From the NCBI GenBank assembly GCA_020721445.1, contig DYMU01000018.1:1-61788 (forward strand): a stretch of DNA of 61,788 nt, read 5' to 3'. The DNA comes from Gemmobacter nectariphilus. GTDB taxonomy: Bacteria; Pseudomonadota; Alphaproteobacteria; Rhodobacterales; Rhodobacteraceae. Both the position numbers and the translations under genes were made by a program. The notes under the pieces were generated by a model. It was not told the origin of the DNA, searched no databases, and worked only from the letters and a program-made list of their open reading frames with translations. This document shows positions 1-61,788 of the stretch, in pieces. Position 1 is the first letter of the stretch; each line of letters begins with the position of its first letter.

Positions 1-327
1 TGCAAGGCTCTCCTCAGCGGCGGTGAGCTCCCTGATCCGGTCCCACCTCTCCTTGTCGCTGTTCGCCAGAAGCTCAGCCTTCGCCTTCGCGGCGGTCTGG
101 GTGGCTGCCTGCTTCTGGAGGTCGGGCGGGAAGCCCGCAGCCTTTGCAGACTGTGCAGCCTCCGCAGCGCGGGCGGCGATGCCTGCCGTCAGCGTGTCGA
201 TCATCGCCCCGAACTTCTCAGCCCGGCGGGCGGCGACCTCGGCAAGCGAGATGACCTCAGCCGTGCTGAGGAGCGGCGCATTGCTGAACGGGATTGCGGG
301 GGATTCATTGATGGCTGGTTCAGCCAT
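1..327 (-). CDS. Unknown Ala-rich protein of the integrated element, C-terminus cut by window edge
   Basis: An open frame of 109 codons runs off the left edge. It starts at an ATG at 327 preceded by an AGGAG ribosome-binding site at 335-339. The protein begins MAEPAINESPAIPFSN and is rich in Ala, Glu and Lys, with long stretches likely to form helices or a coiled coil (residues about 20-109). No signal peptide or known domain is recognised. It is the last visible member of the minus-strand gene train after the terminase-like gene, so a structural or packaging role is possible, but this is only positional inference. Confidence 0.6.
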   Translation of the reverse strand, partial: MAEPAINESPAIPFSNAPLLSTAEVISLAEVAARRAEKFGAMIDTLTAGIAARAAEAAQSAKAAGFPPDLQKQAATQTAAKAKAELLANSDKERWDRIRELTAAEESLA

Positions 328-409
328 GGGCAAACTCCTGTGCGTGGACAGGCCCAATGCCGGTCCCCATGCAACAGAGACTACCCCCGCAACACGCTGA
401 AATCGCCTG

Positions 410-721
410 TTATTCCTTGTTGTCGGGCCGCTCCTCATCATCGCACCAATAGGCCACCAGCGGCGGGCCGGGGTCGGTCTGGCGGGCCTTTGCGACCTTC
501 ATGGACCTGTTCGGGAGGTGGGCCTCGGGGTCTTGGGCCGTGTTGCCCAGGCACATCCCGATCACGAGCTCAGGGGCGCATGAGATCAGGGCGAGGACCT
601 TGCCGGGCTGGGGATTTAGCCCAGGGATGACGGGCCTGTAGCCCGGGTCCACCCGGGCGGTGTAGCCGTGCCCCCGGAGCAGCGCGGCCAGCGTATCGAA
701 CACCTCTGCCCGTGTCTCCAT
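410..721 (-). CDS. Small hypothetical protein of the integrated element
   Basis: This encodes 103 residues beginning METRAEVFDTL. Its ATG overlaps the stop of the upstream HTH gene (ATGA, 718-721), so the two are translationally coupled. The sequence looks soluble, with no membrane segment or signal peptide. It has two Cys (around residues 48 and 57) in a hydrophobic centre and a charged C-terminus. I do not recognise a family. The coupling makes it a real gene, and its function probably relates to that of the terminase-like neighbour. Confidence 0.6.
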   Translation of the reverse strand: METRAEVFDTLAALLRGHGYTARVDPGYRPVIPGLNPQPGKVLALISCAPELVIGMCLGNTAQDPEAHLPNRSMKVAKARQTDPGPPLVAYWCDDEERPDNKE

Positions 722-1299
722 CAGTCGCCCCGTGTGATCCTGGTGCCGGTCGGGGTGCGGCGGGTGGGTTCTGGCGAGGGCACCGGGGCCTCGGGGAGAT
801 GCTCAATCGGCTCCGGCATGAGGTTGCGTGGACGCGGGGTCACGTCGCGCATCGGCTCAATCTCGCCCGCCTCCTGCTTGCGCGCGAGATACTCTTCCAC
901 TGTCATGTCGGCGGGCACGACAAGGACGCCGCCGGTGTTGACGGCCACATTGACCTCAAGCGGCTCCCCCTCACGGTAGCCGTGCCTGGCCTTGAGGAGG
1001 AACAGGTTGGCGACCACGTTGCCGTCATCGGCCAGCCGCCGGAGGTTGCTGGTCAGCGCGTCATGCTCGGTGGCAAGACCCCGTTGATACGCCTCCTCCG
1101 CCTCGGGCTGCCGCATCCGCACCTCTCGGAGCGTGTCGCGCGACATGCGCAGAACCTTGGCGATGGTGGTCAGGCTGCACCCCCTGCCGGTCAGGTCCTC
1201 AATGATCTTGAGGCCCTTGGCCCCCACCTTGAAGGAGGAGCGGCCCTGGCCGCCTTTCCCTGGTCCGGTCAGCCGCACTGGCAGGTCGTCAGTGGGCAT
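721..1299 (-). CDS. HTH protein resembling phage terminase small subunit
   Basis: The protein has 192 residues. An N-terminal helix-turn-helix (about residues 35-65) reads IAKVLRMSRDTLREVR. A helical segment follows with the pattern ALTSNLRRLADDGNVVANLF and then LKARHGYREGE, a pattern I associate with small phage-encoded DNA-binding proteins often labelled terminase small subunit. The last 60 residues are Pro-rich and probably disordered. The start overlaps the end of the serine recombinase gene by 11 bases. If the call is right it would select DNA for packaging, as TerS does in phage satellites. No large terminase subunit is visible. A transcriptional regulator is the main alternative. Confidence 0.45.
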   Translation of the reverse strand: MPTDDLPVRLTGPGKGGQGRSSFKVGAKGLKIIEDLTGRGCSLTTIAKVLRMSRDTLREVRMRQPEAEEAYQRGLATEHDALTSNLRRLADDGNVVANLFLLKARHGYREGEPLEVNVAVNTGGVLVVPADMTVEEYLARKQEAGEIEPMRDVTPRPRNLMPEPIEHLPEAPVPSPEPTRRTPTGTRITRGD

Positions 1300-1891
1300 G
1301 GCTGGCCTCCTCCTTCATGGTGGCAATGACCTTTGCCACGGTGGACTTTCCGACCTTGAGCTCACGGGCGATGGAGTTAATCCCAAGGCCCTGTTCCCTG
1401 AGTGACTTGATCGCATCAAGGATGCCGTCGCTGGCCGGGGGACGCCCAAGGCGCACCCCCTTCGCGCGGGCGTGGGCGAGCCCCTCCATCGTGCGCTCTA
1501 TGAGCAATTCGCGTTCAAATGCCGCCACGCCCGCCAGAATAGTGTAGATCATCCGGCCCGATGCAGTGGTGGTGTCGATGGCTTCCCGATCCACATACAA
1601 ATCGCAGCCCGACACCCGGAGCATGTCCAGAACTTGCAGCAGGCCAATGGCCCGTCGCCCAAGGCGGGTCAAATCGACTGCGGCGACAATGTCCACCTTC
1701 CGCCTCCGCACATCCTCCATCATCCGGTCAAATGCCGGGCGCTCCCGGGCTGCCCCGCTCACAGTCTCATGGAACTCCCCCGCGACCTCCCAGCCCGCCC
1801 GCGCCGCGACCTCCCGGAGGCGCTCCAACTGCGGCGTCAGGTCCTGTGACAAAGTCGAGACACGTGCATACAGGGCCACCTTGCGTTTCAT
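1289..1891 (-). CDS. Small serine recombinase (resolvase/invertase family)
   Basis: The protein has 200 residues, the usual length for Tn3-type resolvases and DNA invertases. The N-terminal catalytic domain opens with ALYARVST, which contains the nucleophile Ser12 and the conserved Arg10. LTRLGRRAIGLL and ERELLIERTMEGLAHARAKG match the active-site Arg and E-helix regions. A linker GVRLGRPP leads to a C-terminal HTH (about residues 160-195) for site recognition. It is complete and all key residues are present. It may resolve multimers, invert a segment, or assist excision. Three short repeats just upstream (1932-1973) are candidate binding sites. Confidence 0.9.
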   Translation of the reverse strand: MKRKVALYARVSTLSQDLTPQLERLREVAARAGWEVAGEFHETVSGAARERPAFDRMMEDVRRRKVDIVAAVDLTRLGRRAIGLLQVLDMLRVSGCDLYVDREAIDTTTASGRMIYTILAGVAAFERELLIERTMEGLAHARAKGVRLGRPPASDGILDAIKSLREQGLGINSIARELKVGKSTVAKVIATMKEEASHAH

Positions 1892-1931
1892 GAGTCACTC
1901 CACCTCAGGTTGTGCGTGAGGAGAACATAGC

Positions 1932-1973
1932 CGGAACACGCCCAACCCGTCTAGCGGAAACGCCCGGAATACG
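1932..1973. repeat. Three short CGGAAnACG-type repeats upstream of serine recombinase
   Basis: Near-identical copies CGGAACACG (1932-1940), CGGAAACG (1955-1962) and CGGAATACG (1965-1973) lie 41-90 bases upstream of the recombinase ATG. They could be recombinase or repressor binding sites. The copies are short, so chance is not excluded. Confidence 0.35.
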
Positions 1974-2069
1974 TTCGGTTCTGGGGCGCACCCGATCTGT
2001 GGGAACGGCCCCTTGAAAACGTGGGACGATCCGGTGGCGCGGCAGAGACGTTTTCCGGGCGGGGGGACT

Positions 2070-2708
2070 TCAAGTCAGGACGGGCTTCTTGGCCTGGGCC
2101 TCACTGGCCTTGCGAAGCTCCTCCTCAAGGAGATGAACTTCGGCTTCCGCCTGGGTGAGAGCTTCTACTGCCTTGGGCATCGCGTCCCGCTGCTCGCTGG
2201 CATACTTGCGGAATTGCTTGGCGTTGGCGCTTTGTTCGGTAGCCTCATACCTGTCTGCAGCAGCATCAAAGTCATCGGCCTCCTTTTTCCTCCGTGCAAC
2301 CGCCCCCCGGGCCTTCTCAGCGTCGGTTCGGGCATATCCGAGGTATTGGACAACCTCATCGGGGGAGTAGCTCCCCGCCCAGTCTACGCGCCCATCGTCC
2401 TCAAAGTCGTGGGCGTAGCCGGTGGCAGCCGCCCAGAGGCCTCTGGCGCGGTCCAGTGTCTGGCTCCACAGGGGGCGGAGGCAGTGCCTCATCTCCTCAA
2501 GGTCGTGTGCTCGCATCTCCATGCCCTGATCCTTCGCCCACCGCATGACGCCTTCGGGGGAGAGGAGTGCAGCACCACGGCCCAAGTATTTCAGGTAACA
2601 GCCCGGCACTAGGTGCAAGTCCCCGCTGTCCAGAAGAGCCTTCACCGCCAAGCCCACCCGGCTGTCGGGCCGAACCTTCGTTGCTGTCCTTGCCTTTGTC
2701 TGCGCCAT
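2070..2708 (-). CDS. Coiled-coil hypothetical protein of the integrated element
   Basis: The chosen ATG at 2708 (MAQTKARTATKVRP) has a GGAGG ribosome-binding site 9 bases upstream, giving 212 residues. A longer in-frame start exists but has no such support. The N-terminal half contains GDLHLVPGCYLKYLGRGAAL and may be globular. From about residue 120 to the end the sequence is Glu/Ala/Lys/Arg-rich and likely a long coiled coil (KARGAVARRKKEADDFDAAA and on). No family is recognised. It lies between the iteron cluster and the recombinase gene, so it could help replication or partition; this is inferred from position only. Confidence 0.65.
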   Translation of the reverse strand: MAQTKARTATKVRPDSRVGLAVKALLDSGDLHLVPGCYLKYLGRGAALLSPEGVMRWAKDQGMEMRAHDLEEMRHCLRPLWSQTLDRARGLWAAATGYAHDFEDDGRVDWAGSYSPDEVVQYLGYARTDAEKARGAVARRKKEADDFDAAADRYEATEQSANAKQFRKYASEQRDAMPKAVEALTQAEAEVHLLEEELRKASEAQAKKPVLT

Positions 2709-2899
2709 TGCCCAGTCCTCCATTTCTCTGCCCAGAGAGGATAGCCGCGACGGTGGGCCGGGCGACGGCAGAGGCTTGCGCGCGGTGCCGGTTTCCGTTG
2801 TTGGCCTTTTAGCGAGGCGGCCAGCGTGGGAAGCAGTGGCTCTCACCACCCCCGGGCCGCATCCCAGCCCCCTTGCCCAGGGGACACCACCCTCGGCAC

Positions 2900-3187
2900 A
2901 CCCAGCGAACTACGCCCAACCCAGCGAACACCCGGCGAACCGTAACCTACTGTTCTAAATGCTAACTCTCTGGGTTCTCTGGGTTCTCTAAGAATAGGAG
3001 TTAGTAGGGAATTTGGAGAAGGGACAGGGGACCCGTTGCCCCCTTGGGCAGAGGAGAGAGGCCGGAAACCCCGGGCGATTTTCGGTGGGCGAACGGGGCG
3101 AACCCAGCGAAATGGCCTCTTATATCAAGCCTTTCAACATGTTACGGTTCTCTGGGTGAAATCCACACCCAGCGAAAATCGCTGGGT
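2900..3187. repeat. Iteron cluster, candidate replication origin of the element
   Basis: The consensus ACCCAGCGAAC occurs at 2900-2910 and 2919-2929 (exact), 2930-2940 (one mismatch), 3102-3112 and 3167-3177 (last base A). The reverse complement GTTCGCTGGGT, with one mismatch, occurs at 2974-2984 and 3147-3157. At 3167-3187 two copies form a perfect 9-base inverted repeat around AAA. AT-rich DNA lies between the two groups. Iterons beside a replication initiator gene are the usual mark of an origin in phage satellites and small replicons. The adjacent primase/helicase, or the coiled-coil protein, is the likely binding partner. Confidence 0.65.
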
Positions 3188-3196
3188 TGGACACAG

Positions 3197-3220
3197 AAAA
3201 GCCCCCGCCGGTGGGGCGGG
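3197..3220 (-). terminator. Rho-independent terminator after the primase gene
   Basis: Read on the minus strand, a CCCGCC/GGCGGG stem (3204-3209 with 3215-3220) and a short GC extension precede TTTTCT, 16 bases after the primase stop. It separates the xis-primase transcript from the iteron region. Confidence 0.6.
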
Positions 3221-3235
3221 AGCCGTCCTCCCAGA

Positions 3236-5707
3236 TCAGCGGTCGGGGGTCGGGTTGAAGGCCGTCCAGTCGTCAACCTCGGGCCAGTCCACCTGTAGTC
3301 CCATGTTCTTGGCCCAGGTCGCGCGGGCCTCCGCCAGCGGCGGCATGACCCAGCACTTCTCCTTCTTCTTGGTTGACCCGGTGATCTTCAACTCGGCCTT
3401 CTCCATCCCCATCATCTTGAGGGCAGCCGTCATCTGCTGTTCCCCCGGGTCGGTTGGGATGATCTTCTGGTCCAGCGCCCACTTGATGAGAGCGCGGACC
3501 ATCACAACCCTCCGGTCGCCAGTCGCAGCCTTCTCCACGCCCCCGGTGACACCCCCCATCAGCATCTCACGGGCCACCCGGTTCTCATCCTTCAGGTTCG
3601 CCAACCTCTGCTGCGACAGGGCATTCGTCTGGGGGATGTTCCACCGGGGGTGCCAACCCGTCAGGTCCATGGCGAGGAGGTGATGGAGGAAGGCTTCAAG
3701 CCCCCCGCCGTCCATCTCAGCCTTCAGCGCCTCGAAGTATTCCCGCTTCTCCTTCATCTTGTTTGAGACCTTGAACACGGCATAGCGCCGCTCCCCCATC
3801 CCCGCCGGGACGGCAAAGTTGTTGTCCGATGTGATCAGCAGGTGCAGGAAGTTGGGCTGGTTGGTCGCGTCCACGCCCTTCGGCTCGATGAACAGTGTGT
3901 CCTCCGTGATCATCCCCTTGAGAAGGGCATCACTCCGGCGGGGGTCCCAGTCAATCTCATCGGCAAAGAGGAACACGCAGTCCCGCAGGTGGACGTTGAA
4001 CTTCGCGTCCAGGGTCCCCACCCCTTGGATCTTGACGCTGTGCCGCCCGAGGAACTGCATCAACATCCCGCCGAACAGACCCTTGCCCGTCCCCTTCTCG
4101 CCCAGCAGCGTCAGGGCCACCTCAGCCCGCCGGTCAGGGAACTGGACCAAGAACGCGACCCAGCGGGTGATGTAGTCAGCGTATTCCTCCTTCCCGTCTG
4201 CGAGGACCTCCAGGATGTGCTTTCGGATCAGGTCCCATGAACCCGCCTTCGGGCGGATGCCCAGGCCCGTCCACAGGTTCAGCACGTTGTCGGGGAGGAT
4301 TTCGGGGCCGTTGGGCTTGAAGGCGATGGTCTTGAACTGTCGGCGCTCCGCCTTCTTCTTCCACCACTTGCCCAGGGGCATCATGATGTCGTTGCCCTGC
4401 TTGTCGCTCCCGACGCGCTTCTCACGGTTGTCGTAACGGTTGCCGAAGTCGTCAAAGGACTGGAAGGCGATGACGCCCCGTCCGTCCGGGGTCGGCAGGC
4501 GCTCCATGATCCGGCACTGTCCCTTGACCCCCAGAGACTCAATCACAGCATGGCGGGCATTGAGCTCCAAGAGGTCGGGGTCCCATGCCTCCACCTTCGC
4601 CCGTGCGATCTGCCGCGCCGCATAGTCGTGCGGCTTGGGCTGGTCCAGGACGTGGGCGCTGACCTTGTAGTCCGGGTCCAGGATCACCGCTGCGATCTGG
4701 TCGTCAGAGCAACCGGCCCGGACCATCATGCAGATCACGGCCCAGGCAGCCTCAGACCGGCTTCCATACTTGCCCGGCTCCTCAGGGTCGGTGCCCTGGA
4801 CGATCATCGCCTTGAGCCTGTCCGACACCTTCGGCCCCAACTCATCCAGGCTCTCAATCCTGGGCAGGCTGGCCGACAACACCACCGGAGCCCGCCCGCC
4901 CGTCACCGCAGCGCCGCTGTCCTTCGCCGCCTTCTTCGTCCGGGCGAACTGTTCCGGCTTGTAGAGCCGCGTCCAGTCCACCTCCACCACAGTGGCAAGA
5001 CGTGGCACCCGGCCCTTGTCGCGCTTCTTCTTGTTGGGCAGGTTCACCGTCCCGGGGAGGCGCATGATGCGGTCAATGTTGTGGCAGGCGTCTGCCTGGA
5101 GCGCCACTTCAATGGTGAGGTTGCGCTCCTCCGTGGGCAGGTGGCGGGTTTCGTCGCCCGGTTCGCAGGGGTTGTCCTCCTCCGCTTCCAGCAGCCAGAA
5201 GCCCTGCGCGCCCCCGCCGCTGTCGATGATGACCGTGGGCGCGGGCTTGTATTCACGCAGGAGCTTGAAGGCCCGCGCCCGCTCCGCCTCAGCGTCCTCG
5301 CCAACCCGGGGGTCAACGTCAACGTGGTAGGCTTGGGTAGCGGCGACATCAGCCTTGCTGGCCTTGGTCCTCATCGCCCGGAAGGTCCGGTTGACCATGA
5401 AGTAGAGGTTTTCGACGCCCTGGCGCTCCTGAATCCAGTCCCGCATCTTCACCACGTCACCGGGGCCGAAGGTGGCTGCGGTGAGCTCCCCATCGGGGAC
5501 GATGGAGGTCAGGACCCAAGGACCCTCAGGAGCCCAGCCCTGCAAGAACTGGACAGCATCGGAGGTGCGCCCAGACAACAAGCAATTTCCATCGCCCGCG
5601 CCGTCAATCCCCGCTACCTTAGGGGTGATCTTGCAAGGGTCATGTGCACTGTCTTCTCCCCGCCCCCGGTCCCCAGCCGGGGGCGTCTCCCTTTCCAACC
5701 CGCTCAT
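3236..5707 (-). CDS. Primase-polymerase / superfamily 3-like helicase replication protein
   Basis: The protein has 823 residues. The N-terminal part has archaeo-eukaryotic primase (RepB/prim-pol type) motifs: YHVDVDPR (about 127-134, metal-binding acidic pair), SGGGAQGFW (163-171) and DRIMRLPGTVNLPNKKK (211-227). The C-terminal part is a DUF5906/NrS-1-type helicase with Walker A GEKGTGKG (536-543), Walker B VFLFADE (578-584) and a downstream LLITSDNN sensor segment. It would make primers and unwind the element at its origin. Its ATG overlaps the stop of the AlpA-type gene by four bases (ATGA). All key residues are present, so it looks functional. Confidence 0.88.
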   Translation of the reverse strand: MSGLERETPPAGDRGRGEDSAHDPCKITPKVAGIDGAGDGNCLLSGRTSDAVQFLQGWAPEGPWVLTSIVPDGELTAATFGPGDVVKMRDWIQERQGVENLYFMVNRTFRAMRTKASKADVAATQAYHVDVDPRVGEDAEAERARAFKLLREYKPAPTVIIDSGGGAQGFWLLEAEEDNPCEPGDETRHLPTEERNLTIEVALQADACHNIDRIMRLPGTVNLPNKKKRDKGRVPRLATVVEVDWTRLYKPEQFARTKKAAKDSGAAVTGGRAPVVLSASLPRIESLDELGPKVSDRLKAMIVQGTDPEEPGKYGSRSEAAWAVICMMVRAGCSDDQIAAVILDPDYKVSAHVLDQPKPHDYAARQIARAKVEAWDPDLLELNARHAVIESLGVKGQCRIMERLPTPDGRGVIAFQSFDDFGNRYDNREKRVGSDKQGNDIMMPLGKWWKKKAERRQFKTIAFKPNGPEILPDNVLNLWTGLGIRPKAGSWDLIRKHILEVLADGKEEYADYITRWVAFLVQFPDRRAEVALTLLGEKGTGKGLFGGMLMQFLGRHSVKIQGVGTLDAKFNVHLRDCVFLFADEIDWDPRRSDALLKGMITEDTLFIEPKGVDATNQPNFLHLLITSDNNFAVPAGMGERRYAVFKVSNKMKEKREYFEALKAEMDGGGLEAFLHHLLAMDLTGWHPRWNIPQTNALSQQRLANLKDENRVAREMLMGGVTGGVEKAATGDRRVVMVRALIKWALDQKIIPTDPGEQQMTAALKMMGMEKAELKITGSTKKKEKCWVMPPLAEARATWAKNMGLQVDWPEVDDWTAFNPTPDR

Positions 5708-5961
5708 GCTTCACGCCCCGCGACAAGCCATGCGTCAAGGTCGGCACGGCGGTAGCGGACAATGCGGTGGCCCACGCGGGAGTATGCAGGCCCCTCACGC
5801 CGCAGCCGCAGGTTCTCCAGGGTCTTTTCCGACAGCCTCAGGTATTCGCCCGCCTCATCAGGGGCGAACCACTCCCGGCGCTCGATGAGCTCCGGGCGCT
5901 CAGCGACAGCCGCCAGCGTCTCGCGCACGGCATCTGCCACAAGGGTCTTTGGGTCTAGCAC
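5704..5961 (-). CDS. AlpA/excisionase-type helix-turn-helix protein
   Basis: The start is set to GTG at 5961 because a perfect AGGAGG lies six bases upstream, giving 85 residues. The C-terminal half is a MerR-like HTH_17 domain with WFAPDEAGEYLRLSEKTLEN and then VGHRIVRYRRADLDAWL, the standard winged-HTH pattern of excisionases and AlpA regulators. It is translationally coupled to the primase gene and lies next to the integrase gene. A combined role as recombination directionality factor and activator, as for AlpA in P4-like satellites, is inferred. Confidence 0.8.
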   Translation of the reverse strand: MLDPKTLVADAVRETLAAVAERPELIERREWFAPDEAGEYLRLSEKTLENLRLRREGPAYSRVGHRIVRYRRADLDAWLVAGREA

Positions 5962-6121
5962 GACAAGCCTCCTGCCCCCGGTGGGGGCTGTGGAGGCTCC
6001 GACTGCGTGCCGCTGGTGCCGGATTTCAGGGGACCTTAGCTGAGTCCCCGCCAATTACAGTGTTGATGAGTATAGTCGGGGACCTCCGGTCAGGGAAGCC
6101 CCCGGATCACCCCGCCAATCC

Positions 6122-7375
6122 CTATTTCTTGTTGAGGTGCAGCATGAAGAACTGTGACAGCCGCTCCTGGGCATCCAACAGGAAGGTTCCGCCCATGACC
6201 TCGCGGATGTTGTAGCCGCGCGACACCCCGCCCTGGGCGTGGTTCTGGAACAGGTCCAGCAGGAACTCGGGCACCCCGGCCTCCTTGCCCAAGGTCTTGA
6301 AGGTGCGGCGCAGGTCAGACCCCCAGTGTGACAGGCGGTCGCGCTCCTCCTTGTGCTCCACCATGTGCAGCGACGGCGGCGCGCCATCCTTGCGGCCCCG
6401 CGACTTCCGGGGCTCTGCCGGGAACACATAGGTGCGCGCGGCCCGCTCGTTCAGCATCCGGCCCGCCTCCCTTGCGCGCAAGAGGCACTCGCGGATCGCA
6501 CCGCTCATGGGGATGGTGTAGGCGCGCGACGTGCCCCCCTTAGGCTTGGGGAAGTGGACGGTGCCACCGTCAAAGTCCACGTCAGCCCAGGTGAGGGTCC
6601 GCAACTGTTCCTGCCGTGACCCGGTGAGGAGGTTCAAGAGGTGGAACTCACGCCGGGTTGGCGACAGGGCGAGGCGCTGGGCATTCCACTTGGCAAGGTC
6701 CTTGGCCGCAAGCGCCCGCCTCCGCCTGGGCAGCTCGTGTATCTCATGGCGCACGGCCCGGGACGGCACGAAGTCGGGGAGGTCGCGCTGTAGGCCGCTG
6801 TCCTGGACATACCTGTAGACCACGCCCAGGAACACAGCCACGAGGTTCGCCGCGCCCTTCCCGCCCCGCAGGGTCTTGCCGATGACCTTGCCGTCAGTGA
6901 TGTCGCGGAAGCGGAGCTGCACCATCTCTGCGCTGGCCGATATTTCAGCCAGGGGCCGCTCAGCCCAGTCCTCAACGTGGAGGTAGGCCCGGTCATAGTT
7001 GGCGAGGGTGGCGGCGCTCTTAACGCCGTCCTCTACCTTCCGCACCATCAAGTCGCGGTAGGCTGCCCAGCCCCGACCCAGGGTGTAGTTGGGCTTGTCC
7101 TCAACCTCAGGGTCGCGGCGCTTGCCCAGGGCAATCTGGAGCGCCTTCGCCCGCTCCCGGGCCACGCTGGCGCTCATCTCCGGGAAGGTGCCGACCTTCT
7201 CACGGCGGGAGGTCCGGGTGCCGTCAGGCTTCTTGCCGTCCACTTGGACGGTGAAGGTCTTGGACCGCTTCCCCACCACGACGAAGAAGCCGGGCAGCTT
7301 GTCGTCGCGCTCAATGTATTGTCCTGTCGCGGCCAGGGGCAGCTTGGCGACAGTCTCGTTGTTCAGTGTCGGCAT
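6122..7375 (-). CDS. int: Tyrosine integrase
   Basis: The start is the ATG at 7375 (MPTLNNETVAKL), preceded by an AGGGAG site, giving 417 residues, typical for P4-type integrases. An N-terminal DUF4102-like arm-binding region (about 1-90) is followed by a SAM-like core-binding domain (about 100-200) and the catalytic domain. Visible active-site residues are Arg254 (TGSRQEQLRTL), Lys279 (PKPKGG), Arg356 (SDLRRTF), His379 (QNHA) and Tyr388 (SRGYN). The usual His of the HxxR box is replaced by Ser353, a known variation. It lies 144 bases from the tRNA-Thr fragment that it presumably recognised. Confidence 0.93.
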   Translation of the reverse strand: MPTLNNETVAKLPLAATGQYIERDDKLPGFFVVVGKRSKTFTVQVDGKKPDGTRTSRREKVGTFPEMSASVARERAKALQIALGKRRDPEVEDKPNYTLGRGWAAYRDLMVRKVEDGVKSAATLANYDRAYLHVEDWAERPLAEISASAEMVQLRFRDITDGKVIGKTLRGGKGAANLVAVFLGVVYRYVQDSGLQRDLPDFVPSRAVRHEIHELPRRRRALAAKDLAKWNAQRLALSPTRREFHLLNLLTGSRQEQLRTLTWADVDFDGGTVHFPKPKGGTSRAYTIPMSGAIRECLLRAREAGRMLNERAARTYVFPAEPRKSRGRKDGAPPSLHMVEHKEERDRLSHWGSDLRRTFKTLGKEAGVPEFLLDLFQNHAQGGVSRGYNIREVMGGTFLLDAQERLSQFFMLHLNKK

Positions 7376-7518
7376 CCCATCTCCCTCCCCGCACAAAGAC
7401 GGGATTAGAACGGGGTTGAGGGTGCCGTCTTAGGCGGGGGACGCCCCCGCAGGCCACCTAAGCCCCTGCTTTCATTCAGTAAAGGGAGGATAGCGGGCGG
7501 GGCAGGGGCGGTCTACCC

Positions 7519-7566
7519 TTATTCGTAATGATGGGGTCGGGAGTTCGAGTCTCTTCAGCGGCACCA
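7519..7566 (+). other. Attachment site: 3' fragment of tRNA-Thr(CGT)
   Basis: The fragment contains the anticodon loop TTCGTAA (7522-7528, anticodon CGT), the 3' anticodon stem, a variable loop, the T-stem and loop GGGAG-TTCGAGT-CTCTT (7539-7555), the acceptor strand CAGCGGC (7556-7562), discriminator A and CCA (7564-7566). The matching 5' acceptor GCCGCTG and D-arm are absent upstream, where the sequence is element DNA. This is the duplicated 3' tRNA end left by site-specific integration. The intact tRNA-Thr(CGT) should be at the other end of the element. Confidence 0.88.
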
Positions 7567-7786
7567 CTTTTCTGATAGCAGCCGCGCACTGTCATCAAGC
7601 GGCGTGGCAATGTGGTTTGTATCCTGCATCGGTTGTCTGGGAACCCGTCAGCGTGCAATCGCGCTTGGGCTGACTCAGGTTGCGTAAAAAGCTGGATGGA
7701 CTGCACCAGATGCGCTGATCTGCAAACAGGTGCCAGCCATATCCCAGACGGTGCAACCCTGATCTGACCTGTCATATGCCGCCCAT

Positions 7787-8911
7787 CTATTGCCGTTGTT
7801 TGCCCCCCTGCCAGACCGCCAGCAGCCGCATGTCATCTCTCAGATGCACCAGATCGGCCGACGCACCGGGGCGCAGATGGCCCAGATCATTGCGCCCGAT
7901 CAACCGGGCCGGGGTTGTCGTGGCCATGGTCAGGGCATCCTGAACGCCCAACCCCACCTGCCCCACCATCACCGCCAAAGCCTGCGGCAGGGTCAGGTCG
8001 GCGCCTGCCAAGGTGCCATCCTCCAACGTCAGTCGCCCGCGCTGCCGCAGGATACGCCGCCCGCCCAGGGTGAACTCGGTCAGGTCGGTGCCTGCCGTCG
8101 CCATGCCGTCTGACACCAGAAACAGACCCGAAGGCCGCGCTTTCACCGCCAGCCGCAGCGTGGCCGGGTGCACGTGGATGCCATCGGCGATCACCCCGGC
8201 GGCAATCGTGCCGGTCAGAGCGGCCCCCACCAGACCGGGCTCGCGGTTGCCCAGCGGGCTCATGGCGTTGAACAGATGGGTGGCGCATCGGGCCCCTGCG
8301 GCTATCGCTGCCTCGGCCTCGGCCAAGGTGCATTCGGCATGGCCCAGGCTGACAATCACCCCCGCCTTTGCCAGTGCGGCAATCTGATCCGGCCGCACCG
8401 AGGCCGGGGCCAGCGTCACCATCAGGGCCGGTAGTTGACAAGCGGCATCCACCAACAGCGCCAGATCGGTGTCGGTCATCGGGCGGATCAGGGCGGCGTC
8501 ATGTGCCCCCTTGCGGCGCGGGTCCAGATGCGGGCCCTCCAGATGCAGGCCCAAAAAGCCGGGGGTGCCAATGGCCGCGATGCCGGCCCTGATCACCTGC
8601 GCCGTGGCCTGCGGTGTGTCGGTGATCAGCGTCGGCAGAACACCCGTGGCCCCCAGACGGGCCTGTGTCGCGCAGATCTTGGCCAGCGTGCCGGCATCGG
8701 TCTGGCCATTGACCATCAGGCCACCGGCACCGTTCACCTGAAGGTCCAACAGCCCCGGCGCAAGGATGCCGCCATCCAGCCGTATCACCCGGGCGCCTTG
8801 TGGCGCTGATGCGCACAGGTCAATCACCTGATGGCCATCAATCACCACAACGGCATCACTGTGCAGTGTTGTGCCGTCAAACACGCGGGCCCCGACAAAC
8901 GCGGCAAGCAT
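7787..8911 (-). CDS. nagA: N-acetylglucosamine-6-phosphate deacetylase
   Basis: The protein has 374 residues and is an amidohydrolase-fold enzyme that removes acetate from GlcNAc-6-phosphate in amino-sugar and peptidoglycan recycling. Family signatures are GGILAPGLLDLQVNGAGG near the N-terminus, GLHLEGPHLDPRRKGAH, the metal and catalytic residues in GHAECTLAEAEAAI and ATHLFNAMSPLGNREPG, and LVSDGMATAG. The ATG at 8911 overlaps the stop of a short upstream frame (TGATG), which supports this start over upstream alternatives. The normal SIS-domain or NagB partner is not intact here. It is the first chromosomal gene beside the integrated element. Confidence 0.93.
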   Translation of the reverse strand: MLAAFVGARVFDGTTLHSDAVVVIDGHQVIDLCASAPQGARVIRLDGGILAPGLLDLQVNGAGGLMVNGQTDAGTLAKICATQARLGATGVLPTLITDTPQATAQVIRAGIAAIGTPGFLGLHLEGPHLDPRRKGAHDAALIRPMTDTDLALLVDAACQLPALMVTLAPASVRPDQIAALAKAGVIVSLGHAECTLAEAEAAIAAGARCATHLFNAMSPLGNREPGLVGAALTGTIAAGVIADGIHVHPATLRLAVKARPSGLFLVSDGMATAGTDLTEFTLGGRRILRQRGRLTLEDGTLAGADLTLPQALAVMVGQVGLGVQDALTMATTTPARLIGRNDLGHLRPGASADLVHLRDDMRLLAVWQGGKQRQ

Positions 8912-9090
8912 CAGACTGTCCCTGTCCCGTTGCGCCAAAGCCGCGGGGTATCGGGATCAAGGCCGCGCTGGGGGCCAAGCGACCGCGTCGCGGCCGCGGT
9001 CTGGGCGATTGCAGGGGCCGGGTTGGGCAGGAACCGCGCAACGGCCTGCGGTATCCCGGCCACCCCGTCGGCCTTATGGGTTTGCGTCAT
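8911..9090 (-). pseudogene. Probable truncated SIS-domain (AgaS/NagB-II type) leader fragment
   Basis: An open frame of 59 residues (MTQTHKADGVAGIPQAVARF and on) has a GGAAGG ribosome-binding site and stops by overlapping the nagA start. The first 35 residues resemble the N-terminus of SIS-family sugar isomerases/deaminases (IPxAVARxL...A.I...A...RSL.P). In such proteins the conserved sugar-binding core, usually with ARGSSDHA, would follow, but here it is missing and the frame ends early. A deletion that kept the translation start coupled to nagA is inferred. It could instead be an unrelated leader peptide. Confidence 0.42.
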
Positions 9091-9399
9091 CTGGCAATCC
9101 TTCCCTTGGCCACAATATTTCACGGGATCGCTGCGTGTTCCACGTCGGATTCAAGGGCGGCGCATTAAATAGCGATCGGGGCGGTGCCAACTTGGTCAAA
9201 CCGATGGCGCAAGAATGGGCAGCGCAGAAGTGTGGCGTTGGGCACTGGTCGAATCGGTGTTGCATGGCGCGCCGTTGCATTGCTGCGATCAAAATCCAGC
9301 AGCTGCGCAGTCGCGCATCGCCTTTGCCAATGGCGTCAAACCGCGCCTGCGCGGCTGGCGCTTTTGCCAAAGCAGATCGCGAGACTAGCGCAGGACATG
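9091..9399. other. Gene-free stretch upstream of the nagA leader
   Basis: No credible coding frame, tRNA or strong repeat is seen here. It holds the upstream region of the nagA transcript and ends at the dnaJ terminator. Short open frames on both strands lack ribosome-binding sites and recognisable protein character. Confidence 0.5.
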
Positions 9400-9426
9400 A
9401 AAAACCCCGGCAGTCGCCTGCCGGGG
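9400..9426 (-). terminator. Rho-independent terminator after dnaJ
   Basis: A perfect 9-base stem CCCCGGCAG/CTGCCGGGG (9405-9413 with 9418-9426) has a TCGC loop. On the minus strand it is followed by TTTTT, 28 bases after the dnaJ stop. Confidence 0.88.
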
Positions 9427-9454
9427 CCTGACGTTCTGGCGCATGGATGAAGGG

Positions 9455-10615
9455 TCAGCTTTTCATGCCGTCCCAAAAGCCCTTGACCTTGGAAAAGAAC
9501 GATGAACCCTCGGGGTTGTTCTCTTCGGACAGCTTTTCAAACTCGCGCAGCAGTTCCTTTTGGCGGCTGGTCAGGTTGACCGGGGTTTCCACCGCCAGTT
9601 CGATCAGCATGTCGCCCACGCCCCCGCCGCGCAGGGCGGGCATGCCCTTGGCGCGAAGGCGCATCTGCTTGCTTGATTGCGCCCCCGCCGGCACCTTTAC
9701 CCGGCTGCGACCGCCGTCGATGGTGGGCACCTCGACCTCGCCGCCCATGGCAGCGGTGATCATGCTGACCGGCACGCGGCAGAACAGATGCGCGCCGTCT
9801 CGTTGGAAGATCGGATGCTCTTTCACCTCGATGAAGATATACAGATCGCCCGCCGGACCGCCGCGCAGACCGGCCTCACCTTCGCCGGCCAGACGGATGC
9901 GGGTTCCGGTTTCCACCCCGGCGGGGATGTTGACCGACAGCGAGCGTTCCTTCTCGATCCGGCCCTGACCGACACAGGCGCGGCACGGGTTCTTGATGAT
10001 CTGGCCCATGCCGTTGCAGGTGGGGCAGGTGCGTTCCACCGTGAAGAACCCCTGCTGCGCGCGCACCTTGCCCATGCCCGAACAGGTGGGGCAGGTGGTG
10101 GGTTCGGCGCCACCTTCAGCCCCGGTGCCGCGGCAGGTTTCGCAAGCTTGCGACGTGGGGACGCTGATGGTCTTCTGCACGCCCTTGAAGGCTTCCTCCA
10201 GCGATACCCGCATGTTGTAGCGCAGGTCTGACCCGCGTTGCGCCCGCGACCGGGCTTGCCCCGCGCCGCTGCGACCGCCCATGAAATCGCCAAACAGGTC
10301 TTCGAACACGTCCGAAAAGGCACTGGCGAAATCCGCGTTGCCACCGCCACCGGGATAGCCCGCGCGTGCGCCGCCGCCGCCCATGCCGCCATCAAAGGCA
10401 GCGTGGCCAAAGCGGTCATAGGCCGCTTTCTTATCGGCGTCCTTCAACACCTCATAAGCCTCGTTCACCTCTTTGAACTGGGCTTCGGCGTTGGGGTTGT
10501 CTGAATTGCGGTCGGGGTGCAATTCCTTGGCCTTCGTGCGGTAAGCCTTTTTCAGGTCTTCCGCCGAGGCGCCCTTGGACACACCCAGAACCTCATAGAA
10601 ATCACGTTTTGCCAT
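9455..10615 (-). CDS. dnaJ: Chaperone protein DnaJ
   Basis: The protein has 386 residues with the full type I Hsp40 layout. The J-domain (1-70) carries HPD at 33-35, followed by a Gly/Phe-rich linker (about 75-120). The zinc-binding domain has four CxxCxGxG repeats ([32 protein letters not shown]), and the C-terminal substrate-binding and dimerisation domain follows. It stimulates DnaK ATPase and delivers unfolded clients. It lies 75 bases downstream of dnaK in the same direction, the standard arrangement, and ends at a strong terminator. Confidence 0.98.
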
Positions 10616-10645
10616 GGGATAGAAACCCTTTCCCGAACCGGAGAA

Positions 10646-10669
10646 GGGCGGCCCGTCGCCGGACCGCCC
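10646..10669 (-). terminator. Hairpin between dnaK and dnaJ, possible attenuator
   Basis: GGGCGGCCC (10646-10654) pairs with GGACCGCCC (10661-10669) through nine positions including one G-U pair, with a six-base loop. There is no real U-run on the minus strand, so it probably reduces readthrough or protects the dnaK mRNA rather than stopping transcription fully. Confidence 0.4.
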
Positions 10670-10690
10670 CCTCTTCCGTTTCCTGCGGTC

Positions 10691-12598
10691 TTACTTCCGC
10701 TTGTTTTCGCCCAAATCCTCGAAGTCGGCATCGACGATATCTTCGTCAACGTCGCGCGGACGGTCCGGGTCGGCCCCTTCGCCTTCGGACTGGGTCGCCT
10801 TGTAGATGGCTTCGCCCAGCTTCATCGCGGCTTCGGTCAGGTTCTGGATCCCCGAGCGGATCTTGCCGGCGTCCTCGCCTTTGAGGGCTTCCTCCAGCGG
10901 CTGCATGGCAAGCTCGATCGCTTCGACGGTGGTCGGGTCCACCTTGTCGGAATGCTCGGCCAGCGACTTCTTGGTCGAGTGCAGCAGGCTTTCACCCTGA
11001 TTGCGGGTTTCCACCAGCTCGCGGCGTTCCTTGTCGGCTTCGGCATTGGCCTCGGCGTCGCGCACCATCTTTTCGATGTCTTCATCCGACAAGCCGCCCG
11101 AGGCCTGGATGGTGATCGCCTGTTCCTTGTTGGTGCCCTTGTCCTTGGCCTTGACCGACACGATGCCGTTGGCGTCGATGTCGAACGTCACCTCGATCTG
11201 AGGCAGACCGCGCGGGGCGGGCGGAATGTTTTCAAGGTTGAACTGGCCAAGCATCTTGTTGTCGGCGGCCATTTCGCGTTCGCCCTGGAACACCCGGATC
11301 GTCACGGCGTTCTGGTTGTCTTCGGCAGTCGAGAAGATCTGCGACTTCTTGGTCGGGATCGTGGTGTTGCGGTCGATCAGACGGGTGAACACGCCACCCA
11401 GCGTCTCGATGCCCAAGGACAGCGGGGTCACGTCCAGCAGGACCACGTCCTTGACGTCGCCTTGCAACACGCCGGCCTGGATAGCGGCACCAGCGGCCAC
11501 AACCTCATCCGGGTTCACGCCCTTGTGGGGTTCCTTGCCGAAGAACTTGGTAACTTCCTCCACGACGCGCGGCATGCGGGTCATGCCACCGACCAGAACC
11601 ACCTCGTCAATGTCGCCAACCGTTAGGCCAGCGTCTTTCAACGCGGCATGGCAAGGCTTCATGGAGCGCTTGATCAGGTCGTCAACCAAGGATTCCAGCT
11701 TGGCGCGGGTCAGCTTGACCACAAGGTGCAGCGGCTGGCCGGTGTTGCGGTCCATGCTGATGAACGGCTGGTTGATTTCGGTCTGGCTGGCCGACGACAG
11801 TTCGATCTTGGCCTTTTCGGCGGCCTCTTTCAGGCGCTGAAGGGCCATCTTGTCCAAGGTCAGGTCAACGCCATGCTCTTTCTTGAACTCATCCGCCAAG
11901 TAATTGACGATCCGCATGTCAAAGTCTTCACCGCCAAGGAAGGTATCGCCGTTGGTGGATTTGACCTCAAACAGACCGTCGTCGATTTCCAGAATGGTGA
12001 TGTCGAAAGTGCCGCCGCCAAGGTCATAGACTGCGATGGTGCGGGCTTCTTTCTTGTCCAGACCATAGGCCAATGCAGCAGCCGTCGGTTCGTTGATGAT
12101 GCGCAGCACCTCAAGACCCGCGATCTTGCCGGCGTCCTTGGTTGCCTGACGCTGGGCGTCGTTGAAATAGGCAGGCACCGTTATCACGGCTTGGGTGACG
12201 GTTTCGCCCAAGTAAGCCTCGGCGGTTTCCTTCATCTTTTGCAGGATGAAGGCAGACACCTGGCTGGGCGAATACTTGTCACCCCGCACTTCAACCCAAG
12301 CGTCGCCGTTGCCGCCGTTGACGATCTTGTAGGGCATGTTCTTTTGGTCTTTCAGAATGATCGGGTCGTCAAAACGACGTCCGATCAAGCGCTTGACCGC
12401 GAAGATGGTGTTCGATGCGTTGGTGACGGCCTGCCGCTTGGCGGCCTGACCAACAAGGCGCTCATTTTCCGTGAACGCGACAATAGACGGCGTGGTGCGC
12501 GCGCCTTCCGAATTTTCGATCACGCGCGGTTGCGACCCATCCATGATGGCGACGCAAGAGTTTGTGGTTCCAAGGTCGATACCGATGACTTTGGCCAT
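10691..12598 (-). CDS. dnaK: Chaperone protein DnaK (Hsp70)
   Basis: The protein has 635 residues, the usual length. The ATPase domain begins with [16 protein letters not shown] and contains the phosphate-binding segment [15 protein letters not shown] and [13 protein letters not shown]. The substrate-binding domain follows with [20 protein letters not shown]. The tail ends with an acidic [12 protein letters not shown] segment. It folds client proteins with DnaJ and GrpE. GrpE is not in the window. A candidate heat-shock sigma factor promoter lies upstream at 12705-12736. Confidence 0.98.
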
Positions 12599-12704
12599 GT
12601 TTTGATCCCTTTCTACAGGCGATGGTCTTGGCTTGGGCCCAATGTGGCACCCGTGCCCATGGAGCGTGCGGTGAAATCGTGTGTTCCGAATTACCGTTGC
12701 CAGC

Positions 12705-12736
12705 CGTATATAGGTGGCGGGCTTTTGGGCTGCAAC
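12705..12736 (-). promoter_or_regulatory. Candidate sigma-32 (RpoH) promoter of dnaK
   Basis: Read on the minus strand, CCTATATACG (12705-12714) fits the alphaproteobacterial RpoH -10 pattern CYTATNTNNG exactly. A GTTG (12733-12736) lies 18 bases upstream and matches CTTG at three of four positions. It is 107 bases from the dnaK start, consistent with a heat-shock gene. Confidence 0.5.
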
Positions 12737-12880
12737 AGGGTCAGCGCGCGCAGTGTTGCTAATTTTTTACATGCGTGCCCTTTGATGCTGTCGACCCAAC
12801 CTTGCCCCCGATCGCGACCGGCGCAGGAAACGCGGCGCCGGGGCGCTCGGTTGTTGCTGTTCGTTTCCGAAAAAAGGGAC

Positions 12881-14011
12881 ATGACGATGCTTTATGTGGA
12901 TATTCCGACCAAGGCGCAGATCGACAGCCTGATTGCGGCAAGGGGCGATGCGCTGGTGTCATTCTTCATTCCAACCACACCAGAAACGCAACATATCGGG
13001 CTAGCGCGCACCCTGTTGGGGAACCTGCTGAAAGATGCAGAAGCGCAGCTTGAGGCGGTGGGCACCGCCAAGCGGACGATCTGGCCGATTGCCGAACAGG
13101 TCAACGATCTGATCGACGACACTGATTTCTGGGCCAAGCAGGCCAACAGCCTTGCGATTTTCGTCAGCCCGGACCGGATGCGCACCTTCCGTCTGCCGAA
13201 CCACCTGACCGAAATGGTTCAAGTCGGTGATCGCTATTTCATCAAGCCGTTGCTGCGCGCGGTTTCCCAGCAGAACCATGCCTTTGTGCTGGCGCTGGCC
13301 GAAAACGAGGTGCGGCTGGTTGAGGTGTTTGCCGATCTGCCCCCACACGAGGTGCGCGTGCCTGATATGCCGAAAGATGCCGCTTCGGCCAGTGGCACGG
13401 CGAATGTGAATTCGCGCAGCTACTCCAAGCGGATTGGCGGGTCCGAAGGGCAGAACGTCTTGCTGCGCGCCTATTGCCGCAAGATTGACACCGCCCTGCG
13501 CCCGGTTCTGGCCGGCCGGCACGAACCGCTGATTGTGGCTGCCACGGAACCGCTGCTTTCGATGTTCCGCTCGGTCACGACCCACGACGCGGTCGCCGAT
13601 GAGGCGATCAAGACCAGCCCGGTGCGGATGACCCCGGCAGAGCTGGCAACCGAGGCGCGCCCGATTCTGGACGCGGTGCAGGCCCGTATGCTGGCAGCCC
13701 TGCATGAACGCTTTGAAGCACGGTTGGGTGAAGGCCGGTCCCTGACCGATGTGGCAGATGTCGCCAAAGCCGCCACATTCGGGGCAGTGGAAACCCTGCT
13801 GGTCGATATCGACGAAGTGGTGCCGGGCACGGTGGATGAAAAAACCGGGGCAGTGACCTTTGACAAGGAATCGACGGCGGCAAATCTGGGTGTTGTGGAT
13901 GAAATTGCGTCTCGGGTGATCGCATCTGGCGGAATGGTGGTTGCCGTGCGCAAGGACGACATTCCCGGCAAAGGCTCGCTTGCCGCTATCCTGCGCTACG
14001 CGCAGCTTTGA
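12881..14011 (+). CDS. eRF1-like (baeRF family) protein
   Basis: The start is the ATG at 12881 (MTMLYVDIPTKAQIDSL) with AAAGGGA just upstream, giving 376 residues. The open frame continues far upstream only because it crosses dnaK antisense. The N-terminal region has SFFIPTTPETQHIGLARTLL and a middle region FVLALAENEVRLVEVF typical of bacterial archaeo-eukaryotic release-factor homologues. The C-terminal ASRVIASGGMVVAVRKDDIP and LAAILRY resembles the L7Ae-like third domain of eRF1. Such proteins are proposed to act in ribosome rescue or translation quality control, not canonical termination. It is divergent from dnaK. The family call is from pattern memory and the exact subfamily is uncertain. 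Confidence 0.7.
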   Translation: MTMLYVDIPTKAQIDSLIAARGDALVSFFIPTTPETQHIGLARTLLGNLLKDAEAQLEAVGTAKRTIWPIAEQVNDLIDDTDFWAKQANSLAIFVSPDRMRTFRLPNHLTEMVQVGDRYFIKPLLRAVSQQNHAFVLALAENEVRLVEVFADLPPHEVRVPDMPKDAASASGTANVNSRSYSKRIGGSEGQNVLLRAYCRKIDTALRPVLAGRHEPLIVAATEPLLSMFRSVTTHDAVADEAIKTSPVRMTPAELATEARPILDAVQARMLAALHERFEARLGEGRSLTDVADVAKAATFGAVETLLVDIDEVVPGTVDEKTGAVTFDKESTAANLGVVDEIASRVIASGGMVVAVRKDDIPGKGSLAAILRYAQL

Positions 14012-14020
14012 CCAAACGTT

Positions 14021-14049
14021 CCGGGGGCCCGGCTTCTGGCCCCCGGTTT
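14021..14049 (+). terminator. Rho-independent terminator after the baeRF gene
   Basis: A perfect stem CCGGGGGCC/GGCCCCCGG (14021-14029 with 14038-14046) has an eight-base loop and is followed by TTTC. It begins 10 bases after the stop and lies between two convergent genes. Confidence 0.75.
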
Positions 14050-14065
14050 CTGGCCCGCGCCGCAG

Positions 14066-14671
14066 TCATCGATGATCCAATGTGCAGCACCCCTGAGATA
14101 GGGTGTTGCCGTCGGGGCTTTCGGTGAACATTCGGGTGGAAAAACCGAATATCCGGTCTGACATGCCGTCTGAGCAACGCTCGCGGGTGACGACCAGCGT
14201 GCGGGCCCGTGTCGGCCCTTCCTCCAGCAAAAACAGGAAACCTTTGGGTGCCACGGCCTCATGCCCCAGGGTCAGAATGACGGCGCCGGTCTCGGGCGAA
14301 TGATATTCGGCGGTGCCGGCATACAGGCTGACCGACCAGAATGGTTCGGTTCCAAGGCAGGACAACGGGCGCGGCACCAGCGCGGGATCGGCGGCGGGGG
14401 TCGGGTCAAGAAAAGCCATGGCGACCCAGCCGTTACCCTCGGGAAGGCCAACCTGGCCCCATTTCCCATCGGGCGTTGTTCCCAGAACTTCGACGTTCAG
14501 CGCAAAGGGGCCAATCCCGCCCAGCGTTTCGGCTGTGGCTGAGGGTTCCTTGCGGATGTTCAGGACATCATTGGCCGAAACCCCCTTGACCGCATAGCTG
14601 GCCGGAAACGTCTGCCCGATGGCCAGAACCGGGCAACCAAGCACCAGCACAGCCGCGACAATTCTGATCAC
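14066..14671 (-). CDS. Exported SH3-domain protein
   Basis: The start is set to GTG at 14671, which overlaps the upstream permease stop (GTGA), giving 201 residues. The N-terminus (MIRIVAAVLVLGCPVLAIGQ) is a signal peptide. Residues about 30-90 form a bacterial SH3 domain (GVSANDVLNIRKEPSATAET and WGQVGLPEGNGWVAMAFL). The second half, with SCLGTEPFWSVSL, resembles the COG3650-type domain of exported proteins, with several Cys that could form disulfides. A periplasmic role at the cell wall is inferred. Coupling to the permease gene suggests co-expression. Confidence 0.7.
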   Translation of the reverse strand: MIRIVAAVLVLGCPVLAIGQTFPASYAVKGVSANDVLNIRKEPSATAETLGGIGPFALNVEVLGTTPDGKWGQVGLPEGNGWVAMAFLDPTPAADPALVPRPLSCLGTEPFWSVSLYAGTAEYHSPETGAVILTLGHEAVAPKGFLFLLEEGPTRARTLVVTRERCSDGMSDRIFGFSTRMFTESPDGNTLSQGCCTLDHR

Positions 14672-15489
14672 CGCTTCGCCCCCCAACTGCTTGACGCATG
14701 CTTGCGGGTGTAAAATTCACCCATCAGGCCGATGACAATGCAGATCACCATGCAGATCAGCGGATACTGGACCGAACTGTAATGCGGGTTGTAGTTCAGA
14801 AAGATGAACCCGCGTGCCTGGTCGATGATATGAAACAGCGGATTCCAGTCGAAATAGGCAAGGATGTAGGTTGGCATCATGTTTGCAACGAACATCTTGC
14901 CAGATGCGATCATGTTCGCGCGTTGGTAGGTTTGCGAAAAGATGCCAAAAAACTCGGGCTGCCAAGGCATTGCGGCCTTGAACACCATGCCGATGGCAAC
15001 GCCGGTGCCCCAGGCCAGCAACAGCATGCCAAAGGTGCCGACGGGGTCGTGGATGGTGATCGGCACAAACGCCGCGTGGTAGAAATACAAGACAACGCCT
15101 GCCGACAGGATCTGGATGTAAAGCGCACCCAAGGCGGCCGAGACGATGGCGATGATCGGGTTCATCGGCGAGTGTTTCATCATCGGCGAGGTTGGCCCAT
15201 CGGCCCCGACAACCGCGCCCATCGCCTTGGTATGGGTCATGAACATGAAAATGCCCGACATCACATACAGCAGGAAATCGCCCCGGATGGCGTTGCCGCG
15301 CAGCCCCAGCAGATCGAACATGATGTAAAATACGGCAACCAGCAAAACGGTCTGGAAGATGTTCATCAGCAGGCCGATGACGGCGTTGCCATGGCTGCGC
15401 CGGACCGACCGGACGGATGCATGAAAAATCAGCTCCAGCATCGCGAACGCGCTTTGGGCCGGTGTCTTTCTGACCTCGGGTCGGAACAT
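14668..15489 (-). CDS. ABC-2 type permease, polysaccharide export (KpsM-like)
   Basis: The ATG at 15489 gives 273 residues beginning MFRPEVRKTPAQSAF, with an AGAGGA site upstream. About six membrane segments are visible, including AVIGLLMNIFQTVLLVAVFY and LLYVMSGIFMFMTH. The C-terminal LGLMGEFYTRKH-like end fits capsule and O-antigen exporters of the ABC-2 family. Such permeases need a KpsT/Wzt-type ATPase, but none is encoded in the window. The neighbouring cysQ-galU-glycosyltransferase block on the opposite strand supports a surface-glycan context. The substrate cannot be told. Confidence 0.8.
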   Translation of the reverse strand: MFRPEVRKTPAQSAFAMLELIFHASVRSVRRSHGNAVIGLLMNIFQTVLLVAVFYIMFDLLGLRGNAIRGDFLLYVMSGIFMFMTHTKAMGAVVGADGPTSPMMKHSPMNPIIAIVSAALGALYIQILSAGVVLYFYHAAFVPITIHDPVGTFGMLLLAWGTGVAIGMVFKAAMPWQPEFFGIFSQTYQRANMIASGKMFVANMMPTYILAYFDWNPLFHIIDQARGFIFLNYNPHYSSVQYPLICMVICIVIGLMGEFYTRKHASSSWGAKR

Positions 15490-15633
15490 GTCTGCCCAGT
15501 CCTCTGTGGGGTTAGGACGCGTAGCCCTAACCATACAACAGGAAATCTTGCTGTTTCCTTTGCGCCGATGATATGGCGGCAGCACGGGTTACGCAACTGT
15601 CGTGCCGGTTCTGGCGCACAAACGGGGTCGGAG

Positions 15634-16464
15634 ATGGATTTTGAACATTTGATGCAGGTGATGCGCCGTCTGGCGCTGCTGGCGGGTGACCGGATCATGC
15701 AGGTCTATGAAGGCCCGGATTTCGACGTGCGCGCGAAAAGCGATGCCAGTCCGGTGACCGAGGCGGATGAAGCCGCCGACGCAATCATCTCGGCCGGGTT
15801 GCGCGCGGCGTTTCCCGATGTGACGCTGATCACCGAAGAGCAGGCTGACAGCCACGCATTGACCGCAACCACCTTTCTGATCGTCGATCCGCTGGACGGC
15901 ACCAAAGAGTTCGTGCAGCGCCGCGGCGATTTCACCGTGAACATCGCTTATGTGCAAGATGGCGTGCCGTTGCGCGGGGTGGTCTATGCCCCGGCCAAGG
16001 GGCGGCTTTTCTATACGCAGGCCAATGGGGTTGCGGTCGAAGAGGCCGGGCCGTTTGACCACGATGCCATAGGGGCGGTGACGCCGTTGCGCGTGGCGGT
16101 GCCCGACAATGCCGCGCTGATGGTGGTGGCGTCAAAGTCGCACCGCGACGCTGCCACCGATGCCTACATTGCCCGTTATGCGGTAAAGGACATGACCAGT
16201 GCAGGCAGCAGCCTGAAGTTCTGCTTGGTCGCCACCGGTGAGGCCGATCTTTATCCGCGTCTTGGCCGGACAATGGAATGGGACACGGCGGCCGGCGATG
16301 CGGTGCTGCGCGGCGCCGGCGGGCATGTGGTGCGCTTTGATGACCACAGCGCGTTGAAATACGGCAAACCGGGCTGGGACAACCCGTTTTTCATCGCCTT
16401 TGCGCCGGGCGTTGCGCTAAAACTGGCCGACGGCGACACAATCCACCGCTCTTCCGCGATCTGA
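15634..16464 (+). CDS. cysQ: 3'(2'),5'-bisphosphate nucleotidase CysQ
   Basis: The ATG at 15634 (MDFEHLMQVMRRLALLAGD) gives 276 residues. It belongs to the inositol-monophosphatase fold. The metal site is seen in ASPVTEADEAADAII, ITEEQ and IVDPLDGTKEFVQRRGDF, and the C-terminal signature is EWDTAAGDAVLRGAGG. The enzyme converts PAP (and PAPS) to AMP. PAP is the by-product of sulfotransferases, and one such enzyme is encoded 5 kb downstream in the same direction, which suggests a shared pathway as well as the general sulfate-assimilation role. Confidence 0.95.
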   Translation: MDFEHLMQVMRRLALLAGDRIMQVYEGPDFDVRAKSDASPVTEADEAADAIISAGLRAAFPDVTLITEEQADSHALTATTFLIVDPLDGTKEFVQRRGDFTVNIAYVQDGVPLRGVVYAPAKGRLFYTQANGVAVEEAGPFDHDAIGAVTPLRVAVPDNAALMVVASKSHRDAATDAYIARYAVKDMTSAGSSLKFCLVATGEADLYPRLGRTMEWDTAAGDAVLRGAGGHVVRFDDHSALKYGKPGWDNPFFIAFAPGVALKLADGDTIHRSSAI

Positions 16465-16573
16465 CCATAGTTTCGCCGACGTTTGCGAAATAATCTGATA
16501 TGAGAAACCCCGGGTGGGGTGAGGGCGCGTAATCACGAGATGACGCGAGATCACAATGAACAGAGAGAATGAC

Positions 16574-17467
16574 ATGAAGCAGAAGAAGGTGCTGAAGGCC
16601 GTATTCCCCGTTGCCGGTCTTGGAACCCGTTTCCTGCCGGCGACAAAGTCGATCCCGAAAGAGATCATGACCTTGGTGGATCGCCCGCTGATTCAGTATG
16701 CCATCGACGAGGCGCGCGCTGCCGGGATCAAGGAGTTCATCTTTGTCACCTCGCGCGGCAAGTCTGCGCTGGAAGATTACTTCGATGTCGCCCCCGAGCT
16801 TGAGTCGGCGCTGCGCAAGTCCGGCAAGGAGCACCTTCTTGAGGTGCTGAAAGACACCAACATGGATTCGGGCGCGATTGCCTATATTCGCCAGAACCGG
16901 CCGCAGGGCCTTGGGCATGCGGTATGGTGTGCGCGGCGGTTGATCGGGAACGAACCCTTCGCCGTGCTGCTGCCCGATGACGTGATTGCTGCCGAAAAAC
17001 CCTGCTTGCAGCAGATGATCGAAGCCTATGCCGAAACCGGCGGCAACATGGTGGCGGCGATGGAAGTGGCCCCCGAAAAGGCGTCGTCCTATGGCGTTCT
17101 GGACATTGGCAACGACATGGGCTCGATCGTCGAGGCCAAGGGCATGGTCGAAAAACCACCCGCTGGCACCGCACCGTCGAACCTTGCGGTGATCGGGCGC
17201 TATATCCTGTCGCCGGACGTTCTGGTTAACCTCAACAAGATCAAGCATGGCGCAGGTGGTGAGATCCAGTTGACCGACGCGATTGCCGAAGAGATCGGCA
17301 AAAGCAAGGTCTACGGCTATCGCTTCCGCGGCCAACGCTACGATTGCGGGTCCAAGGCCGGGTTCTTGCAGGCGACCGTAGCCTTTGGTCTGGCGCGGCC
17401 CGACCTGCGGGATGAGTTCAGCGCCTATCTGAACGATACGATGGCGCTGCAAAACGCCGCGCAATAA
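16574..17467 (+). CDS. galU: UTP-glucose-1-phosphate uridylyltransferase
   Basis: The ATG at 16574 (MKQKKVLKAVFPVAG) gives 297 residues; an in-frame ATG 18 bases upstream is possible. Signatures are GLGTRFLPATKSIPKE (nucleotide binding), VTSRGKSALEDYFD, GLGHAVWCAR, LLPDDV and a late GGEIQLTDAI. It makes UDP-glucose for surface polysaccharides and glycolipids. It lies 109 bases after cysQ and 8 bases before the first GT2 gene, so it probably starts or belongs to the glycan operon. Confidence 0.97.
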   Translation: MKQKKVLKAVFPVAGLGTRFLPATKSIPKEIMTLVDRPLIQYAIDEARAAGIKEFIFVTSRGKSALEDYFDVAPELESALRKSGKEHLLEVLKDTNMDSGAIAYIRQNRPQGLGHAVWCARRLIGNEPFAVLLPDDVIAAEKPCLQQMIEAYAETGGNMVAAMEVAPEKASSYGVLDIGNDMGSIVEAKGMVEKPPAGTAPSNLAVIGRYILSPDVLVNLNKIKHGAGGEIQLTDAIAEEIGKSKVYGYRFRGQRYDCGSKAGFLQATVAFGLARPDLRDEFSAYLNDTMALQNAAQ

Positions 17468-17475
17468 GCCCTTGA

Positions 17476-18525
17476 ATGGCTGGCAGCGCCCGGCTCAGGC
17501 TGGCGGATTTCGCCCGGTGTTTGGCGCGTGCCTATGGTCTGCGCCTGCGTCGGCGTCGGTTTCTGTGGCGGTCGTTTCGCAGCCGCCACGGATTGACCGC
17601 GATCAGCGACCGCTGCCGCTTGATCGGCGCGGACGATATCCTGTGCTTCATGACGGTGCGCAACGAAGGCGTGCGACTGCCGCATTTTCTGGATCATCAC
17701 CGCAAGCTTGGGGTTGATCATTTCCTGATCGTCGACAATGCCAGCTTGGATGGCAGTGCGGCCTATCTTGCCGACCAGCCCGATGTGTCGCTGTGGCAAA
17801 CAGGGCGCAGCTACAAGGCGGCGCGCTTTGGCCTTGATTGGATTACATGGCTGCACTTCCGCCATGGTCACGGCCACTGGTGCCTGACGCTGGATGCCGA
17901 TGAGTTGCTGATCTATCCCTATTGGGAAACGCGCCCGCTGCCTGCCCTGACCGGATGGCTGGAGGAGCAGGGCCATGACAGCTTTGGCACGATGATGCTG
18001 GACCTGTATCCGCAAGGCCCGCTGTCACAGGCGCAGATTGTGCCCGGTGACAACCCGCTGTCGGTGCTGACATGGTTTGATCCGGGGAATTACGCAGTTC
18101 GGGTGCAGGACCGGATGAAAAACCTGTGGATTCAAGGAGGGCCGCGCGCGCGCCTGTTCTTTGCCGCCGATCCGCGCCGGGCGCCGACGCTGAACAAGGT
18201 GCCGCTGGTGCGCTGGAACCGTCGCTATGCCTATGTCAATTCGACCCACGCGCTGTTGCCGCCCCGGCTGAACCGGGTTTACGCTACCACCGGTGGCGAG
18301 CGGACCTCGGGGCTTTTGCTGCATACCAAGTTCCTGCCCGAGGTCGTTCAGAAATCGGCGGAAGAAAAAGCCCGCAAACAGCACTTTGCCAACAGCGCGC
18401 TGTATGACAGCTATTATGATACGGTGATGGCCGACCCGGTTTTGCACTGCCCCCGATCCGAGCGGATGACAGGGTGGCGGCGGCTGGAAGCGCTGGGCCT
18501 GATGTCACGCGGGGGATGGGTCTGA
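17476..18525 (+). CDS. Glycosyltransferase family 2 protein (paralogue 1)
   Basis: The protein has 349 residues. It opens with a basic N-terminus (RLRRRRFLWRSFRSRHG), then the Glyco_tranf_2_4-type domain: CFMTVRNEGVRLPHFLDHHR, LGVDHFLIVDNASLDGS, and the metal-binding DADE in CLTLDADELLIYPYWETRP. The C-terminal part keeps NLWIQGGPRARLFF, KVPLVRW and YVNSTH, all shared with the next gene. No membrane segment is obvious, so it probably works at the inner face of the membrane. Sugar and acceptor are unknown. Confidence 0.85.
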   Translation: MAGSARLRLADFARCLARAYGLRLRRRRFLWRSFRSRHGLTAISDRCRLIGADDILCFMTVRNEGVRLPHFLDHHRKLGVDHFLIVDNASLDGSAAYLADQPDVSLWQTGRSYKAARFGLDWITWLHFRHGHGHWCLTLDADELLIYPYWETRPLPALTGWLEEQGHDSFGTMMLDLYPQGPLSQAQIVPGDNPLSVLTWFDPGNYAVRVQDRMKNLWIQGGPRARLFFAADPRRAPTLNKVPLVRWNRRYAYVNSTHALLPPRLNRVYATTGGERTSGLLLHTKFLPEVVQKSAEEKARKQHFANSALYDSYYDTVMADPVLHCPRSERMTGWRRLEALGLMSRGGWV

Positions 18526-18706
18526 CCCCATTTGGCCACGGCCGCAAAGTTGAATACCAGCGAAATTGTTTAACATTTGGCATCAATCATCTGGCTTGAT
18601 ATGAAAAATGCAGGCAAGTGGACGGTATACTGGTAACGAGCGCACACTTTGTTAATTCCCGCCTGCTGGTGTTGGTCTGCATGCTGTCTCGGATCGGGTT
18701 GCAATC

Positions 18707-19717
18707 TTGGGTTTGATCTCCTCATACAGGCTGCGTTGGCACCGTCGGCGTTTGCTGTATCGTGCCTGGGCCAGCCGCCGGGCGCTGACTCTGGTGGCCG
18801 ACAGGTCGGCGGGGCAGAAGGAAAACGCGGTCTTTGCCTTTGTCACCCTGCGCAATGAAAAGGTCAGGCTGCCCTATTTCCTGCGCTATTATCGTGATCT
18901 GGGCGTGGATCACTTTTTCATGGTCGACAACGGGTCAACCGATGGGTCGCTTGAATATCTGAAAGACCAGCGCGATGTGTCGCTGTGGCGGACCGATGCC
19001 AGCTATCGCAAAAGCCGGTTCGGGATGGATTGGATCAGCCACCTTCTGCGCCGATATGGGCATGGTCACTGGTGCCTGACCGTCGATCCGGATGAGTTTT
19101 TTGTGTATCCCTTCTGCGAAACCCGCCCGATCCACGCCTTGACCGATTGGCTGGATACCACGCAGATCCGCACCTTTTCGGCCATGTTGCTGGACATGTA
19201 TCCCAAGGGCCCGATCACCGATCAGGCCTATCGCGAAGGCCAGGATCCGTTCGAGATTGCGCAATGGTTTGACAGCGGCAATTACGTGATCAGCCGCAAT
19301 CCGGCCTTTGGCAACCTGTGGATACAGGGCGGCCCGCGCACCCGGATGTTCTTTGCCGATGCCCCGCTCAAGGCCCCGGCACTGAACAAGATCCCATTGG
19401 TCAAATGGCATCGGTCCTATGCCTATATCAGCTCCACCCACATGATGCTGCCGCGCGGGCTGAACCTTGCCTATGATGAATGGGGCGGGGAAAAGGCCTC
19501 TGGCGTGCTGCTTCATGCCAAGTTCCTTGATACCTTTGCCGCCAAGGCGGAAGAAGAGTTGCAGCGCGGCGAACACTATGCCGGAAGCGCCGAATACAAG
19601 GCCTACAAGCAAGGGCTGTCCAACCAGCCTGAGGTGTGGTGCAAGTGGAGCGAGAAATACATCAACTGGCGGCAGCTTGAGATTTTGGGGCTGATGTCCA
19701 AGGGCAACTGGGCGTGA
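18707..19717 (+). CDS. Glycosyltransferase family 2 protein (paralogue 2)
   Basis: The protein has 336 residues from a TTG at 18707, the most upstream credible start; the true start could be slightly different. It is a clear paralogue of the preceding gene: TLRNEKVRLPYFLRYYRDLG, VDHFFMVDNGSTDGS, CLTVDPDEFFVYPF, NLWIQGGPRTRMFF, LNKIPLVKWH and the ending LEILGLMSKGNWA. The DPDE motif replaces DADE at the metal site. The 181-base gap before it may hold its own promoter. Tandem duplication followed by divergence suggests that the two enzymes add different or successive sugars. Confidence 0.83.
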   Translation: MGLISSYRLRWHRRRLLYRAWASRRALTLVADRSAGQKENAVFAFVTLRNEKVRLPYFLRYYRDLGVDHFFMVDNGSTDGSLEYLKDQRDVSLWRTDASYRKSRFGMDWISHLLRRYGHGHWCLTVDPDEFFVYPFCETRPIHALTDWLDTTQIRTFSAMLLDMYPKGPITDQAYREGQDPFEIAQWFDSGNYVISRNPAFGNLWIQGGPRTRMFFADAPLKAPALNKIPLVKWHRSYAYISSTHMMLPRGLNLAYDEWGGEKASGVLLHAKFLDTFAAKAEEELQRGEHYAGSAEYKAYKQGLSNQPEVWCKWSEKYINWRQLEILGLMSKGNWA

Positions 19718-19730
19718 GGAGGGCAAGGGC

Positions 19731-21428
19731 ATGAGCGTCGGCTTCGTTATGCTGTGCCATACGGCGCTTGACCGCGCTGCCCAGGTCGCGCGGCATTGGG
19801 CCGAACGTGATTGCCCCGTTGTCATTCACGTTGACCGCCGGGTTGCCGCCAAGGACTGTGCCAAATTGACCGCCGACCTGTCGGATCTGGCCAATGTGCG
19901 GTTTTCCGGGCGGCATGCCTGCGAGTGGGGCACCTGGGGCATTGTTGCCGCCAGCCAGGAAGCCGCCACCGTGATGCTGCGCGATTTCCCCGATGTGCGG
20001 CATGTCTATCTGGCCTCTGGCTCGTGCCTGCCGCTGCGCCCGGTTGAAGAATTGCGCGCCTATCTGGACGGGCGGCCCAAGACCGATTTCATCGAAAGCG
20101 TGACCACAGAAGATGTGGGCTGGACCATCGGTGGGTTGGATTTCGAACGCTTTACCCTGCGGTTTCCGTTCAGTTGGCGCAAGCAACGCTGGTGGTTTGA
20201 CACCTATGTGAAATTGCAACGCATGGTCCGGTATCGCCGCAAGATCCCGGCCGAACTGGTACCGCATCTGGGCAGCCAATGGTGGTGCCTGACGCGCCGC
20301 ACCTTGTCGGCGATTCTGGAACACCCCGATCGGGCCGCGATCGACCGCTATTTCCAGAAGGTCTGGATTCCGGATGAAAGCTATTTCCAGACGTTGGTGC
20401 GGCAGGTCTCCGGTTCAGTGGAAAGCCGGTCCCTGACCCTGTCGAAGTTCGACTTTCAGGGCAAGCCGCACATCTTTTATGACGATCACCTGCAACTGCT
20501 GCGCCGGTCAGATTGTTTTGTGGCGCGCAAGATCTGGCCCGACGCGGCAAAGCTTTATGCCGCCTTCCTGTCGGATGATGCCATCCGTCAGGCCGCAGCC
20601 GAGCCGAACCCCGGCAAGATTGACCGGCTGTTCGCCAAAGCCGTGGAGCGCCGCATCAAGGGCCGGCCCGGTCTGTACATGCAAAGCCGGTTTCCGAATG
20701 AAAACCATGAAAATGGCCGCACGGCGGGGCATTATTCGGTGTTTTGCGGCTTTGCCGACGTGTTTGAGAATTTTGAAATCTGGCTGTCCAAGGCCAGCGG
20801 CACGCGGGTGCATGGCCATCTGTTCGCACCGGACCGGGTTCATTTCGCCGGGGGCGATACCATTTACAACGGGGCGATGTCCGACAGCGCCGCCATTCGC
20901 GATCATAATCCGAAAAGCTTTCTGACCAACCTGATCTGGAACACCCGCGGCGAACGCCAGTGCTTTCAGTTTGGTCCGACCGACACGCAACAGCTGGACT
21001 GGTTCATGGCGATGGACAGCAACGCGCAAATCTCGGTTATCTCGGGGGCCTGGGCGGTGCCCCTGTTCCGGGCAAATCAGAATTTCGGCGACATCCGGCG
21101 TGAGGTCGCACGCCTGCAAAAGGTCGAGCAAGAGTTTCTCAATATCCTGCGCTCACCCTTTTCCAAGGCGAGGGTGCGGATCTGGAGCCTGGCAGATTTC
21201 GTCGAAAACCCGATGGAACCGCTACAGACCATCATCGACGAAATCGGTCCGCGCCAAGGCCGCAGGCTGACCGAAGCGCCGCGCATGGCCGATCTGACAG
21301 GGTTTGGCCAATTTCTGCAAAATCTGCGCAATCAGGGGATGCAGCCCGTCTTGATGGGCGATTTCCCGGTCGGCAATGATCCGGCCGCCAAATCCACGCG
21401 CCGCGGGCGCCCCTATCTGGTGAAGTGA
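19731..21428 (+). CDS. GT14-type glycosyltransferase with C-terminal DUF5928-like domain
   Basis: The protein has 565 residues. The N-terminal half resembles core-2/I-branching and xylosyltransferase-like enzymes: VMLCHTALDRAAQVARHW, VIHVDRRV, VRFSGRHACEWGTWGIV, YLASGSCLPLRPVEELRAYL, SQWWCLTRRTL and PDESYFQTLV. The second half (from about residue 320) has FPNENHENGRTAGHYSVF and GDTIYNGAMSD and corresponds to the domain I know as DUF5928 in Rhodobacteraceae. It follows the GT2 paralogue by 13 bases and abuts the sulfotransferase start, so these genes are cotranscribed. Confidence 0.82.
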   Translation: MSVGFVMLCHTALDRAAQVARHWAERDCPVVIHVDRRVAAKDCAKLTADLSDLANVRFSGRHACEWGTWGIVAASQEAATVMLRDFPDVRHVYLASGSCLPLRPVEELRAYLDGRPKTDFIESVTTEDVGWTIGGLDFERFTLRFPFSWRKQRWWFDTYVKLQRMVRYRRKIPAELVPHLGSQWWCLTRRTLSAILEHPDRAAIDRYFQKVWIPDESYFQTLVRQVSGSVESRSLTLSKFDFQGKPHIFYDDHLQLLRRSDCFVARKIWPDAAKLYAAFLSDDAIRQAAAEPNPGKIDRLFAKAVERRIKGRPGLYMQSRFPNENHENGRTAGHYSVFCGFADVFENFEIWLSKASGTRVHGHLFAPDRVHFAGGDTIYNGAMSDSAAIRDHNPKSFLTNLIWNTRGERQCFQFGPTDTQQLDWFMAMDSNAQISVISGAWAVPLFRANQNFGDIRREVARLQKVEQEFLNILRSPFSKARVRIWSLADFVENPMEPLQTIIDEIGPRQGRRLTEAPRMADLTGFGQFLQNLRNQGMQPVLMGDFPVGNDPAAKSTRRGRPYLVK

Positions 21429-22826
21429 GTGTCCAAACAGTTCGACAGTTTTGTCATGTTCGCGGAAATGCGGACAGGGTCCAATTTCCTTGAAGCCAAT
21501 CTGAACAGCATGGCGGGCGTGACCTGTCATGGCGAGGTCTTCAATCCCCACTTCATCGGCAAGAAGGACCAGACCAGCCTGCTGGGGTTTTCCCTGGCCG
21601 ACCGTGAGGCCGACCCGCTGGCGTTGATCCGCGCCCTGCGGGCGCAGACCGACGGGCTGGCCGGCTTTCGCTATTTCCACGACCATGACCCCCGCGTGTT
21701 GCAACCGGTGCTGGAAGACCCGCGTTGCGCCAAGATCATCCTGACGCGCAACCCGTTGGAAAGCTATGTCAGCCTGAAGATCGCGCAGGAAACCAACCAG
21801 TGGAAGCTGACCAGCGCCAAGAACCTGAAAACCGCGCAGGTGCGGTTCGACGCGGCCGAGTTCGAGGCCCATGTATCCGCCCTGCAAGCGTTCCAGATGG
21901 TCCTGATGCACGGCTTGCAGGTGACAGGGCAGACAGCGTTCTACATTGATTATGACGATATCAACGATCTGGATGTGCTGAACGGTCTGGCGGCCTTTCT
22001 GGGGGTGAAGGGTCTGGCAAGCCTGGATGATAGCCTGAAAAAGCAAAACCCCGAAGAGATTGCCCAAAAGCTGGTCAACCCGGACGAGATGGCGCGCGCC
22101 CTGTCGCGGCTGGACCGCTTCAACCTGGCCCGCACCCCGAATTTTGAACCGCGCCGTCCGCCGATGGTGCCGCAGTTTCTGGCCGCGCGGCAGACCGGGC
22201 TGCTGTATATGCCGGTCAAGGGTGGGCCGGTGGCGCAGGTCTCGGGTTGGCTGGCGGGTTTTGGCGGGGTCGAGGGCGATTTCAGCCAAAAGACCCTGCG
22301 CCAGTGGAAGCGGGCGCATCCGGGGCACCGGTCGTTCACCGTGTTGCGCCATCCGGTTGCGCGGGCGCATGATGCGTTTTGCGCCTCGATCCTGTCAGGT
22401 CACCTGGCCGCCATCCGTGACCAGGTGGTCAAGGCCCACAAGCTGGACCTGCCGGAACCGGGCAAGGACTACCCCGATGCCGCGGCGCATCGGGCCGGGT
22501 TCATCGGCTTTCTGCACTGGGTCAAGCTGAACCTGTCGGGCCAGACCGGCGCAAGGGTGGATGCGCATTGGGCCAGTCAGACCGCGATCTTGCAGGGTTT
22601 CGCAGCCTTCCAGGGGCCTGACGTGGTGTTGCGCGAAGACCGTCTGTCCGAAGGGCTGGCGTTTCTGGCGGCCGAGGTCGGGCAAACCGCACCCGCGCTG
22701 CCCACCGAAGCCCACCAGACGTTCAGCCGCCTTGGCGCGATCTATGATGCGCAGGTCGAAGCGGCCACCCGCGAGGCTTATGCACGCGATTATGTGGCGT
22801 TTGGCTTTGCCGATTGGCGGCCCTGA
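21429..22826 (+). CDS. Sulfotransferase-like protein
   Basis: The protein has 465 residues from a GTG directly after the previous stop. The N-terminal domain resembles NodH/Stf0 sulfotransferases: FVMFAEMRTGSNFLEANL is the 5'-phosphosulfate-binding loop, and KIILTRNPLESYVSLKIA is the 3'-phosphate-binding segment. A second domain from about residue 260 (YMPVKGGPVAQVSGW, FTVLRHPVARAHDAFCASIL) looks like a second sulfotransferase-fold unit, so the protein may be a tandem or fused enzyme. It would sulfate a glycan using PAPS. Upstream cysQ can remove the PAP product. The acceptor is unknown. Confidence 0.8.
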   Translation: MSKQFDSFVMFAEMRTGSNFLEANLNSMAGVTCHGEVFNPHFIGKKDQTSLLGFSLADREADPLALIRALRAQTDGLAGFRYFHDHDPRVLQPVLEDPRCAKIILTRNPLESYVSLKIAQETNQWKLTSAKNLKTAQVRFDAAEFEAHVSALQAFQMVLMHGLQVTGQTAFYIDYDDINDLDVLNGLAAFLGVKGLASLDDSLKKQNPEEIAQKLVNPDEMARALSRLDRFNLARTPNFEPRRPPMVPQFLAARQTGLLYMPVKGGPVAQVSGWLAGFGGVEGDFSQKTLRQWKRAHPGHRSFTVLRHPVARAHDAFCASILSGHLAAIRDQVVKAHKLDLPEPGKDYPDAAAHRAGFIGFLHWVKLNLSGQTGARVDAHWASQTAILQGFAAFQGPDVVLREDRLSEGLAFLAAEVGQTAPALPTEAHQTFSRLGAIYDAQVEAATREAYARDYVAFGFADWRP

Positions 22827-22861
22827 TCCGGCCCTTTGACGAGGCGGTCACCCCGCCCCGC

Positions 22862-23326
22862 CTATGCGGCCTGGGTAGACCGCGACTCGGTCAGAATGGC
22901 GTGCAGCTTTGCCGGATCGACATTGGCGCGCAACTTGGTGACCACGCTTGCATCGCGCATGGTGCGGCTGACCAAGGCAAGCGCCTTGAGGTGGTCAACC
23001 CCCGAATCCTTGGGCGCAAACAGCGCAAAGATCAGGTCAACCGGCTGACGATCAACGCTGTCGTAATCCAGCGGCTTTTCCAGTCGGATGAACACGCCGA
23101 CGATATGGTCAAGGTCTTGCAGCCGCGCGTGCGGCAAGGCGATGCCATGGCCCACACCGGTGGGGCCAAGGCTCTCGCGCTCTTGCAAGCCGTCCACGGC
23201 GGTTGCGGCCGACAAGCCGTAACTGGCCGCAACCATCTCTCCCAATTCCTGAAAGAGACGTTTTTTGCTGGAGATCTGCCCGACGACGCGAACGGCGCCG
23301 GGCGTGATAAGCTTTGAAAGTTCCAT
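22862..23326 (-). CDS. ptsN: Nitrogen PTS EIIA protein PtsN
   Basis: The protein has 154 residues. The phosphorylated histidine is His66 in GVGHGIALPHARL, the conserved EIIA-Ntr site. It is a regulatory phosphocarrier of the nitrogen-related PTS (EI-Ntr, NPr) linked to potassium and nitrogen balance, not to sugar uptake. It lies 36 bases downstream of hpf on the minus strand, as in many proteobacteria. It converges with the sulfotransferase gene. Confidence 0.95.
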   Translation of the reverse strand: MELSKLITPGAVRVVGQISSKKRLFQELGEMVAASYGLSAATAVDGLQERESLGPTGVGHGIALPHARLQDLDHIVGVFIRLEKPLDYDSVDRQPVDLIFALFAPKDSGVDHLKALALVSRTMRDASVVTKLRANVDPAKLHAILTESRSTQAA

Positions 23327-23362
23327 GAACGGCCGTATTTCCCGGCAGCGCGTATGCTGCCC

Positions 23363-23938
23363 CTATTTGCTGTTGCGCGGGTCGATCCAGCCTATGTTGC
23401 CGTCATCGCGACGGTAGACCACATTCACCCCACCATGCCCTTCGTTGCGGAAGACCAGCATGTGTTGTCCGCCAAGCTCCAGCTGCATCACGGCTTCGCC
23501 AACGGTGATCGAAGGGATCTTCGTCTCCATTTCGGCGATCACGATGGGCTGAAGCGTTTCGGGCTCCACATCCTCGGCGTCCTCGGTTGCGGCGAGGATA
23601 TACGAGGATGCCCCGCCGAACTCAACAGGTGACGTTCGGGCAGAGTGGTGGTTGCGGATGCGGCGCTTGTAGCGGCGCAACTGCTTGTCCATCTTTTCGC
23701 GGCAGGATTCGAAGGCGGCATAGATTTCGGTGGCATGACCCTTGGCTTGCGCCGTCAGGCCGGTAGACAGGTGGATCACGGCTTCGCAGTGAAACTCAAA
23801 AGCGACTTTTGAAAAGACGACGACGGCCTCGGTCGGTCGTTGCGCATACTTATCAACCACTTCGCCCAGTTCTGCTTTGACGTGGGTTTGCAGGGCGTCT
23901 CCGATGTCGATCTGTTTTCCACTGATCTGATAGCGCAT
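23363..23938 (-). CDS. hpf: Long-form ribosome hibernation promoting factor
   Basis: The protein has 191 residues. The N-terminal S30AE domain begins MRYQISGKQIDIGDALQTHV and binds the 30S subunit. After a variable linker, a C-terminal domain (SPVEFGGASSYILAATEDAE to HMLVFRNEGHGGVNVVYRRDDGNIGWIDP) is the dimerisation domain of long HPF, which makes 100S ribosome dimers in stationary phase. The gene lies 228 bases after lptB. rpoN, which sits between them in enterobacteria, is absent. Confidence 0.95.
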   Translation of the reverse strand: MRYQISGKQIDIGDALQTHVKAELGEVVDKYAQRPTEAVVVFSKVAFEFHCEAVIHLSTGLTAQAKGHATEIYAAFESCREKMDKQLRRYKRRIRNHHSARTSPVEFGGASSYILAATEDAEDVEPETLQPIVIAEMETKIPSITVGEAVMQLELGGQHMLVFRNEGHGGVNVVYRRDDGNIGWIDPRNSK

Positions 23939-24166
23939 GATGTCTCCTCCGCGCGGCTTCTTGCCCCTGCGCCACCGATGGGGTGACAGAGGATCTTCAA
24001 AAACGGGTCATGGATTGACGGATGCACATCTGCAGGAACGCCGGGCCGGGAAACGGCCACGAGGCAGGCACGGGTCATGGCGATTTGCGCACGCATCCAT
24101 GGCATTTGGCGACAGCGCAGGCAGTGTTGTCAACCGAATCGTCATGCAACTGCCATATGTCCGCAA

Positions 24167-24928
24167 TCAAGTGAGGCGGAAGTTCTGACCCAGATAGACC
24201 CGGCGCACGGTTTCATCGCGCACGATTTCATCGGTGGTCCCGCTCATCAGCACATGGCCGTCGTGCAAGATGTAGGCCCGGTCGATGATTTCCAGCGTTT
24301 CGCGCACATTGTGGTCGGTGATCAGCACACCGATGCCGCGCGATTTCAGATCATGCACCAGATGGCGGATTTCACCCACGGCGATCGGGTCTACCCCGGC
24401 GAAGGGTTCATCCAGCAACAGATATTTGGGGTCGGCGGCCAGACATCGGGCAATTTCCACCCGCCGCCGCTCGCCGCCCGACAGGGCCAGCGCCGGGGCG
24501 CGGCGCAGGTGGGTGATCGAAAACTCGGACAAAAGCTCTTCCAGCCGCTCGCGCTGCTTGTGGTGGTCCAGATCGGTGATCTCCAGCACGGCCAGAATGT
24601 TTTCCTCGACCGACAGTCCGCGGAAAATGCTCACCTCTTGCGGCAGATAGCCGATCCCCAGCCGGGCACGGCGATACATCGGCAAGGCGGTTACATCCTT
24701 GCCATCAATGATCACCTGCCCGCTTTCCGGCGTGACCAGACCGGCGATGGAATAAAAGCAGGTGGTCTTGCCCGAGCCGTTGGGGCCAAGCAAGGCCACC
24801 ACTTCGCCACGCAACAGGTGCATCGACACGTCGCGGATCACCAGACGCTTCTTGTAGCTTTTGCGCAGGTTGCGGATCACAAGGCCTGCGCTGCCTTCGG
24901 TGACGGACAGGGTCAGTGCGGCTGTCAC
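24167..24928 (-). CDS. lptB: LPS export ABC transporter ATPase LptB
   Basis: The protein has 253 residues. Walker A is GPNGSGKTT (48-56); the ABC signature LALSGGERRRVEIAR and Walker B YLLLDEPFAGVDP are intact. The family-specific stretch YLPQEVSIFRGLSVEENI is present. LptB powers extraction of lipopolysaccharide from the inner membrane with LptFG. Its start overlaps the stop of lptA (ATGA), so the genes are coupled. Confidence 0.97.
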   Translation of the reverse strand: MTAALTLSVTEGSAGLVIRNLRKSYKKRLVIRDVSMHLLRGEVVALLGPNGSGKTTCFYSIAGLVTPESGQVIIDGKDVTALPMYRRARLGIGYLPQEVSIFRGLSVEENILAVLEITDLDHHKQRERLEELLSEFSITHLRRAPALALSGGERRRVEIARCLAADPKYLLLDEPFAGVDPIAVGEIRHLVHDLKSRGIGVLITDHNVRETLEIIDRAYILHDGHVLMSGTTDEIVRDETVRRVYLGQNFRLT

Positions 24929-25431
24929 TTCTTCTGGCCCGGCGTGAAGATGGTCTTGACGCGGCCGGTCATGGTGCCGGTGCCATCGGTCAGGTTGACG
25001 GTCAGCTTTTCGCCCGAGATCGCCGCGTTGCCTTGGGTCAGCAGCACGTTGCCGGTCATCACCACCGTGCCGCTGGCAATGGTATAGACCGCCTCGGCGG
25101 CTTCGGCGGCATCGGTGGGGCTGACCAGCGTCACGCCGCCGGTGCCATGCAGGCGATCAATCCCGGTGCCATCATCGCTGTATTCAACCCGGATCATCCC
25201 GGCGGTCATCCGCATGTCGCCCTGCACGACCAGCACATTGCCGGTGAACAGCGCCGCGCCATCGGCCTGATCGACCGACAGGCTGTCTGACGTGACCTCA
25301 ACCGGCAGCGAAGTATCCTGGGTCAGGCCGCCAAAACGGATATCAGCCTGTTGCGCGGCAGCGGGGGCCGCAAGGCTGGCGGCAAGCAGGGCGGTGCGCA
25401 AGCAGGAGAACATGAAGGGGGGCCTTTGCAA
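24925..25431 (-). CDS. lptA: LPS transport periplasmic protein LptA
   Basis: The protein has 168 residues. A signal peptide (FSCLRTALLAASLAAPAAAQ) is followed by an OstA/LptA beta-jellyroll domain with LPVEVTSDSLSVDQADGAAL, GNVLVVQGDMRMTAGMIRVE and GNVLLTQGNAAISGEKL. The short C-terminus ends in TPGQKK. It bridges LptC to the outer-membrane LptD. It is coupled to lptB and lies 13 bases after lptC. Confidence 0.93.
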   Translation of the reverse strand: MQRPPFMFSCLRTALLAASLAAPAAAQQADIRFGGLTQDTSLPVEVTSDSLSVDQADGAALFTGNVLVVQGDMRMTAGMIRVEYSDDGTGIDRLHGTGGVTLVSPTDAAEAAEAVYTIASGTVVMTGNVLLTQGNAAISGEKLTVNLTDGTGTMTGRVKTIFTPGQKK

Positions 25432-25444
25432 ACGGGAACGGCAC

Positions 25445-26050
25445 TTAATTCGCGGGCCGGTATATCAGCTTCACCGCCCCATTGAAAACCAGAAGATACT
25501 GGTCGGGCGAGGACGGGTTTTGTGTCAGCCGCATGCTGTTTGCGGTGAGCGTGCTGCCCGGCCCGGTCGCCGTGACAGGCGTGGGCGCTGACACATCGGT
25601 CACTTCCATCGACGCCCGCATTTCTTCGCTGCGCACCGTCCAGCCCGCCGAAGATGTGATGGTGACATCGCCCGCAAATGACACAAGGCGCGCGCCGTCA
25701 TCAACCTGCGCAGTGGCGGCGGTCAATTCGGAGCGCGCGCCATCGGGAGTTTCAAGCACCGCAAAAACCGTGGTCGCACCGGCATCCCCGGTATTGGCGC
25801 TGCCGGGGCGGGCCTCATCGGCGGAAACCGTCAGGGCCGACCCATCGGTGGTGACCCCGGCATAGGTCGGCGCGGTGATCCGGGGTTCGCGCAGGCGGTC
25901 TGCCACATCGACCGAGGCATAGGGAAGGGCATCCTCGGGGTCGATGGTGCGAGCCACCATAAACAGCGTCGACAAGATCGCCAAGGCCATCAGCGGCAGG
26001 GCGATCTTCAGCCAGCCGATCAGGCGGGTGTGCAGGTCCGGGTTTGCCAT
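25445..26050 (-). CDS. lptC: LPS export protein LptC
   Basis: The protein has 201 residues with one membrane anchor near the N-terminus (LIGWLKIALPLMALAILSTL). A periplasmic LptC/OstA-like domain follows, with ITAPTYAGVTTDGSALTVSA and RLVSFAGDVTITSSAGWTVR. It receives lipopolysaccharide from LptBFG and passes it to LptA. It is first of the lptC-lptA-lptB series. Confidence 0.9.
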   Translation of the reverse strand: MANPDLHTRLIGWLKIALPLMALAILSTLFMVARTIDPEDALPYASVDVADRLREPRITAPTYAGVTTDGSALTVSADEARPGSANTGDAGATTVFAVLETPDGARSELTAATAQVDDGARLVSFAGDVTITSSAGWTVRSEEMRASMEVTDVSAPTPVTATGPGSTLTANSMRLTQNPSSPDQYLLVFNGAVKLIYRPAN

Positions 26051-26135
26051 TGGTTCGCTGCCCCTTTGGTGGTAAGGCTACAGGGGCGGTTGGCTTGAGC
26101 CAACTGCCCCGCGCGGGCCTTCGGCGGCAGCCCGC

Positions 26136-26750
26136 CTAGTGGTGAAAGATGTCGTTGGGTTCATCCCAACCCATCAGGTCAAGCTCGGCCCGCGTCGGCA
26201 AAAAGGCAAACAGGCGGTTGGCCAGATCGGTGCGGCCTTCGCGCTCCAGCCGCTTTTCCAGTTCGGCCTTCAGGGCGTGCAGATACAGCACATCCGACGC
26301 GGCATAGTCTTTCTGCGCATCGGTCAACACCTCAGACCCCCAGTCGCTGGTCTGCTGCTGCTTTGACACATCGACGCCCACCAGTTCAAGCAGCAGGTAT
26401 TTCAATCCGTGCCGGTCGGTAAAGGTGCGGATCAGGCGCGAGGCGATCTTGGTGCACCAGACCGGCTGTGTGGTCACCCCGAATGCCTTTTTCAGCGCGG
26501 CAATGTCAAAACGGCCAAAGTGGAACAGCTTGAGTGTGGCCGGATCGGTCAGCAAGCGTTCCAGATTTGGGGCGCGGGTCTGACCAAGGCCGATCTGCAC
26601 CAGATGTGCATCGCCATTGCCATCGGAAAGCTGCACCACGCACAGCCGGTCACGGCGTGGGTCAAGACCCATGGTTTCGGTATCAATCGCCACAACGGGG
26701 CCAAAGGTCAGGCCATCGGGCAGGTCGGTCTTGTGCAGGTGAATGGCCAT
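26136..26750 (-). CDS. rnd: Short ribonuclease D-like 3'-5' exonuclease
   Basis: The ATG at 26750 (MAIHLHKTDLPDG) with GGGGAA upstream gives 204 residues. DEDD exonuclease motifs are VVAIDTETMGLDPRRDRLCV, HFGRFDIAALKKAF and SDWGSEVLTDAQKDYAASDV. It lacks the C-terminal HRDC domains of E. coli RNase D and is about half its length, the usual alphaproteobacterial form. It should trim 3' ends of structured RNA such as tRNA precursors, and a tRNA-Leu gene lies 55 bases upstream of its start. Confidence 0.88.
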   Translation of the reverse strand: MAIHLHKTDLPDGLTFGPVVAIDTETMGLDPRRDRLCVVQLSDGNGDAHLVQIGLGQTRAPNLERLLTDPATLKLFHFGRFDIAALKKAFGVTTQPVWCTKIASRLIRTFTDRHGLKYLLLELVGVDVSKQQQTSDWGSEVLTDAQKDYAASDVLYLHALKAELEKRLEREGRTDLANRLFAFLPTRAELDLMGWDEPNDIFHH

Positions 26751-26805
26751 CGGGTTCCCCGGAAAGGCAAAGGGTGCGGACCTTGCGGACCGCACCCTTA
26801 GCGAA

Positions 26806-26890
26806 TGGTGCCCAGAAGAGGACTCGAACCTCCACGTCTTGCAACACTGGTACCTGAAACCAGCGCGTCTACCAATTCCGCCATCTGGGC
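26806..26890 (-). tRNA. tRNA-Leu(CAG)
   Basis: Read on the minus strand, the gene runs from acceptor GCCCAGA to TCTGGGC, A and an encoded CCA (26806-26808), 85 bases in all. The anticodon stem CTGGT/ACCAG encloses the loop TTCAGGT, giving anticodon CAG. A long class II variable arm and the T-arm GGAGG-TTCGAGT-CCTCT complete the fold. It is intact. Confidence 0.97.
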
Positions 26891-27058
26891 AGATGTCGTG
26901 ACGCGGCTTTTATGCGGCTGTTGCAGGGGTGTCAACGGGGCGCAAGGCGTTGGCGCGAAGAATCTGGTGCAAGGTGCGGCGGCCTTTCACCTTGCCCAGA
27001 TCGCCCTGCAAAGCTATGTCCATTGGGCATTCTGGTCCGCCGCAAAGGGGTTTCGCGC

Positions 27059-28045
27059 ATGAGCAAACTTGTCACCATCTATGGCGGGTCGGGGTTTGTC
27101 GGGCGCTATATCGCACGGCGGATGGCAAAAGACGGCTGGCGCGTGCGGGTGGCGGTGCGGCGGCCGAACGAGGCGCTGTTTGTCAAACCCTATGGCGTGA
27201 CCGGTCAGGTCGAACCCGTGGCCTGCAACATCCGTGACGATGCCTCGGTGCGGCGGGTGATGACCGGGGCGGATGCCGTGATCAACTGCGTTGGTATTCT
27301 GAACCGGTCCGGCAAGAACACCTTTGATGCCGTGCAGGCCGGTGGTGCGGCGCGTGTGGCGCGGATTGCGGCGGAACTGGGCGTGCAACGTCTGGTGCAG
27401 GTGTCGGCCATCGGTGCCGATGCGAACAGCAACAGTGCCTACGCCCGGTCCAAGGCCGAAGGCGAGGCGGCGGTGATGGCAGTGTTTCCGGGCGCCGTGA
27501 TCCTGCGCCCCAGCGTGATCTTCGGGGCCGAAGACCAGTTCTTCAACCGCTTTGCCGGCATGGCGCGGTTTTCGGTGATGCTGCCGGTGGTGGGGGCCGC
27601 GACCCGGTTCCAGCCGGTCTATGTTGATGATGTGGCGCAGGCGGCGGTTCTGGCGGCAGATGGCAAGACCGAAAGCGGCATTTATGAACTGGGCGGCCCG
27701 GATGTGGCGACGTTCCGTGATCTTATGCTGTCGATGCTGGCGGTGATCCGGCGGCGGCGGCTGGTGCTGAACGTGCCGTTCTTTGTTGCCCGCATCATGG
27801 GCGCGGCGTTTGATCTGTTGCAGACGCTGACCTTCGGGGTGTTCGAAAACAAGGTTCTGACACTTGATCAGGTGCGCAATCTGGCGCGTGACAATGTGGT
27901 GTCGCCGGGCGCCAGGGGCTTTGCCGATCTGGGGATCGAACCCACCTCGATGGAGGCAGTGTTGCCCGAATACCTGTGGCGCTATCGTCCGTCTGGCCAA
28001 TACACGGCGATCAAGGAATCGGCCAAGAACCTGAAAAAGGTATAG
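27059..28045 (+). CDS. NDUFA9-like NAD(P)-binding protein
   Basis: The ATG at 27059 (MSKLVTIYGGSGFVGRYIAR) gives 328 residues. The Rossmann motif GGSGFVG (9-15) and the later INCVGILNRSGKNTFD and AYARSKAEGEAAV mark the atypical short-chain dehydrogenase family that includes complex I accessory subunit NDUFA9. Alphaproteobacteria often have such a protein, and a role in NADH dehydrogenase assembly or stability is likely but not shown here. uppP starts 4 bases after the stop. Confidence 0.88.
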   Translation: MSKLVTIYGGSGFVGRYIARRMAKDGWRVRVAVRRPNEALFVKPYGVTGQVEPVACNIRDDASVRRVMTGADAVINCVGILNRSGKNTFDAVQAGGAARVARIAAELGVQRLVQVSAIGADANSNSAYARSKAEGEAAVMAVFPGAVILRPSVIFGAEDQFFNRFAGMARFSVMLPVVGAATRFQPVYVDDVAQAAVLAADGKTESGIYELGGPDVATFRDLMLSMLAVIRRRRLVLNVPFFVARIMGAAFDLLQTLTFGVFENKVLTLDQVRNLARDNVVSPGARGFADLGIEPTSMEAVLPEYLWRYRPSGQYTAIKESAKNLKKV

Positions 28046-28049
28046 GTCG

Positions 28050-28850
28050 GTGGACAGCCTTCTGCTTGCCGCTGTCCTTGGCCTGCTGGAAGGTCTGACC
28101 GAGTTTTTGCCGGTATCGTCTACCGGGCACCTGCTGCTGGCAGGGCATTTTCTGGGGTTCGACAGCCCGGGCAATACATTCGAGGTGGTGATTCAGCTTG
28201 GCGCGGTGCTGGCGCTGATCACGCTTTACGCGGCAAAACTGGTCGGGCTGGCTTTGCGGGCGCATCGTGATCCGGCGGCATTGCGGGCGCTGGTGTCGCT
28301 GGTGCTGGCGTTCTTGCCGGCGGTGGTGATTGGCCTTTTGGCGCATGATTTCATCAAGACCGTGCTGTTTGAATCGCCGGCGCTGATTGCGGTGATGCTG
28401 ATCCTTGGCGGCATCGTGCTGCTGGTCATCGACCGTCTGGCCCCCACGCCCCGGTATTTCGACGCCACGGCCCTGCCCTTGGGCAAGGCGTTCTGGATTG
28501 GCGTGTGCCAGTGCCTTGCCATGGTGCCCGGCGTGTCGCGCTCGGGGGCGACGATCGTGGGTGCCTTGCTGATGGGCGTGGAAAAGCGGGCGGCGGCCGA
28601 GTTTTCGTTCCTGCTCAGCCTGCCAACCATGGGTGCGGCGGTGGCCTATGATCTGTATAAATCGCGCGATCTGCTGGACTTTTCGGCCGTCGCCGACATC
28701 GCGCTGGGCTTTGCCGTGGCCTTTGTCACGGCGGTTCTTGTGGTGCGGGGGCTGTTGTCGTTCCTGGGAAGCCACGGTTATGCGATCTTCGGCTGGTGGC
28801 GAATCATCGTCGGAAGCTTGGCCTTGGTGGCGCTCTGGGCGGGGTTCTAG
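28050..28850 (+). CDS. uppP: Undecaprenyl-diphosphate phosphatase
   Basis: The protein has 266 residues from a GTG at 28050. It is an integral membrane protein with about eight segments. The catalytic motifs are EGLTEFLPVSSTGHLLL near the N-terminus and PGVSRSGATIVGALLMG in the middle. It recycles the undecaprenyl carrier lipid used for peptidoglycan and surface glycans. It is the second gene of a pair with the NDUFA9-like gene. Confidence 0.96.
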   Translation: MDSLLLAAVLGLLEGLTEFLPVSSTGHLLLAGHFLGFDSPGNTFEVVIQLGAVLALITLYAAKLVGLALRAHRDPAALRALVSLVLAFLPAVVIGLLAHDFIKTVLFESPALIAVMLILGGIVLLVIDRLAPTPRYFDATALPLGKAFWIGVCQCLAMVPGVSRSGATIVGALLMGVEKRAAAEFSFLLSLPTMGAAVAYDLYKSRDLLDFSAVADIALGFAVAFVTAVLVVRGLLSFLGSHGYAIFGWWRIIVGSLALVALWAGF

Positions 28851-28864
28851 GCATATAGGTAGCG

Positions 28865-28947
28865 TATGCTGACCTAAATCGGCGGCATAATGTCAGATAC
28901 GCTGACCAAAGTTGAAAAAAACCGCGAATTAGGTCATAATAGCTGAC
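28865..28947 (+). promoter_or_regulatory. Repeated GCTGACC boxes upstream of gltD
   Basis: GCTGACC occurs within TATGCTGACCTAAA (28865-28878) and TACGCTGACCAAA (28898-28910). A third GCTGAC lies at 28942-28947, and an inverted AGGTCA lies at 28931-28936. The region is AT-rich and sits 63-145 bases before the gltD start. It looks like an array of regulator sites; the protein is not identified. Confidence 0.4.
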
Positions 28948-29009
28948 TTTTAATCTGATGCGGCCTTGAGTAAGAAGGCGCACCCGAAATCTGTGTGGGA
29001 GATGCAGCC

Positions 29010-30446
29010 GTGGCCACGCAAAAGATGCTCAAGTTTGTGACTGTCGCCAAAGAGACGCCGGAAAAGCGCCCCGCCGATCTGCGCAACCACGACTTCCACG
29101 AGATTTACCGCGAATTTGCCGCGGAAAAGGCCGCCGAACAGGCAAGCCGGTGCAGCCAATGTGGTGTGCCCTATTGCCAGTCGCATTGCCCGTTGCACAA
29201 CAACATTCCCGACTGGCTGCGCCTGACAGCCGAAGGCCGGCTGGAAGAGGCCTATGAGATGAGTCAGGCCACCAATACCTTCCCGGAAATCTGCGGCCGC
29301 ATCTGCCCGCAAGACCGGCTGTGCGAAGGCAATTGCGTGATCGAACAATCCGGCCACGGCACGGTGACCATCGGTTCGGTCGAGAAATACCTGACCGACA
29401 TCGCCTGGGAAAATGGCTGGGTCAAACCGATCAAGCCGATGGCAGAGCGCCCCGAAAGCGTGGGCATCATCGGTGCGGGGCCTGCGGGCCTTGCTGCCGC
29501 CGATGTGCTGCGTCGCCGCGGCTATCAGGTTACGATCTATGACCGCTATGATCGCGCCGGTGGCTTGCTGACCTATGGCATCCCCGGCTTCAAGCTTGAA
29601 AAGCCGGTGGTGATGCAGCGGATCGCGCAGTTGGAAACCGGCGGTGTGACCTTTGTGCTGAATTGCAACGTCGGGGTGGACATCAGCTTTGACGCCATTC
29701 GCGGCAAGCATGACGCGGTGCTGATCGCCACGGGGGTCTACAAGTCGCGCGATATCGAAGCGCCGGGTGTTGGCGCGCAAGGCGTGGTCAAGGCGCTGGA
29801 TTTCCTGACCGCCAGCAACCGCAAAAGCTTTGGCGACGATGTGCCCGCCTTCGACACGGGTCTGTTGAACGCAGCCGGCAACCGGGTGGTGGTGATTGGT
29901 GGTGGCGACACTGCGATGGATTGCGTGCGCACAGCCATTCGCCAGGGTGCTGTCAGCGTCAAATGCCTGTATCGCCGCGACCGTGCCAATATGCCGGGAT
30001 CACAGCGCGAAGTGCAGAACGCCGAGGAAGAGGGCGTCGAGTTCGTGTGGCTGTCCGCCCCCAAGGGCTTTACCGGCGGATCAGTGGTTGAAGGCGTGAT
30101 GGTGCAGAAGATGCGCCTTGGCGAGCCAGATGCCACCGGCCGCCAGATGCCCGAAGTGATTGAAGGTGCCGACTATATCGAGCCCGCCGATCTTGTGGTG
30201 CAAGCACTTGGGTTTGAGCCGGAACCACTTGCGCAACTGTGGGGCGTGCCCGATCTGGCGGTCACCCGCTGGGGCACCGTGAAAGCCGATTTCCGCAGCC
30301 ATGCCACCAGCCTGCCAGGCGTCTATGCCGTGGGCGACATTGTGCGCGGGGCGTCATTGGTGGTCTGGGCCATCCGCGATGGGCGCGAGGCCGCCGATGC
30401 GATCATGGCCTATCTGAAACAGGCCGAGGTTGTGGCGGCCGAGTGA
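29010..30446 (+). CDS. gltD: Glutamate synthase small subunit
   Basis: The GTG at 29010 (beginning ATQKMLKFVTVAKETPEK after the start) has GGGAG upstream; an earlier in-frame GTG at 28995 is less well placed. It gives 478 residues. Iron-sulfur cysteines are in CSQCGVPYCQSHCPLHNNIP and CGRICPQDRLCEGNC. FAD and NADPH sites are GIIGAGPAGLAAADVLRRRG and VVVIGGGDTAMDCVRTAIRQ. It passes electrons from NADPH to GltB for ammonium assimilation. It precedes gltB, the reverse of the E. coli order. Confidence 0.97.
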   Translation: MATQKMLKFVTVAKETPEKRPADLRNHDFHEIYREFAAEKAAEQASRCSQCGVPYCQSHCPLHNNIPDWLRLTAEGRLEEAYEMSQATNTFPEICGRICPQDRLCEGNCVIEQSGHGTVTIGSVEKYLTDIAWENGWVKPIKPMAERPESVGIIGAGPAGLAAADVLRRRGYQVTIYDRYDRAGGLLTYGIPGFKLEKPVVMQRIAQLETGGVTFVLNCNVGVDISFDAIRGKHDAVLIATGVYKSRDIEAPGVGAQGVVKALDFLTASNRKSFGDDVPAFDTGLLNAAGNRVVVIGGGDTAMDCVRTAIRQGAVSVKCLYRRDRANMPGSQREVQNAEEEGVEFVWLSAPKGFTGGSVVEGVMVQKMRLGEPDATGRQMPEVIEGADYIEPADLVVQALGFEPEPLAQLWGVPDLAVTRWGTVKADFRSHATSLPGVYAVGDIVRGASLVVWAIRDGREAADAIMAYLKQAEVVAAE

Positions 30447-30522
30447 TATGTTGCGTGCGACTGCCCCGCTTGGCACAGACCGCCGGGGTAGGACGCTGAC
30501 CAATGACGGGAAAGGGACGACC

Positions 30523-31236
30523 ATGCGCCATCTGATCCTTGCGGCCGCGCTTTCGCTGCCCTTTCCGGCCTTTGCCGGGTCATTCGTGCCGCCCGAAGGC
30601 TGCACGACCTTCATGACGGTGCAGGCGCGGGCCTGCCGCGTGTCTAACCATTACAAATGCAGCGCCGATGCGCCGGGCGACCAGTGGCGCGCCGATTTTG
30701 ACCAGCAGGGGCCATTCTTCGTCAGCCGGATCAACGCCGAGGCCGAATGGGTGGAAAGCTTCGATCTGGGGGCCGAAATCGGGCGTCAGACGCTGGTTCC
30801 GGGCGCGCCGGACCCGGCCTCGTTCAGTGAACTGCTGGCCTCGGGCACCGATACCTTTGCCTTCGATCTGAATCACGACGGGGCCGAGCGCACCAAGGTG
30901 AACGGCTTTGACACGCTGACCGGCCGGACCGTGGTGATCGACGGCATCACCCTGAGCGAAACGCAGTTCGAGTTCACCGAAACCGATCTTGCCGGCACGG
31001 TGCTGCGCCAAAGCCGGGGCCGCGAATACATTCACCGCGATTGGCGGATGTTCTTTGCCGGCCCGTCCGAATGGAACGGTGGCGACGGCGCGTTCCTGCC
31101 CAGCGACGGCAGCCCGGTCAACTTTGTCTTTCCCGGCGAGCCGGGCTTTGAATCGACGGAACCTCTTTACGACTGTGACCCGCTGATGACGCGCGCCACA
31201 CCCAGCCAGAAGGACTCTCGCAATGACCATCTATGA
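30523..31236 (+). CDS. Secreted protein of unknown function between gltD and gltB
   Basis: The ATG at 30523 with AAAGGGA upstream gives 237 residues. The N-terminus MRHLILAAALSLPFPAFA is a clear signal peptide, so the mature protein is periplasmic. It has Cys residues at CTTF, ACRV, YKCS and YDCD that could form disulfides. No known domain is recognised. The middle part (GFDTLTGRTVVIDGITLSET) looks beta-rich. The 3' end overlaps the gltB start by 14 bases, so it is bound into the glutamate synthase operon, though an exported protein has no evident role in that enzyme. Confidence 0.8.
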   Translation: MRHLILAAALSLPFPAFAGSFVPPEGCTTFMTVQARACRVSNHYKCSADAPGDQWRADFDQQGPFFVSRINAEAEWVESFDLGAEIGRQTLVPGAPDPASFSELLASGTDTFAFDLNHDGAERTKVNGFDTLTGRTVVIDGITLSETQFEFTETDLAGTVLRQSRGREYIHRDWRMFFAGPSEWNGGDGAFLPSDGSPVNFVFPGEPGFESTEPLYDCDPLMTRATPSQKDSRNDHL

Positions 31237-34200
31237 CGACGCCTGGGTGAAAGCCGAAGAAGCAAAGCGCGCCTGGCTGGACGCAAACGGTCTGTATAAA
31301 TCGGATGATGAACACGCCTCTTGCGGGGTGGGTCTGGTGGTGGCCGTGTCGGGCGTGCCCAGCCGGAAGGTTGTGGAAAACGGCATCAACGCGCTGAAAG
31401 CCGTCTGGCACCGGGGTGCTGTCGATGCCGATGGCAAGACCGGCGATGGCGCGGGCATCCATGTGCAGATCCCGGTCAAGTTCTTTTACGACGTGATCCG
31501 CCGCACCGGGCACGAGCCGGACATGGACAAGCTGGTGGCCGTGGGGCAGGTGTTCCTGCCGCGCACCGATTTCGGCGCGCAGGAACGCTGCCGGACGATT
31601 GTGGAAACCGAAGTGCTGCGGATGGGCCATTACATCTATGGCTGGCGGCATGTTCCGGTCGATACCTCGGTGCTGGGTGACAAGGCCAACGCGACCCGGC
31701 CCGAGATCGAGCAGATCCTGATCCGCTGCGAAAAGGACATCGACACCGAAGCGTTCGAGCGGGAACTGTATGTCATCCGCCGCCGGATCGAAAAGGCCGC
31801 CGTTGCGGCGCAGATCCAGGGGCTGTATCTGTGCAGCCTGTCGTGCCGGTCGATCATCTACAAGGGCATGATGCTGGCCGAACAGGTTGCCACCTTCTAC
31901 CCCGACCTGATGGATGATCGGTTTGAATCGGCTTTCGCGATCTATCACCAGCGCTATTCCACCAACACCTTCCCGCAATGGTGGCTGGCCCAGCCGTTCC
32001 GCATGTTGGCCCATAACGGCGAAATCAACACGCTGAAGGGCAACGTCAACTGGATGAAGAGCCACGAGATTCGCATGGCCAGCAGCACCTTTGGCGACGC
32101 CGCCGAAGACATCAAGCCGATCATCCCGTCGGGTGCATCGGATTCCGGTGCGCTGGATGCGGTGTTTGAGGTGCTGGTGCGCTCGGGCCGCTCGGCCCCG
32201 ATGGCGAAAACCATGCTGGTGCCCGAGGCCTGGTCGAAATCGACCATCGACCTGCCAAAGCCATGGCAGGACATGTATGCCTATTGCAACGCGGTGATGG
32301 AACCGTGGGACGGCCCTGCCGCCCTTGCGATGACTGATGGCCGCTGGGTCTGTGGCGGGCTTGACCGCAACGGCCTGCGCCCGATGCGCTATGTGGTGAC
32401 AGGCGACGGCATGCTGATCGCCGGGTCCGAGGCCGGGATGGTGCCGGTGGACGAAACCACGGTGGTTGAAAAGGGCGCGCTGGGGCCGGGCCAGATGATT
32501 GCCGTCGATATGAAGGATGGCAAACTCTATCACGACGTCGAGATGAAAAACCGCCTGTCAGCGGCCAACCCCTATGGTGAGTGGATCGAAAAGGTTGTCG
32601 ATCTGAACGTCTTGCTGCGCGACGTGCCGGAAAAGGCGCTGTTCGACGGCGCGGAATTGCGCAAGCGTCAGATCGCGGCGGGCCTGACCGTGGAAGAGCT
32701 TGAACAGGTTCTGGCCCCGATGGCCGAAGACGGCAAGGAAATGATCGCGTCGATGGGTGATGACACGCCCGCTGCGGTGCTGTCGTCGATCTATCGCCCG
32801 CTGTCGCATTTCTTCCGGCAGAACTTTTCGCAGGTCACCAACCCGCCGATCGACAGCTTGCGCGAAAGCCGGGTCATGAGCTTGAAGACCCGGTTTGGCA
32901 ACCTCAAGAACGTGCTGGACGAAAACAGCAGCCAGACCGAGATTCTGGTGCTGGAAAGCCCCTTTATCGCCAATGCCGAATTTGACGTGATGGTAGACCA
33001 TTTCGGCGAACAGGTGGTGTTCATCGACTGCACCTTCCCCGCTACGCCGGGGCTGGACGATCTGCGCCAGTGGCTGGAGCGTATTCGCGCCGAGGCCGAA
33101 GATGCCGTGCGCTCGGGCGCAAGCCATCTGGTGCTGACCGACGAATACCAATCGCCGGAAAAAGTGGCGATGCCGATGATCCTGGCCACCAGTGCGGTGC
33201 ATTCGTGGCTGACGCGCAAGGGCCTGCGGACCTTCTGTTCGATCAACGTGCGCTCGGCCGAGTGCATTGACCCGCATTATTTTGCGGTGCTGATCGGCAG
33301 CGGTGCCACCACGGTGAACGCCTATCTGGCACAGGATTCCATCGCCGACCGGATCAACCGTGGTCTGCTTGAGGGCAGCCTGACCGACGCCATGCGGCGC
33401 TACCGCGATGCCATCGACGCGGGCCTGTTGAAGATCATGTCGAAGATGGGCATTTCGGTGATCTCCAGCTATCGCGGCGGTCTGAACTTTGAAGCTGTCG
33501 GCCTGAGCCGTGCGATGGTGGCGGAATACTTCCCCGGCATGCACAGCCGGATTTCAGGCATCGGTTTGCACGGGATTGAGCAGAAGCTGGAAGAGGTGCA
33601 TGCCAAGGGCTGGCTGGGCGGGTCGGATGTGCTGCCGATCGGTGGCTTTTACAAGGCGCGGCGGTCCGGCGAAAAGCACGCCTGGGAAGCTCAGACCATG
33701 CACATGCTGCAATCGGCCTGTGACCGCGCCAGCTATGACATCTGGAAGCAGTATTCGGCTGCGATGCGGGCCAACCCGCCGATCCATATCCGCGATCTGC
33801 TGGACATAAAGCCCTTGGGCAAGCCGGTGCCGATTGAAGAGGTGGAATCGATCACCAGCATCCGCAAGCGGTTCGTGACGCCGGGCATGTCGCTGGGGGC
33901 CTTGGGGCCAGAGGCGCACAAGACCCTGAACGTGGCGATGAACCGGATCGGGGCCAAGTCTGACAGCGGCGAGGGCGGTGAAGACCCGGCGCATTTCCTG
34001 CCCGAACCCAATGGCGACAACCCGTCAGCCAAGATCAAGCAGGTGGCGTCAGGCCGGTTCGGTGTGACCGCCGAATACCTGAACGCCTGTGAGGAATTGG
34101 AGATCAAGGTCGCGCAAGGCGCCAAGCCCGGGGAAGGCGGCCAGCTTCCGGGCATGAAGGTGACAGAGCTGATTGCGCGCCTGCGGCACAGCACCAAGGG

Positions 34201-35761
34201 CGTGACTCTGATCAGCCCGCCGCCGCACCACGATATCTACAGCATCGAAGACCTTGCGCAGTTGATCTATGACCTGAAACAGATCAACCCGCGCGCCAAG
34301 GTGACGGTGAAACTGGTGTCGTCCTCGGGCGTGGGCACCATTGCGGCGGGCGTGGCCAAGGCCAAGGCCGATATCATCCTGATCTCGGGCCACAATGGCG
34401 GCACCGGGGCCAGCCCCGGCACATCGATCAAATACGCCGGTCTGCCATGGGAAATGGGCCTGACCGAGGCGCATCAGGTCTTGTCGATGAACAACCTGCG
34501 CGAGCGGGTGACGCTGCGCACCGACGGCGGTCTTCGCACCGGGCGCGATATCGTGATGGCGGCGATGATGGGGGCCGAGGAATACGGCATCGGCACCGCA
34601 GCCCTGATTGCCATGGGCTGCATCATGGTGCGTCAGTGCCAGTCAAACACCTGCCCGGTGGGCGTCTGCACCCAGAACGAAGAGCTGCGCAAGAAGTTCA
34701 CCGGCACCGCCGACAAGGTGGTGAACCTGATCACCTTCTATGCGCAGGAAGTGCGTGAGTTGCTGGCCAGCATCGGTGCGCGGTCGATGGACGAAATCAT
34801 CGGCCGGGCCGACCTGTTGACTCAGGTCAGCCGGGGGGCGGCAAATCTGGATGATCTTGACCTGAACCCGCTGCTGATCGCCGTCGATAGCGCGCATCGC
34901 ATCACCTATGATCGGTCCAAGCCGCGCAATGCGGTTCCCGACACGCTGGATGCCGAAATCATCCGCGATGGCGCGCGGTTCTTTGAAGATGGCGAAAAGA
35001 TGCAGCTGTCCTATGCCGTGCGCAACACGCACCGCACCATCGGCACACGCGCCTCAAGCCATATCGTGCGCAAGTTCGGTATGCGCAACAACCTGCAAAC
35101 CGACCATCTGACCGTCAAGCTGACCGGCAATGCCGGGCAATCCTTGGGGGCCTTCGCGGTCAAGGGGTTGAAGCTTGAGGTGATGGGCGATGCCAACGAC
35201 TATGTCGGCAAGGGCCTGTCGGGCGGCACCATCGTGGTGCGGCCGATGATGTCGTCGCCGCTAGAGTCGTCGACCAACACCATCATCGGCAACACGGTGC
35301 TTTACGGCGCAACAGATGGCTTCCTTTATGCCTGCGGCCGCGCGGGCGAACGCTTTGCGGTGCGCAACTCGGGGGCATCGGTGGTGGTCGAAGGTTGCGG
35401 GTCAAACGGTTGCGAATACATGACCGGCGGCGTGGCGGTGATCCTTGGGCGGATCGGGGCCAACTTTGGCGCCGGCATGACCGGGGGCATGGCCTACCTC
35501 TATGATCCGACCGGTGCGGCCGAGGATCTGATCAACCTTGAAAGCCTTGTCACCTGTGCCGTCAGCCACCCGCATTGGGAGGCACAGGTGAAGGGCCTGA
35601 TCGAAGCCCATGTTCGCGAAACCGGCAGCCGCAAGGCCGCGTCGATCCTTGCCAACTGGGCGTCCGAGCGGGCGAACTTCCTTCAGATTTGCCCGAAGGA
35701 AATGCTGGTCCACCTGCCGTATCCGCTGAGTGACGAAGCGGCGAAGGTTCCGGCAGAGTAA
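31223..35761 (+). CDS. gltB: Glutamate synthase large subunit
   Basis: The protein has 1512 residues, the normal length. A short propeptide is followed by Cys34 in ASCGVGLVV, the glutaminase nucleophile after processing. The FMN-binding synthase domain includes GLPWEMGLTEAHQVL and RTDGGLRTGRDIVMAAMMGA. The 3Fe-4S cysteines are in CIMVRQCQSNTCPVGVC. The C-terminal GXGXG beta-helix has GDANDYVGKGLSGGTIVVRP. It converts glutamine and 2-oxoglutarate to two glutamates. It is complete. Confidence 0.98.
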   Translation: MTIYDDAWVKAEEAKRAWLDANGLYKSDDEHASCGVGLVVAVSGVPSRKVVENGINALKAVWHRGAVDADGKTGDGAGIHVQIPVKFFYDVIRRTGHEPDMDKLVAVGQVFLPRTDFGAQERCRTIVETEVLRMGHYIYGWRHVPVDTSVLGDKANATRPEIEQILIRCEKDIDTEAFERELYVIRRRIEKAAVAAQIQGLYLCSLSCRSIIYKGMMLAEQVATFYPDLMDDRFESAFAIYHQRYSTNTFPQWWLAQPFRMLAHNGEINTLKGNVNWMKSHEIRMASSTFGDAAEDIKPIIPSGASDSGALDAVFEVLVRSGRSAPMAKTMLVPEAWSKSTIDLPKPWQDMYAYCNAVMEPWDGPAALAMTDGRWVCGGLDRNGLRPMRYVVTGDGMLIAGSEAGMVPVDETTVVEKGALGPGQMIAVDMKDGKLYHDVEMKNRLSAANPYGEWIEKVVDLNVLLRDVPEKALFDGAELRKRQIAAGLTVEELEQVLAPMAEDGKEMIASMGDDTPAAVLSSIYRPLSHFFRQNFSQVTNPPIDSLRESRVMSLKTRFGNLKNVLDENSSQTEILVLESPFIANAEFDVMVDHFGEQVVFIDCTFPATPGLDDLRQWLERIRAEAEDAVRSGASHLVLTDEYQSPEKVAMPMILATSAVHSWLTRKGLRTFCSINVRSAECIDPHYFAVLIGSGATTVNAYLAQDSIADRINRGLLEGSLTDAMRRYRDAIDAGLLKIMSKMGISVISSYRGGLNFEAVGLSRAMVAEYFPGMHSRISGIGLHGIEQKLEEVHAKGWLGGSDVLPIGGFYKARRSGEKHAWEAQTMHMLQSACDRASYDIWKQYSAAMRANPPIHIRDLLDIKPLGKPVPIEEVESITSIRKRFVTPGMSLGALGPEAHKTLNVAMNRIGAKSDSGEGGEDPAHFLPEPNGDNPSAKIKQVASGRFGVTAEYLNACEELEIKVAQGAKPGEGGQLPGMKVTELIARLRHSTKGVTLISPPPHHDIYSIEDLAQLIYDLKQINPRAKVTVKLVSSSGVGTIAAGVAKAKADIILISGHNGGTGASPGTSIKYAGLPWEMGLTEAHQVLSMNNLRERVTLRTDGGLRTGRDIVMAAMMGAEEYGIGTAALIAMGCIMVRQCQSNTCPVGVCTQNEELRKKFTGTADKVVNLITFYAQEVRELLASIGARSMDEIIGRADLLTQVSRGAANLDDLDLNPLLIAVDSAHRITYDRSKPRNAVPDTLDAEIIRDGARFFEDGEKMQLSYAVRNTHRTIGTRASSHIVRKFGMRNNLQTDHLTVKLTGNAGQSLGAFAVKGLKLEVMGDANDYVGKGLSGGTIVVRPMMSSPLESSTNTIIGNTVLYGATDGFLYACGRAGERFAVRNSGASVVVEGCGSNGCEYMTGGVAVILGRIGANFGAGMTGGMAYLYDPTGAAEDLINLESLVTCAVSHPHWEAQVKGLIEAHVRETGSRKAASILANWASERANFLQICPKEMLVHLPYPLSDEAAKVPAE

Positions 35762-35767
35762 AGCCCG

Positions 35768-35812
35768 ACGCAAACGCCATGCGGCCCCTGCCTGCGCGGG
35801 GGCCGCTTGCGT
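35768..35812 (+). terminator. Bidirectional hairpin between gltB and the DUF4342 gene
   Basis: The inner stem GCGGCCCC/GGGGCCGC (35781-35788 with 35799-35806) is extended by ACGCAA/TTGCGT (35768-35773 with 35807-35812). It lies between two convergent genes. The T-run is weak. Confidence 0.55.
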
Positions 35813-35814
35813 GC

Positions 35815-36150
35815 TCAGGCACCGTCTTCGGTATCATCCGGCTTTTTTGCGGCGGCATCCTCATCGCGTTCCACCTCGATGCGGACCTTGGATACCATCG
35901 CCGCGACTACGCCGACGACGGCAAGCCAAGGTGCGGTCAGCACCACGACGCCGCCCGCAATGGCACCGACCGTGACAGGCATTTCCAGCGTGAAATCGTC
36001 ACCGGCGCGGACCCGCAATGTGCGGATATTGCCATGGTGGATCAACTCTTTGACCTTTTCGATCAACTGGCCCCCGGTCACCTCGATCACCTCTGTGAAG
36101 GTGCGCTTGTGTGTGTCTTCCGGGGGCGGGGTTTCGGGTCTGTCGTTCAT
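35815..36150 (-). CDS. DUF4342 protein
   Basis: The ATG at 36150 (MNDRPETPPPEDTHKR) gives 111 residues. The core RTFTEVIEVTGGQLIEKVKE, LIHHGNIRTLRVR, EMPVTVGAIAGGVVVLTAPW matches the DUF4342 pattern. A single hydrophobic stretch (about 58-80) may cross the membrane or pack in a small fold. The C-terminus is acidic. Function is unknown. Confidence 0.75.
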   Translation of the reverse strand: MNDRPETPPPEDTHKRTFTEVIEVTGGQLIEKVKELIHHGNIRTLRVRAGDDFTLEMPVTVGAIAGGVVVLTAPWLAVVGVVAAMVSKVRIEVERDEDAAAKKPDDTEDGA

Positions 36151-36333
36151 GTCGCCTCTCCTCTCTGGGTCAGGTGTCGAACCCGACGGCAAGTATAGCC
36201 CAACGTTGCAAGGGCTTGATGACAGGCATCAGGCCCCGATCAGGATGAGCCATTTCCTGCACATGACAGCGCAACAGCCCGGGCGGCCCCGACGGGTTGA
36301 CCCCGGGACCAGCTTCATGGCTATGGTGATGGC

Positions 36334-37062
36334 ATGGTCGTAAAAGCAAAACCGAAGAAAGCCGCGGCATCGCCCGAGCCAAAGCCCAAGCCTGCGCTGA
36401 TGCAGCGGGTCACGCGCTGGGTTCTGCGCGGTGCTTTGGGGATTGTGGGGTTTTTCGCCGTGTTGGTTCTGGTGTTTTCCTTTCTCAACCCCCCCGTCAA
36501 CATCTACCAGTTGCAAGAGTCCGCGCGTCTGGGCGGGGTTCAGCGCGACTGGGTGGCATGGGATCAGATTGCCCCGGTCATGGGCCGATCGGCGGTGGCG
36601 GCCGAGGATGCCAATTTCTGCCTGCACTGGGGATTTGACATGCAGGCCATCCGGGCGGCGGTGGCCCAGGGCAGCAACCGGGGGGCGTCAACCATCACCC
36701 AGCAGGTGGTGAAGAACGTGTTCCTGTGGCACGGCCGGTCCTGGCTGCGCAAGGCGATGGAGGCGGCTTTGACCCCGGCGGTGGAACTGGTCTGGTCCAA
36801 GCAGCGCATTCTGGAGGTCTATCTGAACGTGGCCGAGTTTGATGAAGGCGTGTTCGGTGTTCAGGCGGCGGCACGGCATTATTTCAATGTCGATGCGCGC
36901 GATCTGAGCGCGCTTCAGGCCGCGCGGCTGGCGTCGGTCTTGCCCGATCCAAAGGGTCGCAATGCTGCCAAGCCGGGGCCGTTTGTCCGGCGCAAGACCG
37001 CGCAGGTGATCAGCGGTGCCGAGACGATCAAGGCCGATGGTCGGTCAGCCTGTTTCGAATGA
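36334..37062 (+). CDS. mtgA: Monofunctional peptidoglycan glycosyltransferase
   Basis: The protein has 242 residues. A basic N-terminus leads to one membrane anchor (GALGIVGFFAVLVLVFSFLN). The GT51 domain has the catalytic Glu in AVAAEDANFCLHWGFD, then GASTITQQVVKNVFLW and KQRILEVYLNVAEFDEGVFG. It polymerises lipid II without a transpeptidase domain. It ends 7 bases from the convergent cbbR. Confidence 0.96.
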   Translation: MVVKAKPKKAAASPEPKPKPALMQRVTRWVLRGALGIVGFFAVLVLVFSFLNPPVNIYQLQESARLGGVQRDWVAWDQIAPVMGRSAVAAEDANFCLHWGFDMQAIRAAVAQGSNRGASTITQQVVKNVFLWHGRSWLRKAMEAALTPAVELVWSKQRILEVYLNVAEFDEGVFGVQAAARHYFNVDARDLSALQAARLASVLPDPKGRNAAKPGPFVRRKTAQVISGAETIKADGRSACFE

Positions 37063-37069
37063 TCAGCGG

Positions 37070-38059
37070 TCAAACCGGCGCGTCAAAGGCTGCGACCTGA
37101 CCAAGCGGGCTGGTGCTGCCTTGTGTCGCGGCGCCGATGCTGGGCAGGAATGATCCGTTCAGCCGCAGCACGGTCTTTGCAATCGTCGCCGCAGCCGGCT
37201 GCAACGGGCGGCGGGTGGAATGAACCAGAAACCAGAACCGCTCGATCGGCAGTTGCGGCGCGTTCAGCGTGGTCAAAAGGCCCATGCGCAATTCATCCGC
37301 CACGGTGTGAAGCGACAGGAAGGCGATTCCAAGGCCCGCAATCACCGCCTGCTTGATCGTTTCATTGGTGCCCATTTCCACCTGCTTGAACGGTCGCCCG
37401 TCGTTGATCCGATCCAGATAGCGGGTCATCAGGATACGGGTGCCCGAGCCTTCCTCGCGGCAGATAAACACCTCACGCGCGAAATCGGCAGCAGACAGTG
37501 CCGAGCGTCCCGCAAGCGGGTGATCGGGCGCGGCAACAATGCCATGCGGGTGCGGGCCGATCAGGTGATCAGCGATATCGGGGTCGCGCGGCGGTCGGCC
37601 CATGACGACCAGATCGAATCGCATCCGTTCCATTTCACGCAGAATCTCTTCGCGGTTGCCGACATGCAGGACGATGTCGATGTCGGGGTGGATGGTGTTC
37701 AGCATCTTGACGAGTCGCGGGGCGAAATACTTGCCGGTCGAGACCACGCCGAACATCACCCGCCCGGCGAATCCCTTGCCGATGGCATCAACGCGCGACA
37801 TGGCCTGCGACAAAGTCGCGTCCATCTGCGCGGCGGCGTCCATCAGCAACATCCCGGCGGCCGTCAGGTCTGACCCGGCCCCATCACTGTCGCGGCGCAG
37901 CAGGGCGGTTCCGGCTTCGGCCTCTAACAGCTTGATCTGATTGTGGATTGCCGGGGTTGTCAGCCCAAGCGCGCGACCTGCGGCGGTCAGTGACCCATGC
38001 TGCGCCACGGCGCGCAAGGCCCGTAACTGTCGCAAAGTGATGGCGGCGATCGTTGGCAT
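37070..38059 (-). CDS. cbbR: LysR-type regulator CbbR
   Basis: The protein has 329 residues. The N-terminal HTH (LRALRAVAQHGSLTAAGRAL and HNQIKLLEAEAGTALLRR) is followed by an effector domain with GVVSTGKYFAPRLVKMLNTI and CREEGSGTRILM, features of CbbR. It is divergent from cbbF with 99 bases between them, the classical layout in which CbbR binds the shared region and senses Calvin-cycle metabolites such as RuBP. It should control the whole downstream operon. Confidence 0.92.
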   Translation of the reverse strand: MPTIAAITLRQLRALRAVAQHGSLTAAGRALGLTTPAIHNQIKLLEAEAGTALLRRDSDGAGSDLTAAGMLLMDAAAQMDATLSQAMSRVDAIGKGFAGRVMFGVVSTGKYFAPRLVKMLNTIHPDIDIVLHVGNREEILREMERMRFDLVVMGRPPRDPDIADHLIGPHPHGIVAAPDHPLAGRSALSAADFAREVFICREEGSGTRILMTRYLDRINDGRPFKQVEMGTNETIKQAVIAGLGIAFLSLHTVADELRMGLLTTLNAPQLPIERFWFLVHSTRRPLQPAAATIAKTVLRLNGSFLPSIGAATQGSTSPLGQVAAFDAPV

Positions 38060-38104
38060 TCAAGTATTCTTAATGGACCTACAAGTTTTTTCAATTCTGA
38101 ATGA
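38060..38104 (+). promoter_or_regulatory. Candidate CbbR operator in the cbbR-cbbF gap
   Basis: Two LysR-type half-site pairs are seen: TCA-N7-TTA (38060-38072) and TCA-N8-TGA (38091-38104), matching the TNA-N7/8-TNA pattern described for CbbR. The gap is AT-rich. A strong GGGAGGGG ribosome-binding site for cbbF lies at 38147-38154. Confidence 0.4.
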
Positions 38105-38158
38105 TGAATATCTTCGCCATGGTGCCACACAACAGATATCGGCCTTGGGAGGGGCACC

Positions 38159-39163
38159 ATGAAGGACGCACCAATCCTGCCCGGCGAACATATTCCGCCG
38201 GCTCTTTACCCGCTCATGCTTGAAATGGCCAACGGGGCGATCGAACTCGCCAAGCGCATTTCGCGCAACGGTCTGGACGAATCGCTGGGGGCCGCCGCTG
38301 GCGTCAACACCGATGGCGACGCGCAAAAGGCGCTGGACGTGATCGCGGACGATCTGTTCCTGACGGCAGCGCGCCGGGCCAAGATCGCCTACTTCGCATC
38401 GGAAGAGCAAGAACACGCGGTCACCCTGCTGGAAGACGGGGCCTATGCCCTGGCAATCGACCCGCTGGACGGGTCGTCGAACATCGACACAAACGTGTCG
38501 GTGGGCACGATCTTTGCGATCTTCCCCGCCGCTGCCTCCTCCGATGCAAGCTTTCTGCGCCCGATGGCGGATCTGGTGGGCGGCGGCTACTTCATCTATG
38601 GCCCGCAGACCGCGCTTCTGGTGACCTTTGGCGAAGGCGTGCAGCGCTATGTGCTGGACACCGACCAGCAAAAGTTTTTCCTGACCGAAGCCCGGGTGAC
38701 CATCCCCGAAGAGTCGAACGAGTTTGCCGTGAACGCGTCGAACTATCGGCACTGGCCCAAACCGATCCGCGCCTATGTCGATGATTGCGTTGCCGGGGCC
38801 GAAGGGCCGCGCGGAAAGAACTTCAACATGCGCTGGATCGCGTCTTTGGTGGCGGAAACCCACCGGATTCTGGCCCGTGGCGGCATCTTCCTGTATCCGG
38901 CAGATGACCGGAAGGGGTATGAGCGCGGCCGTCTGCGGCTGCTTTACGAATGTGGTCCGATCGCGATGCTGATCACCCAGGCGGGTGGCGGGGCCACCGA
39001 TGGCGTTGACCCGGTTCTGGGCCAGACCGCCACGGGGCTGCACCAGCGCACCCCGCTGATCTTCGGCAGCAAAGGCAAGGTTGCCCGTGTGACCGCCTAT
39101 CATGACATGACCGATGACGAAACCAATGCGCTGTTCGGCAAGCGCGGCCTGTTCCGGAGCTAA
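38159..39163 (+). CDS. cbbF: Fructose-1,6-bisphosphatase (class 1), Calvin-cycle type
   Basis: The protein has 334 residues. The metal and phosphate site is [20 protein letters not shown], followed by [20 protein letters not shown] and [20 protein letters not shown]. It hydrolyses fructose bisphosphate, and in autotrophs usually also sedoheptulose bisphosphate, to regenerate RuBP. It is the first gene of the cbb operon and is followed after 6 bases by cbbP. Confidence 0.97.
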
Positions 39164-39169
39164 GACAAA

Positions 39170-40042
39170 ATGAGCAAGAAGTTTCCCATCATCTCGGTCA
39201 CCGGGTCGTCTGGTGCTGGCACCAGCACGGTGAAGCATACCTTTGACCAGATCTTCCGTCGTGAAGGCATCAAGGCCGTTTCGATTGAAGGCGACGCCTT
39301 TCACAAATACAACCGCGCCGACATGAAAGAACAGCTTTCGCAACGCTATGCCGCGGGTGATTTTGGTTTTTCGCATTTTTCATATGAAGCCAATGAGTTG
39401 ACCGAACTGGAACGGGTGTTCCGCGAATATGGCGAGACCGGCAAGGGCCGCACCCGCACCTATGTGCATGATGAAGGCGAAGCCGCGAAAACCGGCGTCG
39501 CACCGGGCAATTTCACCGCCTGGGCGCCGTTCGAGGACGGGTCGGACCTGCTCTTTTACGAAGGCCTGCATGGCGCGGTGGTGAACGATGAGGTGAACCT
39601 GTCCAAGCTCGCCGATCTGAAGATTGGCGTGGTTCCGGTGATCAACCTTGAATGGATCCAGAAGATCCACCGTGACCGGGCGCAGCGTGGCTATACCACC
39701 GAAGCGGTGACCGATGTGATCCTGCGCCGGATGCACGCCTATGTGCATTGCATCGTGCCGCAGTTCACCGAAACCGACATCAACTTTCAGCGGGTGCCGG
39801 TTGTCGATACCTCGAACCCGTTCATCTCGCGCTCGATCCCGACGCCGGACGAAAGTCTTGTGGTCATCCGCTTCAAGAACCCGCGCGGCATCGACTTCCC
39901 TTATCTGACCTCGATGATCTACGGCTCATGGATGAGCCGGGCCAATTCGATCGTCATTCCGGGCAACAAGATGGACTTGGCGATGCAACTGATCCTGACC
40001 CCGCTGATCGAGCGGTTGGTCCGTGAAGCCAAGCGCGCCTGA
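39170..40042 (+). CDS. cbbP: Phosphoribulokinase
   Basis: The protein has 290 residues, the octameric bacterial type. The P-loop is GSSGAGTST (12-20). SIEGDAFHKYNR holds the ribulose-phosphate site, and LLFYEGLHGAVV the Walker B region. It makes RuBP from ribulose-5-phosphate, the committed step before RubisCO. It lies between cbbF and cbbT with short spacers. Confidence 0.98.
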   Translation: MSKKFPIISVTGSSGAGTSTVKHTFDQIFRREGIKAVSIEGDAFHKYNRADMKEQLSQRYAAGDFGFSHFSYEANELTELERVFREYGETGKGRTRTYVHDEGEAAKTGVAPGNFTAWAPFEDGSDLLFYEGLHGAVVNDEVNLSKLADLKIGVVPVINLEWIQKIHRDRAQRGYTTEAVTDVILRRMHAYVHCIVPQFTETDINFQRVPVVDTSNPFISRSIPTPDESLVVIRFKNPRGIDFPYLTSMIYGSWMSRANSIVIPGNKMDLAMQLILTPLIERLVREAKRA

Positions 40043-40054
40043 AGGGGATAGGTC

Positions 40055-42031
40055 ATGAACACGCAGATTCAGGCGGCTGACGAACGCACCATGGCCAATG
40101 CCATCCGTGCGCTCGCGATGGATGCGGTGCAAAAGGCCAACTCTGGCCACCCCGGCATGCCTATGGGCATGGCCGATGTGGCGACGGTGTTGTTCAACCG
40201 CTTCATCATGGTTGACCCGGCCGATGATCAATGGCCGAACCGTGACCGCTTTGTGTTGTCGGCCGGTCATGGGTCGATGCTGGTTTATGCCCTGAACCAC
40301 CTGCTGGGCTACAGCGACATGGACATGGACCAGTTGCGCGCCTTCCGCCAGTTGGGCAGCCGCACGGCAGGGCACCCGGAATACGGCCATGCCAAGGGCA
40401 TTGAGGTGACCACCGGCCCGCTGGGGCAGGGCATTTCCACCGCCGTCGGCATGGCTTTGGCCGAACGCATGGCAGCGGCGCGCTTCCCCGAACTGGTGGA
40501 CCATTACACCTATGTGATCGCAGGCGACGGCTGCCTGATGGAAGGCATGAGCCACGAGGCGATTGATCTGGCCGGCCATCTTGGTCTTGGCCGTATGATC
40601 GTGATGTGGGACGACAACAAGATCACCATCGACGGCGACACCAGCCTTGCCACCTCGACCGACCAGATGGCGCGCTTTGCCGCCAGCGGTTGGCATGTGG
40701 TGGCGGTCGATGGGCATGACATGGAGGCCGTTGCCAAAGCGATTACCGCGGCGCGCCAAGACCCGCGCCCGAGCCTGATCGCCTGCCGCACCATCATCGG
40801 CTTTGGCGCGCCGAACAAGCAGGGCAGCCATGATGTGCATGGCGCGCCCTTGGGCGATGCCGAAATCGCCGCCGCCCGCGCCTTTCTTGGGTGGGAGCAT
40901 GCGCCGTTCGAAATTCCCGAAGCCGTCTATGCTGCCTGGCACAAGGTGGCCGCCCGTGGTGCCGCGGCGCACAAGGACTGGGCCGCGCGTCTGGCCGCCT
41001 CGGCGGACCGTGCCGCTTTCGACGCCGCCGTCGCTTGCGATCCGGCGCCGCTGACCCCGGCCATGGCTGCCTACAAGGCGCAACTTCTGGCCGACAAGCC
41101 AAAGGTTGCCACCCGCAAGGCCAGCGAAATGGCTTTGGGCGTGGTCAACGGGACGCTGTCCTTTGTGGTTGGCGGATCTGCCGACCTGACCGGGTCGAAC
41201 CTGACCAAGACCAGGGGGCAGAAGTCTGTCACCAAGGCTGATTATTCGGGCAGCTACATTCACTACGGCATCCGCGAACATGGCATGGCGGCTGCGATGA
41301 ACGGCATCGCACTGCACGGCATGTTCAAGCCCTATGGCGGCACCTTCATGGCCTTTGCCGACTATTGCCGCCCGGCGATCCGCCTGTCGGCGCTGATGGG
41401 TGTGCCGGTGACCTATGTCATGACGCATGACAGCATTGGCCTTGGCGAAGATGGCCCGACGCACCAGCCTGTCGAACACCTGGCATCGTTGCGCGCCATT
41501 CCGAACCTGAACGTCATCCGCCCCTGCGATGCGGTGGAAACCGCCGAAGCCTGGGAAATGGCGATGGCCTCGACCTGCACGCCGACGCTGTTGGTGCTGT
41601 CGCGCCAGAACCTGCCGCTGGTGCGCAACGATGTCTCGGAAAACCTGACCGCCAAAGGTGCATACCTGCTGCGTGACGTCGCCGACCGCGACCTGACGCT
41701 GATCGCGACAGGCTCTGAGATCGAGATTGCGATCACCGCCGCCGATGCTCTGGGCGCGCAAGGCATGAAAGTGGCCGTGGTTTCGGCCCCTTGCTTCGAA
41801 GCCTTCGCGGCGCAACCCGAAGCCTATCGCCTTTCGGTGCTGGGAACTGCGCCACGGATCGGGATCGAAGCCGCCATTCAGCAAGGCTGGGACCTGTTCC
41901 TGCGCCACAAAGATGGCTTTGTCGGCATGACAGGCTTTGGTGCCTCGGCACCGGCCCCTGCGCTTTACAAACATTTCAATATCACCGCCGAGGCCGTCGC
42001 AGAATTGGCCCAGAAACTGACGAGGGACTGA
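40055..42031 (+). CDS. cbbT: Transketolase
   Basis: The protein has 658 residues. Thiamine diphosphate binding is shown by [20 protein letters not shown] and the [13 protein letters not shown] region; the second domain has [17 protein letters not shown] and the middle [19 protein letters not shown]. It moves two-carbon units to rebuild pentose phosphates. Its stop is one base from the cbbG start. Confidence 0.98.
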
Positions 42032-42032
42032 C

Positions 42033-43034
42033 ATGACTGTTAAAGTAGCCATCAACGGCTTTGGCCGTATCGGTCGCAACGTGCTGCGTGCGATTGTGGA
42101 ATCGGGCCGCACCGACATTGAAGTTGTCGCGATCAACGACCTTGGTCCGGTGGAAACCAACGCGCACCTGATGCGGTTCGACTCGGTCCATGGCCGGTTC
42201 CCCGGCACCGTGACAACCGGCGAAGACTGGATCGACGTGGGTCGTGGCAAGATCAAGGTCACGGCGATCCGCGACCCGAAAGACCTGCCTTGGGCGGGTG
42301 TCGATATCGCCATGGAATGCACCGGCATTTTCGTGACCAAGGAAAAGGCGCTGGCGCATCTTTCTAACGGGTCAAAGCGGGTTCTGGTGTCGGCCCCCTG
42401 CGATGGCGCGGACAAGACGATTGTGTTTGGCGTGAACCACGCCACGCTGACCGCAGATGACATGGTCGTGTCGAACGCCTCGTGCACCACAAACTGCCTG
42501 TCGCCTGTCGCTGCCGTTCTGCAAGCGACCGTCGGCATCGAAAAGGGGATGATGACCACTATCCATTCCTACACCGGCGACCAGCCCACGCTGGATACCA
42601 TGCACAAGGATCTGTATCGCGGTCGGGCTGCGGCCTTGTCGATGATCCCCACCAGCACCGGCGCTGCCAAGGCCGTGGGTCTGGTGCTGCCGGAACTGAA
42701 GGGCAAGCTTGACGGCTTTGCCATCCGCGTGCCGACGCCAAACGTGTCGGTCGTGGACCTGAAGTTCATCGCCAAGCGCGCCACGAGCGTGGAAGAAATC
42801 AACGCCGCGATCAAGGCCGCCGCCGATGGCCCGATGAAGGGCATCCTTGGCTATACCGAGTTCAAGAATGTGTCGATGGACTTCAACCATGATCCGCATT
42901 CGTCGGTGTTCCACATGGACCAGACCAAGGTGATGGACGGCACGCTGTGTTCGGTGCTGTCGTGGTATGACAACGAATGGGGTTTCTCGAACCGCATGTC
43001 CGATACCGCCGTCGCGATGGGCAAGCTGCTATGA
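42033..43034 (+). CDS. cbbG: Glyceraldehyde-3-phosphate dehydrogenase
   Basis: The protein has 333 residues. The nucleotide-binding start [19 protein letters not shown] is followed by the catalytic Cys in [37 protein letters not shown] is the usual C-terminus. It reduces 1,3-bisphosphoglycerate in the Calvin cycle. Its stop overlaps the pgk start (ATGA). Confidence 0.97.
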
Positions 43035-44221
43035 TCACCTCTGTCACCGATCTGCCCATTGCGGGCAAGCGACTGGTGGTTCGGGCCGACCTGAACGTGC
43101 CGATGGAAGGGGGCCGCGTTTCCGACGCGACCCGCATCACCCGCTTTGCCGACGGGATGAAACCGCTCTTGGCGCAGGGCGCATCGCTGGTGATCCTGTC
43201 GCATTTCGGGCGGCCCAAAGGGGCGGACATGGCGTTTTCGCTGCGTCATATCCGTGATGATCTGAGCCGCGCACTTGGGTGCCCGGTCGCCTTTACGGCG
43301 CTGGACAAGGCCGCCGAGGCGGCCGCCGATCTGAAACCGGGGCAGGTTCTGCTGGTCGAAAACATCCGCTTTGAAGCGGGTGAGGAAAAGAACGATGTGG
43401 CACTTGCCGGGCAACTGGCCGCGCTCGGTGACATCTATGTGAACGATGCGTTTTCTTGTGCGCACCGGGCGCATGCCAGCACGGCGGCGATTGCCGGGCT
43501 GATGCCTGCGACCGCCGGCCCGCTGATGATGGAAGAAGTGGCCGCCCTGACCGCCGCCCTGGAAAAACCGCAACGCCCAAGTGTGGCGATTGTCGGCGGG
43601 GCCAAGGTCAGCTCGAAAATCGCGGTTCTGAAACATCTGGTCACAAAGGTCGATCATGTGATCGTCGGTGGTGGCATGGCCAACACCTTCCTGTTCGCCG
43701 ATGGCGCGCCGATGGGTAAATCCTTGCACGAGGCCGATCAGGTGGCGACCGTGGCTGAAATCCGCGACATTGCCGCCAAGCATGGCTGCACCATCCACCT
43801 GCCCGCCGATGTGGTGATTGCGCGTGAGTTCAAGGCCCATGCCGCCAGCGAAACCGTCGGCGCGCATGAATGTTCGGAGGATGCGATGATCCTGGATGCC
43901 GGGCCAAAGGCGGTTGCCGCGTTTTCCGAGGTGCTTTCGGGATCGAAGACCATTCTGTGGAACGGGCCCTTGGGCGCGTTCGAGATGCAGCCGTTCGATG
44001 CCGCGACCGTGGCCTTGGCCCGCACCGCCGCTGACCTGACCCGCGCGGGATTGTGCGTGTCGGTGGCAGGCGGTGGTGACACCGTGGCTGCGCTGAATGC
44101 CGCCGGGGTGGCGGATCAGTTTACCTATGTCTCCACCGCCGGTGGGGCTTTCCTTGAATGGCTGGAGGGGCGCGCCCTTCCGGGGATCGCTGCGCTGATG
44201 CGTGACGGTCAGGCAGCGTAA
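43031..44221 (+). CDS. pgk: Phosphoglycerate kinase
   Basis: The ATG at 43031 overlaps the cbbG stop by four bases, giving 396 residues. The N-terminal [20 protein letters not shown] and [10 protein letters not shown], the central [19 protein letters not shown] and the C-terminal [20 protein letters not shown] are all diagnostic. It makes 1,3-bisphosphoglycerate from 3-phosphoglycerate. Having pgk inside the operon completes the reductive branch with cbbG. Confidence 0.97.
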
Positions 44222-44232
44222 CGGAGAACATC

Positions 44233-45297
44233 ATGGCGCTTATTACCCTACGGCAACTTCTGGATCACGCGGCAGAGCACAGCTATGGCGTGCCCGCCTT
44301 CAACATCAACAACATGGAACAGGGCCTGGCGATCATGGAAGCGGCGAAAGCCGTGGACGCGCCGGTGATCATTCAGGCGTCGCGCGGCGCGCGCAACTAC
44401 GCAAATGACATCATGCTGGCCAAGATGATCGAAGCCCTCGCCCAGATCTACCCGGACGTGCCTTTGTGCATGCACCAGGACCACGGCAACAACGAAGCCA
44501 CCTGCATGTCGGCCATCAAGCACGGCTTTACCTCTGTGATGATGGACGGCAGCCTGATGGGCGACGCCAAGACCCCGGCGGATTACGACTATAACGTCGA
44601 CATCACCGAAAGGGTCTCGCGGATGGCGCATTGGGTTGGCGCGTCGGTCGAAGGCGAGCTTGGGGTTCTGGGCAGCCTTGAAACCGGCGAATCCGAGGCC
44701 GAGGATGGCCACGGTGCCGTTGGCAAGCTTGACCACAGCCAGTTGCTGACCGACCCCGATCAGGCCGTTGACTTCGTGAAGAAGACCAAGGTTGATGCCT
44801 TGGCCATCGCCTGCGGCACCAGCCACGGCGCCTACAAGTTCAGCCGCAAGCCCACGGGCGACATTCTGGCCATGAACGTGATCGAAGCGATCCACCAGAA
44901 ACTGCCGAACACCCATCTTGTGATGCACGGATCATCCAGCGTGCCGCAGGAATTGCAGGACATCATCAACGAGTTTGGCGGCGCGATGCCACAAACCTTT
45001 GGTGTGCCGGTCGAAGAGATTGTGCGCGGCATCAAGATGGGTGTGCGCAAGGTCAACATCGACACCGATTGCCGCATGGCGATGACCGGGCAGTTCCGCA
45101 GGATCGCGATGCAAGACCCCAAAGAGTTTGACCCGCGCAAGTTCTTGAAGCCCGCAATGGACGCGATGCGCGACCTGTGCCGGCTGCGTCTGGAAGCCTT
45201 CGGCACCGCTGGTCACGGCTCGAAGATCAAGGTCATCCCGATGGATGACATGGCCAAGCGTTACGCCAGCGGCGCGCTTGATCCGACCGTGAAGTAA
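44233..45297 (+). CDS. cbbA: Class II fructose-bisphosphate aldolase
   Basis: The protein has 354 residues of the Calvin-cycle class II subtype. The zinc and catalytic region is [20 protein letters not shown], followed by [30 protein letters not shown] and [10 protein letters not shown]. It makes fructose and sedoheptulose bisphosphates. A short GGCC-TTT-CGGCC-like hairpin lies in the 39-base gap before cbbM. Confidence 0.97.
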
Positions 45298-45336
45298 TAC
45301 GGCCTTTCGGCCACCCGTTCTTGAGAGAAAACTCAA

Positions 45337-46713
45337 ATGGATCAATCTGATCGCTACGCCAACCTTGCGTTGAAGGAAGCCGACTTGATGGCGGGCGGCC
45401 GGCATGTGCTGGTGGCCTACATCATGAAACCGAAAGCCGGTTTCGGCAGCTTTCTGGAAACGGCGGCGCATTTTGCCGCTGAAAGCAGCACCGGCACCAA
45501 CGTCGAAGTGTCAACCACCGACGATTTCACCCGCAGCGTCGATGCGCTGGTCTATGAAATCGACGAAGCCTCTGGCCTGATGAAAATCGCCTACCCGGTC
45601 GAGTTGTTTGACCACAACATCACCGACGGCCGGGCGATGATCTGCTCGTTCCTGACGCTGACCATCGGCAACAATCAGGGCATGGGCGACGTCGAATACG
45701 CCAAGATGCACGATTTCTGGGTGCCGCCGGTGTATCTGAGCGCCTTTGACGGCCCGTCCACCACCATCGCCGATCTTTGGCGCGTGCTGGGCCGGCCGCA
45801 TGTGGATGGCGGCTTCATCGTCGGCACCATCATCAAGCCGAAGCTGGGCCTGCGTCCGCAGCCGTTTGCCGATGCCTGCTATGATTTCTGGCTGGGCGGC
45901 GACTTCATCAAGAACGACGAACCGCAGGGCAACCAAAGCTTTGCGCCGATGCGCGAAACCGTGAAACTGGTGCGCGACGCGATGTGCCGCGCGCAAGACA
46001 AGACCGGGATGGCCAAGCTGTTCTCGTTCAACATCACCGCGGATGATCCGTGGGAAATGGTCGCCCGTGGCGAGTTCATCCTGGAAACCTTTGGCGAAAA
46101 CGCCCGCCATGTGGCTTTCCTGGTCGATGGCTATGTCACCGGCCCGGCGGCGATCACCACCGCGCGTCGCCGCTTCCCCGGCCAATACCTGCACTATCAC
46201 CGTGCGGGCCATGGCGCCGTGACCAGCCCACAGTCGATGCGCGGCTACACCGCCTTCGTGCTGTCGAAAATGGCGCGTCTGCAAGGCGCAAGCGGCATCC
46301 ACACCGGCACCATGAGCTTTGGCAAGATGGAGGGTGAGGCCTCTGACAAGCTGATGGCTTTCATGATCACCGATGACGTGGCGATGGGGCCGTATTTCAA
46401 GCAGGAATGGCAGGGCATGAACCCGACCACCCCGATCATTTCGGGCGGGATGAACGCGTTGCGGATGCCGGGGTTCTTCAAGAACCTGGGCCATTCCAAC
46501 CTGATCATGACCGCAGGCGGCGGCGCCTTCGGTCACATCGACGGCGCGATTGCGGGGGCAACCTCGCTGCGTCAGGCCGAACAGTGCTGGAAAGCCGGGG
46601 CTGACCCGGTCGAGTTCGCCAAGTCGCACAAGGAATTCGCCCGCGCCTTCGAAAGCTTCCCCGGAGATGCAGACAAGCTGTATCCGGGCTGGCGGACAGC
46701 GTTGGGAGTCTAA
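45337..46713 (+). CDS. cbbM: Form II ribulose-bisphosphate carboxylase
   Basis: The protein has 458 residues, typical of the small-subunit-free dimer form. Active-site Lys167 and Lys169 are in [12 protein letters not shown], the carbamylated Lys192 with Asp194 and Glu195 in [14 protein letters not shown], His in YHRAGHGAV, and the loop 6 lysine in [11 protein letters not shown]. Form II enzymes have low CO2/O2 discrimination and work best at high CO2 and low O2. It lies directly upstream of form I cbbL in the same direction, an unusual pairing. Confidence 0.98.
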
Positions 46714-46750
46714 AAAAACTGGCACCGCCGGTCTATGCCCCGCGATCAAG

Positions 46751-46779
46751 GCTGTCCCAAGAGAAAATCGAGGGACAGC
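46751..46779 (+). other. Hairpin in the cbbM-cbbL spacer
   Basis: GCTGTCCC (46751-46758) and GGGACAGC (46772-46779) form a perfect 8-base stem with a 13-base purine-rich loop. It starts 38 bases after the cbbM stop and ends 66 bases before cbbL. No long T-run follows, so it is more likely an mRNA processing or stabilising element, or a partial attenuator, than a full terminator. Confidence 0.55.
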
Positions 46780-46785
46780 TTCTGA

Positions 46786-48312
<1,527 letters not shown>

Positions 48313-48325
48313 GGAGACCAGACAG

Positions 48326-48715
48326 ATGCGTATCACTCAAGGCTGCTTTTCCTTTCTGCCCGATCTGACCGACGAGCAGATCAGCAAGCAGGTCGAATAT
48401 TGCCTGTCGCGCGGCTGGGCCATCGGGGTGGAATACACCGATGACCCGCACCCGCGGAACACCTTCTGGGAGATGTTCGGCAATCCGATGTTCGACCTGA
48501 AGGATCCCAAGGGCGTGATGATAGAGCTGGATGCCTGCCGCAAGCAGTTTCCGGACCACTACATCCGATTCAACGCCTTTGACTCGACCCGCGGATTTGA
48601 GACCGTGACGATGAGCTTTATCGTCAACCGTCCCAAGGTTGAGCCGACCCTCCGGATGGAACGGATGGAAGTGGACGGCCGGTCCGTCCGCTATACCCAC
48701 TACACGGTGCGCTGA
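48326..48715 (+). CDS. cbbS: Form I RubisCO small subunit
   Basis: The ATG at 48326 has AAGGAG upstream, giving 129 residues beginning MRITQGCFSFLPDLTDEQI. FWEMFGNPMFDLKDPKGVM and the C-terminal extension ending MEVDGRSVRYTHYTVR are typical of red-type small subunits, whose extra beta-hairpin lines the central pore. It is required for form I activity. Confidence 0.97.
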   Translation: MRITQGCFSFLPDLTDEQISKQVEYCLSRGWAIGVEYTDDPHPRNTFWEMFGNPMFDLKDPKGVMIELDACRKQFPDHYIRFNAFDSTRGFETVTMSFIVNRPKVEPTLRMERMEVDGRSVRYTHYTVR

Positions 48716-48732
48716 CTCCCGCGCATCCTGCA

Positions 48733-48771
48733 GCACCGGCCGGGCTTGGGCCAAATTGGCCCGGCCGGTGC
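48733..48771 (+). other. Strong hairpin in the cbbS-cbbX spacer
   Basis: GCACCGGCCGGGC (48733-48745) and GCCCGGCCGGTGC (48759-48771) form a perfect 13-base stem with a 13-base loop. It begins 18 bases after the cbbS stop and ends 39 bases before cbbX. There is no T-run. It could protect the cbbLS mRNA 3' end and lower expression of the genes after it. Confidence 0.65.
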
Positions 48772-48809
48772 GACCCCCATCCCCATTCAAAACATGACAG
48801 GAGACGTTC

Positions 48810-49721
48810 ATGCAGGCTGACGCCCCGAAGACCATTAACCTGCACGCCGAATATGAGGCTTCTGGCGCCAAGGAAGTGCTGGACGAGCTGGACAATGAAC
48901 TGATCGGTCTTGCCCCGGTCAAGGAACGAATCCGCGAAACCGCTGCCTTGCTGCTGGTGGACCGTGCCCGCAAGACCCTGGGTCTGGCACATCAGACACC
49001 AACCCTGCACATGAGCTTTACCGGCAACCCCGGCACCGGCAAGACCACCGTTGCGCTGAAAATGGCCGGGCTGTTGCACCGCCTTGGCTATGTCCGCAAG
49101 GGGCACCTTGTGTCGGTCACCCGCGACGATCTGGTCGGACAATACATCGGCCACACCGCGCCCAAGACCAAGGAAGTGCTGAAAAAGGCCATGGGAGGCG
49201 TGCTGTTCATCGACGAGGCCTATTACCTCTATCGCCCTGACAATGAACGGGACTATGGCCAGGAGGCAATCGAAATCCTGTTGCAGATCATGGAAAACAA
49301 CCGTGACGATCTGGTGGTTATCCTTGCCGGATACGCCGACCGGATGGACCTGTTCTTTCAGTCGAACCCCGGCTTTAGGTCGCGCATCGCGCATCACATC
49401 GAGTTTCCGAACTATACCAGCAGCGAGTTGCATCACATTGCCAGCCACATGCTGACCGATCAGCACTATACCCTGACCGAAGGCGCAAAGGCCGCCTTGG
49501 CCGAGTATATCGAGTTGCGCCGCAACCAGCCGCATTTCGCCAATGCCCGGTCGATCCGCAACGCATTGGACCGCGCAAGGTTGCGTCAGGCTAACCGCTT
49601 GTTCACCGAAGGCGGCATCATCGACGCGGCCACCCTGTCTACCATCGAAGAAAGTGATATCAGGGCAAGCCGGGTGTTCCGCGGCGGCTTGGATTCTGAA
49701 CGCAAAGGGGATTCCGAATGA
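48810..49721 (+). CDS. cbbX: Red-type RubisCO activase CbbX
   Basis: The protein has 303 residues of the AAA+ family. Walker A is GNPGTGKTT (72-80), Walker [11 protein letters not shown] (131-140), and the arginine-finger region is [15 protein letters not shown]. It removes tight-binding sugar phosphates from red-type form I RubisCO by pulling on the large-subunit C-terminus. Its place after cbbLS is diagnostic. Its stop overlaps the next gene (ATGA). Confidence 0.97.
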
Positions 49722-50407
49722 CCTTCTCTCGCAAGATCAAGATCGCACCGTCGATCCTGTCGGCTGATTTCGCCAACTTCGGGCTGGAGTGCGAGGCGAT
49801 CGAAGCGCAGGGCTGCGACTGGGTGCATGTCGATGTGATGGACGGGCATTTCGTGCCGAACATCACCTTTGGCCCCGCCACCTGCGCCGCCATCCGCCCG
49901 CATATCAAGGGCGTGATGGACGTTCACCTGATGATCGCGCCGGTCGACCCCTATATCGAGGCCTTCGCCAAGGCCGGTGCCGATGTGATCTCGTTCCACC
50001 CCGAAGCAGGCGCGCACAGCCATCGCACCTTGCAGGCGATCCGCGCGACGGGCGCAAAGGCGGGCCTGGCCATCAATCCGGGGACCGGGCTCGATTCCAT
50101 CGCCTACCTGCTTGACCTGTGCGATCTGGTCTGCATCATGACGGTGAACCCCGGCTTTGGCGGACAGAAGTTCATCCACAGCCAGGTCGATAAGGTGCGT
50201 GCCCTGCGCGCCATGATCGGCGACCGCCCGATCCACATCGAGATTGACGGCGGCGTGACGCCGGAAACCGCGCCCTTGGTGGCGGCTGCCGGGGCCGACG
50301 TGCTGGTGGCTGGCTCAGCTGTGTTCAAGGGCGGTTCGGTCAAGAACCCCGCGCCCTATGGCGAAAACATCCGCGCCATCCGCGCAGCGGCAGAAGCGGC
50401 TGTCTGA
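49718..50407 (+). CDS. cbbE: Ribulose-phosphate 3-epimerase
   Basis: The protein has 229 residues of the TIM-barrel family. Motifs are [55 protein letters not shown] and [14 protein letters not shown]. It interconverts xylulose- and ribulose-5-phosphate before phosphoribulokinase. It is coupled to cbbX upstream (ATGA) and to the thioredoxin-like gene downstream (TGATG). Confidence 0.97.
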
Positions 50408-50946
50408 TGGCGGTCTTGACCCCGGTGTGCGATTTCGGCTGGACAGCGCCCGATTTTGCGCTGCCCGGAACCGATGGCAAAACCTATGGCCTTGCTGATG
50501 TGGCCGGGCCAAAGGGCACGCTGATCATCTTCATGTGCAACCACTGCCCCTATGTAAAGGCAGTGTTGGACCGGATCATCCGTGATGCCACGGAACTGGC
50601 AGGGCATGGCATTGGCGTTGCGGCGATCAATTCCAACGATGGCGTAGCCTACCCCGACGACAGCTTTGCCGCGATGCAGGCCGTCGCTTTGCCCTTCCCC
50701 TATCTGCACGACGAAACCCAGGATGTTGCCCGCGCCTGGGGCGCCGCCTGCACGCCTGATTTCTTTGGCTTCAATGCCGCGGGCGCGTTGCAATACCGCG
50801 GGCGGCTGGATGCCAGTGGCAAGACCGCCGTCGAAGGCGCGACGCGTGAATTGTTTGACGCGATGGTTCAGGTGGCCGCCACCGGCCATGGGCCGCGCGA
50901 ACAGGTGCCCTCGATGGGCTGCTCGATCAAATGGAAGCCGGAATGA
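50407..50946 (+). CDS. Thioredoxin-fold (AhpC/TSA-type) protein in the cbb operon
   Basis: The protein has 179 residues of the peroxiredoxin/thioredoxin-like fold. It opens with APDFALPGTDGKTYGLADV, then a Cys44-x-x-Cys47 motif in FMCNHCPYVKAVLDR. DDSFAAMQAVALPFPYLHDE and ACTPDFFGFNAAG complete the fold. There is no signal peptide, so it is cytosolic. It overlaps cbbE by one base and cbbZ by four bases. A redox or peroxide-protective role tied to the Calvin cycle is inferred only from coupling; the substrate is unknown. Confidence 0.85.
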   Translation: MAVLTPVCDFGWTAPDFALPGTDGKTYGLADVAGPKGTLIIFMCNHCPYVKAVLDRIIRDATELAGHGIGVAAINSNDGVAYPDDSFAAMQAVALPFPYLHDETQDVARAWGAACTPDFFGFNAAGALQYRGRLDASGKTAVEGATRELFDAMVQVAATGHGPREQVPSMGCSIKWKPE

Positions 50947-51593
50947 ACATTGTTTTTGACCTTGACGGAACGCTGATCGACTCGGCCCCCGATATCCACG
51001 CCGCCGTTGCCAAGATGCTGGCAGATGAGGGGCGCGACGCGCTGGATCTGGTGACCATCACCTCGTTCATCGGCAATGGGCTGCCGAAACTGGTCGAGCG
51101 CGTGATCACCCGCGCCGGTATGGATCTGGCCGATCACCCGCGCCTGACGAAAGTCACCCTTGACCATTACAACGCCGCCTCGGCCGATCTGACCCGCCCC
51201 TATCCGGGGGTTGTGGCGGCGTTGTCAGCCTTGCAGGACGCCGGCCACCAGATGGCGGTCTGCACCAACAAACCCGTCGCCCCGGCGCGCGATATCCTGC
51301 GCGATCTTGGGCTGGAGGTGTTTTTCACCACCGTCGTCGGCGGCGACAGCCTGCCCGTCACCAAGCCCGACCCGGCCCCGCTGCACGCCTGTGTGGAGGC
51401 TTTGGGCGGCGGTGCCACGATCTATGTCGGCGACAGCGAAGTGGACGCCGCAACCGCAGCGGCGGCAAAGGTGCCGTTTGCCCTGTTCACCGAAGGCTAT
51501 CGCAAGACCCCGGTTGAAGAGCTGCCGCACGATGCCACGTTTTCGGACTTTCACGCGCTGCCGGCGCTGTTGAACGACATGGCCGAACGATGA
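50943..51593 (+). CDS. cbbZ: Phosphoglycolate phosphatase
   Basis: The ATG at 50943 overlaps the previous stop (ATGA), giving 216 residues. HAD-family motifs are FDLDGTLIDSAPDIHAAV (motif I Asp), VCTNKP (motif II Thr) and TKPDPAPLH with VGDSEVDAATA (motifs III and IV). It dephosphorylates 2-phosphoglycolate made by RubisCO oxygenase activity. It is coupled to cbbY by another ATGA overlap. Confidence 0.95.
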   Translation: MNIVFDLDGTLIDSAPDIHAAVAKMLADEGRDALDLVTITSFIGNGLPKLVERVITRAGMDLADHPRLTKVTLDHYNAASADLTRPYPGVVAALSALQDAGHQMAVCTNKPVAPARDILRDLGLEVFFTTVVGGDSLPVTKPDPAPLHACVEALGGGATIYVGDSEVDAATAAAAKVPFALFTEGYRKTPVEELPHDATFSDFHALPALLNDMAER

Positions 51594-52279
51594 ACAGCTT
51601 GCGCGCCCTGATCTTTGATGTCGATGGCACCTTGGCCGAAACCGAAGAAGCCCATCGTCAGGCCTTCAACGCGGTGTTTGCCGCGCATGGTCTGGCGTGG
51701 AACTGGTCGGTTGCGGATTATACCGCGCTGCTGCGGGTGACGGGCGGCAAGGAACGGATGAAGGCGCACCGCGATGCCCGCGGCGAAAGCCTGCCGGACG
51801 ATGCCACCATCGCCAGCATGCATCTGGAAAAGACCGATGCCTATGTCGCGCTGGTGGCCGGTGGCGGCTTGCAGCCGCGCAACGGGGTTGCCGGACTGAT
51901 GCAGGCCGCGCGGGAAGCCGGGTTGAAGCTGGCGATTGCCACCACCACCAGCCCGGCCAACGTCGATGCCCTGACCCGCGCCCTGTGGGGCCGGGCGGCG
52001 GCGGAATTGTTCGATGTGATCGCGGCGGGCGACGAGGTGGCGGCGAAAAAGCCCGCGCCGGACGTGTATCTGCTGGCCTTGCAGCGGCTTGGTCTGCCGC
52101 CGGAACAGGCGGTTGCCCTGGAAGACAGCGCGAACGGCATTCGCTCGGCCCGCGCGGCGGGGTTGCGGGTGGTTGTGACGCCATCAATCTTTACCGCGCA
52201 TGAAGACCATGCGGCCGCAAGCCTTGTGGTGCCCGATCTGACCGCCGTCACCTTGCCACGTCTTGCCGACCTGACCTGA
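51590..52279 (+). CDS. cbbY: HAD phosphatase CbbY
   Basis: The protein has 229 residues. Motifs are LIFDVDGTLAETEEAHRQAF, IATTTSPANVDALT, KKPAPDVYLLALQRLGLPPE and ALEDSANGIRSARAAG. CbbY-type enzymes dephosphorylate xylulose-1,5-bisphosphate, an inhibitor of red-type RubisCO, and so assist CbbX. It is the last gene clearly belonging to the cbb operon. Confidence 0.93.
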   Translation: MNSLRALIFDVDGTLAETEEAHRQAFNAVFAAHGLAWNWSVADYTALLRVTGGKERMKAHRDARGESLPDDATIASMHLEKTDAYVALVAGGGLQPRNGVAGLMQAAREAGLKLAIATTTSPANVDALTRALWGRAAAELFDVIAAGDEVAAKKPAPDVYLLALQRLGLPPEQAVALEDSANGIRSARAAGLRVVVTPSIFTAHEDHAAASLVVPDLTAVTLPRLADLT

Positions 52280-52352
52280 TGCCGCGCGCGATGCGCATTG
52301 AACCCCCGGCGCATGGCCTGTATCAGGAAGGCGGTTCTGACAAGGTTTTCGC

Positions 52353-53018
52353 ATGATCCGCCTGTACCATTTTTCGCTGTCGCCGTTCTGCCGCAAGGTC
52401 CGCCTGACTTTGGCCGAGAAGAAGCTTGAGGTGGAACTGGTCGAGGAACGCTATTGGGAACCGACGCCAGATTTCTTGCGCCGCAACCCGGCCGGCAAGG
52501 TGCCGATCCTGCGGCTGGAGGGCAAGACGCTGAGCGAAAGCCAGGCGATCTGCGAATATCTGGACGAAACCTTTCCTACCCCGGCGCTGATGCCCCGCGA
52601 CCCCGACGTGCGCTATGAAGTGCGGCGGATCTGTTCGTGGTTCGACGACAAGTTTCATGACGAGGTCACCTCGAAGCTGCTGTATGAGCGGGTGAACAAG
52701 AAGGTGATGAAGCTGGGATACCCGGATTCAAAGAACGTCAAGTTCGGGTCCGGGCGGATCAAGTTTCACCTTGATTACATGGGATGGCTTCTGGACCAGC
52801 GCCGTTGGCTGGCGGGCGACGTGATGACCCTGGCCGATTTCACCGCCGCGGCGCATCTGTCATGCCTCGATTACATCAGCGATGTGGATTGGAACCGGTC
52901 TGCCACGGTGAAGGACTGGTACGCCAAGATCAAGTCGCGCCCCAGTTTCCGCACGCTGCTGGCGGATCAGGTGCCCGGTTTCCTGCCGCCCGCGCATTAC
53001 GCCGATCTGGATTTTTAA
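52353..53018 (+). CDS. Glutathione S-transferase family protein
   Basis: The protein has 221 residues. The N-terminal thioredoxin-like domain has YHFSLSPFCRKVRLTLAEKK and NPAGKVPILRLEGKTLSESQ, and the C-terminal helical domain has LDQRRWLAGDVMTLADFTAA. It lies 73 bases after cbbY, the same direction, so it may be read from the same transcript, but it has no known Calvin-cycle role. Confidence 0.9.
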   Translation: MIRLYHFSLSPFCRKVRLTLAEKKLEVELVEERYWEPTPDFLRRNPAGKVPILRLEGKTLSESQAICEYLDETFPTPALMPRDPDVRYEVRRICSWFDDKFHDEVTSKLLYERVNKKVMKLGYPDSKNVKFGSGRIKFHLDYMGWLLDQRRWLAGDVMTLADFTAAAHLSCLDYISDVDWNRSATVKDWYAKIKSRPSFRTLLADQVPGFLPPAHYADLDF

Positions 53019-53035
53019 GCGGGGCTCTGCCCCGC
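53019..53035. terminator. GC-rich hairpin between GST and dxs
   Basis: A perfect stem GCGGGGC-TCT-GCCCCGC is followed by ACCCCGGGATATTTC. It lies just after the GST stop and before the convergent dxs stop. The hairpin with this tail resembles an intergenic palindrome I recall as frequent in Rhodobacteraceae genomes. Confidence 0.6.
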
Positions 53036-53064
53036 ACCCCGGGATATTTCTGGAAAGAGAAAGA

Positions 53065-54978
53065 TCAGGCGCGCTTGGTCAGGGATGCGATGTTCAGCGT
53101 GTGCAGAACCTTTGCTTCGATCTGGGCGGCGTCCATGCCCGCTGCGCGATACATTGCATCCTGATTGGCGTGGTCGATGAAAGTGTCTGGCAGCACCATG
53201 GAACGGTATTTCAGACCGTGATCGAACAGGCCCTCTTCGGCCAGAAACTGCGCCACGTGGCTGCCGAAACCGCCGATCGCGCCTTCCTCGACGGTGATCA
53301 GCGCCTCATGGTTGCGGGCGAGGTTCAGGATCATGTCGTGGTCCAGCGGTTTGGCAAAGCGGGCATCGACCACGGTGGGTGACAGGCCCTTTTGCGCAAG
53401 ACTTTCGGCGGCTTTCAAGACCTCGGCCAGACGGGTGCCAAAGGACAAAAGCGCCACGCGGTTGCCATTCTGGATCAGCCGGGCGCGGCCGATTTCCAGG
53501 GGCGTGCCACGGCTGGGCAGTTCGACCCCGACACCATCGCCGCGCGGGAAGCGAAAGGCGATGGGGCCTGCATCATGTGCCACGGCGGTGGCGAGCATAT
53601 GGGCCAACTCGGCCTCATCTGCGGCGGCCATCACCACGATGCCGGGCAGGTTGGCAAGGAAGGCCACGTCAAAGCTGCCGGCATGGGTGGCGCCATCGGC
53701 CCCGACCAGCCCGGCGCGGTCGATGGCAAAGCGCACTGGCAGGCGCTGGATCGCCACGTCATGCACGACCTGATCATAGCCGCGTTGCAGGAAGGTGGAA
53801 TAGATCGCGCAGAACGGCTTCATTCCGCCCGCGGCCAACCCGGCGCAAAAGGTAACGGCGTGTTGTTCGGCAATGCCCACGTCAAAGCAGCGTTTGGGAA
53901 AGCGGTCGGCGAACAGGCCCAGCCCGGTGCCATCGGGCATCGCGGCGGTGACGGCCACGATCTTTTCGTCACGTTCGGCCTCGGCGATCAGCGATTGCGC
54001 GAAGACCTTGGTATAGCTGGGGGCGTTGGAGGCGGCCTTGGCCTGCACCCCGGTCAGCATATCGAACTTGCCCGTCGCATGGCCCTTGTCGCGCGCGGTT
54101 TCTGCCGGGGCATAGCCTTTGCCCTTTTTGGTCAGCACATGGATCAGCATCGGCCCGGTGGCCCGCGCCTTGACGGTGCGCAACACGGGCAGCAACTGGT
54201 CAAGGTCGTGGCCGTCAATCGGGCCGACATAGGAAAAGCCCAACTCCTCGAATAAGGTGCCGCCGACCGCGATGCCCTTGAGCAATTCCTTGGCCCGGCG
54301 CGCGCCTTCCTGGAAGGGGGGTGGCAAAAAGCCCAAGGCGCCTTTGGCCGCGGCTTTCAGGTCTTGCAGCGGGGCCTCGGCATAAAGCCGCGACAGATAG
54401 CTGGACAGCGCCCCCACCGGCGGGGCAATCGACATTTCATTGTCGTTCAGGATAACGAACAGCCGCTTGTTCAGATGGCCTGCGTTGTTCATCGCCTCAA
54501 ACGCCATGCCCGCGCTCATGGCGCCATCGCCGATCACCGCCACGGCATCGCCCGGATCACCACCCAGATCGGCGGCCATGGCAAAGCCAAGGGCGGCACT
54601 GATCGAGGTGGAGGAATGGCCCGCGCCGAACGGATCAAAGGCCGACTCGGAGCGTTTGGTAAAGCCCGAAAGCCCACCTTCGCTGCGCAGGGTGCGGATC
54701 CGGTCACGCCGCCCGGTCAGGATCTTGTGTGGATAGCATTGATGGCCAACATCCCAGATGATCTTGTCGCGCGGCGTGTCGAACACCGCATGCAGCGCCA
54801 CGGTCAGTTCCACCACGCCCAGACCCGCACCCAGATGGCCACCGGTGACCGAGACCGCCGAAATCGTCTCGGCCCGGACCTCATCGGCCAGTTGCCGCAA
54901 CTCACGGTCGGTCAGGGATTTCATGTCGACCGGCAGGGTGATGCGGTCCAGCAGCGGGGTCTTGGGTCTGTGCGTCAT
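53065..54978 (-). CDS. dxs: 1-deoxy-D-xylulose-5-phosphate synthase
   Basis: The protein has 637 residues. The catalytic start region is [20 protein letters not shown]. The thiamine diphosphate motif is [18 protein letters not shown], and the transketolase-like second domain includes [20 protein letters not shown]. It makes DXP from pyruvate and glyceraldehyde-3-phosphate, the first step of the MEP pathway that feeds carotenoids and quinones. It lies 16 bases after ispA on the minus strand. Confidence 0.98.
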
Positions 54979-54994
54979 GGCGTGCCTTTTGGCC

Positions 54995-55864
54995 TTAGTG
55001 TTCGCGCGCGATTACAAAACGTGCAGCGTCGATCAATGTCTCAGCTTTTGCGCCATAGGGGGCAAGGTGACGTTCCGCCTCATCCACCAACGCCTTGGCC
55101 TGCGCGCGCGCGCCATCCAGCCCAAGCAGGGAAACGAAGGTGGCCTTGCCCGCCTCGGCATCCTTGTGCAGACGTTTGCCGGCAAGGGTGGCATCGCCCA
55201 CCTGATCCAGAATGTCGTCGGCGATCTGGAAAGCCAGCCCCAGCGCGGTGGCATAGGCGCGCAATGGTGCGGGGTCGGCCCCGGCGATCACTGCGCCCGC
55301 TTCGGCCGACCAGCGGATCAGCGCGCCGGTCTTGCCCGCTTGCAGGCGTTTGATCTGGTCAAGGGTCAGCGGGGCGGGCGCGGTTTCGGCGGCGATGTCC
55401 AGCGCTTGCCCCAGCACCATGCCTTCGGCGCCCGAGGCGGCAGCAAGGCCCCGCACCAATGCGATGCGGGTATCGCCGGACCCCAGCGCGGGGTCACACA
55501 GCAATTCAAACGCCAGCGTTTGCAGCGCGTCCCCGGCCAGAACGGCGGTCGCCTCGTCCCATTTCACATGCACGGTGGGGTGGCCGCGGCGCAGGTCGTC
55601 GTCATCCATGCAGGGCATGTCGTCATGCACAAGGCTGTAGGCGTGCAGACATTCCACCGCTGCGGCCGCGCTGATGGCGTGGTCAGCGTGCACGCCCAGC
55701 ATGGCCGCACTTTCCAAGACCAGAAAGCCGCGCAGGCGTTTGCCGCCCGCCACGGCATAGCGCATGGCGTGGATCACCGGCTCGTCGGCCAGCGGGGCAA
55801 GGGCGGCATCCAGCCGGGTCTGGATCAGCCCGGCGGCGCGGGCGATGGCGTCAGGAAAGCTCAC
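54995..55864 (-). CDS. ispA: Polyprenyl synthetase (farnesyl/geranylgeranyl diphosphate synthase)
   Basis: The GTG at 55864 overlaps the xseB stop (GTGA), giving 289 residues. The aspartate-rich motifs are [14 protein letters not shown] and [23 protein letters not shown] is near the N-terminus. The size fits FPP synthase (IspA). It condenses IPP with allylic diphosphates and lies between xseB and dxs, the usual bacterial order. Confidence 0.95.
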
Positions 55865-56100
55865 AATCCCTCCACGGGGGTGGTGCCGATGGCGCGGCCT
55901 TCGGCGGCGCGGATCAGTTCGACCTTTTCCTCGGCATCCTTCAGCTTGGCGGCGCAATGCGCCTTCAGCGCGGCGCCGCGTTCATACAGCGCAATCGACG
56001 CTTCCAGCGCCACATCGCCACGTTCCAACTGGCCCACCACCTGCTCCAGCGCGGCCATGGCGTCTTCAAAGCTCATCTCGGCAATCGGTGTGTCGGTCAT
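55861..56100 (-). CDS. xseB: Exodeoxyribonuclease VII small subunit
   Basis: The protein has 79 residues. The family core is MSFEDAMAALEQVVGQLERG followed by VALEASIALYERGAALKAHC. It partners XseA, not encoded here. Its start overlaps the HDAC-like gene stop (ATGA), and its stop overlaps the ispA start. Confidence 0.94.
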   Translation of the reverse strand: MTDTPIAEMSFEDAMAALEQVVGQLERGDVALEASIALYERGAALKAHCAAKLKDAEEKVELIRAAEGRAIGTTPVEGL

Positions 56101-57014
56101 GCGTCCTGCCTTGCCAATTCTTCCACATGCGCGGCCACACTGTCGGCCAGCGCGTCCAGATCATAGCCGCCCTCCAGCGACGATACCACCCGGCCCTCGC
56201 AACATTCATCTGCGACATCGCAGATCGCGCCGGTCAGCCAGGCAAAGTCATTCTCGGTCCAGATCAGGCCCGCCAAAGGGTCTGCCCGATGCGCATCAAA
56301 GCCCGCGCTGATCAAGATCAATTCCGGCTGCCATGTCAGCAGATCGTCCAGCACCGGCTGCCAGACCTCGCGCATGCGCGCCCCACCCGTGCCTTCGGCC
56401 AAGGGCAGGTTGGTGATCTGGTCGTGTGCGCCGCGTTCGCTTGGGTGGCCGGTGCCGGGATAAAGCGGCATCTGGTGGCTGGAGACAAAGCGCACCCGAG
56501 GCTCATTCCACAACAGGTCTTGCGTGCCATTGCCGTGATGCACGTCGAAGTCCAGCACGGCGACGCGGGTCAGGCCGTGCAGGTCAAGCGCGCGCATGGC
56601 GCCAATGGCCACGGTGCCAAACAGGCAAAAGCCCATTGCGGTGTCACGCGTCGCATGGTGGCCCGGCGGGCGGGTTGCCGCAAAGGCGCGGCCGCCTGTC
56701 GTCAGCACGTGGTCAACCGCATGGCAGATGCCGCCGACGGCCCGCATCGCCGCCAAGTATGACCCCGGCGAAAGATGGGTATCGGCATCCAGCTGTGCCC
56801 AGCCCTGCACCGGAACCCGCGCCTTGATGCGGTCATGGTGGCTGGCGGGGTGGCAGCGCAGCACATCAGCCACCTCGCCCATCGGTGCGTCTTGTCGCGT
56901 CACCGCCAACCCGGCAAGGCCACGTTCGACCGCAACCAGCCGGTTCACCTGTTCCGGGTGGCCGGGCGGTGTGACATGGGTCAGGCAATCGTCATGTGTC
57001 AGAACCAGCACCAT
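56097..57014 (-). CDS. Histone deacetylase-like (acetylpolyamine amidohydrolase type) enzyme
   Basis: The protein has 305 residues of the arginase/deacetylase fold. Motifs are RPPGHHATRDTAMGFCLFG, VLDFDVHHGNGTQDL, PLYPGTGHPSERGA and ISAGFDAHRADPL. Zinc ligands are the conserved Asp-His and Asp in those segments. In bacteria such enzymes deacetylate acetylpolyamines, small molecules or proteins; the substrate here is unknown. It is first of the xseB-ispA-dxs transcript and divergent from amn. Confidence 0.93.
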   Translation of the reverse strand: MVLVLTHDDCLTHVTPPGHPEQVNRLVAVERGLAGLAVTRQDAPMGEVADVLRCHPASHHDRIKARVPVQGWAQLDADTHLSPGSYLAAMRAVGGICHAVDHVLTTGGRAFAATRPPGHHATRDTAMGFCLFGTVAIGAMRALDLHGLTRVAVLDFDVHHGNGTQDLLWNEPRVRFVSSHQMPLYPGTGHPSERGAHDQITNLPLAEGTGGARMREVWQPVLDDLLTWQPELILISAGFDAHRADPLAGLIWTENDFAWLTGAICDVADECCEGRVVSSLEGGYDLDALADSVAAHVEELARQDA

Positions 57015-57123
57015 TCGCGCCCCCTTTGCGTGCAGTGCCGGGCAAATGCCCCTTCATCAAGGCTTCACTTGCACGATCCCCCGGCTTTCGGCTTATATGC
57101 TGGATCATTTGACGAGAGAAACA

Positions 57124-58602
57124 ATGCAAGACGGAACCGCCGCCTACCAGACCCCGACCCTGCCAGTTGCGCAAGAGTTTACCGATCCGGCCGCCGCCGT
57201 TGACCGGCTGGAAGAGCTTTACACCAAGGCCACGGCCTTTCTGGCCGACCATTTCAGCGCCACGGTGACACGCGGCAAGCCGCACACCCGTATCCGCGCC
57301 TATTACCCCGAGATCAGGCTGACCGTGACCAGCCACACCAAGGCAGATTCGCGTCTGTCCTTTGGCCATGTCGCAAGCCCCGGCACCTATGCCACCACGG
57401 TCACCCGGCCGGACCTGTTTCGCAATTATCTGATCCAGCAGCTTACCCTGCTGATGGAAAACCATGGGGTGCCCGTGCATATCGGCCCGTCTGATACCCC
57501 GATTCCGGTGCATTTTGCCGTGGCTGGCAATCCGGCGGTTTCAGTGCCGCAGGAAGGTGTGCTGGAATTTTCGTTGCGCGATGTGTTCGACGTGCCGGAT
57601 CTGGCCACCACCAACGACGATATCGTCAACGGTGTGCGCACCGAAAACCCCGATGGGTCGATGCCGCTGGCGCCGTTTACCGCGCAAAGGGTGGATTACA
57701 GTCTGGCCCGCCTGTCGCATTACACCGCAACCGACCCGCAGCATTTTCAGAACCACGTGCTGTTCACCAACTATCAGTTCTATGTCGATGAGTTTGAGGC
57801 CTATGCCCGTCAGGTGCTGGCCGATCCGGCGCAGGGTTATACCGCCTTTGTCGCCACCGGAAACCAGATCATCACCACGGCCGATGGCGTGCTGCCGCCC
57901 GCGGGCAAGATGCCGCAGATGCCGACCTATCACCTAAAGCGGGCCGATGGGCAGGGCATCACGCTGGTCAACATCGGCATCGGTCCGTCGAACGCCAAAA
58001 CCGCAACCGACCACATCGCCGTGTTGCGGCCGCATGCCTGGCTGATGGTGGGGCACTGCGCCGGCCTGCGCAACTCGCAAAGCTTGGGCGATTTCGTGCT
58101 GGCACATGCCTATCTGCGCGAAGACCATGTGCTGGACGCCGATCTGCCGATCTGGGTGCCGATCCCGGCCTTGGCCGAGATTCAGATCGCGCTGCAAGAT
58201 GCCGTGGCCGAAGTGACGCAGCTTGAAGGCTATGAGCTGAAGCGCATCATGCGCACCGGCACCGTTGCAACCATCGACAACCGCAACTGGGAACTGCGCG
58301 ACCAATCCGGCCCTGTGCAGCGGCTAAGCCAATCGCGGGCCATTGCGCTGGACATGGAAAGCGCCACCATCGCCGCCAACGGCTTTCGGTTCCGGGTGCC
58401 CTATGGCACGCTGCTTTGCGTATCCGACAAGCCGCTGCATGGCGAGTTGAAGCTGCCCGGCATGGCGAGCGATTTTTACCGAACCCAGGTCAGCCGTCAC
58501 CTTCAGATCGGTATCCGCGCGATGGAGCATTTGCGGCTGATGCCGATCGAGCGGATTCACAGCCGCAAGCTGCGCAGCTTTGAAGAAACCGCCTTCCTTT
58601 GA
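57124..58602 (+). CDS. amn: AMP nucleosidase
   Basis: The ATG at 57124 (MQDGTAAYQTPTLPVAQEFT) gives 492 residues, close to the E. coli enzyme. The N-terminal AMP-nucleosidase domain includes RIRAYYPEIRLTV. The C-terminal nucleoside-phosphorylase-like catalytic domain includes LMVGHCAGLRNSQSLGDFVL and the late ALDMESATIAANGFRFRVP. It splits AMP into adenine and ribose-5-phosphate. Upstream frame extension is antisense to the HDAC-like gene and is not used. Confidence 0.95.
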   Translation: MQDGTAAYQTPTLPVAQEFTDPAAAVDRLEELYTKATAFLADHFSATVTRGKPHTRIRAYYPEIRLTVTSHTKADSRLSFGHVASPGTYATTVTRPDLFRNYLIQQLTLLMENHGVPVHIGPSDTPIPVHFAVAGNPAVSVPQEGVLEFSLRDVFDVPDLATTNDDIVNGVRTENPDGSMPLAPFTAQRVDYSLARLSHYTATDPQHFQNHVLFTNYQFYVDEFEAYARQVLADPAQGYTAFVATGNQIITTADGVLPPAGKMPQMPTYHLKRADGQGITLVNIGIGPSNAKTATDHIAVLRPHAWLMVGHCAGLRNSQSLGDFVLAHAYLREDHVLDADLPIWVPIPALAEIQIALQDAVAEVTQLEGYELKRIMRTGTVATIDNRNWELRDQSGPVQRLSQSRAIALDMESATIAANGFRFRVPYGTLLCVSDKPLHGELKLPGMASDFYRTQVSRHLQIGIRAMEHLRLMPIERIHSRKLRSFEETAFL

Positions 58603-58640
58603 CGCCACGTCCTTTTCCGCCGATGCGGAAAGGTTTGGGG

Positions 58641-58669
58641 TTGATTTACCCCTGAAAAACCTGTGTAGC
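58641..58669 (+). promoter_or_regulatory. Candidate promoter of the HU-like gene
   Basis: TTGATT (58641-58646) and TGTAGC (58664-58669) are separated by 17 bases and lie about 75 bases before the ATG. The -10 box is a weak match. Confidence 0.35.
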
Positions 58670-58745
58670 AAACGCCGTCGCCGATGTCGGCCAAACCACT
58701 TTTGCCTCACCCGTTCAGGGAAAGGCCCGCAGTAAGGAAAACAAG

Positions 58746-59033
58746 ATGATGAAACCGATGACCAAGACCCAACTCGTCGCCGCCATTGCCGATGCAATGG
58801 GTGCGGACAAGAAAATCGCTGGCTCGGCCTTGGATGCAATCGTTGATGTCGTGACTCGTGAAGTTGCCGCCGGTGGGTCTGTCACGCTGCCCGGTCTGGG
58901 CAAGGTCGCCTGCAAGGCCCGCCCCGAGCGTCAGGTCCGCAACCCCGCCACCGGCGAGACGATGACCAAGCCCGCCGACAAGCAGGTGAAGTTCGCCATT
59001 GCCAAGGCACTGAAAGACAGCGTCAACGCCTGA
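58746..59033 (+). CDS. hup: HU-family DNA-binding protein
   Basis: The protein has 95 residues. The family pattern is TKTQLVAAIADAMGADKKIA, then VTLPGLGKVACKARPERQVR and NPATGETMTKPADKQVKFAI. It bends DNA and compacts the nucleoid as a dimer. It has a strong terminator and stands alone as a monocistronic gene. Confidence 0.95.
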   Translation: MMKPMTKTQLVAAIADAMGADKKIAGSALDAIVDVVTREVAAGGSVTLPGLGKVACKARPERQVRNPATGETMTKPADKQVKFAIAKALKDSVNA

Positions 59034-59059
59034 CCCTGCCGAACGCCGCGCGTTTTCAA

Positions 59060-59085
59060 GGCCGCCCCGATCCGGGCGGCCTTTT
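59060..59085 (+). terminator. Rho-independent terminator after the HU-like gene
   Basis: The stem GGCCGCCC/GGGCGGCC (59060-59067 with 59074-59081) has a six-base loop and is followed by TTTT. Confidence 0.93.
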
Positions 59086-59231
59086 GCATGTCACGTCGCC
59101 GCATGCTGCCATTTCGTCGGTGGCGCGCTGGTAACCGGGTCCGGTCCTTGTCATGGTGCCCCCGCAGCGCGGCGCGCGCCTTGGTCAACATCGGATCGGA
59201 CCCGAAGCCTGCGCCCGAAGAGGAAAACCAG

Positions 59232-60116
59232 ATGATGCAATACGCCCTGACCGCAACCTGCCGATCATCGCGCGGAATCGTGGCCGCCATTGCCAATTAC
59301 ATGACCGACAATGGCTGCAACATCACTGACAGTTCACAATTCGAGGATGCCGAAACCGGCAAGTTCTTCATGCGTGTCAGCTTTCTTTCAGAAGCCGGGG
59401 TCGGACTGGACGCCCTGACTGCAGGCTTTGCGCCAACCGGCCAGACCTTTGCCATGGACTATGCCTTTCACGACGAACAGGTGAAGATGAAGGTGGTGAT
59501 CATGGTCAGCCGCTTTGGCCATTGCCTGAATGACCTTTTGTATCGCTGGCGGATTGGGGCGCTGCCGATTGATATCGTGGCGGTGATCTCGAACCACATG
59601 GATTACCAGAAGGTGGTGGTGAACCACGACATTCCGTTCCATTGCATCAAGGTGACACCGCAAAACAAGCCGCAAGCCGAGGCGGCGATCCTGCGCGTGG
59701 TGGAAGACGCCGGTGCCGACCTGATCGTGTTGGCGCGCTATATGCAGATCCTGTCGGACCAGATGTGCCGCAGCATGTCGGGGCGGATCATCAACATCCA
59801 CCACTCGTTCCTGCCATCGTTCAAGGGGGCAAACCCCTACAAGCAGGCCTACGAGCGGGGGGTCAAGCTGATCGGTGCCACCAGCCATTATGTGACCGCC
59901 GATCTGGACGAAGGCCCGATCATCGAGCAGGACACCATCCGCGTGACCCATGCCCAAAGCGCCGAGGATTACGTCAGCCTTGGCCGCGATGTGGAAAGTC
60001 TGGTGCTGGCCCGTGCCATTCACGCTCATATCCACCGCCGGGTGTTTCTGAACGGCAACAAGACGGTGGTGTTCCCGGCCTCGCCCGGGTCCTATGCGTC
60101 GGAACGGATGGGCTGA
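59232..60116 (+). CDS. purU: Formyltetrahydrofolate deformylase
   Basis: The ATG at 59232 with GAGG upstream gives 294 residues; the next codon but one is also ATG. The N-terminal ACT domain has RGIVAAIANYMTDNGCNITD, and the C-terminal formyl-transferase fold has VVIMVSRFGHCLNDLLYRW and NIHHSFLPSFKGANPYKQAY with the catalytic Asn-His. It releases formate from 10-formyl-THF to balance the folate pool. It is convergent with aroC, the two stops being 3 bases apart. Confidence 0.96.
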   Translation: MMQYALTATCRSSRGIVAAIANYMTDNGCNITDSSQFEDAETGKFFMRVSFLSEAGVGLDALTAGFAPTGQTFAMDYAFHDEQVKMKVVIMVSRFGHCLNDLLYRWRIGALPIDIVAVISNHMDYQKVVVNHDIPFHCIKVTPQNKPQAEAAILRVVEDAGADLIVLARYMQILSDQMCRSMSGRIINIHHSFLPSFKGANPYKQAYERGVKLIGATSHYVTADLDEGPIIEQDTIRVTHAQSAEDYVSLGRDVESLVLARAIHAHIHRRVFLNGNKTVVFPASPGSYASERMG

Positions 60117-60119
60117 GGG

Positions 60120-61220
60120 TCAGCCGATCTGGCCGCGCTGGCCGCCGGTCTGGCCACGGTCCAGCAGCAGATGGTCCAGCAGCACACAGGCCATCATCGC
60201 CTCGCCCACCGGCACGGCGCGGATGCCGACGCAAGGGTCGTGGCGGCCCTTGGTGATCAGGTCGATTTCCTCGCCTGCCGCGTTGATGGTCTGGCGCGGC
60301 GTCAGGATGCTGGAGGTGGGTTTGACCGCAAAACGGCAGATCACCGGCTGCCCGGTGGAAATGCCGCCCAGAATACCGCCCGCGTGGTTTGACAGGAACT
60401 CGGGCCCGTTCGGCCCCATCCGGATCTCGTCGGCATTGTCCACCCCGGTCAGCGTGGCCGCCGCCATGCCATCGCCAATCTCGACCGCCTTGACCGCGTT
60501 GATGGTCATCATCGCCGCCGCCAGATCACTGTCGAGCTTGGCATAAAGCGGTGCGCCAAGACCGGCGGGCACGCCGCTGGCGCTGACCTCGATCACGGCA
60601 CCAACCGAATTGTGCGACAGGCGCAGGTCGTCAAGATAGGCGGCCCATGTGTCGGCCATCACCGGATCGGGGCACCAGAACGGGTTTTCCCCGATCTGGC
60701 CGGCATCAAACCGGCCGCGATCAATCGCATGCGCGCCCATTTGCACCATGTAGCCGGTGATGGTCAGACCCGGCACCAGTGCTGCAAGGGCTGCCCGCGC
60801 CACGCCGCCCGCAGCCACGCGGGCAGCAGTTTCCCGCGCGCTGGACCGGCCGCCACCGCGATAGTCACGCACGCCGTATTTCTGGTGATAGGTGATGTCG
60901 GCATGGCCGGGGCGGAAGGCTTGCGCGATATCGCCATAATCCTTGGACCGCTGGTCGGTATTTTCGATCATCAACTGGATCGGGGTGCCCGTGGTGCGCC
61001 CCTCGAACACGCCCGACAGGATGCGCACCTCATCAGGTTCTTTCCGCTGGGTGGTGAACTTCGACTGCCCCGGTTTGCGGCGGTCCAGCCAGGGCTGGAT
61101 ATCGCCCTCGGTCAGGGCGATGCCGGGGGGGCAGCCGTCCACCGTGCAGCCGATGGCCGGGCCATGGCTTTCGCCCCAGGTCGTCACGCGAAACAAGTGG
61201 CCGAAGGTGTTGAAGGACAT
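60120..61220 (-). CDS. aroC: Chorismate synthase
   Basis: The ATG at 61220 ([20 protein letters not shown]) gives 366 residues. Signatures are [18 protein letters not shown], the FMN-site segment [20 protein letters not shown] and, late, the [14 protein letters not shown] region. It catalyses the last step of the shikimate pathway. It ends 3 bases from purU. Confidence 0.98.
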
Positions 61221-61480
61221 GGCATTCTCCCCTGCTGGGGTGGGTTTAGGGGAAAACGGAGGGGGAATGAAGGGGGGATTTGGGGGTGTCCCAGGGTGGG
61301 ACATTTCTGGATACACGCAAAATCAGATGGTTAGCTGTCGCGATTTAAGAGATTGTTTACACTTTCGGTTTGACCATCTGTCAGGCAGAGCAGTCAGGTT
61401 TTGGCTGCATGGTTGAAAGATGGCACCATGAGCCCGAAGGAGCTACTCGTGGAAGACGAAAATTCGATTGCGGCAAGCGC

Positions 61481-61788
61481 CTATCCGTTAGGATGCGCCA
61501 CATTCGGCGACGGGTCATGGATCACAGCATCAAGCATTGCCTGAACTGCGCCCGCCTTGATCAACCTGAGCCGAGTACTGCTGCCCCGCACTGTCACACC
61601 TGCAAGGTGGACACTAAATTCGTCAAGATTTTCCATCACAACGCAAAACGCTGGCCCCCCACTCATACCATCTGGATCGAAATCGAGCGGGGAAATCGGC
61701 TCTATGATGTGTAGCGCATCGTCCGCTCCGGGCGGAACAAAACGGCTTATAACGCGCGCCCTTACCTGCTCGATCTTTCCATTTTCAT
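61481..61788 (-). CDS. Partial gene with serine-protease-like GMSGGP motif, N-terminus cut by window edge
   Basis: An open minus-strand frame enters from the right edge and stops at 61481, giving 101 residues. It contains FDPDGMSGGPAFCVVMENLD, then VHLAGVTVRGSSTRLRLIKA and a closing helix GAVQAMLDAVI. The GMSGGP segment resembles the GxSGGP active-site loop of trypsin-like proteases, and the following strand and helix fit the end of such a domain. With the N-terminus missing, the His and Asp cannot be checked. Confidence 0.5.
   Translation of the reverse strand, partial: ENGKIEQVRARVISRFVPPGADDALHIIEPISPLDFDPDGMSGGPAFCVVMENLDEFSVHLAGVTVRGSSTRLRLIKAGAVQAMLDAVIHDPSPNVAHPNG

Follow-up and report, generated by a model that had tools for sequence, protein, structure and literature searches.

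Form II and red-type form I RubisCO genes in tandem within one predicted Calvin cycle operon of Gemmobacter nectariphilus

In R. sphaeroides, form I and form II RubisCO are encoded in separate operons, and multiple RubisCO forms are reportedly the topic of Badger & Bek 2008. The closest relatives of the locus described here include form II operons with the order cbbF-P-T-G-A-M, found in Cereibacter azotoformans (on plasmid pORIO1), Rhodobacter sp. SW2, Har01 and Fuscovulum blasticum. All four lack cbbL-S-X: cbbM is followed by cbbE as the next recognised gene in SW2, Har01 and F. blasticum, and by an annotated oxidoreductase gene in pORIO1. Form I operons of genomes G400, G219, G401 and G230, with the order (F)-P-T-(G)-A-L-S-X-E, share the same scaffold and carry L-S-X in the RubisCO slot without cbbM. 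A form I large-subunit gene lies 1.9-5.8 kb 3' of cbbM in Rhodoblastus sp. 17X3 (L076), a Roseiarcus metagenome-assembled genome (MAG; L096) and locus L060, the last with a CbbL 55% identical to the one studied here. Unlike in our locus, an oppositely directed cbbR stands between the form II and form I genes of these three, so that they look like two regulated units. In locus L159 of genome G1227 (CbbL 57% identical), both forms occur on one short stretch, each gene with its own divergent cbbR. A 13-kb Thiomicrospira-like vent fragment carries CbbLS and CbbM and differs from our locus in having two LysR regulators and CbbQ/CbbO proteins (Bohnke & Perner 2017, PMC5506194).

We analyzed 61,788 nucleotides of the purple bacterium G. 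nectariphilus (GCA_020721445.1, contig DYMU01000018.1, positions 1-61,788, forward strand), hereafter the window. Between 37070 and 52279 it holds the series cbbF-P-T-G-pgk-A-M-L-S-X-E-(AhpC-like)-Z-Y in one direction, with a divergent cbbR alongside. A preliminary description had placed cbbM immediately 5' of cbbL-cbbS-cbbX, co-directional and inside a full cbb set served by one divergent cbbR; open frames, order and direction bear this out, and a second cbbR is absent between cbbM and cbbL. An assembly chimera is unlikely, because a separately assembled MAG of a sister species (L039, genome G006, JAFGXY010000049.1) has the same M-L junction. The features are as follows, with model scores in bits.

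37070-38059, minus strand: cbbR, divergent LysR-type regulator (NF045990 CbbR, 447.7 bits, just below the cut-off of 450)
38060-38158, no strand: cbbR-cbbF spacer, presumed promoter/operator, with one TNA-N7-TNA match at 38060
38159-39163, plus strand: cbbF, class 1 fructose-bisphosphatase (NF006780, 416 bits, cut-off 358)
39170-40042, plus strand: cbbP, phosphoribulokinase (NF011997, 482 bits, cut-off 362)
40055-42031, plus strand: cbbT, transketolase (TIGR00232, 823 bits, cut-off 682)
42033-43034, plus strand: cbbG, glyceraldehyde-3-phosphate dehydrogenase (TIGR01534, 414 bits, cut-off 367)
43031-44221, plus strand: pgk/cbbK, phosphoglycerate kinase (NF010569, a bifunctional model, 424 bits, below the cut-off of 883)
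44233-45297, plus strand: cbbA, class II fructose-bisphosphate aldolase (TIGR01521, 641 bits, cut-off 496)
45337-46713, plus strand: cbbM, form II RubisCO (NF010002, 869 bits, cut-off 489)
46714-46845, plus strand: M-L spacer with a long hairpin (predicted fold 46720-46813; spacer -61 kcal/mol, z -6.41)
46846-48312, plus strand: cbbL, red-type form I RubisCO large subunit (NF003252, 791 bits, cut-off 438)
46937-48703, no strand: recombinant patch relative to L039 (change-point fit over 45337-49721)
48326-48715, plus strand: cbbS, form I small subunit (PF00101, 136 bits, cut-off 27)
48716-48809, plus strand: S-X spacer with a 14-bp hairpin and no T-run (48713-48809, -41.9 kcal/mol, z -2.95)
48810-49721, plus strand: cbbX, red-type RubisCO activase (TIGR02880, 529 bits, cut-off 459; solved CbbX 3syk and 3zuh)
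49718-50407, plus strand: cbbE/rpe, ribulose-phosphate 3-epimerase (TIGR01163, 274 bits, passing the model)
50407-50946, plus strand: AhpC/TSA (thioredoxin-like) protein (PF00578, 63 bits)
50931-51593, plus strand: cbbZ/gph, phosphoglycolate phosphatase (TIGR01449, 217 bits, cut-off 180)
51590-52279, plus strand: cbbY, HAD hydrolase (closest to solved CbbY 4uar, E 1.4e-67)

The sole NCBIfam match of pgk is the kinase part of the bifunctional NF010569, and its start overlaps the cbbG stop. None of the best 25 matches listed for cbbY passed a specific NCBIfam cut-off; its product is presumably a xylulose-1,5-bisphosphate phosphatase. The AhpC/TSA-like frame between cbbE and cbbZ did not appear in the earlier gene list. 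CbbM classifies as form II, with 5hqm (an R. palustris/R. rubrum chimera) and 4lf1 as its best solved relatives, and is 81-95% identical to CbbM of pORIO1, SW2, Har01 and F. blasticum. The contiguous cbbL and cbbS followed by cbbX are the genes of a red-type form I (form IC) enzyme, the best solved match of CbbL being 5nv3, and a form IC carboxylase with CbbX-dependent reactivation is predicted from them. A PF00016 search of the genome found no RubisCO genes beyond cbbM and cbbL.

The cbbR / F-P-T-G-A-M order of Rhodobacteraceae cbbII operons is present in the window, pgk between cbbG and cbbA being its extra gene. In such operons cbbM is followed by cbbE or the operon end, with no form I genes, whereas here L-S-X lies between cbbM and cbbE. 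How unusual this is was gauged on named cbbM loci (the best 80 of 112), of which the 69 with at least 1.6 kb downstream were counted and the 11 shorter ones omitted. Proteins of identical sequence were merged. The next gene 3' of cbbM, meaning the next one recognised by the window's own proteins, so that unrelated genes in between would escape, was cbbE in 59 of 69 loci and cbbL in one, the sister L039. On the 5' side (80 loci), the nearest recognised gene was cbbA in 65, cbbP in six, cbbT in three and none in six. The M-L order occurred in 2 of 16 genomes of the genus; the genera around SW2 and G400 added nothing, as the single genome of each was already in the sample. Several surveys on overlapping samples, which were not merged into a union and in which the form was assigned from bit scores save where loci were fetched, found the tandem, among the matches listed, in the two sister species only. 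Plasmid searches returned four Cereibacter records with cbbM (E <= 1e-60) and 119 records with cbbL (E <= 1e-100), and a DNA search with the L039 cbbL also returned 119 records (best Paracoccus sp. TOH, 83.5%); pORIO1 was the one record inspected gene by gene. Titles and abstract openings, drawn mostly from outside the subscription literature, yielded no published cbbM-cbbL tandem operon in Rhodobacteraceae. The possibility that the order is routine in the family, which the preliminary description had named as grounds for refutation, is rejected on the neighbor count and the surveys. The locus is a rare variant of a known operon type whose relatives carry one RubisCO form or the other.

Among the fetched loci, family operons are built on a common plan, cbbR / F-P-T-G-(K)-A-[slot]-E-...-Z-Y, hereafter the scaffold, in which either cbbM or cbbL-S-X normally occupies the position 3' of cbbA. 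A scaffold tree was built on cbbF, P, T and A, with G unused, from 67 operons (48 form II, 17 form I and two with both); each operon had P and A, at least three of the four genes in all, and cbbM or cbbL next to cbbA, and neither loci before L039 nor seven duplicates were included. Nine label changes were counted on this tree, and its starred (well-supported) branches force at least seven (form II) and at least six (form I) changes of slot content. Single-gene trees forced 6/6 changes (II/I) for T, 6/5 for R, 5/5 for A and 4/3 for F, while those of P (1/1) and E (2/1) by themselves do not show repeated slot changes. The window's scaffold joins form II operons, first those of Rhodobacter sp. 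Har01 and F. blasticum (99, starred) and then that of SW2 (80, unstarred). This nesting supports the possibility raised earlier that form I entered a form II operon, and the best reading is that insertion of a form I L-S-X cassette separated cbbM from cbbE, the point being indicated by cbbE as the usual next gene after cbbM. As the junction is common to both species, we infer that the insertion predates the split of the window species from L039. The source of the cassette would be related to G400, with which CbbX is placed at a support of 50/6; a quick CbbX tree put the window and L039 beside G136 instead.

The repeated changes of slot content, together with a tandem seen in two sister species only, would also be expected if the tandem were a passing intermediate of RubisCO replacement in which one form is being lost and contributes little. 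We consider this unlikely, though worth real weight: both forms are open, amino-acid-changing differences between the window and L039 are far fewer than silent ones, and the tandem has been kept in two species that are ~9% apart in the region.

Transcription of the series as one operon is predicted from gene spacing. The A-M and M-L spacers measure 39 and 132 bases, and no regulator gene lies between, which suggests a single co-transcribed operon. The TNA-N7-TNA motif occurs once in the cbbR-cbbF spacer, a match that carries no chance estimate, and is absent from the A-M, M-L and S-X spacers; the stricter T-N11-A palindrome is absent from all four. Both RubisCOs probably share one message from the cbbR-controlled promoter, although Rho action or an unrecognised promoter may operate in the M-L spacer.

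The hairpin in the M-L spacer is very strong (none of 200 shuffles folded equally well), so that the cbbM and cbbL halves may differ in expression. It does not derive from a repeat element, since the 132-base spacer is single copy in the genome. In a folding test on 70 bases from each stop codon (genes G, pgk and E lying outside the test, and seven duplicate loci and all but nine short loci before L039 omitted), hairpins with z < -2 followed cbbM in 44 of 83 loci and cbbS in 20 of 40. Against these counts stand 1/70, 2/79, 4/73 and 1/28 loci after cbbF, P, T and X, respectively, but such hairpins were also found after cbbA (20/104) and cbbL (8/37). In L039 the M-L spacer reaches z -1.28 (23 of 200 shuffles equally good) and the 70-base test gives +0.86 after cbbM and -0.95 after cbbS; with such weak scores L039 falls in the half of loci that have no clear hairpin signal, and the predicted outer M-L stem is kept. 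In the puf operon, hairpins set differential expression. The hairpins after cbbM and cbbS suggest, as a model, that enzyme ratios could be set at the RNA level; a literature search on premature termination in cbb operons gave no relevant result.

The strength of the M-L hairpin could also mark the end of a first unit, cbbR-FPTGKAM, followed head to tail by cbbL-S-X-E and further genes under a separate promoter in the M-L spacer, and SW2 does have a hairpin and T-run directly after cbbM. We find this arrangement unlikely. The window's hairpin has no T-run behind it, at least five T in the nine bases after the first stem occurred in just one of 83 cbbM loci, and TNA-N7-TNA is missing from the M-L spacer. 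The scan for sigma-70-like promoters and terminators lists nothing there either, although it is uninformative because the cbbF promoter is likewise unlisted.

The insertion idea of the preliminary description is supported, but a later swap of cbbL-cbbS inside the operon was not visible to its author. One of the two sister lineages underwent an exchange of about 1.77 kb that took in most of cbbL together with cbbS. Identity between the window and L039 is 80.3% inside 46937-48703 and 91.2% outside it (21.4 kb), and the patch diverges by 19.7% against 6.6% in the rest of cbbM-cbbX (change-point dlnL 84.7; start range 46724-46961, end range 48682-48721). Synonymous divergence (dS) is 0.61 for L, 1.07 for S and 0.62 for E, against 0.27 for M, 0.30 for X and 0.22 for A, while dN rises from 0.007 in cbbM to 0.11 in cbbL across the exchange. 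In a 39-row tree of CbbL, built without four short duplicates and without sequences below 70% identity, the window falls with G401, G219 and G230 (83/79, unstarred), and a clade of window and L039 is rejected (AU p 4.9e-7; 29 rows, ten more distant rows omitted). No clade clearly matches the first 120 bases of cbbL. CbbX unites the window and L039 (100/99, starred); in that tree and its AU tests, which omit two short duplicates, three near-duplicates and four distant rows, a CbbX clade of these two with G401, G230 and G219 is not rejected (p 0.167). The exchange probably occurred in the window lineage, its direction being inferred. Compared with L039, the cbbE of the window, which pairs with Phaeovulum veldkampii (97, starred), is probably another recombinant patch. 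Vertical inheritance of the whole fused operon with a merely faster-evolving cbbL-cbbS, which the collinearity of the two operons and CbbS alone (window and L039 clade, AU p 0.185) would allow, is hardly credible, given raised dS and dN together in L, S and E against M and X, sharp edges, and the contradicting CbbL clades.

We regard the following account as a whole as probable, if well short of secure. An L-S-X cassette would have entered behind cbbM on the shared scaffold, giving A-M-L-S-X-E, and in one lineage a homologous exchange has since swapped most of cbbL and almost the whole of cbbS. The cbbM and cbbL-S genes would be transcribed as one message from the cbbR-controlled promoter, and the stem-loops behind cbbM and cbbS would stabilise the RNA or serve as processing sites or attenuators, and in this way fix the proportions of CbbM, CbbLS and CbbX. 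The cell would thereby carry a CO2-specific enzyme beside a low-specificity one, with RNA decay instead of separate operons adjusting the two. More tentatively, and with somewhat more doubt than belief, we propose that the Calvin operon of this family is a socket in which form I and form II cassettes with their own 3' stem-loops are swapped by homologous recombination via conserved flanks, at times through tandem states; the window would be such a tandem, caught after its form I enzyme was re-swapped in place, its M:LS ratio set by the retained stem-loops under one CbbR.

Both forms stand side by side apparently because a second cassette was inserted and later partly swapped. RubisCO has long been noted to move horizontally, and the slot pattern points to one concrete way in which it could do so; with cbbL-cbbS exchanged and the operon otherwise conserved, the locus shows RubisCO being renewed where it stands and its partners retained. 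One natural operon with both RubisCOs makes the setting of their ratio directly testable, and the window provides a natural test case for the exchange or balancing of RubisCO types by cells.

The order proposed in the preliminary description, with cbbM (form II RubisCO) directly before cbbL-cbbS-cbbX (red-type form I enzyme and activase) in a full cbb set with a divergent cbbR, was confirmed, the names being backed by family models and solved structures. On the plus strand the genes run cbbF-cbbP-cbbT-cbbG-pgk-cbbA-cbbM-cbbL-cbbS-cbbX-cbbE-AhpC-like-cbbZ-cbbY, and the regulator is placed as follows:

37070-38059, divergent from the cbbF to cbbY series: cbbR

Naming is weakest for CbbR, which scored 447.7 bits, just below the curated cut-off of 450, and for pgk, whose match to the kinase portion of a bifunctional model falls short of the cut-off set for it. 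A PF00016 search of the genome (3.07 Mb, 53 contigs) returned no RubisCO genes beyond these cbbM and cbbL copies. The genome carries two adjacent Photo_RC genes, which we infer to be pufL and pufM, and the host is therefore probably a purple phototroph. Its nearest relative found is the Rhodobacteraceae MAG ZodW_Metabat.71 (locus L039, hereafter the sister), with a 99% identical CbbM. The AhpC/TSA-like redox protein gene (50407-50946) is embedded between cbbE and cbbZ, and a homologue occurs near cbbM in 36 of 80 named loci. Elsewhere in the window, the first part of a 787-aa ORF (11648-14011, plus strand) matches PF10712, a family that represents dnaK read in antisense, and the second part matches baeRF release-factor-like domains; this ORF overlaps another on the minus strand (10691-12598) that adjoins a DnaJ gene, and probably the second part alone is a real gene. 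Close to the contig start lies a DUF5906 protein of 823 aa (3236-5707, minus strand), possibly a phage- or plasmid-type replication gene.

The tandem is real and rare. Named cbbM loci were the best 80 of 112 found, and the 69 with at least 1.6 kb behind cbbM entered the neighbour count, in which the next recognised gene was cbbE in 59, cbbZ in five, none in three, cbbR in one and cbbL in one, the sister. The order is thus not routine (1/69 named loci; 2/16 genomes of the genus), by the search of other genomes for cbbM adjoining cbbL that had been proposed as a check. In samples that overlap one another, the two forms were adjacent in the window genome only (394 family, 390 order and 385 class genomes), the tandem occurred only in the window and sister genomes (389 relatives), and one of 398 phylum genomes (G1227) had the two RubisCO forms roughly 5 kb from each other, each accompanied by a separate divergent cbbR. 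By bit score, both forms also occur in eight more genomes from the order sample, always on different contigs; five of these were fetched, and in four, all but G066, the form I enzyme is only 55-56% identical to that of the window and adjoins a cbbR of its own. Nearby form I and form II clusters with separate cbbR genes were seen in Rhodoblastus (L076), a Roseiarcus MAG (L096) and MAG L060, where the form I gene lies 1.9-5.8 kb downstream of cbbM with an intervening cbbR; in another locus (L106) it lies about 11 kb away in the opposite direction.

No description of a cbbM-cbbL tandem operon in Rhodobacteraceae was found in the literature searched, mostly by title and abstract opening. The closest precedent found, in PMC5506194, is a 13-kb vent fragment carrying both forms, which differs from the window by two LysR regulators. 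According to excerpts of PMC12999727, Phaeovulum vinaykumarii has both form IA and form II, and no shared operon is mentioned there; in its genome the two are on different contigs. In Acidithiobacillus ferrooxidans, according to PMC2942843, cbbMQO form a separate cluster that has its own cbbR; the paper also gives LysR-type sites of the forms TNA-N7-TNA and T-N11-A.

Operon layouts show one common scaffold; the position that follows cbbA is occupied by cbbM in some genomes and by cbbL-cbbS-cbbX in others. A quick tree of concatenated CbbF, CbbP, CbbT and CbbA from 67 operons (48 form II, 17 form I, two both) needs nine label changes; at least seven (form II) and at least six (form I) are forced by well-supported branches. 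Single-gene trees force 6/6 (cbbT), 6/5 (cbbR), 5/5 (cbbA) and 4/3 (cbbF) changes (form II/form I); the trees of cbbP (1/1) and cbbE (2/1) lack the resolution to be informative. The window and sister form a clade (100, well supported), joined by the form II operons of Har01 and Fuscovulum blasticum (99, well supported), then by that of SW2 (80) and the form I operon of G400, a member of the family (99, well supported). Given these layouts and this placement, the most economical reading is that a form II operon gained cbbL-cbbS-cbbX at a point between its cbbM and cbbE. Tree building had been suggested as a check on such an insertion, and the concatenated scaffold tree supports it.

Over 21.4 kb, window and sister are 80.3% identical within 46937-48703 and 91.2% elsewhere. 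A change-point fit from cbbM to cbbX placed the edges at 46937 (range 46724-46961) and 48703 (48682-48721), with divergence of 19.7% inside and 6.6% outside; dS was 0.61 for cbbL and 1.07 for cbbS, versus 0.27 for cbbM, 0.30 for cbbX and 0.22 for cbbA. By identity, CbbL of the sister is nearest G400 (94.0%) and that of the window nearest CbbL of the form I operons of G401, G230 and G219 (93.4-93.8%). A careful CbbL tree placed the sister with G400 and G014 of its own genus (three rows; 100/98, well supported) and the window with G401, G219 and G230 (83/79, below good support). A CbbL clade of window and sister was rejected (p 4.9e-7), as was their grouping with G400 (p 2.7e-4), whereas CbbX pairs the two (100/99, well supported); CbbS by itself, being short, does not reject the pairing (p 0.185). 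Together these comparisons indicate that one lineage had the greater part of cbbL and almost the whole of cbbS exchanged. The window appears the more likely recipient, since by identity G400 is the closest to CbbL and CbbS of the sister and to CbbX in both species; this direction is weak because CbbX joins G400 with support of 50/6 and its grouping with G401, G219 and G230 was not rejected (p 0.167). The cbbE gene (49718-50407) is probably a second recombinant patch, with a dS of 0.62 against the sister, above most neighbours, and a window copy that pairs with Phaeovulum veldkampii (97, well supported).

The cbbM-cbbL spacer of the window has a predicted fold of -61 kcal/mol (z -6.41; 0/200 shuffles as good), and the cbbS-cbbX spacer one of -41.9 kcal/mol with a 14-bp stem (z -2.95; 2/200). 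The sister cbbM-cbbL spacer has a z of -1.28 (23/200) and retains the predicted outer stem. When 70 bases from the stop codon were folded across loci, unusually stable folds (z < -2) followed cbbM in 44/83 and cbbS in 20/40, cbbA in 20/104 and cbbL in 8/37, and cbbF in 1/70, cbbP in 2/79, cbbT in 4/73 and cbbX in 1/28; z was -4.04 (cbbM) and -2.37 (cbbS) in the window and +0.86 and -0.95 in the sister. Most hairpins after cbbM and cbbS do not look like ordinary terminators, as the nine bases that follow the first stem include five or more T in only 1/83 and 1/40 loci. By analogy with the puf operon of Rhodobacter capsulatus, which has such elements, they may be stabilising or processing stem-loops. 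RNase E-like decay and translation of that operon are treated in PMC3997798, as far as its excerpt goes. In Rhodobacter sp. SW2 (L040), a G+C-rich hairpin and then a T-run lie directly 3' of cbbM; by eye, the left arm of this hairpin resembles that of the window hairpin, whose inner stem is longer and which lacks the T-run.

Known processes, namely insertion of a cassette and homologous exchange, working on an operon that is itself known, account for the tandem. We consider it probable that cbbL-cbbS-cbbX was inserted behind cbbM, that cbbL-cbbS was later exchanged, and that one message would serve both enzymes at ratios set by stem-loops. The broader reading, a RubisCO slot with exchangeable form I and form II cassettes, caught here as a tandem with stem-loops setting the cbbM to cbbL-cbbS ratio, is tentative and somewhat less likely than even. 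Both estimates are slightly lowered because the CbbX test is also compatible with the other donor group and the sister hairpins are weak. According to PMC4660213, form II prevails at high CO2 and form I at limiting CO2 in Hydrogenovibrio marinus and Acidithiobacillus ferrooxidans. The operon type and the processes are already known; what is new is the combination of both forms, in which the form I enzyme was swapped in place.
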